The notes below the pieces were generated by a model, which did no database searches, had not been told where the DNA came from, and worked only from the letters and a program-made list of their open reading frames with translations. 64,000 nucleotides of DNA, from positions 496,001 to 560,000 of the forward strand of contig NZ_CP054690.1 in assembly GCF_013348805.1 (NCBI RefSeq). The letters run 5' to 3'. The stretch comes from Rhodococcus sp. W8901 (lineage in GTDB: Bacteria > Actinomycetota > Actinomycetes > Mycobacteriales > Mycobacteriaceae). The translations under genes and the position numbers were made by a program. Shown in pieces: positions 1-64,000 of this stretch. Every line of letters begins with the position of its first letter. Position 1 is the first letter of the stretch.

Positions 1-1501
<1,501 letters not shown>

Positions 1502-1562
1502 CGCGCCATCCAAACATTAGGCGTGGTGTGACGGCGATCCGCACCCCGTGTCCGCCCGTTTT

Positions 1563-1612
1563 GCGCACTTACCGCCCCGGCGAGGCTGGTCTCCCCGGGG
1601 CGGTAAGTGCGC
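1563..1612 (-). terminator. Perfect 18-bp hairpin after the DUF4282 gene
   Basis: Arms 1563-1580 and 1595-1612 are perfect inverted repeats (GCGCACTTACCGCCCCGG and its complement) around a 14-base loop. It sits 17 bases past the stop of the minus-strand gene ending at 1630 and before the start of the transporter gene. There is no U-tract on either strand, so it is either an actinobacterial U-less terminator or an RNA-processing structure. Confidence 0.6.
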
Positions 1613-1629
1613 GGCGCACAGGGCTGCGG

Positions 1630-2124
1630 TCAGCGGCGCTTGATTTCCTTGACGTCCTCGGAAATCTTGATCACCGCGACGTAGAACTCGAGACTGATGC
1701 GGGCGAGCGCGAGCATCACGATGAAGAACAGGGAACCACCGAGCAACGCCACGAGTCCGATAGCTGGGCTCTCGGAGGCGAATCCAGCGATCGTCCAGAC
1801 GACGACCATCAGCCCGAGGGCGATGGTCACCAGAATGTAGACGACCTTGACGACCTTCGGCGTGACGTAGCTGTTGAAGTTGTAGTCGAACAGCGCGGAG
1901 AAGAAGCTGGTCGGGGGCGGTCCAAGGGGCGGGCCCTGCGGTGCCGGGGGTGCCGGCGCGAATCCGCCGAACCCGGCTCCGGGCGGCTGTCCGGGGTAGC
2001 CGGGTCCGGGGTAGCCGGGTCCGGGGTAGCCCGGACCGGACGGCGGTGTGCCGCCGGGCGGCGGCATGGGCGGGCCGCCGAAGCCGCCGGAGTTGTTCGG
2101 ATCGTGAGTGTCGCCGGTATTCAT
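1630..2124 (-). CDS. DUF4282 membrane protein with proline/glycine-rich N-terminus
   Basis: A 164-residue protein of unknown function. Residues 1-75 are low-complexity, rich in Gly, Pro and Tyr, with three tandem PGPGY units. The C-terminal half carries two hydrophobic segments (near VYILVTIALGLMVVVW and LVALLGGSLFFIVMLAL) followed by an RISLEFYVAVIKISEDV amphipathic end, the pattern of the DUF4282 family. A good ribosome site (GAGGGGAAAC) precedes the ATG. The neighbouring gene upstream on the same strand has the same plan of a disordered Pro-rich head plus membrane domain, so the two may act together at the membrane, but no biochemical role is known. Confidence 0.8.
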   Translation of the reverse strand: MNTGDTHDPNNSGGFGGPPMPPPGGTPPSGPGYPGPGYPGPGYPGQPPGAGFGGFAPAPPAPQGPPLGPPPTSFFSALFDYNFNSYVTPKVVKVVYILVTIALGLMVVVWTIAGFASESPAIGLVALLGGSLFFIVMLALARISLEFYVAVIKISEDVKEIKRR

Positions 2125-2192
2125 GTTTCCCCTCGTCGTTCATGTCAGGCGTCGAGCATCAACACAATACGGCGAGGTCGGTTTTTTTATGG

Positions 2193-3110
2193 TCAGGGTG
2201 CTACGCGTCCTCCGACCGTTACGCGGTACGCGTATGTCGACGCGATGATCGTCATCGGGATCGTGATGAACAGACCCAGGCCCAACGGGATTGCGCCGAG
2301 TATGTTCAGGCCCACCAACGCGAGGGCGAGCAGCAGCAGGGGGCCCCAGTTCGACGAGATCGCGCGGAAGCTGGACTTGATCGCGGTGACCGCATCCTGG
2401 TTCTGGTCGATCACGAACTGCAGTGTCCACCAGGTCAGGAAGACCACGATGATGCCCGGGATGACCAGCAGGATGAAGCCGACCGCGCTGAGCAGGCCGA
2501 CGAGGAAGCTGGCCAGGACGACCGCTCCGACGTTCGCGAACTGGAAGAACGACCCGATCGACGGTTTCGTGCCGGACGTCTCGTGCAGCGCGCCGCCGAT
2601 CATCGCCGCTTGGATGAGGTAGCCCACGACTGTGGTCACGATCAGGCCGATGATCCCCCACAGCGAGAACATGGGTGACCAGTCGATCGTCCCGTCGGCC
2701 GCCACTTCGGGCGACCTGTCGAAGATCATCCCGAGCACGGCCTGGATTACGGCCGCGATCAGCATGATCAGAACCCAGATCCCGGCGTTCCCCGCGAACT
2801 TCCGCCATCCGTAGGAGATGGCGGCGCCGACGCTGAGGCCGTCGACGTGCTGCAGTTGGCCGTAGCCGGCATCGAATGCGGGCGGGGGCGGTGGGAAGTT
2901 GCCGGGCGGGGGCGGGTAGCCACCGCCGGGACCGGGCGGCGGCGGATAGCTCCCGGGCGGGGGCGGGTAGCCACCGCCGGGACCCGGCGGGGGAGGCGTG
3001 GCACCGGGCGGGGGCGGGTAGCTCCCCGGAGGCGGCGGTGTGCCACCCTGCTGCGGCTCGTTGTTGCCGCCCTCCGGGTTCTGATTCGGGTCCTGTCCAC
3101 CACTGGTCAT
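2193..3110 (-). CDS. Multi-pass membrane protein with YPPPPG-repeat N-terminus
   Basis: A 305-residue protein. Residues 20-90 consist of near-perfect repeats of YPPPPG alternating with PGPGGG. A membrane domain of roughly five or six helices follows, starting at SYGWRKFAGNAGIWVL. A pair of helices with VGLLSAVGFILLVIPGI and a WWTLQFVIDQNQDAVTA loop resembles the DUF975/glycerophosphodiester-phosphodiesterase membrane-domain type seen in many Gram-positive bacteria. The ATG follows AAGGTG. It precedes the DUF4282 gene by 68 bases and may form an operon with it. Function is unknown; the Pro-rich heads suggest protein-protein contacts near the envelope. Confidence 0.75.
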   Translation of the reverse strand: MTSGGQDPNQNPEGGNNEPQQGGTPPPPGSYPPPPGATPPPPGPGGGYPPPPGSYPPPPGPGGGYPPPPGNFPPPPPAFDAGYGQLQHVDGLSVGAAISYGWRKFAGNAGIWVLIMLIAAVIQAVLGMIFDRSPEVAADGTIDWSPMFSLWGIIGLIVTTVVGYLIQAAMIGGALHETSGTKPSIGSFFQFANVGAVVLASFLVGLLSAVGFILLVIPGIIVVFLTWWTLQFVIDQNQDAVTAIKSSFRAISSNWGPLLLLALALVGLNILGAIPLGLGLFITIPMTIIASTYAYRVTVGGRVAP

Positions 3111-3219
3111 GTGTGCACCTTGGTTCTCGTCGTCGGGGTACTGCTCGCGGCGAAGATGAATTTCTCGTCCGTGACCCTACGTCGCGAGTGGTCTGTTTGG
3201 GTGGTCCGTCGGCGGAGAT

Positions 3220-4134
3220 TCACATGCCGTAAACCCAGGGATCGAGCGAAAGGGCTTTCGGATCCCACCGATCGAGAAGCTGTTGCGGGGTCACCGACTC
3301 CTCGTCGTCGGTCATTCCCAGCGATCGGGCGAGCATGCCGAGTACGTCTCGGGGCGTGTGGCCCAGACCCGCCTGGTCTGCGAGGGTGACGGCGCCGTCG
3401 CGCTTGGCCAGACGCTTCCCTTCCGCGTTCAGCGCCAACGGCACGTGGGCGTACGCGGGTGCGGGCAGGCCCAGGAGGCCCGCGAGGTACGCCTGCCGCG
3501 GTGCCGACGACAGCAGGTCGTCGCCGCGCACCACCTGGTCGATGCCCTGCGCGGCGTCGTCGACCACCACCGCGAGGTTGTAGGCGGGGACGCCGTCGCC
3601 GCGCCGGAGGACGAGGTCGTCGACCGTCCCGGTGTAGGTGCCGTGCAGGACGTCCTCCACCGTGAACAAATCGGTGCCCGCCCGCAGCCGCAGCGCCGGC
3701 GGCCGTCCCGTCGCCCGCCGCTCGTCGCGTTCGGACGGACTCAGGTCGCGGCACGTTCCGGGATAGGCGCCGGCGGGTGCGTGCGGAGCCGAGGCCGCCT
3801 TCAGGATCTCCTTGCGAGTGCAGAAACACTCGTAGGTCAGTCCGGCGCGCTGCAGTCGGGCGATCGCGGCGTCGTACAACGGCAGCCGCGCGGACTGGTG
3901 GACGACGTCGCCGTCCCAGTCCAGACCCAGTGCCGCGAGATCGTCGAGCTGGCGTTCCTCGGCGCCCGGACGCACCCGGTCCAGGTCCTCGACCCGGACC
4001 AGGAAGCGGCGCCCCGTGGACCGCGCGAACAGCCAGGCCAGCAGTGCGGTTCGCAGGTTGCCCAGATGCAGGTCGCCGGAGGGGGAGGGGGCGAATCGTC
4101 CCGCATGCGTTGATCCGTCGACCTCGTTCGGCAT
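3220..4134 (-). CDS. gluQ: Glutamyl-Q tRNA(Asp) synthetase
   Basis: A truncated paralogue of glutamyl-tRNA synthetase that activates glutamate and attaches it to queuosine 34 of tRNA-Asp. The 304-residue length fits a catalytic core without an anticodon-binding domain. Visible motifs are FAPSPSGDLHLGN (HIGH region), the zinc ligands CFC and a later cysteine in YPGTCRDL, and KRLAKRDGA in place of KMSKS. Its substrate exists only if queuosine is made or salvaged, so its location 2.4 kb from tgt and the precursor transporter is coherent. It is divergent from ctaD, with about 210 bases between starts. Confidence 0.9.
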   Translation of the reverse strand: MPNEVDGSTHAGRFAPSPSGDLHLGNLRTALLAWLFARSTGRRFLVRVEDLDRVRPGAEERQLDDLAALGLDWDGDVVHQSARLPLYDAAIARLQRAGLTYECFCTRKEILKAASAPHAPAGAYPGTCRDLSPSERDERRATGRPPALRLRAGTDLFTVEDVLHGTYTGTVDDLVLRRGDGVPAYNLAVVVDDAAQGIDQVVRGDDLLSSAPRQAYLAGLLGLPAPAYAHVPLALNAEGKRLAKRDGAVTLADQAGLGHTPRDVLGMLARSLGMTDDEESVTPQQLLDRWDPKALSLDPWVYGM

Positions 4135-4344
4135 TGCCGCAGCTTATCGAGGCGGGTGCGACTGTTCGGGACTCGGTCCGGGGCCGCCGGATCCGTAGCC
4201 AAGCGCGGGTGGAAGGCGTAGCGTCCACAGTGCTGAGCTTGTGCCGGTTGCCGCCTGCCGATCAGATGTCCCGAGCAGACCGTGACCGGTCACGCTTCGA
4301 CGAGGAGTGCGCCTCGATTGCGGGGCCCGCGGTCAGGAGGAGCG

Positions 4345-6144
4345 GTGGCAACCGTCGCGTCGAAACCTGTTGCGGTTCGGCCGTATCCGGCCAGGTTTGC
4401 CCGTAAGGGCGCGGTCTTCTACCGCGTGATCACGACGACGGATCCCAAGGTGATCGGGATCATGTACCTGATCACGTCGTTCGCCTTCTTCATGTTCGGT
4501 GGGCTGCTGGCGCTGCTGATGCGTGCCGAACTCGCCTTGCCGGGGCTGCAGTTCCTCTCGAACGAGCAGTACAACCAGCTGTTCACGATGCACGGCACGA
4601 TCATGTTGCTGCTGTACGCGACGCCGATCGTATTCGGTTTCGCGAACTTCATCCTGCCGCTGCAGATCGGTGCACCCGACGTCGCGTTTCCGCGGCTCAA
4701 CGCATTCAGCTACTGGGCGTTCCTGTTCGGCGGCATCATCGCGTCGGCCGGGTTCATTACCCCCGGCGGTGCGGCCGACTTCGGTTGGACGGGCTACACG
4801 CCGCTCAGTGATGTTCTCCATTCGCCCGGGATGGGCGGCAACCTGTGGATCATGGGCCTGGCCCTCAGCGGTCTGGGCACGATCCTCGGTGCGGTCAACA
4901 TGATCACCACGGTGATCTGTCTGCGTGCGCCCGGCATGACGATGTTCCGGATGCCGATCTTCACGTGGAACATCTTCATCACCAGCATCCTGATCCTGGT
5001 GGCGTTCCCGATCCTCACCTCGGCGCTGATGGGCCTGTTCGCCGATCGCGTGGTGGGAGCGAACGTCTACGACCCCGCGACCGGCGGAACCCTGTTGTGG
5101 CAGCACCTGTTCTGGTTCTTCGGTCACCCCGAGGTGTACATCGTCGCGCTGCCGTTCTTCGGCATCATCTCCGAGATTCTGCCGGTGTTCTCGCGCAAGC
5201 CGATCTTCGGTTACACGGGACTGGTCTACGCAACGATCGCGATTTCCGCTCTGTCCGTTGCGGTGTGGGCACACCACATGTATGCGACGGGTGCCGTGCT
5301 GCTGCCGTTCTTCTCGTTCATGACATTCCTCATCGCGGTGCCGACCGGCGTGAAGTTCTTCAACTGGATCGGCACGATGTGGCGGGGCCAGTTGACGTTC
5401 GAATCCGCCATGCTGTTCTCGATCGGGTTCATCGTCACGTTCCTGTTCGGTGGTCTGTCGGGAGTCCTGCTCGCGAGCCCGCCGATCGACTTCCACGTCA
5501 CCGACTCGTATTTCGTGATCGCGCACTTCCACTACGTCCTGTTCGGCACGATCGTGTTCGCCACGTATGCCGGCATCTACTTCTGGTTCCCCAAGATGAC
5601 GGGCCGGTTCCTCGACGAGCGACTGGGGAGGTGGCACTTCTGGCTGACGTTCATCGGCTTCCACACCACGTTCCTCGTGCAGCACTGGCTCGGCGCAGAA
5701 GGCATGCCGCGCCGGTACGCCGACTATCTGCCGTCCGACGGTTTCACCGTGCTGAACTCGGTGTCGACGGTCGGTTCGTTCATCCTGGGTGCGTCGACCC
5801 TGCCGTTCCTGTGGAACGTCTTCAAGAGCTTCCGCTACGGCACTATCGCCACGGCCGACGACCCGTGGGGTTACGGCAACTCCCTCGAGTGGGCCACGAC
5901 GTGCCCGCCGCCGCGGCACAACTTCACCGAGCTGCCCCGAATCCGTTCGGAGCGGCCCGCATTCGAGTTGCACTACCCGCACATGGTGGAACGGCTACGG
6001 GCGGAGGCCCACGTGGGTCCGGGCAGCGCCGGCCGCGCGGTGACGGCGGTGATCGAGAGCAGTGATCGGGAGGCGGACAGCGACCGTGAGCCGCCGCCCG
6101 AGGAAGAACGACACGACCCCGGCCGGCACCGCGACGACACATGA
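4345..6144 (+). CDS. ctaD: Cytochrome c oxidase (aa3) subunit I
   Basis: The catalytic subunit of the terminal oxidase, carrying heme a, heme a3 and CuB in twelve membrane helices. The protein is almost collinear with the mycobacterial subunit. Metal-site motifs are present: [10 protein letters not shown] (heme a histidine), [15 protein letters not shown] (CuB histidine and the linked tyrosine), WAHHM (CuB histidines) and AHFHYVLFG (heme histidines). The start is GTG 4345 with AGGAGG four bases upstream; an ATG at 4282 would add 21 residues unlike the family. Two oddities: the highly conserved TTDHK near the N-terminus reads TTDPK, and the C-terminus has an extra acidic, hydrophilic tail of about 40 residues. 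It stands alone, as is usual in this group. Confidence 0.95.
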
Positions 6145-6167
6145 CGCCGCCGCGGCGGACGGTTCAC

Positions 6168-6725
6168 TCAGGCCTTGCGCCCCAGGGCCGCGAGGCTGCG
6201 CGTCTGCCGATCGGCGTCCGCGGGCACCTCGACGGCCGGGCCGCAAACACCGTCCATGTGCAGCGAGTCGCCGAGTTGCGCGATGATCGCGCCGACCATG
6301 TCGAGGTCCTGCTCCGGAATCGTCGTGTCCAATTCTGCCGCGTGGGCGATGTCCCAGCCGTGAACGACGAGGTCGAAGCAGTAGAAGGTGCGGATCGTCG
6401 AGGCCAGATCGGTGCGCCCGAAGTGACCGTCGTATTCGAGCGCCGCCTTCGCGGGATCGTCGAGGATCGCCTGGACCGCATCCCGGGTGTGCCGCCAGGC
6501 GCCCGCCGGATCGGTGGCGGCGGACGGGCCGGGCGGGATGGACAGTCCCACGACGCCCATCATCTTCGCCTGCGTACCGACGACGTGGTCGACCACGTCG
6601 CGGGTGGTCCAGCCGTCGCACGGCGAGGGGCTGTCCCAGCGGTTGGTGGGCACCGCGTCGACCCGCTCGGTGAGCGCTGCGGCGAGACGTCGGTACAGGT
6701 CCGGTGTGGTTTCGGTGATTGTCAT
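6168..6725 (-). CDS. TIGR03086-type metal-binding protein (mycothiol maleylpyruvate isomerase/DinB-like fold)
   Basis: A 185-residue protein of the DinB-like superfamily. Family features are the opening TTPDLYRRLAAALTERVDAV, then SPCDGWTTRDVVDHVVG with the first metal-binding histidine, and a later LVVHGWDIAHA with two more, giving the three-histidine divalent metal site. Known relatives use mycothiol as cofactor; the substrate of this subfamily is unknown. Its ATG overlaps the TGA of the upstream AraC regulator (ATGA), so translation is coupled and the regulator probably controls it or shares its promoter. Confidence 0.82.
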   Translation of the reverse strand: MTITETTPDLYRRLAAALTERVDAVPTNRWDSPSPCDGWTTRDVVDHVVGTQAKMMGVVGLSIPPGPSAATDPAGAWRHTRDAVQAILDDPAKAALEYDGHFGRTDLASTIRTFYCFDLVVHGWDIAHAAELDTTIPEQDLDMVGAIIAQLGDSLHMDGVCGPAVEVPADADRQTRSLAALGRKA

Positions 6726-7531
6726 GCGGCCGATTCTCCGTTCTCGGGGACGGTGCGGTCTTGCACCGATCGGACATCGAGGACCGACGCGTCGCCGTGC
6801 CAGTCGGGGGCCTCGCCGGCGAGCAGGTCGGTGGGCGTGAGCGACGCGATGCGGCGACACTCTCGCGACAGGTGCGCCTGGTCGCTGTATCCGGCCTCGG
6901 TCGCGAGCGCCGCCAGTCCCCGCCGGCGATCGGCCCGGGCCAACGCCATGAACCGCTGCAGACGGAGGATCGATCGCAGCGTCGACGGCCCGTACCCGAA
7001 CGCGTCGTTGCAGCGGCGGTGCAGTTGGCGGCTGGTCATCGCCGACGCGTCCGCCAACTCCTCGACGCTCCACGAGCGAGTGGCCAGCGCGGACGTGATC
7101 CGGGCCGCGAGAGGGTCGGGCTGGGGCCGTGAGACGAGCCACCGCCGACCGGCGTCCTGCAGGATGGTCAGCCGTTCGGTGGTGTCGCCCGCGTGCTCGA
7201 GTCGATCGACGAGCACGCGTTCGGAGGCGGACCCGAGGACGTCCTCGAGTGAGACCCGGATGTCGCGGATGTGTGCGGCGGAGGTGCGCAGCACGTGCGG
7301 GGCCGTGCCCGGCCGGAACCGGATGCCGAACGACTCGCTGCCCGGCGGCAACGTGAACGACCACGCCGATGTCTCCGGGCCGCACACCCGGATACCGGCA
7401 CCGGCGATCCACAGCACGTCGATGCAGCCGTCCGGCACGAGAAGGTGGTGCCCCTCGGCGCGCGCGGACCACGCGCACACGAGCGCGTCGGCCAGGTCCG
7501 GTGCGACCGCGGTCGGCGAATACCACCCCAT
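6722..7531 (-). CDS. AraC-family transcriptional regulator
   Basis: About 269 residues. The N-terminal part is a DUF6597-type sensor domain (LVPDGCIDVLW is its hallmark). The C-terminal 110 residues form two AraC helix-turn-helix units, with LADASAMTSRQLHRRCNDAFGY and LAALATEAGYSDQAHLSREC as the recognition helices. The start at 7531 (MGWYSP) begins at the conserved region; an ATG at 7570 would add 13 residues. It lies divergent from the small lipoprotein gene with a gap of under 100 bases, and its 3' end overlaps the next minus-strand gene by four bases. It likely regulates that gene and possibly the lipoprotein. Confidence 0.85.
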   Translation of the reverse strand: MGWYSPTAVAPDLADALVCAWSARAEGHHLLVPDGCIDVLWIAGAGIRVCGPETSAWSFTLPPGSESFGIRFRPGTAPHVLRTSAAHIRDIRVSLEDVLGSASERVLVDRLEHAGDTTERLTILQDAGRRWLVSRPQPDPLAARITSALATRSWSVEELADASAMTSRQLHRRCNDAFGYGPSTLRSILRLQRFMALARADRRRGLAALATEAGYSDQAHLSRECRRIASLTPTDLLAGEAPDWHGDASVLDVRSVQDRTVPENGESAA

Positions 7532-7609
7532 GCCGCTCAGCGTAGGAGCGGGCACCGACATCCCGCGCACGAACCGGCTTGGGCCGAACCAGAGAAGAGG
7601 AGTTCCGGC

Positions 7610-8104
7610 ATGAGAAGAGCCGTGCTTATCTCGCTCGCCGCATTGGCGGCGGGCGCCATGTTGGTCGGATGCTCCGACAACAACAACTCGGGCCCGACTC
7701 CCAGCACCACCCCGATGCCGACGACGGTGCCCGCGGCGGGCCCCGTGCTGTCGACGGGCGAGTCGAGCATCGGCCAGATCGTGGTGAATACCGACGACAT
7801 GACGGTGTACGCGTACGACCGCGACGAGCCCGGTACCAACGCCAGCGCGTGCGACGCGGTCTGCCTGCAGATGTGGCCGCCGGTGACCAGTGATACGCCC
7901 AAGCCGGAGGTGCTGGGCGTCGCCGGCGTCATCGGCACCATCCCGGGGCCGCAGGGCGGCAACCAGGTCACCGTCAACGGAATGCCGCTGTACCTGTTCG
8001 CGGGCGATCCGCGGCCCGGTTCGGTGGCCGGTCAGGGGATGGACAACCTGTGGTGGGCGCTCAACCCCGCCGGCGAGAAGATCACCAACGCGCCGGGTGG
8101 GTGA
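7610..8104 (+). CDS. Secreted-repeat lipoprotein (PF03640/COG4315 type)
   Basis: A 164-residue predicted lipoprotein: a signal peptide ends in the lipobox VGCS with the acylated cysteine near residue 22, followed by a Thr/Pro linker. The folded part has two of the family's characteristic repeats, TDDMTVYAYDRDEPG with CDAVCLQMWPPV, and NGMPLYLFAGDPRPG with DNLWWALNPAG. The biochemical role of this family is unknown. A strong ribosome site (GAAGAGGAG) lies eight bases before the ATG. It converges on the iron ABC transporter ATPase gene, leaving only three bases between stops. Confidence 0.85.
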   Translation: MRRAVLISLAALAAGAMLVGCSDNNNSGPTPSTTPMPTTVPAAGPVLSTGESSIGQIVVNTDDMTVYAYDRDEPGTNASACDAVCLQMWPPVTSDTPKPEVLGVAGVIGTIPGPQGGNQVTVNGMPLYLFAGDPRPGSVAGQGMDNLWWALNPAGEKITNAPGG

Positions 8105-8107
8105 GCG

Positions 8108-9163
8108 TCACTCGCCGGGCGGGAAAGCCTGGGCTGCGCCGAACACCTCGACGGTCACCCGGGCGCCGACATCCGGTGTGCGGGTGCTCGCCTGACGGAC
8201 CTGGATCTCGGCGCCGGAGTCGAGCGTGATGTCGAGCATCGACGGTGCGCCGAGGAACTCGGTGCGGGTCACCGTGCCCGTCCCGCCGCCGGAATCCCCG
8301 GCGACTTCCGTCGCGACGATCTGCTCGGGCCGCAGCATCAGCCGTGCCGGGCCGTGGATATCGGTGTCGCGTACCGGGATCCGGCCCAGGGCGCACGACG
8401 CGACACCGTCGGCGACATCCGCCGGCAGCACCACGCACTCGCCCAGGAACCGGGCGGTGAAGTCGTCGACGGGGGAGTGGTAGAGCTGTTCGGGCGTGCC
8501 CACCTGCGTGAAGCGTCCGGTACGCATCACCGCGACCTGGCCGGCGAACGTCAGTGCCTCTTCCTGGTCGTGGGTGACCAGCAGGGTCGTCACGCCGGCC
8601 GCACCGAGCGTGGCCGCCACCGATTTGCGGGTCGTCACGCGCAGTCCGGCGTCGAGGGCGCTGAACGGCTCGTCGAGCAGCATCACCTCCGGATCGCGGG
8701 CCAGCGCTCGTGCCAGGGCGACGCGCTGCTGCTGGCCACCGGACAGCTCGTGGGGGCGCCGCCGCCCGTACGACGCGTCTAGCGAGACCATCTCCAGCAG
8801 TTCGGCGACGCGTCGGTCGGATGCCCTGCGGCTCCCGAACCGGGAGCCGGGGAGCCCGTACGCGATGTTTCCGGCGACCGTGAGATGGGGGAACAGCGCA
8901 CCGTCCTGCGCGACGTATCCGACGCGTCGGCGGTGCGCGGGCACCATCTGGTCGCGGCCGGCGACAACGGAACCGGCGATCGACACCGTCCCGTCGTCGG
9001 GGCGCTCGAATCCGGCGATGATCCGGAGCAGGGTGGTCTTGCCGCAGCCCGACGACCCCACGACCGCGGTGATCGATCCGTGCTCCACGCCGAGGCTCAC
9101 ACCGCGCAGCACGTCCGTCGGTCCGAACGACTTCGACACCTGGTCGATCACGATCTCGCTCAT
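8108..9163 (-). CDS. fbpC: Fe(III)-type ABC importer ATPase
   Basis: A 351-residue nucleotide-binding subunit powering import by the permease encoded just upstream. The Walker A is GSSGCGKTT, the signature [14 protein letters not shown], Walker [13 protein letters not shown] and the H-loop [11 protein letters not shown]-terminal TOBE-like domain of about 110 residues follows. Its ATG overlaps the permease stop (ATGA), so the genes are coupled. The operon runs binding protein, permease, ATPase and starts near an iron-box candidate, which supports ferric iron as the substrate; thiamine or other anion importers of this subgroup are the alternative. Confidence 0.87.
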
Positions 9164-10716
9164 GCGCCGGCCGCCTTCCGGGATTGACTGAACAACAGGT
9201 AGGTCATCGGCAACGCGAGGACGATCATCAGCAGCGCGTACGGCGCCGCGGCCGCGTAGTCGAGCTCGCTGGTGAGCGACCAGAATCGGGTCGACAGCGT
9301 GCGGGTGCCGTTGGGGGCCAGCAGCAGCGTCGCGGTCAGTTCCGTCGCGATCGCCATGAACACCAACGCGGCCCCGACCGCGGCGGACGGCGCGGTCAGC
9401 CGCAGCGTCACGCGCAGGAACGTCGTCCACGGCGGCCTGCCGAGCGCCGCCGACGCCTCCTCCAGGCCCACCGGTACCTGCGCGAGACCGGCGCGCAGCG
9501 ACACGAGCGACCGCGGCAGGAACATCAGCACATACGCGACGATCACCATGATCGTGGTCTGGTACAGCGGATTCGCGTACCGGATGGTGACGGTGATCAG
9601 CGCCAGCGCGGTCACGATGCCCGGTAGCGAACTCGTCACGTAGTTGGTGCCCTCGACGATCTTGCTGAACACGCCGGGCCAGCGGATCGCCAGCCACGCG
9701 ACGGGGAACGCGAGCGCCGTCGCGGCCAGCGCGCCGACCAGGCCGAACGTGAGGGTCTGTGTCAGTGCCGGCCACAGCGCCGCCGACTGCCACACTTCGC
9801 TGCCGCCGATCCGCAGCCAGCGCACGATGGTCCACAGCGGCACGCCCAATGCCAGCACCGTCAGCGCGACGAGCGCCAGCGTCGCGGGCACGGCGCTCCA
9901 CCGGAGTCGGATCCGTGGTGCGCTCCGGGCCGCGCCGGAGCCGATGCGGGCGTACCGGGCGGACCCGCGGGCCGCGGCCTCCGAGACGAGCAGCACCAGG
10001 CAGCACACCACCAGCACGCTGGCGAGCATGCTGCCGGCGACACCGTTGAACGTGGACTGGAACTGCTCGAGGATCGCGGTGGTGAAGGTGTCGAACCGCA
10101 GCATCGCGAAGGCGCCGTACTCGGCGAGCAGATGCAGGCCGATCAGCAGTGCCCCGCCGAGCATGGGCAGCCGCAGCTGCGGCACGACCACCCGGAAGAA
10201 CACTGCCCAGGGGCTGGACCCGAGCGCGCGGGCCGATTCCTCGACCGCCGGGTCGAGTCGGCGCAGCGTCGCGGCCACGGGCAGCGCGACCAGCGGGAAG
10301 TAGGAGAGGGTGGCGACGAGGACGCCCGACCACAGGCCGTGCAGCGAGGGAATCACCGTCACCCACGCGTAGCTGTTGACGAAGGCGGGGACGGCCAGCG
10401 GGGCGGCGAGAACCGGTCCCCACCAACGGAATCCGAACACCGTGGTGCGTTCGACGAGCCAGGCCGCGCCGACGCCGAGCGCGACGCAGATCGGGATGGT
10501 GACGACCACGAGGGAGACCGTGTTGACCAGCAGTTCGCCGACGCGGGGGCGGAAGATCAGCGCGGACGCAGTCTCCCACCCGGTCGAGATGGTGGTGGTG
10601 ACGACGTAACCGAGGGGGATCAGCGTGACGGCCACGAGGGCCGCCACGATCAGAACGAGAACCAGCGGGGGGCGGGGCCGTGCCCGCCCCCCGAGCCGGT
10701 CAGAGAAGGCCGGCAT
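9160..10716 (-). CDS. fbpB: Fe(III)-type ABC importer permease (fused duplicated domain)
   Basis: A 518-residue inner-membrane protein with about twelve helices made of two binding-protein-dependent permease domains in tandem, as in SfuB/FbpB. Each half has an EAA-like loop: [21 protein letters not shown] in the first and [18 protein letters not shown] in the second, which contact the ATPase. It starts inside the last codons of the binding-protein gene (17-base overlap) and overlaps the ATPase gene by four bases, so all three genes are one transcription unit. Confidence 0.88.
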
Positions 10717-11752
10717 CCGTCATCAGCTGAGTGACCTTCTGGCTGTTGAGCTTCGACGGATCCACGTTGGGTGCCTGCAGGTCCGCGAGCGGCACCAGCT
10801 TCGGGTTGGCGGCGACACCGCTGCCCACCGGGTACTCGAACGAGGTACCGGTCTGCAGGATCTCCTGGCCGGCCTTGCCGGTGATGTACTTCAGGAACGC
10901 CTGCGCCGCTTCCGCGTTCTTGCTGGACTGCAGCACACCGCCACCCGAGATGCTGACGAAGGCACCCGGATCTTCGTTCTTGAAGTAGTGCAGCTCGGTG
11001 TTCTTGCTGTTCTCGCCGGTCTTGGCCTGGTCGCCGAACCAGTAGTACTGGTAGATGATGCCGCCGTCGATCTCGCCGGCGTTGACGGCCTTCATCACCG
11101 TGCTGTTGCCCTTGTAGACGACGGCGTTCTCCTTCATGCCCGCCAGCCACTGCTTGGTGACGTCCTCGCCCTTGAGCTCGAGCAGCGCGCTGACGATGGC
11201 CTGGAAGTCGGCGCCGGACGGCGACGCGCCCCAGCGGCCCTTCCACTCGGGGTTCTGGAGGTCGAGCAGCGACTTCGGCAGCTGGTCGGCGGTCAGCTTG
11301 TCCTTGTTGTAGACGAACACCGTCGAGCGAGCGGCGATGCCGGTCCACTTGCCGGTGGACGGCCGGAACTGCGTGGGAACCTGCTCGAGCGTCGCGGCGT
11401 CGACGTCGGCGAACTGCCCGGCGTTCTCGACGAGCGCCATCGCCGGCGAGTTCTCGGTGAGGAAGACGTCGGCCGGCGACGCCTTGCCTTCGGCGACAAT
11501 CTGGTTCGCGAGCTCGGTATCCGAGCCGTTGCGGAGCGTGACCTTGACGCCGGTCTCGGCGGTGAACCCGTCGACCCATTCCTGCGTGAGCGACTCGTGC
11601 TGCGCGTTGTAGACGGTGATCTCACCGGACGGCGCGCCGGAGGCGGCGGGGTTCGAGGTGCCCGAGTCGGAGTCGTTCGAGCAGGCGGTGATCCCCACCA
11701 GTGCCGACGCGAGGAACGCCGCCCCCACAATCCTCTTCCAGGTTCTTGCCAT
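10700..11752 (-). CDS. fbpA: Fe(III) ABC importer substrate-binding lipoprotein
   Basis: A 350-residue lipoprotein that presents ferric iron to the permease. The signal peptide ends in the lipobox ITAC, cysteine near residue 24. The mature part fits the FbpA/FutA family: [16 protein letters not shown] at the start and a tyrosine cluster in [10 protein letters not shown], where iron-coordinating tyrosines lie in characterised members. It is the promoter-proximal gene of the three-gene operon. An IdeR-box-like palindrome about 36 bases upstream suggests repression by iron. Confidence 0.88.
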
Positions 11753-11787
11753 GTCGGACCTCTCGTCGCTCTCACCGGTGCCTCCGA

Positions 11788-11806
11788 TGAGGTATGGCTA
11801 AGCAAC
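11788..11806. promoter_or_regulatory. Candidate IdeR/DtxR iron box for the fbp operon
   Basis: The sequence TGAGGTATGGCTAAGCAAC agrees with the 19-bp IdeR consensus (TTAGGTTAGGCTAACCTAA) at about 13 positions, including AGGT and GGCTAA. It lies 36 bases upstream of the binding-protein start, where a repressor would cover the promoter. It is weaker than the box at 14688-14706. Confidence 0.5.
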
Positions 11807-11901
11807 ATACACCGCAGGTGGCGGTGGTCACTCTCGCCGCCTGCCTGGTGGGACCTATGGCCCTGCATGTGACCTGTCGTCGGCAGGTGAGGAAAGAGAA
11901 G

Positions 11902-11930
11902 AGCCCCCGGTGACTGAGTCACCGGGGGCT
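11902..11930 (-). terminator. Rho-independent terminator of the tRNA-Ser gene
   Basis: A perfect GC-rich stem (12 bp, GCCCCCGGTGAC with its complement, plus an outer A-T pair) with a three-base loop lies six bases past the encoded CCA of the tRNA. On the minus strand it is followed by a pyrimidine-rich tail (CTCTTCTCTTTCC). Confidence 0.8.
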
Positions 11931-11935
11931 TCCCG

Positions 11936-12023
11936 TGGCGGAGGATAGGGGATTTGAACCCCTGAGGGCGTTAACCCAACCCGCGTTCCAGGCGAGCGCC
12001 ATAGGCCACTAGGCGAATCCTCC
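11936..12023 (-). tRNA. serT: tRNA-Ser (anticodon GGA)
   Basis: Reading the minus strand gives a seven-base acceptor stem GGAGGAT/ATCCTCC, an anticodon stem CTCGC/GCGGG closing the loop CTGGAAC (anticodon GGA, codons UCC/UCU), a long variable arm typical of serine tRNAs, the T-loop GGTTCAAATCC, discriminator G, and an encoded CCA. Total length with CCA is 88 bases. A strong hairpin follows. Confidence 0.95.
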
Positions 12024-12120
12024 GTTGGGGAGCATACCGGTTCGAGGGGTCGGAATGCCAAACGGGGCCCGAGGGAGGGGTGCGTCACTGCGCGATCGGT
12101 GGATCTGGTTACACTCGTAG

Positions 12121-12212
12121 ACGGATCCCGCGCGGCGCGCATCCTGTGAACTCCCCCAGGGCCGGAAGGCAGCAAGGGTCAACGGGCTCTGCCGGGTGCG
12201 CGGGGTCCCCTA
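12121..12212 (+). ncRNA. ffs: Signal recognition particle RNA, small bacterial (4.5S) type
   Basis: The conserved SRP domain IV core is present: CCCCCAGGGCCGGAAGGCAG and AGCAAGGGTCAACGGG, containing the GGAA tetraloop and the asymmetric internal loop that binds Ffh. The outer strands GGATCCCGCGC and GCGCGGGGTCC pair to close the hairpin, giving a molecule of about 90 nucleotides. The exact ends are approximate. It lies just upstream of the aminotransferase gene, as in mycobacteria. Confidence 0.92.
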
Positions 12213-12243
12213 TCTTCCCGTCCCCGACCGGTCGTGTCGGTGA

Positions 12244-13548
<1,305 letters not shown>

Positions 13549-13562
13549 CCGTCGAACACGAC

Positions 13563-13594
13563 AGTGGCCGGTCACCTCGAGGTGACCGGCCACT
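13563..13594. terminator. Bidirectional terminator hairpin between aspC and the siderophore-binding gene
   Basis: A perfect 32-base palindrome (16-bp arms AGTGGCCGGTCACCTC and its complement) lies 15 bases past the aminotransferase stop and 22 bases past the stop of the convergent minus-strand gene. It can end transcription from both sides. No U-tract is present. Confidence 0.75.
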
Positions 13595-13615
13595 CCCGTT
13601 CAGGGGTTCGCGGGG

Positions 13616-14647
13616 CTAGGAGAGTGCGGCGACGATGCGGTCGACGACGTTGTTCGCGCTGTAGTAGTCCAGGCGGAAGCTGTCGTAGTCCAGCGGGTAC
13701 ACGGCATCGCGCTGCACCGACGGGACGGCGGCGAGTGTCGGGTCGGCCTTCATCCGGTCCGCACCCGGCTGCTGCGCGTTGATGATGAAGGTCGTCGCGC
13801 CGGTCAGTGCGAGCGGCAGGTTCTCGGCGTTCACGGCGACGATGTCGGATCGGCCTGCTTCCGCGCCGGCGCCGGTGATCTCGGTGGGCAGCGTCGCCAG
13901 GGTGAGGCCGAGGCGCGTGGCGAGCCGTCCCTGCGCCGACTCGGTCGTGAAGATGCGCGAATCCTCGGGGTTGTTGTAGGTGAGAATGTTCACCGGCGCG
14001 GCGCCGGCCTGCAGCGCGGGAGCGATGGTGTTCTTCGCCTTGTCCACCTTGGCGTCGAACTCGGCGATCCGTTCCTTCGCCCGGTCCTCCTTGCCGACCG
14101 CGGCGGCCAGCTGCGTGGTCAGTTCCTGCCACGACTTGTCGGAGTAGTCGAACAGCAGGGTCGGGGCGATCTTGGACAGGACGTCGACCTGCTGGGCGGC
14201 CGAGTCGGCGCCGCTCGTGGAGACGACGATGAGGTCGGGGGCCGCCGCGGTGATCTTCTCGACGTTCGGCTGGCCCTGGTAGAGGACCTCGACGTCGCGG
14301 TCGGCGGCGACGCCGGCCCATTGCGTGAACAGGCCCTGATCGTTGGTGACGGTGCTCTTGGGCTGCGCGGCGGTGCCGATCAGCGGCGCGTCGAGCGACA
14401 GCAGCGATCCGGTGAGCGTGACACTCGTGGACACGATGCGCTGCGGCTCGGCGTCGAGCGTGACTGGGCCCTTGGCGGTCTCGACGGTGCGCGGCCACTC
14501 GCCGGACTGGGCGGTGGCGGCGGCAGCGGCGTCTGCGGATTCGTCGTCGGACGAGCACGCGACGGTCGTGACGCCGATCGCGAGGGCGCCGAGAACGACC
14601 GCGATCCGGGTGCCGACGGATCGGAGGTGAAGCGTGGTTGGGGACAA
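13616..14647 (-). CDS. Iron-siderophore ABC transporter substrate-binding lipoprotein
   Basis: A 343-residue lipoprotein of the FecB/FepB class that captures ferric-siderophore outside the membrane. The lipobox is TVACSS with cysteine near residue 31. A class III binding-protein domain follows: an N-lobe with PQRIVSTSVTLTGSLLSLD and a long-helix-linked C-lobe. No permease or ATPase gene is adjacent, so it must work with a transporter encoded elsewhere. It is divergent from the esterase gene, and the 72-base gap between them carries an excellent iron box, so both are probably iron-repressed. Confidence 0.87.
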   Translation of the reverse strand: MSPTTLHLRSVGTRIAVVLGALAIGVTTVACSSDDESADAAAAATAQSGEWPRTVETAKGPVTLDAEPQRIVSTSVTLTGSLLSLDAPLIGTAAQPKSTVTNDQGLFTQWAGVAADRDVEVLYQGQPNVEKITAAAPDLIVVSTSGADSAAQQVDVLSKIAPTLLFDYSDKSWQELTTQLAAAVGKEDRAKERIAEFDAKVDKAKNTIAPALQAGAAPVNILTYNNPEDSRIFTTESAQGRLATRLGLTLATLPTEITGAGAEAGRSDIVAVNAENLPLALTGATTFIINAQQPGADRMKADPTLAAVPSVQRDAVYPLDYDSFRLDYYSANNVVDRIVAALS

Positions 14648-14687
14648 GGGGGTTCCTCCTGAGGGTGGGTACGATGAGACCCTACTT

Positions 14688-14706
14688 TTAGGGCAGCATC
14701 ACCTAA
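14688..14706. promoter_or_regulatory. IdeR/DtxR iron box between divergent siderophore genes
   Basis: TTAGGGCAGCATCACCTAA matches the IdeR consensus TTAGGTTAGCCTAACCTAA at 15 of 19 positions, with perfect outer arms TTAGG and CCTAA. It sits between the divergent starts at 14647 and 14720, so one repressor site can control both the binding protein and the esterase. Confidence 0.8.
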
Positions 14707-14719
14707 GTAAGGGGTACCT

Positions 14720-15877
14720 ATGTCGAACGTCACGTCGGTCGACGGCCTGGCGCGACGTCTGCGCGCCGAAGGCGGGCCGTTGATCGATCCGGGGCCGCGC
14801 GGATTCGTGACCGCGACGTTCGTGTGGCGGGCGCCGGCAGGATCTCCGGTTCGCCACGTCTATCTGGAGGCCAACGGCATCACCGACCGGCGGCGGCCCG
14901 AACGCAATGCGCTCCAACGGGTTCCGGGGAGTGATCTGTGGACGCTGTCACTCGAGGTTCCGGAGAGATGGCGGGGCGGCTACGGATTCCTGCCCCGGGT
15001 GGAGCCGATCACCGGTCCCGCCGAGGGGCAGACGGAGTGGGAGTGGTCGCGGGCCGTGATCGCCGGACTCGTCACGGACGAGGAGAACCCGCGTCCGCCG
15101 GTCTCGTCGATGGGGCTGCCGGCGCGCTCGGAGGCGGTGATGCCGGGTGCCCCCACGCAACGCTGGTGGGCGTCCGATGCGCCGGTGCGTGGCGTGCTGA
15201 CGGAGGCGTCGCGGATCCTCGCGGGGGTGCGCCGCAGTATCTGGATCTACGAACCCGCGGGGATCGCGGATCGCGACCGTCCGGTGCTGGTGCTGTTCGA
15301 CGGCCGGGTGACCGCCGTCGAGATTCCCATCGCCCCCGCGCTCGACCGACTCGCTGAGCGCGGCTACCGGGTGCCGCTGGTCGTGATGATCGACAGCATC
15401 GAGCCCGGACTGCGCTCCAGGGAACTTCCTTGCAGCACCGAGTTTCTCGATGCCCTCACCGGCGACGTGCTGCCGTACCTGCGCGAGCGGTGGCAGGCGA
15501 CGGGCGATCCGGAGTCGGTGCTGGTCGGCGGTTCGAGCTACGGCGGCCTGGCGGCCACGTTCGCAACGCTGCACGCACCCGACGATTTCGGCGGGGCGAT
15601 CAGCCTGTCCGGATCGTTCTGGTGGCCGCGACCCGACATGCGGGGACGCTCGGTGCAGGCACAGCTCGCGGATCTGGACGTGAGCAAGTCACGTTTCTGG
15701 ATGGCGGCTGGGGTGCTCGAACCCCGCCTGATCGAAGAAAACCGAGAGGTGCGGGACCTGCTGCGGGCCAAGGGGTTCGAGGTGGACTACCGGGAGTTCT
15801 GCGGCGGCCACGACTACATTCAGTGGCGCGAGCTGCTGGTCGCGGGGGTGGCGGCGCTGCTGGGCGGCGCCATCTGA
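14720..15877 (+). CDS. fes: Enterochelin esterase-like (Fes) siderophore hydrolase
   Basis: A 385-residue cytosolic alpha/beta hydrolase predicted to cleave an imported ferric-siderophore ester and release iron. An N-terminal Fes-type beta domain of about 130 residues (TFVWRAPAGSPVRHVYLEANG) precedes an esterase-D-like domain. The nucleophile serine lies in VGGSSYGGLA and the catalytic histidine in CGGHDYIQWRE, with the RSREL motif before. The sequence AAGGGGT precedes the ATG. It shares an iron box with the divergent siderophore-binding protein gene, which fixes its role in iron release from a siderophore. Confidence 0.88.
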   Translation: MSNVTSVDGLARRLRAEGGPLIDPGPRGFVTATFVWRAPAGSPVRHVYLEANGITDRRRPERNALQRVPGSDLWTLSLEVPERWRGGYGFLPRVEPITGPAEGQTEWEWSRAVIAGLVTDEENPRPPVSSMGLPARSEAVMPGAPTQRWWASDAPVRGVLTEASRILAGVRRSIWIYEPAGIADRDRPVLVLFDGRVTAVEIPIAPALDRLAERGYRVPLVVMIDSIEPGLRSRELPCSTEFLDALTGDVLPYLRERWQATGDPESVLVGGSSYGGLAATFATLHAPDDFGGAISLSGSFWWPRPDMRGRSVQAQLADLDVSKSRFWMAAGVLEPRLIEENREVRDLLRAKGFEVDYREFCGGHDYIQWRELLVAGVAALLGGAI

Positions 15878-16566
15878 GCTCCTCGGGGTCTGGCGAGGGA
15901 GCTGGCCGAGGCACCTCCGGGACGTTCCTCCCCCGGGTGGTGCTGGGTCGCTCGTTACGGGTGCCGTCTGCGACGGCGTCTCCAGACTGACTCCGATCTG
16001 GCCGTTGCGCCTGTCGGGAGTTTGGTCCGTACCTATCTGCGTGCGATGAGTGCTCGGGAATCGACGTCTGTCCTGCGGATTTCGAGGAAATCGAAGAATT
16101 CTTTGGTCCGCACCTTGACTTGTGATGCGAGTCACGCTTATATCTAAATCTGAGTTTAGATTTACATGTCGAGGACAGGGAGGCGTGTCGTGCAGGCACT
16201 CGTGGTGGACGCCGGTGGACCGGCGGACGTCGGACCCTCCCTGCTCCGTCTCGTTGCGGGGTCTGTCGATCATCGGACATGCCGCCCGGAAGTCCTTCGG
16301 ATGGCTCGGCAGGGTCGGACTGTCAAGCACCGCAGCAGTGTTCGATCGTTTGGGCCACTCTCCGGGTCGACCGATGGTGCTGATCGGGTCGATCGCCGAG
16401 ATCCGCGGGTCGTTGCTGTTGATCGTCGGCGCGCTGCTCCGGTGGCCGGTGCGGTCCTCCTCGGCCTTCGTTTCCCCGTCTGGGCCCCGGTTGCGGCTTC
16501 TCCTTCGTGCGCACCCGGCTCCCGCTCGCGCTCTATCCAACCCGTACCAACTGCCATGGAGAACGA
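15878..16566. other. 689-base gene-poor leader before the catabolic importer operon
   Basis: No gene is called here. It holds a palindromic operator at 16145-16164, then about 400 bases before the first importer gene. An open plus-strand frame from 16122 to 16652 has GC-rich third positions and a hydrophobic stretch (LLLIVGALLRWP) but no ribosome site. Its only starts fall before or inside the operator, and it overlaps the lipoprotein start. An overlapping frame from 16166 also lacks a ribosome site. The segment may be a long 5' leader or hold the remnant of a lost gene; I see no riboswitch that I recognise. Confidence 0.5.
16145..16164. promoter_or_regulatory. Operator A of the catabolic island (TetR-type palindrome)
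   Basis: TAAATCTGAGTTTAGATTTA has seven-base inverted arms TAAATCT/AGATTTA. It is the same motif as the site at 30233-30252 in front of the hydrolase gene, differing only in the centre. Two copies 14 kb apart flanking one functional island imply one regulator, most simply the TetR protein encoded at 29585-30202. Confidence 0.75.
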
Positions 16567-17829
16567 ATGAAGAACAAGCTCAAGGTCCTAGGCCCAACGC
16601 TCGTGATCGCACTCGCCATTGCCAGCTGCTCCTCGAAGGCGACCGACTCTGACGGCCAGGCAGCAAGTGGCGACCTGAAGGCGGGTATCGGTGTCACCGC
16701 CGATGCGATCACTGTCGGATCGCTGGTGCCGCTGAGCGGTCCGATCGGTGGCCTCGGTCAAGATGGCGTTGCCGGCATCCAGTTGTGGTTCGACAAGGTC
16801 AACAAGAACGGTGGCGTGTGTGATCGTCAGCTGCGGATCGAGTCGCGCGACAACAAGTACAACACCCAGGAGACCATGACGCAGTACACGTCGCTGCGTT
16901 CGGACATCGCCGCGATCGTGAATCTGTCTCCTGGCACGGATGCGGTGACTCTGGGGCCAAAGCTCGCTCAGGACGGACTGGGCGTCATGGCCGGCTCTTT
17001 CGACCCCGTGCTGCTGGCCGTGCATGAGGCATTCATGCCGGGTTCGCCGTACGACGTGGAGGCCGTGAACGGCGTGGCCTACCTGGTCGAGCAGGGGGTC
17101 CTGAAGGAAGGCGACACGATCGGTGTCATCGCGTACCCGAACGGTATCGGAGCGGCGGTTGCAAACGGTGTCGCCGGTGCGGCTGAGCAGTTCGGCCTGA
17201 AGGTGGAGAACACAAAGATCGACAGCACGGCGACGGACGCGACCGCGCAGGTCAACACCTTGCGGCAAGCGGGTGCAAAGGTGATTGTTATGGGAACCGC
17301 AGCTGCACAAACTGTTTCGGCGGCTTCTGTGGCGAAGGCCAGCGGGTATGACGTGGTCATTCAGTCCACGAATCTACTGTCCAGTGGCGACCTGGCAGGA
17401 CCGGCACGCGATGCGCTTGCCGATCACGTCGTCCTGACATCCAACAACGCGCCGTTCAGCTCGAATGCGGCACCGGTACAAGAACTCTTGTCTGCCTGGA
17501 CGGCTAAGTACGGCGACCGGCCCGCCACGTCGCCCGCCGCCTCCGGCTATTTGATGGCGCAGTTGCTCGAAAAGGGCTTGAGCCAGGCCTGCAAGGACAA
17601 GGATCTCACCCCGAAGGGCATTACTGCTGCGATGAGCAAGATGGGCGCCATCTCCACCGCCGGGCTTGCTGTCGATCTCGATTACTCCACTCCGGGCAAG
17701 GCTCCCTCGCTGTCCTCCTTCATCATCAAGCCCGATCCGAATGCCAAGGGTGGCACAGTAATTGTGCAGGACCCCGCAGCCAGTGACGCCGCGGTCAAGT
17801 ACGCGGCCGACAAGGGCTATACCAAGTGA
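16567..17829 (+). CDS. livK: Branched-chain-type ABC importer substrate-binding lipoprotein
   Basis: A 420-residue lipoprotein (lipobox IASC, cysteine at residue 21) of the Leu/Ile/Val-binding periplasmic fold (type I), known in actinobacteria to bind amino acids, amides or aromatic acids. The mature domain opens with VGSLVPLSGPIGGLGQDGVAG and continues with GGVCDRQLRIESRDNKYN, both family hallmarks. ATG 16567 is chosen because it starts the signal peptide. It is the first gene of a tightly packed plus-strand operon that ends at 27433. The ligand is unknown but presumably is the acid activated by the downstream CoA ligases. Confidence 0.88.
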   Translation: MKNKLKVLGPTLVIALAIASCSSKATDSDGQAASGDLKAGIGVTADAITVGSLVPLSGPIGGLGQDGVAGIQLWFDKVNKNGGVCDRQLRIESRDNKYNTQETMTQYTSLRSDIAAIVNLSPGTDAVTLGPKLAQDGLGVMAGSFDPVLLAVHEAFMPGSPYDVEAVNGVAYLVEQGVLKEGDTIGVIAYPNGIGAAVANGVAGAAEQFGLKVENTKIDSTATDATAQVNTLRQAGAKVIVMGTAAAQTVSAASVAKASGYDVVIQSTNLLSSGDLAGPARDALADHVVLTSNNAPFSSNAAPVQELLSAWTAKYGDRPATSPAASGYLMAQLLEKGLSQACKDKDLTPKGITAAMSKMGAISTAGLAVDLDYSTPGKAPSLSSFIIKPDPNAKGGTVIVQDPAASDAAVKYAADKGYTK

Positions 17830-17851
17830 TTGCAGGGCAGGGAGGCTCACG

Positions 17852-18625
17852 ATGATCGAAGTCGATTCCCTTGCAGTGAGTTACGGAACCGCCAAGGTTC
17901 TCCATGACGTGAATCTGCGCGTCGATGACGGGCAGATCGTAGCGCTGATCGGAAACAACGGTGCCGGCAAAACTACACTCCTGCGGGCACTCTCGGGACT
18001 ACTAGGGGCCCAGGGTGGACACGTGGTCGCCGGGACCATACGTGGCGAGGGTCTGGATCTCAACCGGAGCAAGGCCGACAAGATCGTTCGGCACGGCATC
18101 GTCCAGGTGCCGGAAGGACGTCGAATCTTCGCGCAACTGACCGTCCAGGAGAATCTCATGGCCGGCGCACTGTCGGTGCGCTCTCGGTCCCGCGTGGCGG
18201 CCAGCTTGCGCCGAGTACGCGAGCTCTTCCCGATCCTGGTGGATAGGTCGGGGCAAACCGCCGGCTTGCTGTCCGGCGGGGAGCAGCAGATGCTCGCGAT
18301 CGGACGGGCTCTGATGAGCGAGCCGAAGGTACTGCTCATGGATGAGCCGTCGTTGGGTCTGGCGCCGCTCATCGCTCAGCAGATCATGGAGACGATCACG
18401 CATGTGAACGCGGACGGGACGAGTGTCCTTCTGGTCGAACAGAACACCAGGCTCGCTCTGTCCGTCGCACACCATGCGTATGTCCTGAACGGCGGGACCA
18501 TGGCAGCCGAAGGGCCTGCGGCGGAACTGATCGACTCCGACATGCTCCTCGAACTCACACTCGGCAAGACTGCCGCTCACGGTTCCGCCGTGTCGGCCAT
18601 GACAGGGGAAGGGCACGATGTCTGA
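17852..18625 (+). CDS. livF: Branched-chain-type ABC importer ATPase (LivF)
   Basis: A 257-residue ATPase of the LivF type. Walker A is GNNGAGKTT, signature LSGGEQQM, Walker B VLLMDEPSLGLAP and switch LLVEQN. AGGGAGG precedes the ATG by about eight bases. The gene starts 22 bases after the binding protein gene and overlaps livG by eight bases. It pairs with LivG to energise the two permeases downstream. Confidence 0.93.
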   Translation: MIEVDSLAVSYGTAKVLHDVNLRVDDGQIVALIGNNGAGKTTLLRALSGLLGAQGGHVVAGTIRGEGLDLNRSKADKIVRHGIVQVPEGRRIFAQLTVQENLMAGALSVRSRSRVAASLRRVRELFPILVDRSGQTAGLLSGGEQQMLAIGRALMSEPKVLLMDEPSLGLAPLIAQQIMETITHVNADGTSVLLVEQNTRLALSVAHHAYVLNGGTMAAEGPAAELIDSDMLLELTLGKTAAHGSAVSAMTGEGHDV

Positions 18626-19430
18626 AATAGACGGGAATCTTCTCACGGCCGAGGGCTTGACGGTTCGGTTCGGCGGTGTCCTGGCACTGGACAATGTTTC
18701 GTTCGCTATCAAGCGCGGTACCATTCATGCATTGATCGGTCCGAATGGAGCCGGGAAGTCGACGTGTTTCAACGCTCTCACCGCGTTGTACCCGCTGGCG
18801 TCGGGCGAGGTCCGTCTCGGTGATGAGCGGCTCGATACCCTGCCGCAACACGAGATCGTCACCCACGAAATTGCTCGTACCTTCCAGAACCTGGTGCTCC
18901 CACCGCACCTCACCGTCGCGGACACTCTTCGGGTCGGGCGTCACCATCGGACCCGCACTGGGATGCTCGCCGCGGCATTGGCTCTGCCGTCGGCTCGCCG
19001 TGAGCGAGCCGAGGACGAGCGAGTAGTTCAGATAATGGCGGAGGCGCTGGGCATCGAGGAGTACCTCGACCAGCCTGTCGGTCCACTACCGTATGGCATC
19101 CGCAAGAAAGTGGAGATCGCGCGCGCCCTGTGTGCGGAGCCGTCGCTGCTGTTGCTCGACGAACCGGTTGCGGGCATGAACGACGCCGAATCACGTGCTT
19201 TGGGTGAGCAGATCCGGGAGTGCCGCGACCGCTTCGGCCTCACTGTGCTCCTCGTCGAGCACGACATGGAGTTGGTGCTCACTCTCTCCGACCACGTCAC
19301 GGTCTTGCAGTCCGGCAGGGTGATTGCCGACGGCGCACCTGACGTCGTGCAACGGGACCCTGCTGTCATCGCGGCGTACCTCGGTACGGACGCGACGCCC
19401 TACGAATTGGAGAGGACTTCTCGTGGATAA
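18618..19430 (+). CDS. livG: Branched-chain-type ABC importer ATPase (LivG)
   Basis: A 270-residue ATPase of the LivG type. Walker A is GPNGAGKST, followed by the LivG-typical ARTFQNLVLPPHLTV Q-loop region. The signature is replaced by LPYGIRKKVEIARAL, as usual in LivG, and Walker B is LLLLDEPVAGMND. It overlaps both neighbours by eight bases, so translation is coupled along the operon. Confidence 0.93.
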   Translation: MSEIDGNLLTAEGLTVRFGGVLALDNVSFAIKRGTIHALIGPNGAGKSTCFNALTALYPLASGEVRLGDERLDTLPQHEIVTHEIARTFQNLVLPPHLTVADTLRVGRHHRTRTGMLAAALALPSARRERAEDERVVQIMAEALGIEEYLDQPVGPLPYGIRKKVEIARALCAEPSLLLLDEPVAGMNDAESRALGEQIRECRDRFGLTVLLVEHDMELVLTLSDHVTVLQSGRVIADGAPDVVQRDPAVIAAYLGTDATPYELERTSRG

Positions 19431-20313
19431 CTTTGTGAATGCCTTGGCTGGGGGACTGTCACTCGGTGCACTGTATGCCGTGATGGCCCTCGGATTCGTG
19501 GTCATTTACCGGGCCACCGGAATCCTCAATTTCGCCCACGGTGGGTTCCTGCTCTCGGGTGTCTTCGTGGCAGCGCTGGTCAGTGAATCGCATGGCTATC
19601 TGGTGGGCGTGCTGGCCGGACTCGCGGTGGGTGCCTTGGTAGCGATCATCATTGATGTTGTTTTCATTCGGCAGTCCCGGACTCAGGATCATGTGACGCT
19701 GACGATCCTGACTCTCGGTGTGAACTTGCTGATCGTCACCGAAGTCAGCCGTCGTCTCGGTTCAGAGTCGTGGGCCCTCAACGATCCGGTCGGGGACCGG
19801 ATCGTCGAATTCGGGATGATCACCATGCCGGCGTCGCGGCTCATTGCGCTCGGGGTTGCGGTAACCGCCATCGTCGTGTTTCTGCTCCTGTTCCGATTCA
19901 CCAACTGGGGCCTGGCGATGCGCGTGGGCAGCCAGGACGCAGAGGTCGCCAAGCTGATGGGGGTGCGTTTGTCGCGGGTGTCCTGGACCAGCTGGGCGAT
20001 CGGTGGTGCGCTGGCTGTTCTCGCCGGATTGTTCCTCGCTTCCTTCCCGGCCGCTGGTGTTTCATCTTCCCTGGCGGACACGGCATTTCGCGCTTTTCCA
20101 GCCGCAGTGATCGGTGGTCTGGGATCGGTCGGCGGCGCTCTGGTCGGTGGTATGATGCTCGGCCTGACGGAGGCGTTTGCGGCGACCTACGAGAGCGCAT
20201 TGGGCGGATGGGCGCACAACCTGTCCGGTATCAGCGCGTGGATACTGCTGTTGGTTGTCTTGCTGGTGAGGTCCGAGGGTCTGTTCAGTTCGAAGCAGGT
20301 GGCCCGTGTCTAG
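19423..20313 (+). CDS. livH: Branched-chain-type ABC importer permease (LivH)
   Basis: A 296-residue inner-membrane permease with about eight helices. It opens with LAGGLSLGALYAVMALGFVVIY and NFAHGGF, and carries MRVGSQDAEVAKLMGV, the ATPase-contact loop of LivH. GTG 19423 is chosen because GGAGAGGA precedes it and the LivH homology begins there; an earlier ATG at 19324 would duplicate the end of livG in another frame. The overlap with livG is eight bases. Confidence 0.92.
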   Translation: MDNFVNALAGGLSLGALYAVMALGFVVIYRATGILNFAHGGFLLSGVFVAALVSESHGYLVGVLAGLAVGALVAIIIDVVFIRQSRTQDHVTLTILTLGVNLLIVTEVSRRLGSESWALNDPVGDRIVEFGMITMPASRLIALGVAVTAIVVFLLLFRFTNWGLAMRVGSQDAEVAKLMGVRLSRVSWTSWAIGGALAVLAGLFLASFPAAGVSSSLADTAFRAFPAAVIGGLGSVGGALVGGMMLGLTEAFAATYESALGGWAHNLSGISAWILLLVVLLVRSEGLFSSKQVARV

Positions 20314-21436
20314 AGGTCGTTTGCTCGTAGCCGGACTCCTGGTAGCGCTGGTTGTCGCACCGTACTTCGTCACTGAATTCTGGTTGCAGGTCGGCGGTCT
20401 GGCCATGGCTGCAGCGATCGCTGCGATGGGCTTGACGATGCTCGTGGGCGTCGCCGGTCAGATTTCGTTGGCCCATGCAGTTTTTGTCGGCATCGGAGCG
20501 TATGGATACGTCATCCTGGCGAGCCCGTCGGGTGAGAATGTATGGGGCCTGGGTCTGCCACCCGTTGTTGCTGCCGTCGGGGCAGTTCTTGCCGCGGGGA
20601 TCGGTGGCCTGCTGCTCAGCCCGCTCTCGAGTCGGGTGACCGGACTCTACTTGGCGGTCGTCACCATCGGGTTGGTGTTCATCTGGGTCCACTTCCTCAA
20701 CGAGGTCGAGCAATTCAGCGGTGGCTATATCGGCCGTGCGGTACCGGAATTCGATATCTTGGGCTTGAACTTCGGTGACAGCGAGCCGTGGCACATATTG
20801 GGCGTGCCCTTCGGTGCAGTGGAAAAACTATGGCTGCTCGGAATCGTCCTGGTAGTGGTTACCTATATTGCTGCCCGTCGGATCGTGCAGGCCAGGCCGG
20901 GGTTGGCTCTGTCCATGGTGCGCGAGAGCGAAGTGGCGGCCGCATCCATGGGGGTCAACGTGGGCCGGTACAAGGCCGGGGCCTTCTTCGTCGCCTCGGT
21001 GTACGCGGGCATTGCCGGCGTGTTCCTCGCCGTCACCATTCAGTTCATTACCCCACAGGCGTTCGGGTTCACGCTTTCCACTGATTACTTGGTGATCATC
21101 ATCATCGGCGGTCTCGGCAGCTTGCGCGGTGCCATCGCCGGTGCCGTGTTCGTCACGGCCCTGCCCCGACTGCTCGGGCAGTTCGCGGGCAACATCCCGT
21201 TCCTTGTTCCGGTGGGCCAGGGTGGCATCGACGCCAACGTGATGAGCGTCTTCGTCTACTGCGGCCTACTGATTCTCGTCATCATGTTCGCCCGCGGCGG
21301 GCTCGACCGGGTCCTGGGGTGGATGGTCGGGCCGCAACGCCGCTCCCGCCCGGCGCCTGAGCCGAAGCAGGACCCGGTGCCCCAACCCGAACCGGACCCG
21401 GCGCCTGCGCCGAAGCAGGAGAAGGAGACCGTCTGA
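20306..21436 (+). CDS. livM: Branched-chain-type ABC importer permease (LivM)
   Basis: A 376-residue permease of the LivM type with about ten helices. It shows GLTMLVGVAGQISLAHAVFVGIGAY near the N-terminus and the cytoplasmic coupling loop with RESEVAAASMGVNVGRYK. The C-terminus has an unusual hydrophilic extension of about 30 residues made of alternating Pro, Glu, Gln and Lys (two similar EPKQDP/APKQEK units). It overlaps livH by eight bases and shares one base with the next gene's start (TGATG), so coupling extends into the CoA ligase. Confidence 0.92.
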   Translation: MSRGRLLVAGLLVALVVAPYFVTEFWLQVGGLAMAAAIAAMGLTMLVGVAGQISLAHAVFVGIGAYGYVILASPSGENVWGLGLPPVVAAVGAVLAAGIGGLLLSPLSSRVTGLYLAVVTIGLVFIWVHFLNEVEQFSGGYIGRAVPEFDILGLNFGDSEPWHILGVPFGAVEKLWLLGIVLVVVTYIAARRIVQARPGLALSMVRESEVAAASMGVNVGRYKAGAFFVASVYAGIAGVFLAVTIQFITPQAFGFTLSTDYLVIIIIGGLGSLRGAIAGAVFVTALPRLLGQFAGNIPFLVPVGQGGIDANVMSVFVYCGLLILVIMFARGGLDRVLGWMVGPQRRSRPAPEPKQDPVPQPEPDPAPAPKQEKETV

Positions 21437-22962
21437 TGTATACGTGGCTGCACGTTCTCGATTGGCGTGCTACGTCCGATCCGGACACCCTCGCGGTGAG
21501 CGACGACCGCGAGCAGTTGACCTATCGGGACCTCCGGGATCGCGTGGAGGACACCGCCGCGAGTTGGTACGCCCTCGGTGTCCGGCCGGACGACGTCGTC
21601 GCGGTACTCGCCCACAACAGCGCCGAATTCCTCGTCCAGACACTCGGTCTCATTCGGCTCGGAGCACTGCCGCTGCTCGTCAACTGGCGAATGACCGCGC
21701 ACGAGATCGATCGGCTGCTCGACATCACCAACCCCGTCGGCATCTTCGCCGACGAGGCGTGCCGGTCCGTTGTCGGTCACCGCGGCGACCTCGTGCGAGT
21801 GGCAGTCGGACTGGGCGGTGGCGGCTGGACCGAAGCCGGTAGTGTCGCCGGTCCGCCCGCGCCGTACCCACGGGACCGGTTGCGCAGCGATCAGGTGGCC
21901 TTCCTCATGCACACCAGCGGCACCACCGGGTTGCCCAAGGTGATCCCGCTCGACCACGGCTCCCTCATCCGCGGGCTCGCGGGGTTCGCGATCGACATCG
22001 GCGACCAGCAGCGGGGCGGCCGGCACCTGGTGATGATGCCGCTGTTCCATCTCGCGGGTTTCGCCCAGGCAATGCAGTGCTTCCTCACCGGGGGAACGCT
22101 TTTCATTCACGACGGAGTTCAGATCGACCGCGTCATCGACACGATCGTGCGGGACCGCATCCAGTTCTTCACCGCAGCCCCGACCATCATCGAGATGCTC
22201 GTCGACGCGATGGAGGGAGCACGACAGGGGGAGGACCTGTCGAGCCTGCGTGAGGTGCAGTACGGTGCCGCGCCGATCGACTCCGATTTGCTGGAGCGGG
22301 CCGTACGTGTCGTGTGCCGACGATTCCGGCAGATCTACGGCAGTACAGAACTTCAGGGATTCCTGACCGTCCTGCGACCGGAGGATCACGTTCCCGGCAG
22401 CACCCGACTCGGTTCCGCGGGCCGAATCTCGCAGGGCTGGGAGGCGCGCATTGTAGGTCTCTCCGGGAACCCGCAGCCGGTTGGCGAACCCGGCGAGCTG
22501 TGGGTTCGCAGTGAGAACATCATCCGCGAGTATTGGCATAATCCCGAGGAGACGCGGGCGGCCTTCACCGACGACGGCTGGTACCGAACGGGTGATATGG
22601 CGGTGCTCGACGAGGACAGTTTCCTCTATATCGTCGGGCGCTCCAAGGACATGATCATCAGCGGCGGCGAGAACGTCTACCCCGCCGAGATCGAGCGCGC
22701 GCTGCTGGATCATCCCGCCGTGGTCGAGGTCGCCGTCGTGGCACGGCCCCATCCGAAGTGGGGCGAGACCCCGGTGGCGTTCGTTGTCTGCGCCCCGGGC
22801 GTGGATCCGGATGACGGTGAGCTCGCCCGCCACTGCCGGGAGCGGCTGGCCGGTTTCAAGTGCCCGTCCTCGATCGAACGCATTGCGGAGCTGCCGCGCA
22901 ACGCCCTGGGCAAGGTGCGCAAGGTCGAGTTGCGTGAGCGTCTGGTAGCCGGCCCCGCCTGA
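21436..22962 (+). CDS. Class I AMP-forming acyl/aryl-CoA ligase
   Basis: A 508-residue adenylate-forming enzyme that activates a carboxylic acid with ATP and CoA. Motifs in order: ATP-binding loop MHTSGTTGLPKV, the YGSTE adenine segment, the hinge GDMAVLDEDSFLYIVGRSKDMI, SGGENVYPAEIE, and the catalytic lysine region NALGKVRK. The family includes medium-chain, benzoate- and 4-chlorobenzoate-type ligases, and the sequence alone does not fix the acid. Its start shares a base with the stop of livM, so the imported compound is very likely its substrate. Confidence 0.88.
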   Translation: MYTWLHVLDWRATSDPDTLAVSDDREQLTYRDLRDRVEDTAASWYALGVRPDDVVAVLAHNSAEFLVQTLGLIRLGALPLLVNWRMTAHEIDRLLDITNPVGIFADEACRSVVGHRGDLVRVAVGLGGGGWTEAGSVAGPPAPYPRDRLRSDQVAFLMHTSGTTGLPKVIPLDHGSLIRGLAGFAIDIGDQQRGGRHLVMMPLFHLAGFAQAMQCFLTGGTLFIHDGVQIDRVIDTIVRDRIQFFTAAPTIIEMLVDAMEGARQGEDLSSLREVQYGAAPIDSDLLERAVRVVCRRFRQIYGSTELQGFLTVLRPEDHVPGSTRLGSAGRISQGWEARIVGLSGNPQPVGEPGELWVRSENIIREYWHNPEETRAAFTDDGWYRTGDMAVLDEDSFLYIVGRSKDMIISGGENVYPAEIERALLDHPAVVEVAVVARPHPKWGETPVAFVVCAPGVDPDDGELARHCRERLAGFKCPSSIERIAELPRNALGKVRKVELRERLVAGPA

Positions 22963-22999
22963 ACGGCCTTGGCCGGGAGCACGAAAGGACTGAGTGCAC

Positions 23000-24550
23000 A
23001 TGGACCACCACCGTTCGATCGGACGGATGCTTCAATACTGGTCGCAGGAACGACCGAACTCACCCGGCATCGCCGTCGAGGGCGTGGCCGAACGCACCTT
23101 TGCCGAGTGGTACCGGCGCAGCAGCCGGCTCGCCACCGGTTTCGCGGGTCTGCGGCCAGAGGGCATCGGAGGGCGCGGTGTCGGATTCGCCGGCAAGAAT
23201 GCCGTGACCTGGGGCGAGGTGCTGGCCGCGGCCTCGCTGACGAGAGCCTTTGCGGTGCCGCTCAATTGGCGGCTGAGTCACCGGGAAATGCAAGAGATCG
23301 TCGCGGACGCGGGCCTGGATGCGATCGTGGTCGAGGCGGAATTCATGCCGCTGATGGGGCATCCGGTGCCCGAGGACGGCCGTCCCCGGCTCCTCGTCCC
23401 GGGCGCACCGCCCCAGGACTTCGAACGGTGGCTGGCGCAGTGTTCGGCGGATCCCGTAGAGCCGCAATCGGATCCGGATGACGTCGCGCTCGTTGTCTAC
23501 ACCTCGGGAACGTCGGGCCGCCCGAAGGGCGTGCAGTTGTCCAACCGGGCCATAGCCGCCAACCTCGCCTCCGGTCCACCGTGGCAGATCCACCCCGGGG
23601 ACGTCGTGATGGTGCCGGCTCCGAACTTCCACATCTCCGGAACGGGATGGACCTTCTACTGTTTGGGGCTGGGTGCCGGCTCGCACCACGTCCTGGAAGT
23701 CCGCCCGGAGTTGGTGTTGCGCGTCCTCGCTGGTGGACGGGTCAACCACGCCCTGACCGTGCCGGCGGTTGTGCAGATGTTGGTCGGGCACGAGGACGCC
23801 CGGAAGTCGACGTACAAGGGGTTGCGCACCCTGATCTACGGAGGGTCGCCGATGTCGCCCACCGTCGCAGCGGTCGCGCAGGAGGTCTTCGACTGCGACC
23901 TGATGCAGGGCTACGGCATGACCGAAACCTGCGGGCCGATCACCACTCTCGACGCCGACGATCATCGCAGCGGAGGTGAGCGGCTGGCTTCGGCCGGCCG
24001 GCCCGTGTCCGGTGTCGAGATGGGCGTCTTCGACCCCGTCACCGGGGAACGCGCTCCGGTGCGGACCACCGGTGAGGTCTGGACGCGCAGTGAGATGCTC
24101 CTGACGGGCTACCGCAACCAGCCGGACGAACTGGCCGCGGTGCTGCGCCCCGACGGCTGGTTCCGGACCGGTGACGCGGGCTACCTCGACGAGGACGGGT
24201 ACCTGTTCCTCTGCGACCGGGTCAAGGACATGATCATCACCGGTGGTGAGAACGTGTATCCGGTGGAAGTGGAGAATGTGCTCATGTCCCATCCCGGCGT
24301 GCGCGACGCCGCCGTCATCGGCGTACCGCACGAGCGCTGGGGCGAGACCGTCAAGGCCGTGGTGGTGCAGTCCGGTGCCGCCACGGACGTGGACGAGCTG
24401 ATCGCCTACTGCCGGGAGCGTCTGGCGCACTACAAGTGTCCGACCTCGGTCGACGTGGTGCCGGAACTTCCGCGCAACCCCAGCGGCAAGCTCCTCAAGC
24501 GTGAGCTGCGCAGGCCATTCTGGGAGGGGCGCGGGCGAGGGATCGCATGA
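23000..24550 (+). CDS. Second class I AMP-forming acyl/aryl-CoA ligase
   Basis: A 516-residue adenylate-forming ligase, paralogous to the previous gene but clearly diverged. Visible motifs are VYTSGTSGRPKG, MQGYGMTETCGPI, GDAGYLDEDGYLFLCDRVKDMI, TGGENVYPVEVE and NPSGKLLKRELR. The start may be GTG 22994 or ATG 23000; AAAGGA lies 4 or 10 bases before them. Two ligases in one operon suggest either two related substrates or sequential activation of a substrate and a shortened product. Confidence 0.87.
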   Translation: MDHHRSIGRMLQYWSQERPNSPGIAVEGVAERTFAEWYRRSSRLATGFAGLRPEGIGGRGVGFAGKNAVTWGEVLAAASLTRAFAVPLNWRLSHREMQEIVADAGLDAIVVEAEFMPLMGHPVPEDGRPRLLVPGAPPQDFERWLAQCSADPVEPQSDPDDVALVVYTSGTSGRPKGVQLSNRAIAANLASGPPWQIHPGDVVMVPAPNFHISGTGWTFYCLGLGAGSHHVLEVRPELVLRVLAGGRVNHALTVPAVVQMLVGHEDARKSTYKGLRTLIYGGSPMSPTVAAVAQEVFDCDLMQGYGMTETCGPITTLDADDHRSGGERLASAGRPVSGVEMGVFDPVTGERAPVRTTGEVWTRSEMLLTGYRNQPDELAAVLRPDGWFRTGDAGYLDEDGYLFLCDRVKDMIITGGENVYPVEVENVLMSHPGVRDAAVIGVPHERWGETVKAVVVQSGAATDVDELIAYCRERLAHYKCPTSVDVVPELPRNPSGKLLKRELRRPFWEGRGRGIA

Positions 24551-24574
24551 GTGTTTTCGGAGGGATGGAGGGGG

Positions 24575-25306
24575 ATGACTGTGGTTGCCCGGTATGAGGA
24601 GGTGGCGCGGTCACTGTCCCAGCGGATCGAGGACGGGTCCTACCCGGTGGGATCGAAGTTGCCGACCGAGGTGAATCTCGCCGACAGCTACGCGGTGTCA
24701 CGAGCCACAGTCCGCTCGGCGTTGGATTCCCTGGAGCGTCTGGGCATGGTGTCGCGTCGGCGCAAGATCGGGACGCTTGTGGAGTCGGCGCAGCCCACCA
24801 GCGGATATACGCGCACCGTTACGAACATGAACGACCTGGTGCAGTACTCCGTCGAGACCCGGCGGCTGGTGTTGTCCCGGGACGAGGTGGTCGCCGACCA
24901 GGCCCTCGCCGACCGGATCGGCGGCCACGCCGGCGACGCGTGGACCCTGATCCGCATGCTGCGGCTCGGCGAGTTGGGTGAGGAACTCCCGGTGTGCCAC
25001 ACCGACGTGTACCTCGACCCCGAGGTCGCCGCTATCGTCGGGGACCGCCTCGAGCGTCCGGATGGTCTGATCAACGAGATCGTGGAGCGGTGTACCGGGC
25101 GGCTGACCGATCGTGTCGAGCAACGTATTCGCGCGTGCGCCCTGCCGAAGGGCCTTGCCGCGCAACTGAAGGCCGAGGCCGGTTCGCCGTGCCTCGAAAT
25201 CACCCGCAGATATGTCGAGAGTTCGGGAGCAGTGGCCCAGGTGACCGTGTCGATCCACCCGGGCGATCGCTTCGATTTCAACGTGCCGATGCAGAGGCAG
25301 CGTTGA
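24575..25306 (+). CDS. GntR/HutC-family transcriptional regulator
   Basis: A 243-residue regulator. The winged helix-turn-helix (residues about 5-72) contains LPTEVNLADSYAVSRATVRSALD. The UTRA ligand-binding domain (about 90-240) ends in the family pattern CLEITRRYVESSGAVAQVTVS. ATG 24575 is preferred because GGAGGGGG lies before it. It sits in the middle of the operon, between the ligases and the enolase-superfamily enzyme, and probably senses the pathway substrate or an acyl-CoA. With the TetR at 29585 it gives the island two regulators. Confidence 0.9.
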   Translation: MTVVARYEEVARSLSQRIEDGSYPVGSKLPTEVNLADSYAVSRATVRSALDSLERLGMVSRRRKIGTLVESAQPTSGYTRTVTNMNDLVQYSVETRRLVLSRDEVVADQALADRIGGHAGDAWTLIRMLRLGELGEELPVCHTDVYLDPEVAAIVGDRLERPDGLINEIVERCTGRLTDRVEQRIRACALPKGLAAQLKAEAGSPCLEITRRYVESSGAVAQVTVSIHPGDRFDFNVPMQRQR

Positions 25307-25325
25307 GAAGAGTCATGGAGGAAAA

Positions 25326-26492
25326 GTGAGGATCACCGAGATCCGCGAAATCGATGTGCCGCTGGTCGGGGCCATCTCGAACGCGGTAGTCAGCTTCGAC
25401 CGGCACAAGGTCTCCCTTGTCGCTGTTTTCACCGACACCGTACGCAACGGGCGGCCGTTGGTGGGTGTCGCCTTCAACTCGATCGGACGGCACTCCCAGG
25501 GCGGCATCCTGCGTGAGCGGATGATCCCGCGGGTGCTCGAGGCGGACCCGGACACGCTCCTGTCGCCCGACACCGGGCTGCTGGATCCCGCCCGGGTCCT
25601 GCGGTGCGCGCTCACCGACGAGAAGCCCGGCGGCCACGGCGACCGCGCGGCGGCCGCCAGCGCGATCGAGCTGGCGGTCTGGGACCTGCTCGCCAAGTAC
25701 CACGATGAACCGGCGTACCGAACAATCGCGCGTGCCTACGAGCGGACGCCGCTGGCGGCGGGGGCGCCGGTGTATGCGGCCGGTGGCTACTACCAGGACG
25801 TCGACGACCTGGGCCGACTGCGTAACGAGATCGCGGGTTACCTCGCGGCCGGATACCCGGCCGTCAAGATCAAGATCGGCGGTCTGCCGCTCGACGAGGA
25901 CCTGCGCCGGATCGAAGCTGCCATCGAGGTCACCGGGAGCGGACAGCACCTGGCGGTCGACGCGAACGGCCGCTTCGACCGCAGGCAGGCCCTGGAATAC
26001 GCCGAGGCGCTCGCGCCGTACGGCCTGCGCTGGTACGAGGAGGCGGTCGATCCGCTCGACTTTGCCCTGTACGGCGAACTCAGCGAGGCGTACGACGGCG
26101 TGATCGCGACCGGCGAGAACCTCTTCTCCACACAGGACGTCGGCAATCTCCTGCGCTTCGGTGGATTGCGGTCGGACCGCGACATCCTCCAGATGGATGC
26201 GGGTCTGAGCTACGGGCTGACCGAGTACGCGGCGATGATCGCGCTCATGGAACAGCACGGTTTCGACCGTACCGCCGCGATGCCGCACGGCGGGCACCTG
26301 GTGAATCTGCACATCGTCGTCGGGCTGGGTCTGGGTGGCTGCGAGGCCTATCCGGGTGTGTTTCAGCCGTTCGGCGGTTACAGCGCCGACTGTTCCCTGG
26401 CCGACGGTCTCATACGGCCCGCCGACCACCCCGGGTTCGGTCTGGAGGCGAAGGTGGGCTTGGCAGAGAAGGTTGCGGGGTTGGTGGCATGA
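25326..26492 (+). CDS. Enolase-superfamily dehydratase of the D-tartrate dehydratase type
   Basis: A 388-residue enzyme closely resembling Bradyrhizobium D(-)-tartrate dehydratase. The catalytic set is complete: the lysine pair VKIKIGG (Lys 181 and 183), metal ligands Asp 212 (VDANGRF), a Glu in WYEEAVDP and a Glu in ATGENLFS, and the acid/base histidine in PHGGH. The family-specific YAAGGYY and EKPGGHG are also present. D-tartrate dehydratase makes oxaloacetate, but homologues acting on other acid-sugars or hydroxy-acids are possible. A GTG start follows GGAGGAAAA. The stop overlaps the next gene (ATGA). Membership of an importer/CoA-ligase operon is unusual for this family. Confidence 0.85.
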   Translation: MRITEIREIDVPLVGAISNAVVSFDRHKVSLVAVFTDTVRNGRPLVGVAFNSIGRHSQGGILRERMIPRVLEADPDTLLSPDTGLLDPARVLRCALTDEKPGGHGDRAAAASAIELAVWDLLAKYHDEPAYRTIARAYERTPLAAGAPVYAAGGYYQDVDDLGRLRNEIAGYLAAGYPAVKIKIGGLPLDEDLRRIEAAIEVTGSGQHLAVDANGRFDRRQALEYAEALAPYGLRWYEEAVDPLDFALYGELSEAYDGVIATGENLFSTQDVGNLLRFGGLRSDRDILQMDAGLSYGLTEYAAMIALMEQHGFDRTAAMPHGGHLVNLHIVVGLGLGGCEAYPGVFQPFGGYSADCSLADGLIRPADHPGFGLEAKVGLAEKVAGLVA

Positions 26493-27433
26493 CGGTGCAA
26501 CTGCGTATCGCTGTGGTGGGTTGCGGCGCGATGGGCTCGGTATACGCAGGCCGGCTGTCGGCCGCCGGCCACGACGTGCTGGTGGTGGACTCCTGGGCCG
26601 ATCACGTCCATGCCATCGCAACCTCGGGCCTGCAGATCTCGGGTCCGGACGGGGAGCGGGTGGCATCGATCCGTGCATTCCCGACGACCCCACACGAGGT
26701 TGTCGACCTCGTCGTGTTGGCGGTGAAGGCCGCCGATGTCTCCAGCGCTGCAGCCACTCTCGGCGGGCTGATCGGCGCCGACACCGTTGTGCTCACGATT
26801 CAGAACGGCTTGGGCTCGGCCGACGAGGTCGCCCGGCACGTGGGGGCGGACCGGCTCGCGGTGGGCATCGCCAGCGGTTTCGGTGCGTCACTGGTCGCCC
26901 CCGGCCGGGTGCACCACAATGCGATGCGGGCGATGCGCTTCGGGGCCTACGCCGATCTCGCGTTCAGTGCTGTGGACCGGGTCGCCGAGGCCTGGCGAAC
27001 GGCCGGCTTCGATGCCCGCGCGGTCGACGACATCGCCGCCATGCAGTGGGAGAAGCTGATCTGCAACGTCGCCTACAGCGCCCCGTGCGCGCTGACCGGA
27101 CTCACGGTGGGGGAAGTCCTCGACCACGAGGAAATGGGCCCGGTGAGCCGGGCGGCCGCGACTGAGGCGTGGGAGATCGCCAAGGCCCGCGGAATTGCCG
27201 TCGACGTGGACGATCCGGTCGCGTTCGTGCGCGACTTCGGGGCCCAGATGCCCGCGGCGAAGCCGTCGGCGTTACTCGATCACGAGGCGGGGAGGGTCGG
27301 CGAGATCGCGGTGATCAACGGTGCCGTTCCCCGGGAGGCCGCCAAGGTGGGCCGCCTTGCTCCGGTCAATGCGACGCTGACCGCGCTCGTGCGGACCCGC
27401 GAGGCCGGCTTCGGGGGACGCCCGAACCGCTGA
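26489..27433 (+). CDS. Ketopantoate reductase (PanE/ApbA) family oxidoreductase
   Basis: A 314-residue NADPH-dependent reductase. The Rossmann motif is VVGCGAMGSVYAGRL; the family helix with IQNGLGSADEVARHVG and the catalytic lysine region QWEKLICNVAYSAPCALTGL follow. The C-terminal domain shows the SALLDHEAGRVGEIAVINGAV segment with the substrate-binding residues. Genuine PanE makes pantoate, but paralogues in catabolic operons reduce other 2-oxo acids. Direct coupling to the dehydratase gene suggests it reduces a 2-oxo acid formed by that enzyme. Last gene of the operon. Confidence 0.85.
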   Translation: MTVQLRIAVVGCGAMGSVYAGRLSAAGHDVLVVDSWADHVHAIATSGLQISGPDGERVASIRAFPTTPHEVVDLVVLAVKAADVSSAAATLGGLIGADTVVLTIQNGLGSADEVARHVGADRLAVGIASGFGASLVAPGRVHHNAMRAMRFGAYADLAFSAVDRVAEAWRTAGFDARAVDDIAAMQWEKLICNVAYSAPCALTGLTVGEVLDHEEMGPVSRAAATEAWEIAKARGIAVDVDDPVAFVRDFGAQMPAAKPSALLDHEAGRVGEIAVINGAVPREAAKVGRLAPVNATLTALVRTREAGFGGRPNR

Positions 27434-27443
27434 TCCCGGTCCG

Positions 27444-27486
27444 CGCGGCCGGCTCAGAGGTCTCCGGGACCGCTGAGCCGGCCGCG
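27444..27486. terminator. Convergent terminator hairpin overlapping the leuC-like 3' end
   Basis: A perfect 14-bp stem (27444-27457 with 27473-27486; CGCGGCCGGCTCAG and its complement) lies 11 bases past the reductase stop. It includes the stop codon of the minus-strand hydratase gene, so it can end transcription from both directions. Confidence 0.65.
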
Positions 27487-28854
27487 TACCGCTGTCATCG
27501 CCGCCACCACGGGGGACACGAGGTGGGTCCGTGCCCCAGCACCCTGACGTCCCTCGAAGTTCCGGTTGGTCGTCGACGCCGAACGTTGCCCGGGGCCCAG
27601 CGCATCCGGATTCATGGCGGTGCACATCGAGCAACCGGCCGAGCGCCACTGGAACCCGGCCCGGGTGAAGATCCGGTCGAGCCCTTCGGCCTCGGCTGCG
27701 GTCGCGACGGCCTGCGAGCCCGGAACCACGAGGGCCCGGACGCCGGGAGCCACCGTGCGCCCGCTCAGCACCTGGGCCGCGGCGCGCAGGTCCTCGAGCC
27801 TGCCGTTGGTGCACGATCCGATGAACACCGTGTCGATTGCGATGTCGCGCACGGGGGTTCCCGGCTCGAGGTCCATGTATGCGAGGGCCCGCACCGCCAC
27901 CTCGCGCTCGTCGGGATCGGCGTATTCGTCGGGGGACGGGACGACGCCGTCCAGCGACACCGAGTGGCTGGGGATGGTGCCCCAGGTGGCGGTCGGGGAG
28001 ACGTCGGCGGCGGCCAGCACTCTGGTGCGGTCGAAGAGGGCGCCGTCGTCGGTGCGAAGGGTCCGCCAGTACGCGAGCGCCTCGTCCCACCGGGCGCCCT
28101 CTGGCGCGTGGCGGCGGCCACGCAGGTAGCCGAAGGTCACGTCGTCGGGCGCAACCATGCCGCCGCGTGCGCCGCATTCGATGGTCATGTTGCACAGCGT
28201 CATCCGCTGCTCCATGCCGAGCGACCGGACCGTGCTGCCCCGGTACTCGAGGACGGCCCCGGCGCCACCGTTGGGGCCGAGGCTGCGTACGACGTGCAGG
28301 GCGAGATCCTTGGCGCTCACACCCGGAGCGAGGTCTCCCTCGATGCACACCTGCATCGCCTCCGGGCGCTCCATCCAGAGCGTCTGCGTCGCCAGGACAT
28401 GCTCCACCTGGCTCGTCCCGATCCCGAAAGCCAGCGCCCCGAAGGCGCCGTGGGTGGAGGTGTGCGAGTCGCCGCACACGATCGTCAGACCGGGCTGAGT
28501 CAGGCCCTGCTCGGGCCCGATGACGTGAACGATGCCGTTGCCGGACGAGCCCATCGGGTGGTGCGGCACCCCGAAGGCCGCGCAGTTGCGGCGGACCAGC
28601 TCGAGTTGCAGCCGGCTCAGTGGATCGGCGACGGGTGAACCGGGCCCGGTGGTCGGCACGTTGTGGTCCTCGGTCGCCATCGTCAGGTCCGGGCGGCGGA
28701 CCTGCCTGCCGGCCGCCCGGAGCCCTTCGAAGGCTTGGGGGGAGGTCATCTCGTGCAGCAGGTGCAGGTCGACGTAGAGCAGGTCGGGGCCGTTGCTGCC
28801 ACGGACGACGACGTGCTCGTCCCACAGCTTGGCGAACAGGGTGCGCGGTGCCAC
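27454..28854 (-). CDS. leuC: LeuC-type hydro-lyase large subunit (isopropylmalate dehydratase family)
   Basis: A 466-residue protein of the aconitase superfamily, matching the large subunit of 3-isopropylmalate dehydratase across its length. The three [4Fe-4S] cysteines are present in IGSCTNGR and [28 protein letters not shown] is the family signature. The start is GTG 28854. No leuD small-subunit gene is adjacent: the next genes are the convergent reductase and the upstream VOC gene 18 bases away. It may borrow LeuD from the leucine pathway or hydrate a different 2-substituted malate or maleate in this island's pathway. Confidence 0.88.
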
Positions 28855-28872
28855 GGGCCGTCGTCGCAGTCG

Positions 28873-29439
28873 TCAGTCGGTGACGGCGACGGGCCTGCGG
28901 CGGTCCGCTTCGGTCCGGGGCGTGTGGGTGACGTCCTCCGGGCCGAATTCGCGCATCCAGCAGGCGAACTCGAGCAGGATGCCGTCGGGGTCCTGGAAGT
29001 AGAACGAGCGGACGTACACGCCATCGTGCATCCCGGTCGCCACCTGGGACGGACTGTCGTCGTGGTTCACGATCGGGCCGACCCGTACGCCCGCCTCCTT
29101 GAGCCTTTGGCGGTAGTCCTGAAACTTCTCCGGAGGGACGTCGAAGGCGATGTGATTGAGCGAGCTGACAGCGCTGGTCCATTCACCGAAGCCCGGCTTC
29201 TCGACAGGGGCCGAGATGCCGGGCACGCCGTCGGGCGCCTCGGCGAACCAGAAGAATGCGAGGGAGTTGCCGTTGCCGGCGTCGAAGAAGAAGTGCTGGC
29301 CGATGCCGTCGGGGAGGTCGACGGTCTTCACCAGGGGGAGGCCGAGGACGTTGCTGTAGAAGTCCACGGTGCGTTCCATGTCCGAGCAGACGAGCGCGAC
29401 GTGGTTGAAGCCGCGGATCTCGAAGTTGGGTGTGCTCAT
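28873..29439 (-). CDS. VOC-superfamily protein (extradiol dioxygenase/glyoxalase-like)
   Basis: A 188-residue vicinal-oxygen-chelate protein. It has the two beta-alpha-beta-beta-beta modules: FNHVALVCSDMERTVDFYSNVLGL gives the first metal histidine, SLNHIAFDVP the second, and DPDGILLEFACW the glutamate, which make a divalent metal site. It could be a small ring-cleavage dioxygenase, an epimerase or an isomerase; sequence alone does not decide. ATG 29439 follows AGGAAG. It is the first gene of a two-gene unit with the LeuC-like hydratase and lies divergent from the TetR gene, with operator half-sites between. Confidence 0.82.
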   Translation of the reverse strand: MSTPNFEIRGFNHVALVCSDMERTVDFYSNVLGLPLVKTVDLPDGIGQHFFFDAGNGNSLAFFWFAEAPDGVPGISAPVEKPGFGEWTSAVSSLNHIAFDVPPEKFQDYRQRLKEAGVRVGPIVNHDDSPSQVATGMHDGVYVRSFYFQDPDGILLEFACWMREFGPEDVTHTPRTEADRRRPVAVTD

Positions 29440-29458
29440 AGGGCTTCCTTTCGAGGTG

Positions 29459-29493
29459 GTATCTGATTCTAACATCAGGTTCATATCTGATCA
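29459..29493. promoter_or_regulatory. Operator C: three half-sites between VOC and TetR genes
   Basis: Three copies of the ATCTGA half-site or its complement occur in 35 bases: ATCTGAT at 29461, ATCAGGT at 29474 and ATCTGATCA at 29485. They resemble the arms of the palindromes at 16145 and 30233. The position, upstream of both divergent genes, suggests autoregulation by TetR and control of the VOC-leuC unit. The match is looser than at the other two sites. Confidence 0.5.
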
Positions 29494-29584
29494 ACGGTCG
29501 AAGCGCGGCGAGGGGGGCGGGTCGAAGAAGGTCGGGTAGAAAAGGCGGCAGACGATCTGAAGATTGCAAGGGAAGGGTGCACAC

Positions 29585-30202
29585 ATGGCTGATCCGGTGA
29601 AGGGTCGACCGACGCGGCGGGGTCGAGAGACGCTGGAAGCGATCGATGCCGCTGCGCGAAAGGTGATCGCGGAGAAGGGCTTCCTGAAGATGAGGGTGGC
29701 CGACATTCTCGCTGAGGCGGGGAGGTCGCCGGCGTCGTTCTACAACTATTACGACTCCAAGGAGGCGTTACTCGAGCGCTGGGCCCGTCGATTCCAGGAC
29801 GAGGCACGCGCGCGTGCACAGGCCGGCCGTCAGGTGGCCGGTCGCGAACCGCGGGAGCGTGTGGCTGCGTCCGCTCGGGCGCACTGGGAGACCTACCGGG
29901 AGTGGCTCGCGGAGATGGTGGGTGTCTTCCAACTCGCCATGGTCAACGACGATTTTGCTCAGGTCTGGGATGAGCTGTGTGCCGAGGCCATTGCCGGAAT
30001 CACGGAGGAGGTCACTCGCGCGCAGCAGCGGGGTTACTGCCCGGGCGTCGATCCCCACCTCACCGCCACGGCAATCGTCGGGATGATGAACATGTTCAGC
30101 TACGAGAAGCTCGCGAACGGGCGCGCAGCCGACGTCGACGACGAGGCATGCATCGCGACACTGACCGAGATCTGGTACCGCGCCGTGTACTGGCGGCCGT
30201 GA
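29585..30202 (+). CDS. TetR-family transcriptional regulator
   Basis: A 205-residue repressor. The N-terminal helix-turn-helix (residues about 10-56) reads ETLEAIDAAARKVIAEKGF, then DILAEAGRSPASFYNYYDSKEALL, a typical TetR recognition unit. The rest is an all-helical ligand and dimer domain of unknown specificity. ATG 29585 is preferred over an in-frame TTG 29564 because GGGAAGGG precedes it. The gene is flanked by operator-like palindromes, and the same palindrome precedes the importer operon at 16145, making it the likely master repressor of the island. Confidence 0.9.
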   Translation: MADPVKGRPTRRGRETLEAIDAAARKVIAEKGFLKMRVADILAEAGRSPASFYNYYDSKEALLERWARRFQDEARARAQAGRQVAGREPRERVAASARAHWETYREWLAEMVGVFQLAMVNDDFAQVWDELCAEAIAGITEEVTRAQQRGYCPGVDPHLTATAIVGMMNMFSYEKLANGRAADVDDEACIATLTEIWYRAVYWRP

Positions 30203-30232
30203 GGGATGGACAGCGCCTCGACCCCGTGATAC

Positions 30233-30252
30233 TAAATCTGAACTCAGATTTA
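30233..30252. promoter_or_regulatory. Operator B: perfect palindrome before the hydrolase gene
   Basis: TAAATCTGAACTCAGATTTA has perfect nine-base arms around a two-base centre. It lies between the TetR stop and the hydrolase ribosome site (AAGGAG at 30258). It shares TAAATCTGA and AGATTTA with the site at 16145, and is the best copy in the window. Confidence 0.8.
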
Positions 30253-30268
30253 TAAACAAGGAGTCACA

Positions 30269-31390
30269 GTGGCTATCGAACGTACGTTTGTCGGACTGCC
30301 GAGCCTTGGTCTGCCCCGCTTCGGCGCCGGCGGACACCCGTGCCAGGGTCTGTACCACCACCTGGCGGGCACACGCCCGAAGACGGCGGTGATCGCGACG
30401 CACTACCAGATCGATTTCTCCGAGCACTACATGGCGGATTACCTGGCGAAACGGGGGATCGGCTTCCTCGGCTGGAACACCCGGTTCCGTGGCGACGAGC
30501 CTCATTTCATCCTCGACTACGCCCTGAGCGACATCGGGGTGGGTGTCCGCTGGCTCCGGGAGCAGGCCGGCGTGGAGAACGTCGTACTGCTCGGCAATTC
30601 CGGAGGCGGTTCGCTCATGGCCGCCTATCAGTCACAGGCGGTGGCACCGAAGTTGACCCCGCTGCCCGGAATGCGCTTGGCGTCCGGTGTCGAAGACTTG
30701 CCGGCCGGTGACGCCTACATCTCGACCGCTGCCCACCTGGGTCGGCCCGAGGTGCTCACTGCGTGGATGGATGGTTCGGTCACCGACGAGAGCGACCCAC
30801 TGGCAACCGACGCGTCCCTCGACTTGTTCAATCCGGACAACGGGCCGGCATACAGTGCCGAGTTCGTCGAGCGCTACCGGGCCGCGCAGGTCGCCCGCAA
30901 CCACCGCATCACCCGGTGGGTGAAGGACGAGCTCGAGCGGTTCACTGCCGCCGGCTACCACGACCGGCCGTTCTCGGTCGCCCGAACCTGGGCCGACCCG
31001 CGCATGGTCGATCCCACCATCGAGCCCACCGAACGCGAACCGAACCTCTGCTACTCCGGCGTTCCGGAGCGGGCCAACCGCTCTGTGTTCGGCATCGCCT
31101 CGGCGTGCACACTGCGGACGTGGCTGTCACTGTGGAGCCTCGAGGACTCCCAGACTCGGTCGCGTGCGCACCTACCCAACATCACCGTCCCCGCGCTGGT
31201 GGTGAACGCCATGGCCGATACGGGTGTGTTCCCCAGCGACGCAGCGGCGATCCTTGACCTGATCGGTGCGGAGGACAAGGAATTTCACGAGATCGTCGCC
31301 GATCACTACTTCCTCACCCCGGGTGCTCGTGACGAGCTCGCCGACCTGACCGCGGCCTGGATCGAGAAGCGTTTCGGAGTGTCGAAGTAG
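30269..31390 (+). CDS. Alpha/beta hydrolase of the catabolic island
   Basis: A 373-residue alpha/beta hydrolase-like protein. The nucleophile elbow is LLGNSGGGSL with the serine near residue 111. YQIDFSEHYMADYLAKRG and FLGWNTRFRG precede it. A candidate acid is in VNAMADTGVFPSDAA and the histidine in IVADHYFLTP. A lid-like insertion of about 130 residues separates nucleophile and acid. The substrate is unknown; an ester, thioester or C-C bond is possible. GTG 30269 follows AAGGAG. It lies directly behind operator B, so it is probably controlled with the importer. Confidence 0.8.
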   Translation: MAIERTFVGLPSLGLPRFGAGGHPCQGLYHHLAGTRPKTAVIATHYQIDFSEHYMADYLAKRGIGFLGWNTRFRGDEPHFILDYALSDIGVGVRWLREQAGVENVVLLGNSGGGSLMAAYQSQAVAPKLTPLPGMRLASGVEDLPAGDAYISTAAHLGRPEVLTAWMDGSVTDESDPLATDASLDLFNPDNGPAYSAEFVERYRAAQVARNHRITRWVKDELERFTAAGYHDRPFSVARTWADPRMVDPTIEPTEREPNLCYSGVPERANRSVFGIASACTLRTWLSLWSLEDSQTRSRAHLPNITVPALVVNAMADTGVFPSDAAAILDLIGAEDKEFHEIVADHYFLTPGARDELADLTAAWIEKRFGVSK

Positions 31391-31406
31391 CTGCTGCGCC
31401 CGACCG

Positions 31407-32033
31407 TCAGAGCCCGACGCGCTCCCCGGCGTGCGCCGATCCCAGCCACGTGTGTGGGTTCCCATTCCAGCACCAGCCCAGCTTCGGCTTGCGGTCGCTG
31501 ATCCACAGCGCCGGCACGCGCTTGTCGCCGCAGCGTGACGCCAGCAGCGAGAAGCACTTGTTCTTCCGCAGCATGTCGGGGCGCGCGGTGACGAGCGCGA
31601 TGCCCTCGTCGATGGTCAGCGGGCCGCGGCCGTCGCCGGTGATCTTCACGAGCGCGTCCTGGGGCGTGACGTTCAGGAACTCGGTGCCGGTGTCGATGTC
31701 GAACAGGAGGTAGCCCGGACCGTCGGGGACATCGACGCCCTCGATCGGACGGAACGTGGTGAGCTCGCCGGCCTCGAGAACGGTGAATCCCTGCTGCTTG
31801 CCGAGTGCCGCGCGGGCGATCGTCTCCTCGCGGGGAAGCCCGGTCGGGACGAGCACGAACGGGATGTGGTCCTCGCCGCGCTCGACATCGGCATCCGGGC
31901 GGGCGGCGACGACGTCACGCAGCGGGGCCAGCCCGTCACGGAACGCGGATTCGGACCTTCCGGCCAGGGCCGGATATCCGAGTCGGACGAGCTGGTCGAG
32001 TTGACGGTCGAATTCGGCGAGGGCATCGGACAT
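31407..32033 (-). CDS. DUF5701 family protein
   Basis: A 208-residue soluble protein of unknown function found widely in high-GC actinobacteria. It has no signal peptide or membrane segment. Conserved-looking blocks are LDQLVRLGYPAL near the N-terminus, FVLVPTGLP, DVPDGPGYLLFDIDTGTEFLN, and the C-terminal KNKCFSLLASRCGDKRVPALWISD with WCWNGNPHTWLGSA. The stop lies 16 bases past the convergent hydrolase stop, so it marks the end of the catabolic island. Confidence 0.82.
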   Translation of the reverse strand: MSDALAEFDRQLDQLVRLGYPALAGRSESAFRDGLAPLRDVVAARPDADVERGEDHIPFVLVPTGLPREETIARAALGKQQGFTVLEAGELTTFRPIEGVDVPDGPGYLLFDIDTGTEFLNVTPQDALVKITGDGRGPLTIDEGIALVTARPDMLRKNKCFSLLASRCGDKRVPALWISDRKPKLGWCWNGNPHTWLGSAHAGERVGL

Positions 32034-32168
32034 GGGTCATCCTTTCGACGGCAGTGGATGGTCCAACGCGCGGGCGGCGGCATTGGTTCCCCGATCGGCA
32101 GGGAAAGCTGCCATACTCCGGCCAGGGTCGCCGCGCCGGACGCGGCGGGTTCGAAAGTGGTGAGTGTG

Positions 32169-33508
32169 ATGGCCGCTCCGGCTGCAGTCGACGGACTCGG
32201 GTCACCGGCGGGATCGTCGCCCCGGGCCGGGGTCCTGGACATCTTTCTTCTGGCACTGAATATCCCTGGCCTCCAGGATATTTCGGTGGCCGACTCGGTG
32301 CGCGATCCCGGCCGCCGAGGCGCGTTCGCGCCGTTCCTGCCCGCGTCGAACATCGAGTCGGGAAGCACGCTGCCGGTGCACCCGTCCGCGGCGCGGGTGA
32401 CGCTCGACCGCACCGGCCGGGAGGTCGTGCTCGCAACGGATTCGGGTGCGATCCACGTCGGCGCCGAGGCGACCTGCCTGTCGCTGTGGATCGTGCCCGG
32501 CCACGGTGCCGTGCTCGCGTGCGAGGCGTTGGCGACCGGTCCGGGCGGGGACCTCGTCGACTGGCGTGCCGGTGAGATCGACCAGGTCCTCGCGCGGTTC
32601 CTCGCGCAGTTCGGGCTCACCGTCGATGCCCGGCTGCGCGACGTCTTCCCGGACCTCGATAGCGCCGACCTCGATACTGCCCTGTCGAATCTTCGGCTGC
32701 CCGACCTCGTCGCCGGTGCGGGTCACGAGCGTGCCTCGGCGGCCCTGGCTATCGAGGTGACCGGCGACGGCGGTGACCGGGTCCGCCGGCGGGTCGACGG
32801 CCGCGGCACCGACGCGGCGGGGTGGAGTTGGGAGTCGATCGCGCTGGTGGAGCGCCGGTGCGGGCGGGTGCGGCCATCGCCGTCCGTGAGGACGCCGGGG
32901 CGATCGTGTTCGACCTCGACGCGACCGCCGGCGACCACGACCACGACGTGTTCGGCGTGGGCGAGATGGTGCGCGCCCTCGTGCCGTGGGTCGCCGTCCG
33001 GGCCCGCCACGCCGGGGACTACCGGCTGGTGCTCGACCACCTGCGTGACCACGACGCGCTCGAGGACGGTCGACTGCTGGCCGCGCTCGACGACCTCGCC
33101 GGGGTGCAGGCGCGGCGCATGGAACGCGTCCTGCTGGCGACCGAGGCGCGGCACGACGGTGCGTCACTACCCCGGATGTCGCCCGCGCAGTTGCGGACGG
33201 TGCTGGTGCGACGGTTGTCGGCGGAGATGACGGCCCTCGATGCCGAACTCGGTGAGGCGACCCGGGTGATCGAGCGCGCGTTGCTGCGCAGTGCCGAACG
33301 GCGCGGGAGCCGGCACTCGCGGATCGCCCAGGCCTGGTCGGTCGCCGCCGGCGCCATCGCGGTGGTGGCGGTGTTCGCCGCGCTGGCCGCGGTGCCGGCG
33401 GTGGACCAGCCGACGCTGTTCGGGCACTGGATCGAGGCCCTGGCGGCGACGATCGCGATCACCGCCGGTGTCGTCGCGATCGCGATCCTCTGGCGGCGCC
33501 CGTCCTGA
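32169..33508 (+). pseudogene. Frameshifted membrane protein gene (unknown function)
   Basis: Two open frames read as halves of one protein. From ATG 32169 (or GTG 32160) the first frame runs well as protein to about 32870 (GWSWESIALVERR), then turns into Arg/Thr-rich nonsense. The -1 frame becomes protein-like from about 32860 (AGAAIAVREDAGAIVFDLDA) and ends at 33508. Together they encode about 445 residues: a soluble part followed by two C-terminal helices (VAAGAIAVVAVFAALAAV and LAATIAITAGVVAIAIL), a layout reminiscent of CorA-like proteins without a recognisable GMN motif. One lost base near 32850-32880 explains it. It may be real decay or a sequencing error; no slippery heptamer is visible. 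Confidence 0.6.
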
Positions 33509-33561
33509 CCGGTCCCGGCAGACGGCATGTACCGCGTTCGGCCGGATGGCAGGATCGGGGC

Positions 33562-34146
33562 ATGGCACTCACGCTGAATCTTGTCGGTGACCCGGACGCG
33601 GACGCCCTGTTGGCATCGGACCCGCTCGCGCTGCTGATCGGGATGCTGCTCGATCAGCAGGTGCCGATGGAGACGGCGTTCGCGGGACCGAAGAAGCTCG
33701 ACGACCGGCTCGGCGGCCTGGACGTCCACAAGATCGCGGAGATGAGCCCGGACGACTTCATCGCGGTGTGTGCGCAGCCGCCCGCGGTGCACCGGTTCCC
33801 GAAGTCGATGGGGGAGCGCATCCAGTCGCTGTGCGGCGACATCGTGGAGCACTACGACGGCGACACCGCCGCGATCTGGACGTCGGGCGACCCGGACGGC
33901 AAGGAAGTGCTGAAGCGGCTCAAGGCGCTTCCCGGGTACGGCGACCAGAAGGCACGGATCTTCCTGGCGCTCTTGGGTAAGCAGATCGGTGTCGAGCCGA
34001 AGGGCTGGCGCGAGGCCGCCGGATCGTACGGCGACGAGGGCGCGCGCCGCTCGATCGCCGACGTCGTCGACCGGCAGACGCTCCTCGAGGTGCGCGAGTT
34101 CAAGCAGGCCGCCAAGGCCGCGGCGAAGGCGGCGAAGGGGAAGTAG
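33562..34146 (+). CDS. HhH-GPD-type base-excision repair protein
   Basis: A 194-residue protein of the helix-hairpin-helix glycosylase superfamily, predicted to remove damaged bases from DNA. It opens with PLALLIGMLLDQQVPMETAF, the family's first helices. The hairpin motif LKALPGYGDQKARIFLALLGK lies near residues 115-135. The C-terminus ends in a Lys/Ala-rich tail (AAKAAAKAAKGK) likely to contact DNA. No [4Fe-4S] cysteine cluster is present, so it belongs to the short, cluster-free subgroup. It stands alone on its strand. Confidence 0.85.
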   Translation: MALTLNLVGDPDADALLASDPLALLIGMLLDQQVPMETAFAGPKKLDDRLGGLDVHKIAEMSPDDFIAVCAQPPAVHRFPKSMGERIQSLCGDIVEHYDGDTAAIWTSGDPDGKEVLKRLKALPGYGDQKARIFLALLGKQIGVEPKGWREAAGSYGDEGARRSIADVVDRQTLLEVREFKQAAKAAAKAAKGK

Positions 34147-34156
34147 GGACTCCTGG

Positions 34157-34375
34157 ATGAACGATGACGGGTCGCTGCTGTGCGGGCGATGGGCGGAAGC
34201 CCCTCCTGCCGGCGCGCGGCGTCGACTTCACCCAGGCCCGGCGCGGCAGATCTCGGTCACCACGGGGAAGACGAAGCTCAGCCCCTTGGACTACACGCGA
34301 GAGCGCCTCGAAATGTTCCCCGACGCAACGGAGATCGCCGAGAACATCGCACTCATCGAGGGCAACGGGCAGTAG
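34157..34375 (+). CDS. Possible small hypothetical protein or gene remnant
   Basis: A 72-residue open frame. Its second half (GKTKLSPLDYTRERLEMFPD and AENIALIEGNG) looks like genuine protein, while the first half is Arg/Ala-rich and doubtful. There is no convincing ribosome site. It could be the 3' remnant of a lost gene between the repair protein and the VOC gene. I do not recognise the family. Confidence 0.3.
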   Translation: MNDDGSLLCGRWAEAPPAGARRRLHPGPARQISVTTGKTKLSPLDYTRERLEMFPDATEIAENIALIEGNGQ

Positions 34376-34428
34376 CGGCGGCTCCACCCCGCATCGAATC
34401 GGCAAGACGGCATTGCAGGATGGATTCC

Positions 34429-34869
34429 ATGGCACACGTGCAACGTTTCGACCACGTCGGCATCACCGTCGCGGACCTCGACGCGGCAACCGCGTTCTTC
34501 GTCGGACTCGGTCTCGAGGTGGAGGGCACCGGGTCCGTGGAGGGTGAGTTCGTCGAGACCGTGTGCGGCATCCCCGGTGCGCACTGCAACATCGTGATGC
34601 TGCGGCCGCCCGGCGGCGGGTCCCGGCTGGAACTCTCGGCCTTCGTCACGCCCGATCACGTGCCGGGATCGCCGACAGCGATGGCCAACGAGCTCGGGCT
34701 GCGCAACGTGTCCTTCGAGGTCGGCGATCTTCAGGCGGCCGTCGACGCGGTGGCTGCGGACGGGTACGGGCTCGTCGGTGGCATCGGCGAGTACGAGAAC
34801 AGCGTGCGCATGGCTTACGTGCGTGGGCCCGAAGGGATCATCGTGTCCCTGTTCGAGCAGATCGGCTGA
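34429..34869 (+). CDS. VOC-family protein (glyoxalase/dioxygenase-like)
   Basis: A 146-residue VOC protein with both modules in one chain. FDHVGITVADLDAATAFFVGLGLE begins module 1 and supplies a metal histidine; LGLRNVSFEVGDLQAAVDAV begins module 2; YVRGPEGIIVSLFEQ carries the final glutamate. The length and the AHCNIVMLRPPGGGSRLEL strand resemble lactoylglutathione lyase-like proteins of unknown substrate. AGGA lies eight bases before ATG 34429. It converges with a second, unrelated VOC gene. Confidence 0.85.
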   Translation: MAHVQRFDHVGITVADLDAATAFFVGLGLEVEGTGSVEGEFVETVCGIPGAHCNIVMLRPPGGGSRLELSAFVTPDHVPGSPTAMANELGLRNVSFEVGDLQAAVDAVAADGYGLVGGIGEYENSVRMAYVRGPEGIIVSLFEQIG

Positions 34870-34908
34870 CGCGCGAGTCCGATCATCGTGATTCCGGGGC
34901 AACCAGAT

Positions 34909-35307
34909 TCAGCCGGGCGGCGCGAAGAACTCGAGCGCGATGTTGTCGGGGTCGCGGAAGGACAGCCCGGAACCGTAGGCGGCGGTCTTGATGCCGCCGT
35001 GCGCGATGCCGAGCTCGTCGAGACGATCCCGCCAGAATTCGAGTTCGCCGGTGGTGCAGGCGAATGCGACGTGGTCGAGGCCGATCCGTCGTTCGTCGAA
35101 CTCTGCGTCCGGGCGCTCGCCGGTGTGGGTGTGCAGGCCGAACATGGTCCCGCCGCCGAGCACGAAGACGGCGTGATGGAAGGCCCCGGATTCCTCGTCC
35201 TCGTCGAGCACCGGCGGCGACCCGAACAGGCGCGTGTACCACTCGGTGCTGACGGCCATGTCGGACACCGTGACCGCGATGTGGGTTAGAGCTGGGAACG
35301 GCGCCAC
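34909..35307 (-). CDS. VOC-family protein
   Basis: A 132-residue VOC protein. LTHIAVTVSDMAVSTEWYTRLFG starts module 1 and LDHVAFACTTGELEFWRDRL starts module 2. The last strand, DPDNIALEFFAPP, holds the metal glutamate. HHAVFVLGGGTMFGLHTH is typical of the glyoxalase-like subgroup of this size. The start is GTG 35307. It lies downstream of the ammonium channel gene on the same strand, about 80 bases away, and no pathway link is evident. Confidence 0.85.
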   Translation of the reverse strand: MAPFPALTHIAVTVSDMAVSTEWYTRLFGSPPVLDEDEESGAFHHAVFVLGGGTMFGLHTHTGERPDAEFDERRIGLDHVAFACTTGELEFWRDRLDELGIAHGGIKTAAYGSGLSFRDPDNIALEFFAPPG

Positions 35308-35385
35308 AACGCACCTCTTCCTCCGGAACGGCGATACAGACCACGGTAGCGTCGTTCGCCGCTCCGGAGGGAGGGATTGGATCCG

Positions 35386-36702
<1,317 letters not shown>

Positions 36703-36887
36703 GTCAGTTTCTCCTCACCGTCGCGGGGCGACCGCACGCGAGAAACGACGATCGTCGCCTCCGGTTTCACCGGCGCTGCCGCGCTGTTGCGAGCGTGTTT
36801 CGGAAATCTCTCGCCGATTCGCGGGCCGGACGGCACCCGGGTGCGGTCCTGCGGCGCACCGTCGGGACGCGCCGGTAGTCTTTCGCC

Positions 36888-39092
36888 GTGGCCCTGTACC
36901 GGAAATATCGACCAGCTTCGTTCGCGGAGGTGGTGGGTCAGGAGCACGTCACCGAGCCCCTGAGCACCGCACTCGACGCTGGACGCATCAACCACGCCTA
37001 CCTGTTCTCGGGTCCGCGCGGCTGCGGCAAGACGTCGTCGGCCCGCATCCTGGCGCGCTCGCTCAACTGCGTGCAGGGGCCCACGTCGACGCCGTGCGGT
37101 GAGTGCTCGTCGTGTGTCGCCCTCGGCCCGGGCGGGCCAGGCAATCTCGACGTCATCGAGCTCGACGCGGCCAGCCACGGCGGTGTCGAGGACACCCGTG
37201 AGCTGCGCGACCGCGCGTTCTACGCGCCCGCCGAGTCGCGGTACCGGGTGTTCATCGTCGACGAGGCGCACATGGTCACCACCGCGGGCTTCAACGCGCT
37301 GCTCAAGATCGTCGAGGAGCCGCCGGAGCACCTCATCTTCATCTTCGCCACCACCGAGCCCGAGAAGGTGCTGCCGACCATCCGGTCGCGCACCCACCAC
37401 TACCCGTTCCGGCTGCTGGCGCCGTCCACCATGCGCGGGCTCCTCGAGAAGATCTGCGCGCAGGAACACGTGCCGGTCGAGGACGCGGTGTACCCACTGG
37501 TCATCCGCGCCGGCGGCGGCTCGCCGCGCGACTCGCTGAGCGTGCTCGACCAACTCCTCGCCGGTGCCGGGGGGGAGGGCGTCCGGTATGCGCGGGCGCT
37601 CGCCCTGCTCGGCGTCACCGATGTTGCGCTCATCGACGAAGCCGTGGACGCGCTGGCCGCGAACGACGGCGCCGCACTGTTCGGCACCGTCGACAAGGTG
37701 ATGGACGCCGGGCACGACCCGCGCCGGTTCGCCGTCGACCTGCTCGAGCGCCTGCGCGACCTGATCCTCATGCGCGCCGTGCCCGACGCCGCCGAGCGCG
37801 GGCTGGTCGACGCCCCCGGCGACGTCCTCGACCGCATGCGCGAGGAAGCCGAACGCATCGGTCCCGCGACGCTCGCCCGCTACGCCGAACTGGTGCACGA
37901 CGGCCTCGGCGAGATGCGCGGTGCCACGGCACCACGCCTGCTGCTCGAGGTGATGTGCGCCCGAATGCTGCTGCCGTCCGCCACGGACGCGGAATCGGCT
38001 GTGCTGCAACGCCTCGAGCGGATCGAGCAGGGAGTGGTGATCACCGCCGCCGGTTCCGCCGCGGCGCCCGCCCCGGCCGCCGCGCCGCGTCCGGCCGCTG
38101 TCGAGCCGCCGCCGTCGTCGGGTCCCGTCTACCAGCGTCCGTCGCAGCGCCGCGAGGCCGACGCCGCGCCGGCCCCCGAGCCGCAGCGGCAGCCGGAACC
38201 GCCCCGCGAACCCGAGCCCGTGCGTCAGCCGGAGCCTGTCGTGGCGCAGCCCCTCGCCGAGCCGCGTCAGCCGGAGCCGGCGCGTGAGCCGGAACCTTCC
38301 CGCGAACCCGAACCCGAACCCGAGCCCGTGCGCGTGCCGGAACCTCCGCGCCGGCCCGAGTCGGTTGTCGAACCCGTCGTCGCCGTCGCGCCCGTCCCGG
38401 AGCCCGTCGCGCCCGTGCCCGAGCCCGCAGCGCCTGCGCCGGTCCCGGAACCTGCTCCGGTGCAAGCGGAGTCGTCGGATCGCCCGGACGTCGCCGGGGT
38501 TCGTGCGGTGTGGTCCGAGGTGCGTGCCAAGGTGCGCGACCGCAGTCGCACGGTCGAGGTGATGCTGTCCGGCGCCACGGTCCGGTCGGTGGACGGTCCG
38601 CGTCTGGTGCTCAGCCACGACTCGGCCCCGCTGGCCAAGCGCCTGGTCGAGCCTCGCAACACGGACGTGATCGGTGCCGCGATGCGCGATGTGTTCGGCG
38701 GCGACTGGGAGGTCACGTGCGAGCACGGCACCGCGCCGCCGGCGCAGACGGCTCCGTCCCGGTCGGCGCAGCAGGCGAAAGCTCCTGCCGCACCGCGTTT
38801 CTCCCGGCCCAGTCAGGGCAGGGCTGCCGTGGCGCCCCCTCCGTCGGTACCCCGGTCGTCCTCGTCTGACCTCGACGACATCCCGCCGCCCGAGGCTCCG
38901 GACTACCCGGACGACCCCGGGCCGCCGCCCGTCGACTACGAGGCCACCCCTCCTCCCACCACCCCCGAGGATGAGGAAGAGATGATGGCCGAGGCGGCCG
39001 TGCCGGTGGATCAGGCGAGCCGTCGCGACCCGGACGAGGTCGCCGCGGAGTTCCTCGGCGAGATCCTCGGCGCGCGCAAGATCGACGGTTAG
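36888..39092 (+). CDS. dnaX: DNA polymerase III gamma/tau subunit
   Basis: A 734-residue clamp-loader ATPase. Residues 1-370 form the AAA+ module: [18 protein letters not shown], Walker [11 protein letters not shown], a four-cysteine zinc finger (LNC, then CGECSSC), Walker [10 protein letters not shown] and sensor 1 FATTEPEKV. Residues about 385-530 are a low-complexity tract dominated by PEP/REPEP units. A C-terminal tau-like domain ([21 protein letters not shown]) and an acidic tail follow. GTG 36888 begins at the conserved sequence. The last 154 bases of the gene are duplicated 2 kb downstream around an inserted element. Confidence 0.95.
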
Positions 39093-39093
39093 G
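38940..39093 (+). repeat. 154-bp direct repeat, left copy (dnaX 3' end)
   Basis: The end of dnaX, from the GAGGCCACCC segment to TTAGG just past the stop, recurs at 41140-41292. The two copies differ at only three places: one C/G substitution, one deleted C and one G/A substitution. This copy is intact dnaX. Confidence 0.9.
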
Positions 39094-39140
39094 GCGTGTC
39101 TCCTAGGCCGCGGTGGAGGGATCGGTGACGACTGCTGGTC

Positions 39141-39440
39141 GTGTCGGCCACCAAGCACTTGAATGATGAGCGGTGGTTGTTGATCGAGCCGTTGCTTCCT
39201 TCCTCGGACGGCCTGTGGGCCGCCTGTTCCGAGACAACCGCCGGGTGGTCGACGGCATCATCTACCGCTACCGGGCCGCAATCGCGTGGCGGCGGGACGT
39301 ACCTACCGATTTTCGGCCCGTGGCACACGATCTGGAAACGTCAGCGTCGGTATGCCGGCGATGGAACCTGGGACACGATTTCGGCCGCGCTCCTCGCCCA
39401 TTTCAGATACGAACCGCCTGGTCGACTGGACCGTCGGTAG
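39141..39440 (+). pseudogene. IS5-family transposase N-terminal remnant
   Basis: A decayed fragment of an IS5-type (IS427-like) DDE transposase. Pieces in alternating frames line up as one N-terminus: HLNDERWLLIEPLLPSSDG, then RLFRDNRRVVDGIIYRYR, then FGPWHTIWKRQRRYAGDG. Two frameshifts and loss of the catalytic C-terminal part make it inactive. Right after the dnaX stop, GGGCGTGTCTCCTAGG looks like the terminal inverted repeat of such elements, so the IS boundary abuts dnaX. Confidence 0.75.
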
Positions 39441-39483
39441 ACACGAACATCTGCCGCGCATACCAACACTGCAGTCGATCCCG

Positions 39484-40836
39484 TCACCGTTTTGCACGGC
39501 GGGCGAGGACCACGAGGCAGCCGAGGGCGAGGACAGCCAGAGCGACGATCAGCAGTCCCACCCGCCAGAGATTGTCGACCTCTCCGTTGATGAGGGCCAC
39601 CATAGCCATCGGAGCCATGCCCCCGAGAATGGCTGCAGCCTGGTAGCCGAGCGAGGCGCCCGAATAGCGCACCTCCGGCGGGAAGAGTTCTGCGAACAGA
39701 GCTGCCTGCGGACCGGTCTGGAACGACATGACGACGCACGAAATGATCAGGGCGGCAGCGAGCGGCCAAATGTTCTGCGGTGACGAGGCGCCGACGAGCA
39801 ACCACATCGGAACGGCCCATAGCCCCATGCCCACGATGCCGATGCCGTAGATCAGCTTGCGGCCGTAAATGTCGGACAGGTACGCGGTCAGCGGCACCAT
39901 GGGTACAAGCACTCCCGCTGCCACCAGGATGATCGCGAGGACATCCGATCGGGCAATGTCGAGGGTTGTAGTGGCGACCTGTACCGACCCCGTGATGGTG
40001 AGATAGAACATCACGATGCCGACCAGATAGGTGCCACCGGCCATGATCACGGTGCCCCCGTTGTTCCGGATGACCTCGAGAATTGGGGAACGCCGCTTGA
40101 TCGGTTCGGCGGCCAGCTTGGCCTCGAGCTGCTGGAACTCGGGGGTTTCTTCGAGGTAGCGGTGGATGGCGAATGCGACGAAGAGCATGAAAAGGCTGAT
40201 CCAGAACGGGACGCGCCAGCCCCATGACATGAACGCCTCCGGTGTCACCGCCCACGCTGCGATGAGGAAGACCGCGTTGCCGACGACCACGCCGATCGGG
40301 ATGCCGAGCTGGGCAAAGCTCCCGTAGAAGCCTCGTCGGTTCGGGGGCGCGTACTCGGTGGCCAGCAAGACTGCGCCACCCCATTGCGCCCCGACAGCAA
40401 GGCCTTGGCAGATGCGCAGCAGCACCAGCATCGTCGGGGCGAGCCACACGATCGAGGTGTCCGGCACCAGTCCGATCAAGGTCGTCGCGATGCCCATGAT
40501 CAGGATCGCAATCACAAGCACCGGCTTACGGCCGTATTTGTCGCCGAAGTGACCGGAGATGATCCCGCCGATGGGCCGTGCGATGAAACCCACCGCGACG
40601 GTAGCGAACGAATTGAGTGCGGCGACAACTTCGCTCTGAGTGGCAAAGAACGTCTTGTTGAAGACCAGAGCGGCGGCTGTCGCGTAGATGAAGAAGTCGT
40701 ACCACTCGAGGGAGGTTGACACGGCGGCGGCAAACGCAGCCTTACGGGCCGCTCGGCGCGGGTGCGGCGGCGCAGCGTTCGCCGGCGCAGCGTTCGGCGC
40801 CGTGGTCTGCTGCGGGGAAGCCGATGTTGGGGGCAT
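39484..40836 (-). CDS. MHS-family major facilitator (metabolite:H+ symporter)
   Basis: A proton symporter of the ProP/KgtP/ShiA class with twelve membrane helices, about 450 residues. Signature elements are SLEWYDFFIYATAAALVF, the loop GGIISGHFGDKYGRKPVL between helices 2 and 3, and ICQGLAVGAQWGGAVLLATEY. The substrate is an unidentified organic acid or compatible solute. The start at 40836 has AGAGG five bases before it; an ATG at 40857 would add seven residues. It is the only intact gene of a 2-kb insert between two transposase remnants, and a TetR-type palindrome lies upstream. Its codons look slightly less GC-rich than the neighbours. Confidence 0.88.
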   Translation of the reverse strand: MPPTSASPQQTTAPNAAPANAAPPHPRRAARKAAFAAAVSTSLEWYDFFIYATAAALVFNKTFFATQSEVVAALNSFATVAVGFIARPIGGIISGHFGDKYGRKPVLVIAILIMGIATTLIGLVPDTSIVWLAPTMLVLLRICQGLAVGAQWGGAVLLATEYAPPNRRGFYGSFAQLGIPIGVVVGNAVFLIAAWAVTPEAFMSWGWRVPFWISLFMLFVAFAIHRYLEETPEFQQLEAKLAAEPIKRRSPILEVIRNNGGTVIMAGGTYLVGIVMFYLTITGSVQVATTTLDIARSDVLAIILVAAGVLVPMVPLTAYLSDIYGRKLIYGIGIVGMGLWAVPMWLLVGASSPQNIWPLAAALIISCVVMSFQTGPQAALFAELFPPEVRYSGASLGYQAAAILGGMAPMAMVALINGEVDNLWRVGLLIVALAVLALGCLVVLARRAKR

Positions 40837-40864
40837 CTTCGCCTCTTTCGAACTCATGGGACAG

Positions 40865-40882
40865 ACCGAGCGAACGCTCGGT
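40865..40882. promoter_or_regulatory. TetR-type palindromic operator before the MHS transporter
   Basis: ACCGAGCGAACGCTCGGT is a perfect eight-base inverted repeat with a two-base centre, 29 bases upstream of the transporter start. The pattern is typical for TetR-family repressors. No cognate regulator is encoded within the insert, so control would be by a regulator elsewhere. Confidence 0.6.
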
Positions 40883-40922
40883 AGCGATGTTCACGTAACA
40901 TAGGTGACGCACGCCACTGCGG

Positions 40923-41139
40923 TCAACTTCTGGCGAGGACGCCACACTGTTGTCGAATGGGACTCCGACCGTGCGCTCCCTGGTCGCTGAGTCCCGTGAG
41001 GGCGGAGTGGGCTCGGTGGTGATTGAAGTGAAGCAAGCCGGGGTAGAGCAGTTCGGCGTTCGGCTTCCGAGGTGTAGAAGCGGGCGCAGGCCCAACCCAC
41101 CGAGAGTGCGGTGGAACCGCTCGATCTTCCCGTTCGTCT
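40923..41139 (-). pseudogene. IS481-family transposase C-terminal remnant
   Basis: On the minus strand, fragments in shifting frames match the end of IS481 transposases: TNGKIERFHRTL at the truncated 5' edge, ARFYTSEAERRTAL, then LLHFNHHRAHSALTGL and a final tail. The piece begins exactly where the duplicated dnaX end starts (41140), so that junction cut the transposase. It is nonfunctional. Confidence 0.72.
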
Positions 41140-41292
41140 GAGGCCACCCCTCCTCGCACCACCCCGAGGATGAGGAAGAGATGATGGCCGAGGCGGCCGT
41201 GCCGGTGGATCAGGCGAGCCGTCGCGACCCGGACGAGGTCGCCGCGGAGTTCCTCGGCGAAATCCTCGGCGCGCGCAAGATCGACGGTTAGG
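41140..41292 (+). repeat. 154-bp direct repeat, right copy (duplicate dnaX 3' end)
   Basis: A 153-base near-identical copy of 38940-39093 with one base deleted. It contains the last 50 codons and stop of dnaX but no gene start. Its TAG stop overlaps the TAA stop of the convergent dioxygenase gene, which is probably the ancestral junction; the insert between the copies arrived later. Confidence 0.9.
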
Positions 41293-41803
41293 CGCCGGAT
41301 ACCGGCGACGTCGACCGTTCGAGCGTGAAGTCGATTGTGGCCCGGTCGATTCCGCCGACGCCGGGTCGGGGGTCGAGGATCGCCTTCGCCGGGGCGTCGT
41401 GGCGGATCCAGGCGTCGCGGCGGAAGTACAGGCGAGTGGTCACGGTGCGCATCCGCGGCGCCTTGACCGTGACGTGCAGGTGCGCCGGTCGCCACGGGTT
41501 CCAGCCCTCGTTCGCGATGAACCAACCGGTCGGGCCGTCAGCCGGAATCTGATAGGGCGCAGGCGTAATCGTCGCAATCGTGAAACAGCCGTCGTCGTCG
41601 GTCGTGACCGTGACGACCGTAGAGGTGCCCGCACGGACCGTCCCGCCGTTGTCGCTGCGACGGACCTGGACGGAGACACCGCGCACACCCCGGCCCGTGT
41701 CGTCGTGGATGCGACCTGTCAGCACGAGTGGGCTGCCGACGGGATGTCTCGCAGGTGAGAAGGCCGTGGTGTGGGGAGCGGGCGAGCGAAGGCGGGTCGG
41801 CAC
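41288..41803 (-). CDS. Short intradiol dioxygenase-like protein
   Basis: A 171-residue protein with the intradiol ring-cleavage fold (PF00775). LVLTGRIHDDTGRGVRGVSVQV opens it. TPAPYQIPADGPTG supplies one iron tyrosine, and WRPAHLHVTV the two iron histidines. It is much shorter than catechol 1,2-dioxygenases (about 280-300), lacking the N-terminal dimer domain. The segment that normally carries the first iron tyrosine (around GxYD) is replaced by RRSDNGGTVRAGTS. Activity is therefore doubtful or altered. It follows an AraC gene on the same strand by 56 bases, a plausible regulator-enzyme pair. Confidence 0.75.
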   Translation of the reverse strand: MPTRLRSPAPHTTAFSPARHPVGSPLVLTGRIHDDTGRGVRGVSVQVRRSDNGGTVRAGTSTVVTVTTDDDGCFTIATITPAPYQIPADGPTGWFIANEGWNPWRPAHLHVTVKAPRMRTVTTRLYFRRDAWIRHDAPAKAILDPRPGVGGIDRATIDFTLERSTSPVSGA

Positions 41804-41859
41804 GGACGTCGGAAGAACACGGGGATCCCTTCGGCTGGATTATGTCGGCGGACAGAGGA

Positions 41860-42819
41860 TCAGGTCGTGCGGAGGGCCGAGGACGGGGAGACGCCGAATC
41901 GGCTGCGGTAGGTGGCCGCGAAGCGGCCGGTGTGGGCGAAGCCCCAGCGCAGGGCCACCGCGGTGACCGTGTCGCCCGGGTCTGCGGCGAGGAGATCGTC
42001 GCGGGCGCGGACGAGGCGGATGTCGTTCAGGTACTGGGTCGGACTCCTGCCCACGTACTGCCGGAACCCTTCCTGTAGTCGGCGCACGCTCACGCCGGCC
42101 TGCTCGGCCATCTCGCCGGCCGTCCACCGGTGGGCGGGGTCGCCGTGCAGGGCGTCGATGACCCGCTTGACGATTCGTGGTCGCGCCGCGACGGCGCCCT
42201 CCGTGCCCTCCGTGCCCTCCGGATCGTCCGGTACGGCCGCGAGGACGAACGCGGTGGTGACGGCGCTGAGCAGTTGGTCCGCGACCAGATCGTTCTGCAG
42301 CAGGCAGTTCGGTCCTTCCATCTGGTCGGACAGCGATTCGACGAACCGCATCCACGTCGTCCCTGCGGGGGCGGACAGGTCCACCTGGCTTGGCAGTGGA
42401 CGATCGGGGCGCGCGAGGATTCGATGCATTTCCCGTTCCAGGTACTCGTGATCGAAACGGACACCGATGATTTCGCACGAGGCAGCCCAGTGAGGGATCC
42501 GGGTGTCGGTGTCGGGTGGGCACACCGTGGCGGTGCCCGGCAGCGACGACACCTCGCGCCCGCCGACGACCGAGTCGAGTCGACCCGACACCGGAATGTT
42601 GACGCCGTAGGCACCGGGGTGATCGGACCGGATCGAGACGTCGGCACCCCAGCCGAGTCGAGCGATGCGGACAGGTCCCTCCCCGGTGCTGCGCGGAAAC
42701 GCGCAGTCGGTGCGGACGGGAGTGCGAGGTGTGAGGGTGTGCGGAAAGTAGGCGTCCGCGACTACTTGCGAGATCTCGTCCCAGTCCCGCGATTCGATCT
42801 TGCCCGACGGCATCGACAT
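41860..42819 (-). CDS. AraC-family transcriptional activator
   Basis: A 319-residue regulator. The N-terminal 200 residues match the AraC-binding-like domain (type 2) common in aromatic-catabolism activators. The C-terminal HTH region contains MAEQAGVSVRRLQEGFRQYVGRSPTQYLNDIRL and VTAVALRWGFAHTGRFAATYRSRFG, both recognition units. A short acidic DPEGTEGTEG linker separates the domains. The gene is upstream of, and co-directional with, the intradiol dioxygenase gene, so this enzyme is the most likely target. Confidence 0.87.
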   Translation of the reverse strand: MSMPSGKIESRDWDEISQVVADAYFPHTLTPRTPVRTDCAFPRSTGEGPVRIARLGWGADVSIRSDHPGAYGVNIPVSGRLDSVVGGREVSSLPGTATVCPPDTDTRIPHWAASCEIIGVRFDHEYLEREMHRILARPDRPLPSQVDLSAPAGTTWMRFVESLSDQMEGPNCLLQNDLVADQLLSAVTTAFVLAAVPDDPEGTEGTEGAVAARPRIVKRVIDALHGDPAHRWTAGEMAEQAGVSVRRLQEGFRQYVGRSPTQYLNDIRLVRARDDLLAADPGDTVTAVALRWGFAHTGRFAATYRSRFGVSPSSALRTT

Positions 42820-43054
42820 CGTTCCGACCTCCCGACTCGCGTTTCGGCTCCGCGTGTCTCAGGTGTATGAGCCAATTGAACGCCGACGGCAGGCGTGCCG
42901 CCAGGGGCGCCGACCGCTCGGTGAGAGGTTCCCGCGCGATCCGGATCGGGTCAGCGCTTTCCGGACTGAGCAAACGAACATTCGACCGGGCGTCGTCGAG
43001 CCGCGGCCGCAGCCGATCGGGACGTTGTCGCAGCTGTTGTCTAGCCTGATCGGC

Positions 43055-43420
43055 ATGCTTGTTGTGACGACGAACGACATTCCCGGCTGGGAGATCCAGC
43101 GCGTGATCGGCGAGGTCTTCGGACTGACCGTCCGGTCCCGCAACATCGGCTCCCAGATCGGCGCCGGCCTCAAGTCGCTGGTGGGTGGTGAGCTCCAGGG
43201 CATGACGAAGAACCTCACCGAGAGCCGCAACGAGGCGATGAGCCGACTGATCAACGAGGCGTCGCAGCGGGGCGGGAACGTGATCGTCGCGATGCGGTTC
43301 GAGACGTCCGACCTCGGCGGCAACTGGTCGGAGATCTGCGCGTACGGCACCGCGGCCTACGCGGTACCCGTCACCGACGCCGCGAGGCAGACGGCAGCCG
43401 AGTTGGGCTATCGAAACTGA
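43055..43420 (+). CDS. YbjQ/UPF0145 family protein
   Basis: A 121-residue protein of the YbjQ family, whose members form pentamers and have been suggested to bind metals. VVTTNDIPGWEIQRVIGEVFGLTVRSRNIG and ESRNEAMSRLINEASQRGGNVIVAMRF are the conserved core. It ends in a YGTAAYAVPV strand, normal for the family. ATG 43055 is selected because the homology starts there. It is a single gene; function is unknown. Confidence 0.88.
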   Translation: MLVVTTNDIPGWEIQRVIGEVFGLTVRSRNIGSQIGAGLKSLVGGELQGMTKNLTESRNEAMSRLINEASQRGGNVIVAMRFETSDLGGNWSEICAYGTAAYAVPVTDAARQTAAELGYRN

Positions 43421-43547
43421 CGCGAGCCGTCGAGTCGAACCGGTTCCCTGTCCCGTCCGCGGGACTGGCTGTCGGGAGTCGACGCCGCACGGTCAATGAC
43501 CGAACGGCGGTCACGCGCGGCGAGGGGCCTGCGGCAAGGACGCGAAA

Positions 43548-43585
43548 GGCCCTGCCCGAGATCGGAATCGAACTCGGGCAGGGCC
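43548..43585 (-). terminator. Terminator of the surface protein gene
   Basis: A perfect 13-bp stem (43548-43560 with 43573-43585; GGCCCTGCCCGAG and its complement) with a 12-base loop lies about 30 bases past the stop of the minus-strand surface protein gene, followed on that strand by TTTCGCG. Confidence 0.7.
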
Positions 43586-43614
43586 GGTCGCGCGCGGGAA
43601 CTGGGTGACCGGGC

Positions 43615-44769
43615 TCAGGCTGTTCCGGTGCGTCGCCGGCGGAGCAGCAGGACGCCGCCTCCGGCCAGGCCCACTGCCGCCGTGATTCCGGCGACGGCCG
43701 GGTTCACGAGGGGGACGGCAGCGGTGTCGGCGGTCGCCATTTCGAGGCAGTCGGCGGTACCGGTGCACGAGGCCGGCACGCCTCCGGGCAGGGCGGACGG
43801 GGCGGCCACGAGGGACACGAGGTTGTGGTCACCCTGCTGCGCATACGTTTTGGTGACCACGCTGTAGACGATGGTCACCGTCTGGCCGGGCTGCAGGGTT
43901 CCGGCAATGCCGAAGGTGTCGACAGAGCCCTGGACTGACAGGGCGGCGTCCGAACTGGTCGGTCCGGAGACGAGGTCCGCGTCGTCGAGCAGGCCCGCGA
44001 GCGCCAGCGCCTGGTCGACCGCGAGCGGTTGGGCGCCGGTGTTGGTGAAGGTGACGGTGTAGTTGACCACCTGGTTGTCGTCCAGCGGGCCCGATGCGTC
44101 GGCAGTGTGCGTCACTTGCAACTCGCTCGGTGCCGCGTCGAGTCGCAGCGAGATGTTGTCGGCGTACGCGTCGAGCGAGCCGTAGGCGGCGGTGAAGACG
44201 AGGTCGACCGTCACAGAGCGGGTGCCGACCGGAACGGGCGCCGAGGCGTCGCGGCGGGCGAATCCCCGTACGCCACCGCGGTCACTGTTGGTCACGGCGG
44301 GCAGCGAGAAAGTGCCCAGGACCGTACCGGACGCGTCCGTGAAGGTGTAGTTGACGCCGACGCGGTCGTTCTGGCCGGCGATCGCGCCCAGGTAGGCCCC
44401 GCCGAGTGCGGTCACCTTTCCGGTGTCGATACTGGCCGCGGACGGCGTCAGGTCGACAACCTGCGTGGCCTTCCTGTTGGCATTACCCGAGACCCCGAAG
44501 TAGCTGGTGCCGCCGTCGAACGTCTTCCCGGTCGCGCCCTTCTCGTTGACGATCGTCGGCTGCAGACCGGTGCTGTAGGCCCTCGACGCGAAGGTGGTGC
44601 CCGTCCATTCGGTGATGCCGTTCTCGGCGTCGCCGTTGACGATCAGCTCACCCGGTTGCGCGGCCAGCGGATCCGCTCCGGCCGGTGCCGCGGCGATTCC
44701 CCAGGTGGTCGCGGTCAGAGCCGCAACCGCCAGACCGGAGACGGTCCTTGCGAACGACGCCATCCTCAT
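43615..44769 (-). CDS. Secreted, C-terminally anchored surface protein
   Basis: A 384-residue exported protein. A signal peptide (cleavage after about residue 32, PAGA-DP) leads to a beta-rich N-terminal domain like carbohydrate-binding modules (LIVNGDAENGITEWTGTTF) and a DUF11/adhesin-like immunoglobulin domain (YTVTFTNTGAQPL). The C-terminus is a tripartite sorting tail: VPLVNPAVAG, a short hydrophobic helix and RRRR. There is no LPXTG. This tail is of the kind processed by exosortases or sortases, and an exosortase is encoded 9 kb away. No enzymatic role is suggested. A good hairpin follows it. Confidence 0.8.
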   Translation of the reverse strand: MRMASFARTVSGLAVAALTATTWGIAAAPAGADPLAAQPGELIVNGDAENGITEWTGTTFASRAYSTGLQPTIVNEKGATGKTFDGGTSYFGVSGNANRKATQVVDLTPSAASIDTGKVTALGGAYLGAIAGQNDRVGVNYTFTDASGTVLGTFSLPAVTNSDRGGVRGFARRDASAPVPVGTRSVTVDLVFTAAYGSLDAYADNISLRLDAAPSELQVTHTADASGPLDDNQVVNYTVTFTNTGAQPLAVDQALALAGLLDDADLVSGPTSSDAALSVQGSVDTFGIAGTLQPGQTVTIVYSVVTKTYAQQGDHNLVSLVAAPSALPGGVPASCTGTADCLEMATADTAAVPLVNPAVAGITAAVGLAGGGVLLLRRRRTGTA

Positions 44770-44956
44770 TCTTGCTCCATTCTCGTGCCGCCTGCAGCGT
44801 CACGGGTCCGCAACAGGTGGGGACTCCCCCCACAGTCAGGTTCGCCCACGAAGTGGCACGGAGACGGTTCGGCGAGATCACTGTGCGGCCTCGCGCGCGG
44901 ACTGTGCGCCATCCCGCACCGCTGCGGGATGGCACGAGCACGCTCCGACGGTCCGG

Positions 44957-46198
44957 CTATCCGACCGATACGGCGATTCGCGTCGAGGATGAGAAGTCAC
45001 CGTCGGGTGCGTAGTCCGGCAACCGCGACCCGGCCCCGACCAGTTCGGCAATCGCGGCGGCGGCGCGCGCGCCGGCGTGCCCGTCGCCGTACGGGTTTCC
45101 GGCGGCCGTCATCGTTCGGTACGCGTCGGCGTCGAGGAATAGCCGCGTCGCCTCGCTGAAGATCGCGTCCGGTCGGGTGCCGACCAGCAGAGCACACCCG
45201 GCGTCGATGGCCTCGGGGCGCTCGGTGGTGTCGCGCAGCACCAGTACGGGTACTCCGAAAGTCGGTGCTTCCTCTTGGATTCCGCCGGAGTCAGTGAGGA
45301 CCAGATGGGCGTGACGGAGCGCGGTTGCCAGGTCGGTGTACTCCAGCGGCTCGGTGAGCAGAATGCGTTCGTGCCCACCCAGGTTCGCGGTCAGTGTCTC
45401 GCGCACCATCGGATTCGGGTGCATCGGGCAGAGAACGACGATGTCGGGCACGGCCTCGACGATCCGTCGCACCGACTTCGCGATCGCGCTCATCGGTGGC
45501 CCCCACGACTCGCGGCGATGCAGCGTCAGCAGAACGAGGCGTCGACCGCCGGCCAACGCGGTCCGCAGGGCGGGGTCGGTGGGCGGGATGTCGCTGGACG
45601 CCACGGTGAGCAGCGCGTCGACGACGGTGTTGCCCGTCACCGTGACCCGATCGGGCACGACACCCTCGTCGAGCAGATTGCGGCGGGCCAGGTTTGTGGG
45701 GCACAGATGCAGCGCCGTCACAGCCGCCGTCATCCGCCGATTACCCTCCTCCGGAAACGGGTTGCCGAGGTCGTGCGAGCGCAGCCCGGCCTCGAGGTGG
45801 ACGACGGGGATGTTCTCGCTGAACGCGGCCAGGGCGGCCGCGGTGGAGCTGGACGTGTCACCGTGGACCACCACCGCGTCGGGGCGTTCGGCGCGGAGCA
45901 CCGCACTCGCGGCGGTGGTGACGCGGCCGGACAGCCGGCCCAGCGGTTGACCCGGCTCCATGAGGTTCAGGTCGTGGTCGGCGGAGATCCCGAACGTGGC
46001 GTGGACCTGGTCGACGAGGCCGGTGTGCTGGCCGGTGACGATGACGGTCGGGTCGAGTGCGGGATGGGCCTCGAGTGCCTTCACCAGGGGTGCACATTTG
46101 ATGGCTTCCGGGCGGGTTCCGTAGATGACCGCGATTCGAGCCGACTGTGACTCGCTGCGCGCGGATTGGTGCGACAATTTGCTGTCCCTTTCGCTCAT
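44957..46198 (-). CDS. wecB: UDP-N-acetylglucosamine 2-epimerase (non-hydrolysing)
   Basis: A 413-residue cytosolic enzyme interconverting UDP-GlcNAc and UDP-ManNAc, feeding surface glycan synthesis. Motifs are IYGTRPEAIKCAPLVKAL, VVHGDTSSSTAAALAAF, the HLEAGLRSHD loop with its catalytic residues, and LTDSGGIQEEAPTFGVPVLVLR near the C-terminus. ATG 46198 (MSERDSKLSH) is preferred to an in-frame earlier start that would add 39 unrelated residues. It is divergent from the LuxR regulator leading the sortase-exosortase cluster, which suggests ManNAc is used in a glycan made by that cluster. Confidence 0.92.
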   Translation of the reverse strand: MSERDSKLSHQSARSESQSARIAVIYGTRPEAIKCAPLVKALEAHPALDPTVIVTGQHTGLVDQVHATFGISADHDLNLMEPGQPLGRLSGRVTTAASAVLRAERPDAVVVHGDTSSSTAAALAAFSENIPVVHLEAGLRSHDLGNPFPEEGNRRMTAAVTALHLCPTNLARRNLLDEGVVPDRVTVTGNTVVDALLTVASSDIPPTDPALRTALAGGRRLVLLTLHRRESWGPPMSAIAKSVRRIVEAVPDIVVLCPMHPNPMVRETLTANLGGHERILLTEPLEYTDLATALRHAHLVLTDSGGIQEEAPTFGVPVLVLRDTTERPEAIDAGCALLVGTRPDAIFSEATRLFLDADAYRTMTAAGNPYGDGHAGARAAAAIAELVGAGSRLPDYAPDGDFSSSTRIAVSVG

Positions 46199-46445
46199 CT
46201 CGATCCGCAGTCCGACTGTCGGATCGGTGCATTCGTCGACAGCCAACCCGACCTCTCGATGCTGTCGGGTCTTGCGGAGCCAGGAGGCGGGGCGCCGCAC
46301 AGATCGGTGCGGCACCCCGCAGTTCCCGCACCGATTCGGTGAAATCCCCGCCGACCCGTGGTTTACGGAGGCGGAGAGCTCTGGTCAAGCGTTAGATATA
46401 GGCGATCACGATCAATATGACTGGGAGAAGGGCGCGACGGCAACG

Positions 46446-49202
46446 ATGAACGACGGCGGATTCCGCAGCCGCACGGCCGAGCCGATCTCCACCCTTCGAC
46501 AGGTTCAGGATGCTTTCGAGGCCGCCGAACTCGGTCTCGGATCTGCGCTCGTGATCACTGGACCCACCGGGTCCGGACGCACTCGTCTGCTGGGCGAGTT
46601 GGTCGTCAATTCCTCCTTCGACACGGTCTCCATCGGCGGCGCGTCGAACGTGTGCGAGCAGGTCGACTACAGCCTGATGGCGTTGCTCGGCCGATCGGGT
46701 CGGCAGCGCGATGCTTCCCGGCGGACGGCGGGGCTCGAGATCCGCAAATCCGCGATCGCCACCCGCGCCGAACATCTGCTCGACGCGATCGCGCGGCATG
46801 CCGATCACGAGGGGCCGTTGGCGATACTCGTCGACGATGCCGACCGCATGGGGGAGGACTGCCAAACGCTCCTCGGGTACGTGGGGCGAAGGCTCGCGAA
46901 TCATCGGGTCGTCCTGGTGCTCGTCAGCGGAGTCGAACCGCCCGAACCGTTCCTGCCCCTGTCTCAAGTCGCAGTGCCCCCGCTCGGGAAGGCCGCTGCA
47001 GTCGCGCTCATGACCGAGGCGCTCGGAAGAACCCCGGCGCCGGCTCTCGTCGATGAGCTGCACCGCATCTCGCGCAGTAATCCGGGTGCGTTGCTGGAAC
47101 TGTGCGAGACGGTCACCGACCGGCAGGTCGACGGAATCGAGTCGATCCGCTATCCGATCGTGGTCAGCGGCTCCCGCGCGTCGCGTTGGATGGAAATCGA
47201 CGACCGTATGACCGAGAACCAGCGGACGATGTTGTCCCTTCTGGCGGTGGCAAAGTCGGTTGCGGTACCGGATCTGCTCGAACTGGCTGCGGACCGGGCA
47301 AGCGCCGACCCCGAACGCGAGTTGGACGGATTACTCTCGCTGCGACAGCTGGAACGGATCGGGGACCGGGTACGGATCGGCAATCAGCTGGACCGGTGGG
47401 CCGTCTACGGGACTGCCACCCCCGGTCGCCGGACGCTCGCGCACACCCTGGTCGACGAGCGTGGGTATCAGAGAGAGCTCGGTAGCGGACGTGACGGCGT
47501 CACGGACGCTTCGGTCCTGCGTCCTGTCGACGCGGAACTCGAGCCGCAGCAGGTCCTGGAGAACGCCGACGCGATGGCCCGCGAGTGGTCGTGTTCTGTC
47601 GCCCTGTCGATTCTGCGTGACGCAATCTCGATGTCGTGCGGCACGAGCGCGAGCGCACTGCGGTTGACCGCCGCGAAGCTCGCGCTCGAACAGGGATTCC
47701 GCAGCGACGCCGAGAGTCTCGCGGACGAGGTGGTGTGGTCGGATGCATGCGTGGCAGACCGTGCCGCGGCCGAACTCGTCAAGATCGAGGCGCGCTATCT
47801 CGCCGATCGGCCGATCAACGTCGAGTCCGTCGTCGATGCAGTGCGCGAGTGTGCCGACGAGGCCCCCGCCGCCGCGATGGACTTGGCAGGGGTCGCGATA
47901 CTCTTTCAGCTCGAGCAGGGCCAGTTCTACGGTGTGTACGAGCTGTACAGGTTGGCGGAGCGTATCCACACCCGCCACCCCGGAAGCCCCTGCGATGCGC
48001 TCACGCTGGCACGCATGAGCCTGGCGCTGGCGCGGGAGAACTCCGAGGAGGCGCAGTCTCTGCACAACGAGGCGGACGCCGTCGAGCCGTTCTCCCGGCG
48101 TGACTTTCGCGGTATCGCCGCCTCGGGAATGTTCCTCACCCGGCTGGGACGGGTCGAGGAGGCCCGGGCACGGTTCGAATGCGCTTCGAATCCGTCCCTG
48201 ACCCCGCTCCAACGGATGTACCTGCTCACGGCGCAGGTCGACTGCGAGATCATTGCGGGAAACCCCGTCGGAGCGAGGAATCTCTGGGAACACGCCGACG
48301 CGATCCTCTCGTCTCACACGCACCTGCGCACGCTGCGGCTCGCTCAGCGCGTGCAGATCCTGGGGTTACAGGGACAGTTCTGTGAGGCCGAACAGATTGC
48401 GGCCCAGTTGCTTTCCGTCAGTGCGTCGGGGGAGATCGACAGCCTGCAGGCGAGGGTGCTCGCCGTGCTGGGCGAGAACGCATTGATGCAGGGTGATGCG
48501 GAACGGGCGATCGCCCTGCTCGAGCAGAGCATCGACCACGTCGACCGGCATGCGTGCATCTGGAAGACGCAACGGTACGTCGACCTCATCGAGGCGCTCG
48601 TGCTTGCCGGCGACCTGCGGGCCGCGGCGCGCATGCTGGACGTGACGACCGAACGGCTGCAGCGGCGCACCCAGACGACTCTGACGTCGGCGATCCTGGC
48701 ACGGGGACGGCTGCTGGTCGCCGAAATCACTGATGCCCGTGAGCTGGTCGAGTTGGCGCTGGGTTCCCGGGACGACAAGGTTCCCGCTCTGGAGCGGGCT
48801 CGTTCCCTGGCGATCTATGCCGACAGGCTGCTCGAGCACGGCAAGGTGACCCAGAGCCGTCAGCGTGCGCGGACGGCCTTCGCGCTGTTCGAGCGCATCG
48901 GCGCCGACGGGTGGATCAGTGGTGGTCGTTGGTCCACCCGCACTGGTATGGAGGCCGCCGCGCCCTCGGCATCCGGTGATCCTCGACTCGGGACGCTGAG
49001 CGACATCGAGCGGCGGGTGGTCCAACTCGTCGTGCAGGGCATGCGCAACCGTGAGATCGCTGCGCAACTGTACGTTTCGCAGCGCATGGTGGAGAAGCAT
49101 CTCACCAGCATCTTCCGCAAACTTGGTATCCGTTCGCGCGCCGAGGTCTTCGCGTTGATCAAGAACGAGCAGCCGGCGTCTGCCTCGAGCATCCCTGTGT
49201 GA
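46446..49202 (+). CDS. Large LuxR-family ATPase regulator (LAL type)
   Basis: A 918-residue signal-transduction regulator. The N-terminal P-loop domain has GPTGSGRT (residues 39-46), where arginine replaces the usual Walker A lysine, and LAILVDDADRM as Walker B. A long helical (TPR-like) middle of over 500 residues follows. The C-terminal LuxR helix-turn-helix reads LSDIERRVVQLVVQGMRNRE and LYVSQRMVEKHLTSIFRKL. ATG 46446 begins the conserved part. It ends 15 bases before the sortase gene, so it heads the operon and probably activates it. Confidence 0.88.
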   Translation: MNDGGFRSRTAEPISTLRQVQDAFEAAELGLGSALVITGPTGSGRTRLLGELVVNSSFDTVSIGGASNVCEQVDYSLMALLGRSGRQRDASRRTAGLEIRKSAIATRAEHLLDAIARHADHEGPLAILVDDADRMGEDCQTLLGYVGRRLANHRVVLVLVSGVEPPEPFLPLSQVAVPPLGKAAAVALMTEALGRTPAPALVDELHRISRSNPGALLELCETVTDRQVDGIESIRYPIVVSGSRASRWMEIDDRMTENQRTMLSLLAVAKSVAVPDLLELAADRASADPERELDGLLSLRQLERIGDRVRIGNQLDRWAVYGTATPGRRTLAHTLVDERGYQRELGSGRDGVTDASVLRPVDAELEPQQVLENADAMAREWSCSVALSILRDAISMSCGTSASALRLTAAKLALEQGFRSDAESLADEVVWSDACVADRAAAELVKIEARYLADRPINVESVVDAVRECADEAPAAAMDLAGVAILFQLEQGQFYGVYELYRLAERIHTRHPGSPCDALTLARMSLALARENSEEAQSLHNEADAVEPFSRRDFRGIAASGMFLTRLGRVEEARARFECASNPSLTPLQRMYLLTAQVDCEIIAGNPVGARNLWEHADAILSSHTHLRTLRLAQRVQILGLQGQFCEAEQIAAQLLSVSASGEIDSLQARVLAVLGENALMQGDAERAIALLEQSIDHVDRHACIWKTQRYVDLIEALVLAGDLRAAARMLDVTTERLQRRTQTTLTSAILARGRLLVAEITDARELVELALGSRDDKVPALERARSLAIYADRLLEHGKVTQSRQRARTAFALFERIGADGWISGGRWSTRTGMEAAAPSASGDPRLGTLSDIERRVVQLVVQGMRNREIAAQLYVSQRMVEKHLTSIFRKLGIRSRAEVFALIKNEQPASASSIPV

Positions 49203-49217
49203 GGTTCCGAATCCCCT

Positions 49218-50072
49218 ATGCCTGGACGACATCGATATTCGCCGTACAGCCCCACGCGGGTGGTCCTGGACGCGCCGGTCACACGCGCGCAACGAATCTA
49301 CCGTGGGGCAGGCGAGGCGCTGCTGACCCTCGCGCTGATCGGGGTCCTGTTCATCGTGTACGAGGTGTACTGGACCGACCTCACCTCCGACCGCAAACAG
49401 CGCACGGCCACAGAGCAGCTCGATCAGCTCTGGTCCGAGCCCGACCGCGAGCGGACTGCGACCGAGTCGGTGTCCGGACCGGTCGGCTTCGCGAAGCTGC
49501 ACATCCCAGCCTTCGGCAACGATTTCCAGCTGACGGTGGTGCAGGGCACATCCGACGCCGAGTTGGAAATCGGGCCGGGGCACTACGAGGGAACCGCGCA
49601 ACCCGGAGAACGGGGCAACTTCGCGCTCGCCGGTCATCGCGTGGGCAAGGGATCCCCGTTCAACGACATCGACCTGCTGAACACCTGTGACGCGGTGGTG
49701 GTGGAAACCCGGACCCATTGGTTCACCTACCGGGTGCTGCCGAGCGCGAGCGAAGCGCTGGACTGGGCGACGAACAGGAAACCTGCCACGTGTTCGGCGG
49801 ATTCGGTCACCGTCACGCCACTGCCGGCGCCCTATCAGCGCGCGGTGGGGCAGCAGGTGGTCGATCCGACGGCTATCGGTGTGATCGCACCGGTGCCGAT
49901 GGACGCGGATTACGCGGAGCCGCCGCAGGACGGAGTCGCGCTGCTGACGCTCACCACCTGTACGCCCCGTTTCTCGGCGACGGATCGGCTGGTCGTGCAG
50001 GCAGTCCTGGTCGACACGGCGGAGAAGGATCCTCTGAATCCTGTTGTTCCCAAGTCCCTCTCGGAAGGATAG
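49218..50072 (+). CDS. srtE: Class E sortase
   Basis: A 284-residue membrane-anchored transpeptidase that joins exported proteins bearing an LAXTG-type signal to the cell wall. One N-terminal helix (LLTLALIGVLFIVYEVYW) anchors it. The catalytic histidine is in NFALAGHRVG, the cysteine in LLTLTTCTPRFS and the arginine in the following SATDRLVV. TLTTC is the class E form of the active-site strand. A 62-residue protein with an LAFTG signal is encoded in the same operon and is its likely substrate. Confidence 0.9.
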   Translation: MPGRHRYSPYSPTRVVLDAPVTRAQRIYRGAGEALLTLALIGVLFIVYEVYWTDLTSDRKQRTATEQLDQLWSEPDRERTATESVSGPVGFAKLHIPAFGNDFQLTVVQGTSDAELEIGPGHYEGTAQPGERGNFALAGHRVGKGSPFNDIDLLNTCDAVVVETRTHWFTYRVLPSASEALDWATNRKPATCSADSVTVTPLPAPYQRAVGQQVVDPTAIGVIAPVPMDADYAEPPQDGVALLTLTTCTPRFSATDRLVVQAVLVDTAEKDPLNPVVPKSLSEG

Positions 50073-50074
50073 TT

Positions 50075-50230
50075 GTGTACGCCTGGATCTGGCGGCATCT
50101 GCCCGGCCCCTGGCCGGCGAAACTGGTCGCCGCGGTGGTGCTCTTCGTCGCGATGGTGGCGTTGCTGATGCTCGTGGTGTTTCCCGTGGTCGAGCCGTTC
50201 GTCCCGTTCACCCGGGTGGCAGTGCTGTGA
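50075..50230 (+). CDS. 51-residue single-pass membrane protein, sortase-associated
   Basis: A very small protein starting at GTG, two bases after the sortase stop, with GGAAGGA upstream. It opens with an aromatic/basic head (YAWIWRHLPGPWPAKL) and continues as one long hydrophobic helix of about 25 residues ending FVPFTRVAVL. Small proteins with this head are found next to class E sortases in related actinobacteria as far as I recall, but I have no functional evidence. It may stabilise the sortase. Its stop overlaps the next gene by four bases (GTGA). Confidence 0.78.
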   Translation: MYAWIWRHLPGPWPAKLVAAVVLFVAMVALLMLVVFPVVEPFVPFTRVAVL

Positions 50231-50757
50231 GGGCCGACCACGCGTTGGCCGGTGTCGTCGTGGCCGTTCTGCTCGGCGCAGTTGTCGGTTGCGGTGCGGC
50301 ACAGGATGCGCCGGAGGTGGCGGCGGCACCGTCGGCCGTCGTCGCCGCGGTACCCGACGTTCCGGTCCCGCGTACGGCGGGCGACTGCTCGGTCCTCTCG
50401 GTCGAGCAGGTCGAGGTGCTCAACGGCGAACGGGTCGGGTCGGTGCTCGTCGATCCGACCGTCGACCCGTCCGCGTGCTTCTTCACCGATCCCGGCGGCG
50501 CCGTGGTGGCCTCGGTGTGGGTGGCGCGGACCGAGGCCGAGACGACGGCGGTTGAGGTGGTTGACCGCGCGGCCCCGATATCGACCAGCTCGCCTGCGTC
50601 GGAACCGGCGGGCTGGAGCGGCGGCCGGTTCGGGGGTCCGGACGGCGCGGTGTACGCGGTTGCACGTGGAACAACCGCGGTCGTCGTCACCACTGCACAG
50701 CCGCAGTCGGTGCGTGCGCAGCGGTTGGCGCTCGCGGTCGTCGAGACGATCGGGTGA
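50227..50757 (+). CDS. Predicted lipoprotein of the sortase operon
   Basis: A 176-residue protein with a signal peptide and lipobox VVGC (cysteine near residue 22). The mature part is a small domain with two cysteines (CSVLSVEQ and CFFTDPGG) likely disulfide-linked, resembling DUF2020/DUF3558-like lipoproteins, though I cannot fix the family. GTG start overlaps the stop of the small membrane protein. It is probably displayed on the outer face of the membrane near the sortase. Confidence 0.78.
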   Translation: MRADHALAGVVVAVLLGAVVGCGAAQDAPEVAAAPSAVVAAVPDVPVPRTAGDCSVLSVEQVEVLNGERVGSVLVDPTVDPSACFFTDPGGAVVASVWVARTEAETTAVEVVDRAAPISTSSPASEPAGWSGGRFGGPDGAVYAVARGTTAVVVTTAQPQSVRAQRLALAVVETIG

Positions 50758-50912
50758 CGGGCCGGCCGAGCAGGGCGGTACGGCGCTGCGCACCATCGCG
50801 TGCGTGGTTCCGCCCTTTCGTAGCGAGCCGTGGTTCGAGTGTGTGGGGACCAGTACCGTCGGTGTGTTCGCGTCGCCGCGGAACGTGTCAGGACTCAACG
50901 AGGAGCAGTTGG

Positions 50913-51695
50913 TTGTTCAGGTCGATCTTTGTGATCGCGGCGGCGTCGGTGGTAGCGACGTTCGTCGTCGCGTGTGGGACCGAACCGGACACCGCGCTTC
51001 CCACCTATCAGGCCGCCGAGGGCACCTGCTACGTCCGCGAGACTGCAGAGGAGATGCTCTCGCTCAGCAACGTCTCTCCGTGGATCAATTGCGAGTATCC
51101 GCATCAGCTCGAGGTGTACGGATTCGGTGTGTTGCCGGACGATCTGCTGAATCAGCCCGATCGTCCGTCCAATGCATTGGAGCGCCTGCAGGCCTCGGAT
51201 GTCTGTCCGTGGGACGGGATTCGCGGATACCTGGGTGCACGCGAATTCGACTACCAGTACGGAATATCGGTGTGGGCGAAGTACCCGACCCAGAAGGAAT
51301 GGGCCGGCGGGCTCCGCACGGTGGTGTGCTCGCTCGGTGTGCAGGATCCGCTGCAGCCGGAGAGCCGCCCCGAGTTCACCGGATCTCTGCGGAACATCAT
51401 GGGACGCACCATCTCCGATGGCATTCGGCTGTGCCGTTCGGGTGAGAAGCAGACGGTGTGTTCACGTCCGCACGACGCCGAGATGACCGGGGCGATCCCC
51501 GTGCCGAACGGGGACGCCCAGGTCCGCCTCGATGCGGCCTACCGCGCCTGCCAGCCGGTGATCGATCAGTACACGGCGGGGCAGCGGCCGGACGACTTCG
51601 TGATCAAGCCGCTCGTCGGTGAGACGTCCGCGGATTGCTGGTACGGCCCGGCGACCGGCACCGTCATCGGCAGCGTGCGCGGTGGACTCAGGTGA
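50913..51695 (+). CDS. Septum-formation-family lipoprotein
   Basis: A 260-residue predicted lipoprotein. TTG 50913 has AGGAG seven bases upstream and begins a clean signal peptide (FRSIFVIAAASVVATF) with lipobox VVAC. An in-frame GTG at 50754 overlaps the previous stop but adds 53 residues that look non-coding. The mature domain has repeated cysteine blocks (GTCYV, CEYPHQLEVYGF, VCPWDGIRGYLGA) typical of the septum-formation (PF13845) family of actinobacterial surface proteins. A direct role in this system is unknown. Its stop overlaps the next start (GTGA). Confidence 0.8.
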   Translation: MFRSIFVIAAASVVATFVVACGTEPDTALPTYQAAEGTCYVRETAEEMLSLSNVSPWINCEYPHQLEVYGFGVLPDDLLNQPDRPSNALERLQASDVCPWDGIRGYLGAREFDYQYGISVWAKYPTQKEWAGGLRTVVCSLGVQDPLQPESRPEFTGSLRNIMGRTISDGIRLCRSGEKQTVCSRPHDAEMTGAIPVPNGDAQVRLDAAYRACQPVIDQYTAGQRPDDFVIKPLVGETSADCWYGPATGTVIGSVRGGLR

Positions 51696-53302
51696 GCGAC
51701 AAGTTCGAACTCGTCGACTCGGACGGTCTCGGATTCACCGAGGATCCACTGGCGTTGGTGCCCGGCACCAAGCCCCCGAAGCCGCGCCCGCGACTGCGGG
51801 CGGCGCTCGCGACGGTCTCCCGGATCTTCGGATACCGGATCGAGGGCACGGCGCTCGGCTGGGTATCGGTGGGCGCGGGCGCGGCCTTCGCGGGCCTCAT
51901 GCTGATGCGTCTGTTCTACGGCGGCGCCATAGGCCTCAGTGATCAGGGCGATGGTCAGCGGCTCACGTGCGGCATGGGTCTGCGCGCCGGAAACCCTTAC
52001 AACACTCCGGTCGACGACCTGGTGTACACGACGTACTTCGACCACCGGTGGTACGGCGAAGACTGCCCGTGGAACACATACGGGCAGGCGTACAACTCGT
52101 CGCAGCTCTACCTGCTTCAGCTGGCGGAGTGGTTGACTCCGCTGTTGCGCCTGCCTGGAGTCATGGACCTGCGAGCGCTCGGCGTCCTGTGCGCCGTCGT
52201 ACTCGGCCTGCTCGCCGGACTCCTCTTCGCCTGGACCCCGGGATCGTTGGTGGGCAAGGCGTGCGTCGTCGGTGGCGTGTGGCTGGTGGTGGCCGACGCA
52301 TCGTTCGCCGGCTACTTCGTGTCGCCCTACAGCGACACCGGGGCCATCCTCGGTGTACTGGCGTTGATGGTGGCGTCCCTGGCGATGTGGCGGGCGCAGC
52401 GCGTGCACTGGTGGCACGTCGCCGCGATAGGACTGATCGCGCTGTTCACGGCAACGACCAAGACCCAGGCGGTGACGTTCGCCGTCGTCGCGGCCGGGCT
52501 GATGCTCTGCCGCCGTGTGGGTGACCCGGCGTCCCTCGGCCAGTATCCGTTGCAGGGCAGGTGGTTCGGAATCGGCGCGGTTGGTGCACTGCTCGCCTCG
52601 GTCGGCCAGTACCTGCGCACGCAGCCGGCCCGGTTCGCCGAACTGAACCAGTACAACGCGGTTTTCGTCGAGATGCTCCCGCACAGCCCACATCCCGACC
52701 AGGACCTGGCCCGGCTGGGGCTCGATCCGTCGCTCGTGTCCGGTGTCGGCTCCCGCATCAACTCGCCGAACTCGGTCACGGAACTTCCGGGTTACCAGGG
52801 CTTCCTGGACAAGACCTCCATGTGGGATCTGCTCTCGCAGGTCTACCTGCACGAGCCCACCCGACTGCTCTCGATGATGGGGCGGGGTCTCGTGGGAATG
52901 TCCAAGCTGCGGGCGGACTACATCTACTCGTATCCGTGGTATTCGGGACGGCCCGACACCCAGGAGTGGCGGGTATCGGTCTTCTACCACTTCTGGCGCA
53001 TGATGTTCGGCGCGCTTCCGCTGCTCATCGTCGCGTTGACGCTCGTTGCATGCGTGCTGTTCGTCGCGGTGCTGCGGGTGTGCCCGGACCAGCAGGACAA
53101 GAGCATCGGCGCGACCGGCCTGTTCCTCGCGGTCGCCGCGATCGCACAGTTCTGGGCGGTGAATCTCTCCGACGGTGCGTCCGATCTGATCAAGCACCTG
53201 ATGCTCACCAACCTCACCGTCGGACTGGTACTCGTGCTCGGCGTCTATTCGACGGTCGTGTTGCGGTCGAGTGTGATCCGGGAACGAGGAGTCCCGAAGT
53301 GA
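51692..53302 (+). CDS. Polytopic membrane glycosyltransferase-like (GT-C type) protein
   Basis: A 536-residue inner-membrane protein with about ten or eleven helices. After helix 1 it has a long external loop with an acidic motif, GLSDQGDGQRLTCGMGL, in the place where GT-C enzymes carry their catalytic DxD-like residues. DHRWYGEDCPWNTYGQAYNSSQ follows. GT-C proteins transfer sugars from polyprenyl-phosphate donors outside the membrane; WsfD-like proteins are the nearest analogy, but the assignment is by layout. GTG overlaps the lipoprotein stop, and the stop overlaps the exosortase start. Confidence 0.72.
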   Translation: MSDKFELVDSDGLGFTEDPLALVPGTKPPKPRPRLRAALATVSRIFGYRIEGTALGWVSVGAGAAFAGLMLMRLFYGGAIGLSDQGDGQRLTCGMGLRAGNPYNTPVDDLVYTTYFDHRWYGEDCPWNTYGQAYNSSQLYLLQLAEWLTPLLRLPGVMDLRALGVLCAVVLGLLAGLLFAWTPGSLVGKACVVGGVWLVVADASFAGYFVSPYSDTGAILGVLALMVASLAMWRAQRVHWWHVAAIGLIALFTATTKTQAVTFAVVAAGLMLCRRVGDPASLGQYPLQGRWFGIGAVGALLASVGQYLRTQPARFAELNQYNAVFVEMLPHSPHPDQDLARLGLDPSLVSGVGSRINSPNSVTELPGYQGFLDKTSMWDLLSQVYLHEPTRLLSMMGRGLVGMSKLRADYIYSYPWYSGRPDTQEWRVSVFYHFWRMMFGALPLLIVALTLVACVLFVAVLRVCPDQQDKSIGATGLFLAVAAIAQFWAVNLSDGASDLIKHLMLTNLTVGLVLVLGVYSTVVLRSSVIRERGVPK

Positions 53303-53883
53303 CCGCCGGACGAGGGGTGCGCATGCCGGATGCTCCGTCGGTCCGATGGACGGGGGTCGGGGTCTATGCCCTGATCATCGTGATGCTATTGATTCGCCAA
53401 CCTCAGTTCCGTGCCTGGGAAGCTGGGTTGGCGGCGCTGCTCAACGGCCTCGTCGGGGCGCCCACCAAATGGGTGCGCGGGTCCGACACCTTCTATGTCG
53501 GCATCGGCACCAACAAGGTGTTCGCCCTGGAACTGGTCACCGGCTGCAGCACCGCGCTGCTGATCCTGCCGATGCTGCTGCTGGCCGCCATCTACCTCCA
53601 CTTCGGCCGGGTCCGGCTGTTGCACATGACGATCGGACTGGTCATCAGCTGCGTGGCCATGCTCAGTGTCAACATGATCCGCCTGGTCGTCGTGGGGGTG
53701 TACACGGTGCACAACGGGCGCTCCGGCTTCGAGATGGCGCACACCATCATCGGGTCGCTCATCGTGTTGGCGGGTGGATGCACGACCCTGGTGGTCTTCA
53801 GTAGGTGGATCGGTCGGGCCAGCACGGTCGCGGATGGTGCCGGTCCGATCCGTGCGCGATTGAAAGAGAGTCCCCGTCAGTGA
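53299..53883 (+). CDS. Exosortase/archaeosortase family transpeptidase
   Basis: A 194-residue membrane protease/transpeptidase with about five helices, short for the family. All three catalytic elements are visible: the cysteine in ELVTGCSTALLILP, the arginine in VNMIRLVVVGV and the histidine in FEMAHTIIGS. These match the Cys-Arg-His core of exosortases and archaeosortases, which process C-terminal tails of a short motif, a helix and a basic cluster. It lies between two glycosyltransferase-type genes with four-base overlaps on both sides, like XrtG-glycosyltransferase pairs in other Gram-positives. Substrate is unproven; the surface protein at 43615 is a candidate. Confidence 0.87.
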   Translation: MTAGRGVRMPDAPSVRWTGVGVYALIIVMLLIRQPQFRAWEAGLAALLNGLVGAPTKWVRGSDTFYVGIGTNKVFALELVTGCSTALLILPMLLLAAIYLHFGRVRLLHMTIGLVISCVAMLSVNMIRLVVVGVYTVHNGRSGFEMAHTIIGSLIVLAGGCTTLVVFSRWIGRASTVADGAGPIRARLKESPRQ

Positions 53884-55253
53884 CCTTCGATACCGTGCTC
53901 GGCCTGACGATCGTGCTCTCGCTGATCCTCGGCCTCGTGTTCCTGGTGTATGTGATCGCCATTCTCGTCCCGTTCCTGCGCCACGTTCCCGAACGCCCCG
54001 GCGACCCGGACGAATTCGAACTGCACTTCATCATCCCCTGCCTCAACGAGGAAGTGGTGATCGGCGACACCCTGAGCTACCTGCGGCGACACTTCCCGGA
54101 CTGTCACGCGTGGGTGACCGACGACGAGTCGGAGGACGGGACGCGCGACGTCGTCGCTGCGATCGAGCAGTTCGATCCCATGGTCCACCTCCTCCCACGC
54201 ACCCTCCCGAACGCCCGTACCGGCAAGGGCGACGCGCTCAATTTCGGTTATCGCGCGATCGACGCCCAGCTGCCCGACGACGTCGACCGGAACAAGGTGC
54301 TGATCTGCATCGTCGACGCGGACGGACGACCTGCTCCGAACATGCTGGAGATCTCGGCGGGCCCGGACTGCTTCGGCAACGACTACGTCGGGTCGGTGCA
54401 GGTCGAGGTCCGGATGAGCAACCGCGCGGATCCGCAGCCGCTCGGCCCGGGTCGGCAGTGGAAGAACAGGTTCGCCCGGACCCTGGTGCGTCTGCAGGAT
54501 CTGGAATTCCGGGGCCCGATCTCCGCGATGCAGATGGCCCGGCGCTACTCACGGACCGTCAGCATCGGCGGCAACGGTCAGCTGAGTCGGCTGTCGGCGC
54601 TCGACGCGGTCGCGGCCCGATTCGGTGAGCCGTGGCACGGCGCACTGCTCGAGGATTTCGAACTCGGACTGCACCTGATCCTGCTGGGATGGCGCAATGC
54701 GTACACCACGGCGAGCTGGGTCGATCAGGAGGCGCTGCCGGAATTGAAACCGCTGATCCGGCAGCGGGTTCGCTGGGCGCAGGGCGGAATGCAGTGCATC
54801 CGCTATCTGCCGGCGATCTGGCGCTCACGGCGGGTGACCAACCTCGGCGCATGGGAGATCACCTATTTCATGCTGACTCCCTGGCTGCAGGTGATCGGCA
54901 CGATCGTCTATCCGTTGCCACTGCTGGTGATGACCTGGAACATGGTCAACTACCCGGAGTTCTTCAAGTCGTACTTGGTGAGCGGCGGGTGGGCGCTGTT
55001 CGTGTCCTATCTGATCCTCGGTGTGGGCGAGTTCGCGATCTGGGGTCCGCTGTATCGCCGGCGCAGCGAACCGCAGCTGTCGCGTCTCCACGGGATCGTG
55101 TTGGGCATGAGCTACGTGGGCTACATGCTGATGTCCTACGTCGTGGCGTGGAGGGCCTTCGGGCGCCTCATCAGTCGTCAGAGCGACTGGGTCAAGACGA
55201 AACGCAACGCCGAGCGAACGTCGGTGCCGATGCACCGGATCGCCGGCACCTGA
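53880..55253 (+). CDS. Processive family-2 glycosyltransferase
   Basis: A 457-residue membrane glycosyltransferase of the cellulose/hyaluronan-synthase type. One N-terminal helix, a cytoplasmic GT2 domain (FIIPCLNEEVVIGDTLSYL, TDDESEDGT, the DxD-type VDADGRP, LLEDFELGLHL), then RQRVRWAQGG, the QxxRW product motif. Three or four C-terminal helices follow. It should make or extend a sugar chain at the membrane. It starts in the exosortase stop (GTGA overlap), giving an exosortase-GT pairing. A 131-base gap separates it from the next gene. Confidence 0.9.
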   Translation: MTFDTVLGLTIVLSLILGLVFLVYVIAILVPFLRHVPERPGDPDEFELHFIIPCLNEEVVIGDTLSYLRRHFPDCHAWVTDDESEDGTRDVVAAIEQFDPMVHLLPRTLPNARTGKGDALNFGYRAIDAQLPDDVDRNKVLICIVDADGRPAPNMLEISAGPDCFGNDYVGSVQVEVRMSNRADPQPLGPGRQWKNRFARTLVRLQDLEFRGPISAMQMARRYSRTVSIGGNGQLSRLSALDAVAARFGEPWHGALLEDFELGLHLILLGWRNAYTTASWVDQEALPELKPLIRQRVRWAQGGMQCIRYLPAIWRSRRVTNLGAWEITYFMLTPWLQVIGTIVYPLPLLVMTWNMVNYPEFFKSYLVSGGWALFVSYLILGVGEFAIWGPLYRRRSEPQLSRLHGIVLGMSYVGYMLMSYVVAWRAFGRLISRQSDWVKTKRNAERTSVPMHRIAGT

Positions 55254-55384
55254 GTGGTGCGGTAGCGCGCACCGAACCCGCACATCGGGACCGCCCGGCG
55301 CTGGCGGCGGTGCTGCGCGAGGCATCATCGAGCGGGGTAGCGGAGTATCGGAGTCGAGAACGACACGAGAAGAAGAGGATTCGG

Positions 55385-55573
55385 ATGTACACACTGGGTG
55401 CGGGGCCTAGTGCCGGTGCGGGCTCGGCGGCCGTGGCCGGTGGGGGAACGCTGGCCTTCACGGGCGCGCCGGTTGCCGGCGCCCTGGTCCTGGTGATGTT
55501 CGTGCTGGTGATGGGGCTGCTCCTCGTCCGTGCATCGCGGGTGCGGCCGAACGAGCTGCCCGATCTGGCCTGA
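55385..55573 (+). CDS. 62-residue LAXTG-signal protein
   Basis: A tiny protein: a Gly/Ala/Ser-rich head of about 22 residues, then LAFTG (residues 23-27), a hydrophobic helix of about 20 residues (GALVLVMFVLVMGLLLV) and a basic RASRVR stop. This is a complete class E sortase sorting signal (LAXTG, helix, positive tail) with almost no cargo and no N-terminal signal peptide. AGAGGA lies seven to twelve bases before the ATG. It is encoded in the sortase operon, so it is a probable in-house sortase substrate. Confidence 0.72.
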   Translation: MYTLGAGPSAGAGSAAVAGGGTLAFTGAPVAGALVLVMFVLVMGLLLVRASRVRPNELPDLA

Positions 55574-55583
55574 CACTTCCGTC

Positions 55584-56570
55584 GTGCGTCGTCGAATCCT
55601 TCTGTCGGGAGCGGCGATTGCGTTCGTTGTCGCGTCGGTACTCGCCGTCGTGACGGTGTGGGACACACGTGACGCAGACCGGCTCGACGGCGGCGGACAC
55701 GACGACCCGCCGACCGCCGCGTATGCGGCACCTTCCGTGGTGCCGGCCGAGCCACCGATCCGGACGCCGGACCCCGCTCGGACCGCGGGACCGTTCGTCA
55801 CGTACAACACGTATCCCGGTTCGGCGCATGCGCAGTGGGGCAAGTACTCGATAGCGCTGGAACGGGACGGCAGGTACTACCTGCTGTCTGCCGGTCATGT
55901 CGGCGGCAAGGTGGGTGCGCACCTCGAGCTCGGGTGGTCGGGGCCCACGCAGGCGGTTGTCAGCCACAGCACCCGCCGCTGGGATGCCGACTTCGGCTCG
56001 GTCACGGGTGGATCCGGTCTCGACATGTCCATGGTGGACACCGGTCCGGAGCCCGTCTCGCCGGTGCTGACGTTGTCGGCGGCCCGCGGCGCGACGCCGG
56101 ACGACGTCGTGGTGGTGCCGACAGGGTCCGGGACCGATCGAGTGACGCTGCCGCGCACGGCGAGAATCGCCGCTGTCGCCGACGACCTCGAGCCGGGGGC
56201 CGTCGTGTGCCAGTCCGGCGCCGAGTGGTTCGCGTCGGAATACACCGCGGCGGCCGGCAACGTCCGGTGCGGACGCCTGACGGCACCGTGCCCCACGACG
56301 AGCGACACCTGCAGTTTCGCCGGCCTCGACGCGGCCCCCGCCGTCGCCCCGAACGATTCCGGAAACCCCGTGTGGGTACCGCGGGCCGACGGCACGGTCG
56401 CGGTCCTCGGGATCGTGTACGCCGCCGGCGGGTGCGACAGGTCCTCGGGTACCTGCCCGACCGGCCTGTTCACCCGGGTGCAGGCGTACACGCGACGGGA
56501 GTGGGCGGCCGATGAGACCCTGCCGGGGGCGCCGACCGGCGAGGGCGGTCGGATCGTCATGGATCACTGA
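55584..56570 (+). CDS. Secreted trypsin-like serine protease
   Basis: A 328-residue exported protein starting at GTG 55584, ten bases after the previous stop. A twin-arginine-like basic head (RRR) and hydrophobic segment give a signal peptide or anchor. The mature part is an S1-type protease of the streptogrisin/alpha-lytic kind: the histidine in LLSAGHVGG, an aspartate in DADFGSV, and the serine in NDSGNPVW, where GDSGGP is usual. Four cysteines in the C-terminal half form likely disulfides. Its location at the end of the surface operon suggests processing of cell-wall-displayed products. Confidence 0.8.
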   Translation: MRRRILLSGAAIAFVVASVLAVVTVWDTRDADRLDGGGHDDPPTAAYAAPSVVPAEPPIRTPDPARTAGPFVTYNTYPGSAHAQWGKYSIALERDGRYYLLSAGHVGGKVGAHLELGWSGPTQAVVSHSTRRWDADFGSVTGGSGLDMSMVDTGPEPVSPVLTLSAARGATPDDVVVVPTGSGTDRVTLPRTARIAAVADDLEPGAVVCQSGAEWFASEYTAAAGNVRCGRLTAPCPTTSDTCSFAGLDAAPAVAPNDSGNPVWVPRADGTVAVLGIVYAAGGCDRSSGTCPTGLFTRVQAYTRREWAADETLPGAPTGEGGRIVMDH

Positions 56571-56596
56571 GCAGGTCGAGTCCCGGGCGGTGACGA

Positions 56597-58324
56597 TCAG
56601 ATGGCGACCGTCGACGTCGTCGGCAGGAAGTGGAATCCGAAACCGATGTTCGCCGTGTTGGTCGGATCGGGGCCCGGACCGGGGGTGGTGACCCGGACCT
56701 GCGGGATCTGCCGCGGCGCCGGCGCCACCGGGGGCGCCTCGGTCCAATCGGGGCGCGCCGCCTGTAGTTCCAGTGCGATCTCGATCAGCGCGGTCTCGTC
56801 CCACGGGCGCCCGCCGATCTGGACCCCGAAGGGCAGCCCGGTGGCCGCGGAACGTCCGGCCGGCGTGCAGATCACGGGGGCGCCGGTGAGGTTGGCCCAC
56901 CGCACGTCCCCGGTCGTACCGCCGAACACCGAGACGCCCGCGATCTCGAGTCGCTTGGACCCGTCCACCTTCGAGCCCGGCACCAGGACGGCGTCGAGGT
57001 CGTTGTCGGCGAACATCCGGTTGTACTCGTGCTGGTACACCAGTCGGTTGCGGGCAGCGGTCATGTAGTCGATCGACGGAACCGCCAGTGCCGCCAGGGC
57101 GCCGGCGACGGTCACGTTGTTGTCGAGGCGGTAGGAGCCCAGCTTGTCGGCGAACTGTTTGTGGTAGCTGCCCATCTCGGCGGAGTCGCCGGTCAACAGG
57201 TCCGGGCCGGCGATCGGCAGCGCGACGTCGACGAAGCTGCCGCCGAGGCGTCCGATGAGATCGAGGTACTCCGCGAACAGTGTGCCGAGTGGTGCGGGCA
57301 GCGCATCGACACTGCGTCGGGCCACACCGAACCGCTTGCCCGACAGCGGTGTCGGGCCGCCCTTCGCGGCGATCGGGTAGCCGCCGGCCGGGACGTCGGG
57401 GCCGACCGTCGTCGTCGGATCGTCGGGATCCGCGCCCGCCATGAAGCCGAGGAGTAGTGCGGCGTCGGCGACGCTGCGGCCCATCGGTCCGGCGTGGTCG
57501 CGGGTCCACGTCAACGGAATGACGCCGCGGGTGCTGCACCGGCCGAACGTCGGTTTGATCGACGTGATCCCGCACGCGCTCGCCGGCAGACGGAGCGAAC
57601 CGCCCGTGTCGGTGCCGGTTGCGAGCGGGACGAAACGCGCCGCGAGGACGGCCGCGCTGCCGCCCGACGATCCGCCCGGTGAGTACTCGGTGTTCCACGG
57701 GTTGCCCACCTGTTCGGTGGCGACGCCGATCGCGAACTCGTCGGTGTGCGCGTGACCCATCAACACCATGCCCGCGTCGCGCAGGCGCGTCCACGCCGTA
57801 GAGTCACCGGCGGCGATGTTGCCCTCGAGAACCTTGCTCGACGCCGTCAGCGGCAGGCCCGCGACCGCGAACAGGTCCTTGAGAGCCAGCGGCAACCCGC
57901 ACACCAGCGGGGCGTCGCCGACGGCGGCGCGGCCCTTGCCCGACAGTCGCTGCGCCGCAGCATCGGCTGCCTCGTACGCCATCTCGGGATAGATCCGCAC
58001 CCAGCCGCCGGTCGCGCCGTCGAAGGCGGCGCTGCGGTTCAGGCAGGCGTCGAGCAACTCTCGGGGATGCAGCGTGCCGGACTGCAGGAGGCTGGCGGCC
58101 TCCACCGCGCTGAGCAGCGCGGGATCCGTCGCCGTGATGGATCCGGGTGCGGGAAGACCCTGCGCGGGGGCACTGCGGCGGACGGTGGATCGCGCCGCGG
58201 CCACCCCGGGGGCCGCCGCCGCCACCGCCGTCACGCTCGCCGCGCCTGCCGCACCGAGCGCGGCCGCGCCCAGGAAGCCCCGTCGTGTCAGCCCGGACCG
58301 CGATCCGCCCCCCACTGCACTCAT
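56597..58324 (-). CDS. Tat-exported amidase-signature family enzyme
   Basis: A 575-residue hydrolase of the amidase-signature family (glutamyl-tRNA amidotransferase A-like). The Ser-cisSer-Lys triad is present: lysine in GLPLALKDLFAV, the cis-serine in YSPGGSSGGSAA and the nucleophile in GTDTGGSLRLPAS. The N-terminus carries a Tat signal (LTRRGFLGAAALG), so it acts outside the cytoplasm, unlike most family members. GGAGGG precedes the ATG. It converges with the protease gene with 26 bases between stops. The amide substrate is unknown. Confidence 0.88.
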   Translation of the reverse strand: MSAVGGGSRSGLTRRGFLGAAALGAAGAASVTAVAAAAPGVAAARSTVRRSAPAQGLPAPGSITATDPALLSAVEAASLLQSGTLHPRELLDACLNRSAAFDGATGGWVRIYPEMAYEAADAAAQRLSGKGRAAVGDAPLVCGLPLALKDLFAVAGLPLTASSKVLEGNIAAGDSTAWTRLRDAGMVLMGHAHTDEFAIGVATEQVGNPWNTEYSPGGSSGGSAAVLAARFVPLATGTDTGGSLRLPASACGITSIKPTFGRCSTRGVIPLTWTRDHAGPMGRSVADAALLLGFMAGADPDDPTTTVGPDVPAGGYPIAAKGGPTPLSGKRFGVARRSVDALPAPLGTLFAEYLDLIGRLGGSFVDVALPIAGPDLLTGDSAEMGSYHKQFADKLGSYRLDNNVTVAGALAALAVPSIDYMTAARNRLVYQHEYNRMFADNDLDAVLVPGSKVDGSKRLEIAGVSVFGGTTGDVRWANLTGAPVICTPAGRSAATGLPFGVQIGGRPWDETALIEIALELQAARPDWTEAPPVAPAPRQIPQVRVTTPGPGPDPTNTANIGFGFHFLPTTSTVAI

Positions 58325-58464
58325 CGACTTCGATCCCTCCGCACTGCCCGACTCCCCAGAAGGCTAACGGCCGAATCGATCGAATGCTTGATGGCGACGC
58401 CCGCGGGAGGGTCCGGTGATCGCCTCGGTCACAGACCGGGATCGCTTCGGTCCTTCCCGCAAAA

Positions 58465-58478
58465 TGGAACACGTTCTA
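58465..58478. promoter_or_regulatory. KstR-type operator upstream of fadA-fadB
   Basis: TGGAACACGTTCTA fits the KstR consensus TnnAACnnGTTnnA at every fixed position. It lies 85 bases before the thiolase start. KstR represses cholesterol catabolism genes in mycobacteria and rhodococci; related TetR regulators of lipid genes can use similar sites. Confidence 0.6.
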
Positions 58479-58562
58479 AGGTGAAGCGAGCCGAGGTCTG
58501 TGCCTCGAATGGGCAGGTCGCTGCGGCGGCACGCAGACGTGAACAGGAAGGAACACCTCACA

Positions 58563-59777
58563 GTGACCACAGAGGCATTCATCTATGAAGCCATCCGAAC
58601 CCCGCGCGGCCGGGGCAAGAACACCGGTTCGCTGCATTCGGTCAAGCCGATCTCGCTGGTCACCGGCCTGATCCAGGAACTGCGCACCCGCTTCCCGGAC
58701 CTCGACGAGAACCGCATCTCCGATGTGATCCTCGGTGTCGTCTCCCCGCTCGGCGACCAGGGCGCCGACATCGCCCGCACTGCCGTGACCGTGGCCGGGA
58801 TGCCCGAGACGGTCGGCGGCGTGCAGATCAACCGCTTCTGCGCCTCCGGCCTCGAGGCCGTGAACATGGCCGCGCAGAAGGTGCGCTCCGGCTGGGACGA
58901 GCTGGTCATCGCAGGCGGCGTCGAGTCGATGTCCCGGGTGAAGATGGGCTCCGACGGCGGCGCCTGGATGCAGGACCCCGCCACCAACTTCGACACCTAC
59001 CTGGTGCCGCAGGGCATCGGCGCCGACCTGATCGCCACCATGGAGGGCTTCACCCGCGAGGACGTGGACGCCTACGCGGCGCGCTCGCAGGACCTGGCCG
59101 CCAAGGCGTGGGCGGGCGGTTACTTCGCCAAGTCCGTCGTCCCGGTCAAGGACATCAACGGCATCACGGTCCTCGACAACGACGAGCACATGCGTCCGGG
59201 CACCACGGCCGAGGCGCTCGGCAAGCTGGCGCCGTCGTTCGCGGGTCTCGGTGAGTTGGGCGGCTTCGACGCCGTCGCGCTGCAGAAGTACCACTGGGTC
59301 GAGAAGATCAACCACGTCCACCACGGCGGCAACAGCTCCGGCATCGTCGACGGCGCCGCGCTGGTGCTCGTGGGCAGTGAAAGCGCAGGGCAGGCCATGG
59401 GCCTGACACCGCGTGCCCGCGTCGTCGCGACCGCCACCTCCGGCGCCGACTCGACGATCATGCTCACCGGCCCGACGCCGGCCGCGCACAAGGTGCTCGC
59501 GCAGGCCGGTCTGACGGTCGACGACATCGACCTGTTCGAGATCAACGAGGCGTTCGCCGCCGTCGCCCTGAAGTTCCAGAAGGACCTGAACATCCCGGAC
59601 GAGAAGCTCAACGTCAACGGTGGCGCCATCGCGATGGGTCACCCGCTCGGCGCGACCGGCGCCATGATCACCGGAACCATGGTCGACGAGCTCGAGCGCC
59701 GCGGCGCCAAGCGCGCCCTCGTCACGCTGTGCATCGGCGGCGGCATGGGCGTGGCCACCATCATCGAGCGCGTCTGA
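58563..59777 (+). CDS. fadA: Acetyl-CoA C-acyltransferase (thiolase)
   Basis: A 404-residue cytosolic thiolase that ends each beta-oxidation round by cleaving 3-oxoacyl-CoA. The nucleophilic cysteine is in [11 protein letters not shown], the acid/base residues in [11 protein letters not shown] and [14 protein letters not shown], and the second cysteine in [13 protein letters not shown] 58563 is chosen at the start of the conserved sequence. It lies 31 bases before fadB, and the two form the trifunctional beta-oxidation pair. A KstR-type site upstream suggests sterol or fatty-acid control. Confidence 0.93.
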
Positions 59778-59808
59778 CGCTCACGGACCAAGCAGGAGAT
59801 ACGAAACA

Positions 59809-61950
59809 GTGAGCGATCAGAACATCATCAACTGGGAGCAGGACGCCGACGGCATCGTCGTGCTCACCATCGACGACCCCAACCAGGGCGCGAACACCAT
59901 GAACGACCGCTACATCTCGTCGATGCAGGAGACCGTCGACCGGCTGTACGCGGAGAAGGACTCGATCACCGGCGTCGTCCTCACCTCCGGCAAGAAGACC
60001 TTCTTCGCGGGCGGCGACCTGAAGAACATGATGAAGGTCGGCCCCGAGGACGCCGAGCAGATCTTCAACCACAGCCTCACCCTCAAGGCCGACCTGCGTC
60101 GCCTCGAGACCCTCGGCAAGCCGGTCGTCACCTGCATCAACGGTGCGGCGCTCGGCGGCGGCCTGGAGATCGCACTCGCCACGCACCACCGCATCGCGGC
60201 GGACGTCAAGGGCGTCAAGATCGGCCTGCCCGAGGTCACCCTCGGCCTGCTGCCCGGCGGCGGCGGCATCGTCCGCACCGTCCGGATGTTCGGCCTGATG
60301 ACCGCGCTGACCCAGATGCTGCTGCAGGGCCAGCAGCGCGGGCCGCAGCAGGCCAAGGAGGTCGGCCTGGTCGACGAGGTGGTCTCCTCCGTCGACGAAT
60401 TGGTCCCCGCCGCGAAGGCGTGGATCAAGGCCAACCCCGAGGGCGGCGTCCAGCCGTGGGATGTCAAGGGCTACAAGATCCCCGGCGGCACCCCCGCCAC
60501 CCCGGCGTTCGCGGCGAACCTGCCGGCCATCCCGGCGAACCTGCGCAAGACCCTCAAGGGTGCGCCGATGCCGGCGCCGCGCGCGATCCTCGCCGCCGCG
60601 GTCGAAGGCAGCCAGGTCGACGTCGACAACGCGCTGCTCATCGAGTCCCGCTACTTCACCTCGCTGGTCACCGGCCGTGTCGCGAAGAACATGATCCAGG
60701 CGTTCTTCTTCGACATGCAGGCGATCGGTTCGGGTGCCTCGCGTCCCAAGGACATCCCCAAGCGTGAGATCAAGAAGGTTGGCGTCCTCGGCGCCGGCAT
60801 GATGGGCGCCGGCATCGCGTACGTGTGCGCCAAGGCCGGAATCCCGGTGGTGCTCAAGGACGTCACGATCGAGGCCGCCGAGAAGGGCAAGGCGTACTCC
60901 GAGAAGATCGAGGCCAAGGCGCTCTCCCGCGGCAAGACCACCGAGGAGAAGTCCAAGGCCCTGCTGGCGCTGATCACGCCCACCGCGGATCCAGCCGACT
61001 TCGCGGGTGTCGACTTCGTCGTCGAGGCCGTCTTCGAGTCGCCCGACCTGAAGAAGAAGGTGTTCCAGGAGATCGAGGACATCGTCGAGCCCGACGCGCT
61101 CCTCGGCTCCAACACCTCGACGCTGCCGATCACCGATCTCGCGACCGGCGTCAAGCGGGCCGAGGACTTCATCGGCATCCACTTCTTCTCGCCCGTCGAC
61201 AAGATGCCGCTGGTGGAGATCATCCGCGGCGAGAAGACGTCCGACGAGTCGCTGGCGCGGGTGTTCGACTTCGTGCAGGCGATCCGCAAGACCCCGATCG
61301 TCGTCAACGATTCGCGCGGGTTCTTCACCTCGCGCGTGATCGGCACCTTCGTCAACGAGGCCATCGGCATGGTCGCCGAGGGCATCGAGCCGGCCACCAT
61401 CGAGCAGGCGGGCATGCAGGCCGGCTACCCGGCGGCACCGCTGCAGCTGTCGGACGAGCTGAATCTGACGCTGATGCAGAAGATTCGCGCCGAGTCGAAG
61501 GCCGCCGCGCTGGCCGAGGGCAAGGCACTGCCCGCCGACCCGGCCGGCGACGTCATCAACTACCTGGTCGAGGGCAACGACCGTAAGGGCCGTCTCGGCG
61601 GCGCGGGCTTCTACAACTACGAGGACGGCAAGCGTTCCGGCCTGTGGCAGGGCCTGCGTGAGCACTTCAACTCCGGTTCGGTCACGCCGCCGATCCAGGA
61701 CCTGATCGACCGCATGCTGTTCATCGAGGCCATCGAGACGCAGAAGTGCTTCGACGAGGGCGTCATCACGTCCACCGCCGACGCCAACATCGGCTCGATC
61801 ATGGGCATCGGCTACCCGGCATGGACCGGTGGCGTGAGCCAGTTCGTCGCCGGCTACGAGGGCGGCAAGGCCGGCTTCGTCAAGCGCGCCGAGGAACTCG
61901 CCGCCAAGTACGGCGAGCGCTTCACCCCGCCGGCGTCGCTCGAGGCCTGA
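59809..61950 (+). CDS. fadB: Fatty acid oxidation complex alpha subunit (enoyl-CoA hydratase/3-hydroxyacyl-CoA dehydrogenase)
   Basis: A 713-residue bifunctional enzyme hydrating 2-enoyl-CoA and oxidising the 3-hydroxyacyl-CoA product. The N-terminal crotonase domain (about 1-200) has [19 protein letters not shown] and [13 protein letters not shown]. The dehydrogenase domain (about 315-700) begins with the NAD motif [20 protein letters not shown] and carries [19 protein letters not shown], holding the catalytic histidine. AGGAGA precedes the GTG. It forms an operon with the thiolase and is followed by a strong terminator hairpin. Confidence 0.94.
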
Positions 61951-61974
61951 GCGGCGAATTTTCGGCAGAATCTC

Positions 61975-62014
61975 GAAGGTGCCCTCCGTCCGTCACCGGA
62001 CGGAGGGCACCTTC
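61975..62014 (+). terminator. Strong hairpin terminator after fadB
   Basis: Perfect 18-bp arms (61975-61992 and 61997-62014; GAAGGTGCCCTCCGTCCG and its complement) with a four-base loop lie 25 bases past the fadB stop, followed by GTCTCTGTCGG. It closes the fadA-fadB operon. Confidence 0.85.
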
Positions 62015-62141
62015 GTCTCTGTCGGTGGGAACTCGTGCCTGCGGGGCGTGCGGGGGAACTATATTTCGGGGCTGTACATCTCGATGTCAGAAGGATCGGT
62101 GTCTGACCTGTCTGACCTGCCCTAGCGGAGAGGACTCGGCC

Positions 62142-62909
62142 GTGTCGGATGACCGTGAACAGGCCCCCGCCACGTCGATGCTCGATCGGATCGAGCTGGT
62201 GCTCGAGGCGCTCGACGACAACGGGTATCTGACCCTGAGTCAGACGACGCGGCTCACCGGAATTCCCAGCTCGTCGGCGCATCGTCTGCTCGAGAAGATG
62301 GTGTCGATGCGCTGGCTCAACCGTGACGGATCGCGGTACGAGCTGGGGGTTCGCCTGTTCGAACTGGGATCGCGGGCAGTGCGCAATCACTGGTTCCATC
62401 GGACCTCGTTGCCGATCCTCCAGGATCTGCACCGGTCCACCGGTGCCGTCGTCCACCTCGCGTTCCTCGACGGTGCCGACAGCATCTACTGGGACAAGCT
62501 GTCGGGCACGTTCGGTGCCAAGGTCCCGTCCCGGATCGGCGCCCGCTATCCGGTGCACCGCTCGGCGGTCGGGAAGGCGCTGCTCATGACCCTTCCGCGC
62601 GAGGTATTCGACCAGCCGGCGTTCGCGCACCTGGAGGCCGGTGTCGTGGGCGGGCGGAAGGCCCTGGAGGCCGAACTGGATCGCGCCCTCGCCGAGGGGG
62701 TCACCTACGACCGGGGCACCGCCGTCCCGGAGCTCGGGTGCATCGGGGCGCCGATATCGCGGGGGATCCCCAAGCCCGCCGCGATCTCGATCTGCGGTCC
62801 GCTCGACCGCATCACGAACGACCGCCGGATGGCCGAGGCCGTGCAACGAGCGGCCGCGGCGATCGAGCGGGCGGCACGCCAGGTGAACGCGGCCTCCCGC
62901 ACGACGTGA
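62142..62909 (+). CDS. IclR-family transcriptional regulator
   Basis: A 255-residue regulator. The N-terminal winged helix (residues about 10-75) contains SQTTRLTGIPSSSAHRLLEKMVSMRWL. The C-terminal IclR effector domain shows RYPVHRSAVGKALLMTLP and GVTYDRGTAVPELGCIGAPI. GTG 62142 follows GGAGAGGA. It is transcribed away from fadB after a terminator, and no catabolic target lies next to it, so the effector and regulon are unknown. Confidence 0.9.
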   Translation: MSDDREQAPATSMLDRIELVLEALDDNGYLTLSQTTRLTGIPSSSAHRLLEKMVSMRWLNRDGSRYELGVRLFELGSRAVRNHWFHRTSLPILQDLHRSTGAVVHLAFLDGADSIYWDKLSGTFGAKVPSRIGARYPVHRSAVGKALLMTLPREVFDQPAFAHLEAGVVGGRKALEAELDRALAEGVTYDRGTAVPELGCIGAPISRGIPKPAAISICGPLDRITNDRRMAEAVQRAAAAIERAARQVNAASRTT

Positions 62910-62910
62910 C

Positions 62911-62944
62911 GATGCCCGCCGTCCGTACTCGGACGACGGGCATC
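62911..62944. terminator. Convergent terminator hairpin
   Basis: A 15-bp stem with one mismatch (GATGCCCGCCGTCCG at 62911-62925 against 62930-62944), with a four-base loop, lies immediately after the IclR stop and 23 bases past the stop of the convergent methyltransferase gene. It can serve both genes. Confidence 0.7.
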
Positions 62945-62966
62945 GGCGACATCGGTGTGGCGGCGA

Positions 62967-64000
62967 TCAGCCCTTCCACCACGGGCGCAGCGGCACGTTC
63001 GCCTCGCCGTCGGGTCCGAGCTTGACGGCCAGCACCTGGTGCAGCTGAACGACGTTGCGTTCGAATCCCAGCCGCGAACCGGCCATGTACAGGCCCCACA
63101 CCTTCGCGGTGCCCTCGCCGACCTCGGCGACGCACGCGTCCCAGTTCTCGACCAGGTTCCGGCACCAGCCGGCGAGGGTCAGCGCGTAGTGCTCGCGCAG
63201 GTTCTCCTCGTGCCGGACCTCGAGGCCGACGTTCTGGATCTCGCTGATTATCCGGCCCGAGCCGGTGAGCTCGCCGTCCGGGAAGATGTACCGGTCGATG
63301 AAGTAGCCGGCCTTGGCGCCGCTGCGGTTGTCGGGCCGGGTGATGCAGTGGTTGAGCAGCCGTCCGCCCTCGCGCAGCTTCTCCTTCATGAAGCCGAAGT
63401 ACGCCGGGTAGTTGTGGACGCCGATGTGCTCGGTGAGGCCGATCGACGAGATGGCGTCGAACCCGGTCTCGTGGACGTCCCGGTAGTCCGAGAACCGCAC
63501 CTCGGCCAGCTCGGACAGGCCCTCCTCGGCGATCGCCTTCTGCGCCCACTCGGCCTGCTCCCGCGAGAGCGTCGCACCGATGACCTTGACGCCGCGCCGG
63601 GCGGCGTAGCGGACCATTCCACCCCAGCCGCAACCGATGTCGAGCAGCCGGTCGCCTTCCTTCAGGCCCAGCTTCTCGAAGACCAGTCGGTACTTGTTCT
63701 CCTGCGCGTCCTCGAGGCTCTGGTCCTCGGACTCGTACGCGGCGCACGTGTACGTCATCGAGGGGCCCAGCACGTGCTCGTAGAAAGTGTTCGAGACGTC
63801 GTAGTGGTGGTGGATCACCTCGGCGTCGCGGGTCTTGGAGTGCCGCAGGCCCTCCGCGAATCGGCGCCACCGCGGCAGGTGCTCCTGCGGCGGGGGAGCG
63901 ATGGGACGCAACTTGTCCCAGCCGATGGACCGGGTGATCGTTGCGAGTTCCTTCGCCGACGGGCGGTGGAAGTGCAGGTCGGTCATCGCCTTCAGGATCG
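62967..64000 (-). CDS. Cyclopropane-fatty-acyl-phospholipid synthase family methyltransferase (5' end outside window)
   Basis: A SAM-dependent methyltransferase acting on lipid double bonds, close in sequence to M. tuberculosis Rv3720. The SAM site is LLDIGCGWGGMVRYAA. HYDVSNTFYEHVLGPSMTYTCA and SSIGLTEHIGVHNYP are family hallmarks, the latter near the active site. The first in-window ATG is 63986, but the reading frame continues without a stop to the window edge, and its translation (ILKA before MTDLHFHR) matches the family, so the N-terminal part is missing. It converges with the IclR gene. Confidence 0.9.
   Translation of the reverse strand, partial: ILKAMTDLHFHRPSAKELATITRSIGWDKLRPIAPPPQEHLPRWRRFAEGLRHSKTRDAEVIHHHYDVSNTFYEHVLGPSMTYTCAAYESEDQSLEDAQENKYRLVFEKLGLKEGDRLLDIGCGWGGMVRYAARRGVKVIGATLSREQAEWAQKAIAEEGLSELAEVRFSDYRDVHETGFDAISSIGLTEHIGVHNYPAYFGFMKEKLREGGRLLNHCITRPDNRSGAKAGYFIDRYIFPDGELTGSGRIISEIQNVGLEVRHEENLREHYALTLAGWCRNLVENWDACVAEVGEGTAKVWGLYMAGSRLGFERNVVQLHQVLAVKLGPDGEANVPLRPWWKG

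Follow-up and report, generated by a model that had tools for sequence, protein, structure and literature searches.

A sporadic Rhodococcus gene block with a class E sortase, an exosortase and a glycosyltransferase as a probable surface-glycan unit

INTRODUCTION

To our knowledge, the retention of synthase-made glycans in the wall of single-membrane actinobacteria is poorly explained, and so is the role of exosortases in these organisms. Several described systems resemble parts of the locus reported here. In the PEP-CTERM/EpsH system of Gram-negative bacteria, a membrane exosortase with Cys, Arg and His residues occurs with C-terminally tagged secreted proteins and with polysaccharide genes alongside, and exosortases often adjoin exopolysaccharide genes (PMC1569441). 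The XrtG cassette of Firmicutes comprises a tagged protein, an exosortase and two glycosyltransferases; the passage describing it names no epimerase, mini-protein or sortase (PMC12854382). Class E sortases read the LAxTG motif, and in Streptomyces they act on secreted proteins, chaplins among them (PMC5148588). In Paenibacillus alvei, a Gal-ManNAc polymer linked to a tyrosine of a large S-layer protein has a branch that requires WsfD (PMC2943079).

We analyzed a stretch of 64,000 nucleotides from Rhodococcus sp. W8901 (the window) that shares features with each of these systems. Compared with PEP-CTERM/EpsH, the setting is a single-membrane actinobacterium, the exosortase is small and has GT2 and WecB as fixed partners, and both a sortase-tagged mini-protein and a sortase gene lie within the cluster. 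The XrtP, XrtR and XrtS exosortases of NCBIfam have an XrtP-associated glycosyltransferase and CoaP as companions; the window GT2 matches the XrtP-associated model, the three exosortase models are the nearest ones, and one of the loci compared (L098) has CoaP. The window exosortase stays below all three cut-offs, and the part of the block with WsfD, the lipoproteins and SrtE is not covered by these models. As in Streptomyces, a class E sortase is combined with an LAxTG tag, but here the tag sits on a mini-protein that lacks a signal peptide and is encoded next to a putative polymer synthase. A ManNAc polymer, a WsfD-dependent branch and a tyrosine linkage as in P. alvei may be predicted for the locus, although the carrier would be a stub of about 25 residues with a sortase tag.

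RESULTS

A preliminary description of the window had proposed an operon-like row of ten genes on the + strand (46446..56570), and all ten were found. Most parts of the block are named by NCBIfam models. The regulator, class E sortase, small membrane protein, exosortase, GT2 enzyme and LAFTG mini-protein listed in that description are all borne out, and its GT-C-like protein is a WsfD-type glycosyltransferase. The row opens with the gene for an AAA ATPase/LuxR-type regulator (46446..49202, +; PF13191 and PF00196), for which an upstream in-frame start exists at 46125. After the sortase gene come those of a 51-aa membrane protein (50075..50230, +), which has a look-alike, judged by eye, near the sortase gene of another locus (L162), and of the two proteins described as lipoproteins. 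These are a DUF2020 protein (50227..50757, +; PF09449) and a Septum_form protein (50754..51695, +; PF13845; start uncertain), both putative lipoproteins with a lipobox-like Cys recognized by eye. Our co-conservation sample consisted of 55 actinobacterial exosortase loci, and a Septum_form protein is present in 6 of them. The serine protease that was proposed for the end of the row (55584..56570, +) stood only in part: this secreted protein has trypsin-like SAGHV and NDSGNP-like motifs, but neither NCBIfam nor Pfam has a matching family at E<=1, and PDB gave no relative at E<=0.1.

Four-base overlaps, which had been claimed for most junctions, occur at five of nine (50227-50230, 50754-50757, 51692-51695, 53299-53302 and 53880-53883), the one at 50754 being present only if the start chosen places about 57 residues ahead of the lipoprotein signal. 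The GT2 and mini-protein genes are separated by 131 nt, and the mini-protein and protease genes by 10 nt. A consensus scan of the block gave no promoter, and terminators were no more numerous than in shuffled sequences.

The limits proposed for the unit were too narrow. The genes of the row are present, but the unit is larger and extends left to about 43.4 kb, where it includes the divergent UDP-GlcNAc epimerase gene noted earlier, identified here as wecB, and a gene for a secreted protein with a C-terminal tag (43615-44769, - strand). When the window was compared with the DNA of six relatives from the genus, the alignment reached 56591-56616 and resumed at or below 43458, and the whole block of about 13 kb (43410..56597, no strand assigned) was missing in 6/6. 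The flanks of the missing block are 54 bp apart in L198, and 1.7-6 kb of other DNA occupies its site in L199, L200 and L202. The window exosortase was found in 1/14 genus genomes, and the block is sporadic in the genus. Outside the genus, exosortase, GT2, WecB and mini-protein recur together in many families, as the idea of a co-conserved row would have it, but no relative of either the protease or the DUF2020 protein was detected in the 43 other loci compared. The protease was ruled out as a core member on that ground. Because the block is absent as a whole from six relatives and its core recurs in other actinobacteria, the comparison supports the view that its genes behave as a unit.

The class E sortase (49218..50072, +) scores 232.5 bits with NF033747 (cut-off 160) and aligns with 5uus over 222 residues, the His, Cys and Arg of the site being kept as judged by eye. 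A sortase gene lies inside the exosortase cluster in 4/55 loci, as counted with a profile of limited sensitivity built from two sequences, and was set aside as a regular cluster member. A sortase is encoded somewhere in 41/42 exosortase-bearing genomes of the order sample, compared with 172/207 genomes without exosortase. The presence of two sorting machines in one unit had been called unusual, which is true of the sortase gene within the cluster but not of the sortase-tagged mini-protein, present in 41/55 loci. The recurrent trait is the use of both sorting machines, not adjacent genes.

The exosortase-family protein (53299..53883, +) scores 34.8 bits with TIGR04178 (cut-off 23), and its Cys83/Arg128/His148 triad is kept in 55/55 loci. 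With the Pfam model Exosortase_EpsH it reaches 23.7, just below the cut-off of 25.7. Its closest exosortase models are XrtS (NF033767; 83.3 versus a cut-off of 145), XrtR (NF012138; 64.1 versus 150) and XrtP (NF012139; 62.1 versus 200), and it falls far from XrtG (TIGR03110; 19.1 versus 102.75); a search of PDB sequences gave no match at E<=1. A scan of genome contigs gave three Microbacterium loci. The candidate exosortase substrate is the 384-aa secreted protein of the left extension (43615..44769, -), which has a PF25549 domain and a C-terminal tag composed of VPLVNPAVAG, a helix and RRRR, and which scores 16.8 bits with PVV-CTERM (NF051874), below the cut-off of 27. Secreted proteins with a tag of the non-LPxTG kind were seen by eye in 18/32 exosortase loci scanned.

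Three enzymes of the block belong to glycan families. WecB, a non-hydrolysing UDP-GlcNAc 2-epimerase (44957..46315, -; exact start uncertain), scores 430 bits with TIGR00236 (cut-off 210) and is found near 47/55 exosortase loci. It also accompanies the GT2 type of the block in 8/12 loci without exosortase, and it was not found in 23 other loci. The GT2 glycosyltransferase (53880..55253, +) scores 583 bits with the XrtP-associated model NF053846 (cut-off 520) and has DxD, ED and QxxRW motifs; a hydropathy scan marks only two helices. A QxxRW-type GT2 is present in 55/55 loci and is the sole partner that is never missing. The window GT2 alone had no PDB match at E<=0.01, and a 4-row GT2 profile found only 6yv7/6yv8/6yv9, weakly (E 0.0024). 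Used as a protein query against a plasmid collection, the window GT2 gave two distant matches of 34% and 28% identity. The WsfD-type glycosyltransferase (51692..53302, +) scores 291 bits with NF051875 (cut-off 80) and is present in 6/55 loci.

The mini-protein (55385..55573, +) has 62 aa and starts with Met-Tyr, followed by a short stub, the LAFTG tag, one membrane helix and a basic tail. Proteins of this design, with an L[AP]xTG-like tag, account for the 41/55 loci mentioned above, the other 14 having exosortase and GT2 without mini-protein. The model LAXTG_small_WW (NF058583; cut-off 65) matches 23/28 minis at E<=0.1, with 88.9 bits for that of L098, whose locus holds CoaP, and 28.6 bits for that of the window. 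The sorting tag is kept in nearly all minis, with variants such as VATTG (L157) and LAAPG (L163). Away from exosortases, 15/15 minis (13 Met-Tyr and 2 Met-Pro-Tyr) adjoin a QxxRW GT2, compared with 0/31 of the remaining tails that this profile retrieved. The invariance of the N-terminal Tyr among minis is partly built in, since their starts were chosen to give Tyr-2 where one existed; the 31 tails offered no start of that kind. The mini-protein therefore goes with the synthase. Nine genomes of the order have Met-Tyr minis but no exosortase match, and a sortase is present in 9/9. Thus, the mini-protein tracks the putative polymer synthase and its tag tracks the sortase, and the exosortase was set aside as the LAxTG reader, since minis occur without it. 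The N-terminal Tyr and the pairing of mini-protein and synthase without a nearby exosortase had been missed in the preliminary description, and no description of an N-terminal-Tyr rule was found in the open-licence literature searched.

DISCUSSION

Gene content, co-conservation, motif conservation and the absence of the block from relatives can be read directly from the sequence, and we consider it likely that the block is a surface-glycan unit. The earlier idea that a glycan is built and displayed with proteins at the surface is still the best reading, partly supported by the unit behaviour and recurrence of the genes. It is a compact set of two transpeptidases, each with a candidate substrate, and one putative synthase. 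By family assignment, WecB would make UDP-ManNAc, from which GT2, with its processive-synthase motifs, would build and export a ManNAc-type glycan, and WsfD would put a side sugar on it outside the cell. The exosortase would cut or transfer the tagged 384-aa protein. The mini-protein would insert with its N-terminus outside and work with the synthase, while sortase E would cut between Thr and Gly of LAFTG and link the stub of about 25 residues to peptidoglycan. Judging from the pattern of conservation, the N-terminal Tyr may present or carry the glycan, which would let the sortase tie the polymer to the wall; a tyrosine-glycan link in the mini-protein is perhaps present.

We hold this whole account, of glycan synthesis and anchoring with the tyrosine as carrier, only tentatively, as nearly balanced between right and wrong. 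The frequencies of GT2 (55/55), WecB (47/55), mini-protein (41/55) and WsfD (6/55) count in its favor. So do the lack of the block in six relatives, the L086 fusion of mini-protein and exosortase, the 15/15 minis beside a QxxRW GT2, the WecB that accompanies this GT2 type in loci without exosortase, the sortase in 41/42 exosortase-bearing genomes, the reading of LAxTG by class E sortases (PMC5148588) and the tyrosine-linked polymer of P. alvei with its WsfD-dependent branch (PMC2943079). Counted against it are the 14/55 loci without mini-protein, in which the exosortase-GT2 core can therefore work without it, and the finding that EpsH disruption in Methylobacillus left polysaccharide unaffected (PMC1569441). 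Against the tyrosine as carrier count the other Ser, Thr or Asn residues in 21/28 stubs and a mini without N-terminal Tyr that adjoins another GT2 (L164). The N-terminal-Tyr rule (15/15 versus 0/31) makes for a specific prediction, namely, that the tyrosine bears sugar and that the stub is part of the peptidoglycan. If this is true, the cargo anchored by sortases includes polysaccharides in addition to proteins. A broader version is possible but rather doubtful: in actinobacteria, a peptide of about 5-25 residues (longer in a few) would serve as both primer and anchor for a synthase-made polysaccharide, the chain being begun on, or passed to, the N-terminal Tyr of a signal-less mini-protein by a glycogenin-like logic, and a sortase, instead of LytR-CpsA-Psr ligases, would join its C-terminal Thr to peptidoglycan, with or without an exosortase.

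PgaD/IcaD is a small partner subunit of PgaC/IcaA. The mini-protein might similarly be a small synthase subunit that assembles or gates GT2, with sortase cleavage releasing or inactivating it and with no glycan attached. We regard this as somewhat unlikely. It fits a protein of one short helix beside QxxRW GT2s, of which five were scanned and four had PgaC as their best named model, albeit below its cut-off, but it leaves the sorting tag of nearly all minis and the N-terminal Tyr unexplained and has to accommodate the GT2s without mini-protein in 14/55 loci. Less probable still is that attachment falls mainly to the exosortase, which would join the tagged protein to a GT2-made glycan or glycolipid, with the mini-protein anchoring something else. 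The constant presence of GT2, the tagged secreted proteins seen by eye in 18/32 loci and the frequent proximity of exosortases to exopolysaccharide genes (PMC1569441) would agree with such a role; the N-terminal Tyr and the minis beside exosortase-less synthases would not be accounted for.

That the mini-protein serves the exosortase, as substrate or cofactor, and not the sortase seems very unlikely to us. It is near 41/55 exosortases, and in L086 the two form a single in-frame fusion, but its tag has the motif read by class E sortases (PMC5148588), and the nine order genomes with Met-Tyr minis and no exosortase match all have a sortase. Finally, it is hardly credible that the genes are mere neighbours united by transfer with no common function, as the sporadic occurrence of the block (1/14 genus genomes) and the protease and DUF2020 genes without counterparts in other loci might suggest, since exosortase, GT2, WecB and mini-protein recur jointly in many families, and chance neighbourhood is contradicted for this core by the 55-locus counts and by the absence of the whole block in six relatives.

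A 13-kb unit with a sortase, an exosortase and glycan genes

The ten plus-strand genes at 46446..56570, which a preliminary description had proposed to combine two sorting enzymes with sugar-polymer enzymes, are present as claimed. Most were named by curated models: an AAA/LuxR regulator, a class E sortase, DUF2020 and Septum_form putative lipoproteins, a WsfD-type glycosyltransferase, an exosortase-family protein and an XrtP-associated GT2. The 62-aa LAFTG mini-protein (55385..55573) matched a curated model below cut-off only, and the 51-aa membrane protein adjoining the sortase (50075-50230) matched none of the curated models scanned. This 51-aa protein is possibly a regular sortase companion; a look-alike lies near the sortase gene of exosortase locus L162 (near 5772). 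The secreted protein described as a serine protease does carry trypsin-like motifs, and neither the curated family models nor a PDB sequence search gave a match for it. Four-base overlaps, described for most junctions, were found at 5/9. The divergent UDP-GlcNAc 2-epimerase gene (WecB) was confirmed. Farther out lies the gene of a secreted 384-aa protein (43615-44769) that ends in VPLVNPAVAG, a helix and RRRR, a predicted exosortase-type tag whose PVV-CTERM score is under the cut-off.

We then compared this region with the rest of the genus. The genome that contains the window consists of one 5.7-Mb contig. The exosortase was found in 1 of 14 genus genomes, and the gene immediately right of the block in 14/14. 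The left flank of this conserved gene was compared by BLASTN in 6 of the 13 relatives; all six match the window to 56591-56616 and resume at 43458 or further left (in 3/6 only at 41.3 kb or below), with no match between 43458 and ~56591 at E<=1e-20. In one relative (L198) both flanks are only 54 bp apart, and in three others (L199, L200, L202) about 1.7-6 kb of other DNA stands in place of the block. Since the six relatives miss the whole interval, the tagged protein, WecB and the ten genes form one ~13-kb unit. Its GC content is not unusual.

NCBIfam already names exosortase groups, the GT2, CoaP, PVV-CTERM, WsfD and an LAXTG small protein, so that the parts are already recognised, and the block can be classed as a variant of exosortase/glycan systems. 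In the open-licence papers searched, we found no N-terminal-Tyr rule, no connection between Met-Tyr minis and QxxRW synthases where an exosortase is lacking, and no two-transpeptidase unit with a sortase gene inside.

Conservation at exosortase loci

Co-conservation was investigated at 55 exosortase loci, window included. These comprised every place matched by the window's exosortase in an order sample (44 places in 42/249 genomes), eight loci from other orders that the XrtS model detected in the class sample (E<=1e-10), and three Microbacterium loci recruited via GT2, where GT2 presence is thus by selection. The exosortase Cys/Arg/His were kept in 55/55 loci. A GT2 was the best label within 5 kb in 54/55; at L094 it shares one open frame with the WecB match, which brings the count to 55/55, all with QxxRW. 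WecB lay within 8 kb in 47/55 loci. The mini pattern (Met-Tyr, L[AP]xTG-like tag, helix and basic tail, within 5 kb) was found in 39/55, or 41/55 when L157 (VATTG tag) and L086 are included. At L086 (6608-7315), the mini (MYKPP...LPYTG plus helix) and the exosortase are in one open frame, an in-frame fusion that would be natural provided the assembly is correct; since this genome is 68% complete, it could be an assembly slip. Thus, the same gene set recurs in other actinobacteria as far as GT2, WecB and mini are concerned, but not for the sortase gene (within 9 kb in 4/55: window, L113, L147, L162) or for WsfD, which like Septum_form was found in 6/55.

In a quick tree without support values, the 14 mini-less loci fall into two groups, of eight and of five members, plus L111. 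In this same unsupported tree the window clusters with L078, L113 and L147, which have WsfD and Septum_form, and also with L085, L087 and L088, which have neither. Four loci (L162, L170, L171, L173) form a diverged exosortase branch in which the C-terminus is extended by ~200 residues; no mini was found in them.

Minis adjoin QxxRW synthases away from exosortases

In calling minis, an in-frame start followed by Tyr, upstream of the tag, was taken wherever available, so that Tyr-2 is partly chosen. As a control, 44 LAxTG-type tails lying no more than 5 kb from an exosortase were checked: 39 had a Tyr-giving start and the remaining five are parts of longer frames, compared with no such start in any of 31 comparison tails. 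The tyrosine is the sole Ser/Thr/Tyr/Asn of the stub in 7/28 aligned minis and not the sole one in 21/28.

A profile of these 28 minis was searched against the order and class samples. The top order-sample matches were exosortase-linked minis; 6 + 18 further loci were picked by score and short open frame, weak matches mostly staying outside. Ten of them start with Met-Tyr (L163-L166, L176-L178, L189, L190, L192; the L163 tag is LAAPG). Their stretches held no exosortase match, and in 10/10 a same-strand GT2 with DxD and QxxRW adjoined the mini, <=85 nt away or overlapping. Such a GT2 was found in 0/14 stretches of the loci without a Tyr-giving start (L175, L179-L188, L191, L193, L194). In the class sample, 28 loci besides the window were matched, six being exosortase loci already known. 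Met-Tyr minis adjoin a GT2 at L211, L222 and L223. At L217 and L230, minis (near 1483-1662) starting Met-Pro-Tyr each overlap the reading frame of a GT2 that carries QQLRW and that our GT2 profile and strict motif scan had missed; once Met is removed, the tyrosine of these minis would be second again. The other seventeen, mostly long surface proteins, had no such GT2 within 1.5 kb.

Pooling both samples, N-terminal-Tyr minis lay beside a QxxRW GT2 in 15/15 cases versus 0/31 for other tails (Fisher p = 2e-12 under independence of the rows, an assumption that does not hold). The ten order cases represent eight genera. Judged from sequence, the mini goes with a polymer synthase. One exception was observed at L164, where another small protein, with an LPxTG-type tag and no N-terminal Tyr, adjoins a GT2 lacking QxxRW. 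This LPLTG protein and its GT2 (5059-6631) may represent another type of mini/GT2 pairing.

Tags and transpeptidases

Class E sortases are described as recognising LAxTG (PMC5148588). In the order sample, a sortase was found in 41/42 exosortase genomes versus 172/207 without exosortase, the sole exosortase genome lacking a match (G153) being 79% complete. The genomes of the ten Met-Tyr order minis all had a sortase (10/10), and 9/10 had no exosortase match; the remaining one (G011) has its exosortase elsewhere. The mini's tag therefore goes with sortase. A separate check of 32 genomes found sortase in all 32. Other tags were observed at exosortase loci: PVPLASGAGLW (L098, a CoaP by NCBIfam, and kin), DIPAVAP (L087) and VPLVNP (window). 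At least one protein with such a tag, not of the LPxTG kind, was present, judged by eye, in 18/32 scanned loci.

The window's own genome encodes two more sortases. A second, class E-like one (L001:1447-3483; contig position about 3391788) adjoins a large LPVTG-ending protein. A third, lipoprotein-like one (L003:70-1953; about 1744966) adjoins a repetitive protein rich in Gly and Ser that ends in a helix and a basic tail.

Proposed function

WecB would supply UDP-ManNAc. It lies near 8/12 relatives of this GT2 (L080-L084, L089-L093, L095, L096) whose loci have neither exosortase nor mini, so the GT2-WecB pair exists on its own; WecB was not found in 23 other profile-matched loci (L163-L165, L175-L194). 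The GT2 carries processive-synthase motifs. The S-layer protein of Paenibacillus alvei bears, through a tyrosine linkage, a Gal-ManNAc polymer whose glucose branch requires WsfD (PMC2943079). The WecB association, the GT2 motifs and this WsfD precedent together suggest a branched, ManNAc-containing polymer as the product.

No signal peptide is present in the mini. Because its C-terminal tail is basic, it is predicted to insert N-out, so that the tyrosine would be exposed outside the cell and LAFTG would sit at the membrane surface. We propose that the tyrosine might present or carry the glycan and that sortase E might join the stub to peptidoglycan; such a sortase-anchored, tyrosine-carried glycan is a tentative and rather doubtful reading. 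Its main rival is that the mini is a small subunit of the synthase it adjoins. One finding speaks against a direct role of exosortases in polymer making: disruption of EpsH in Methylobacillus left the polysaccharide unaffected (PMC1569441).
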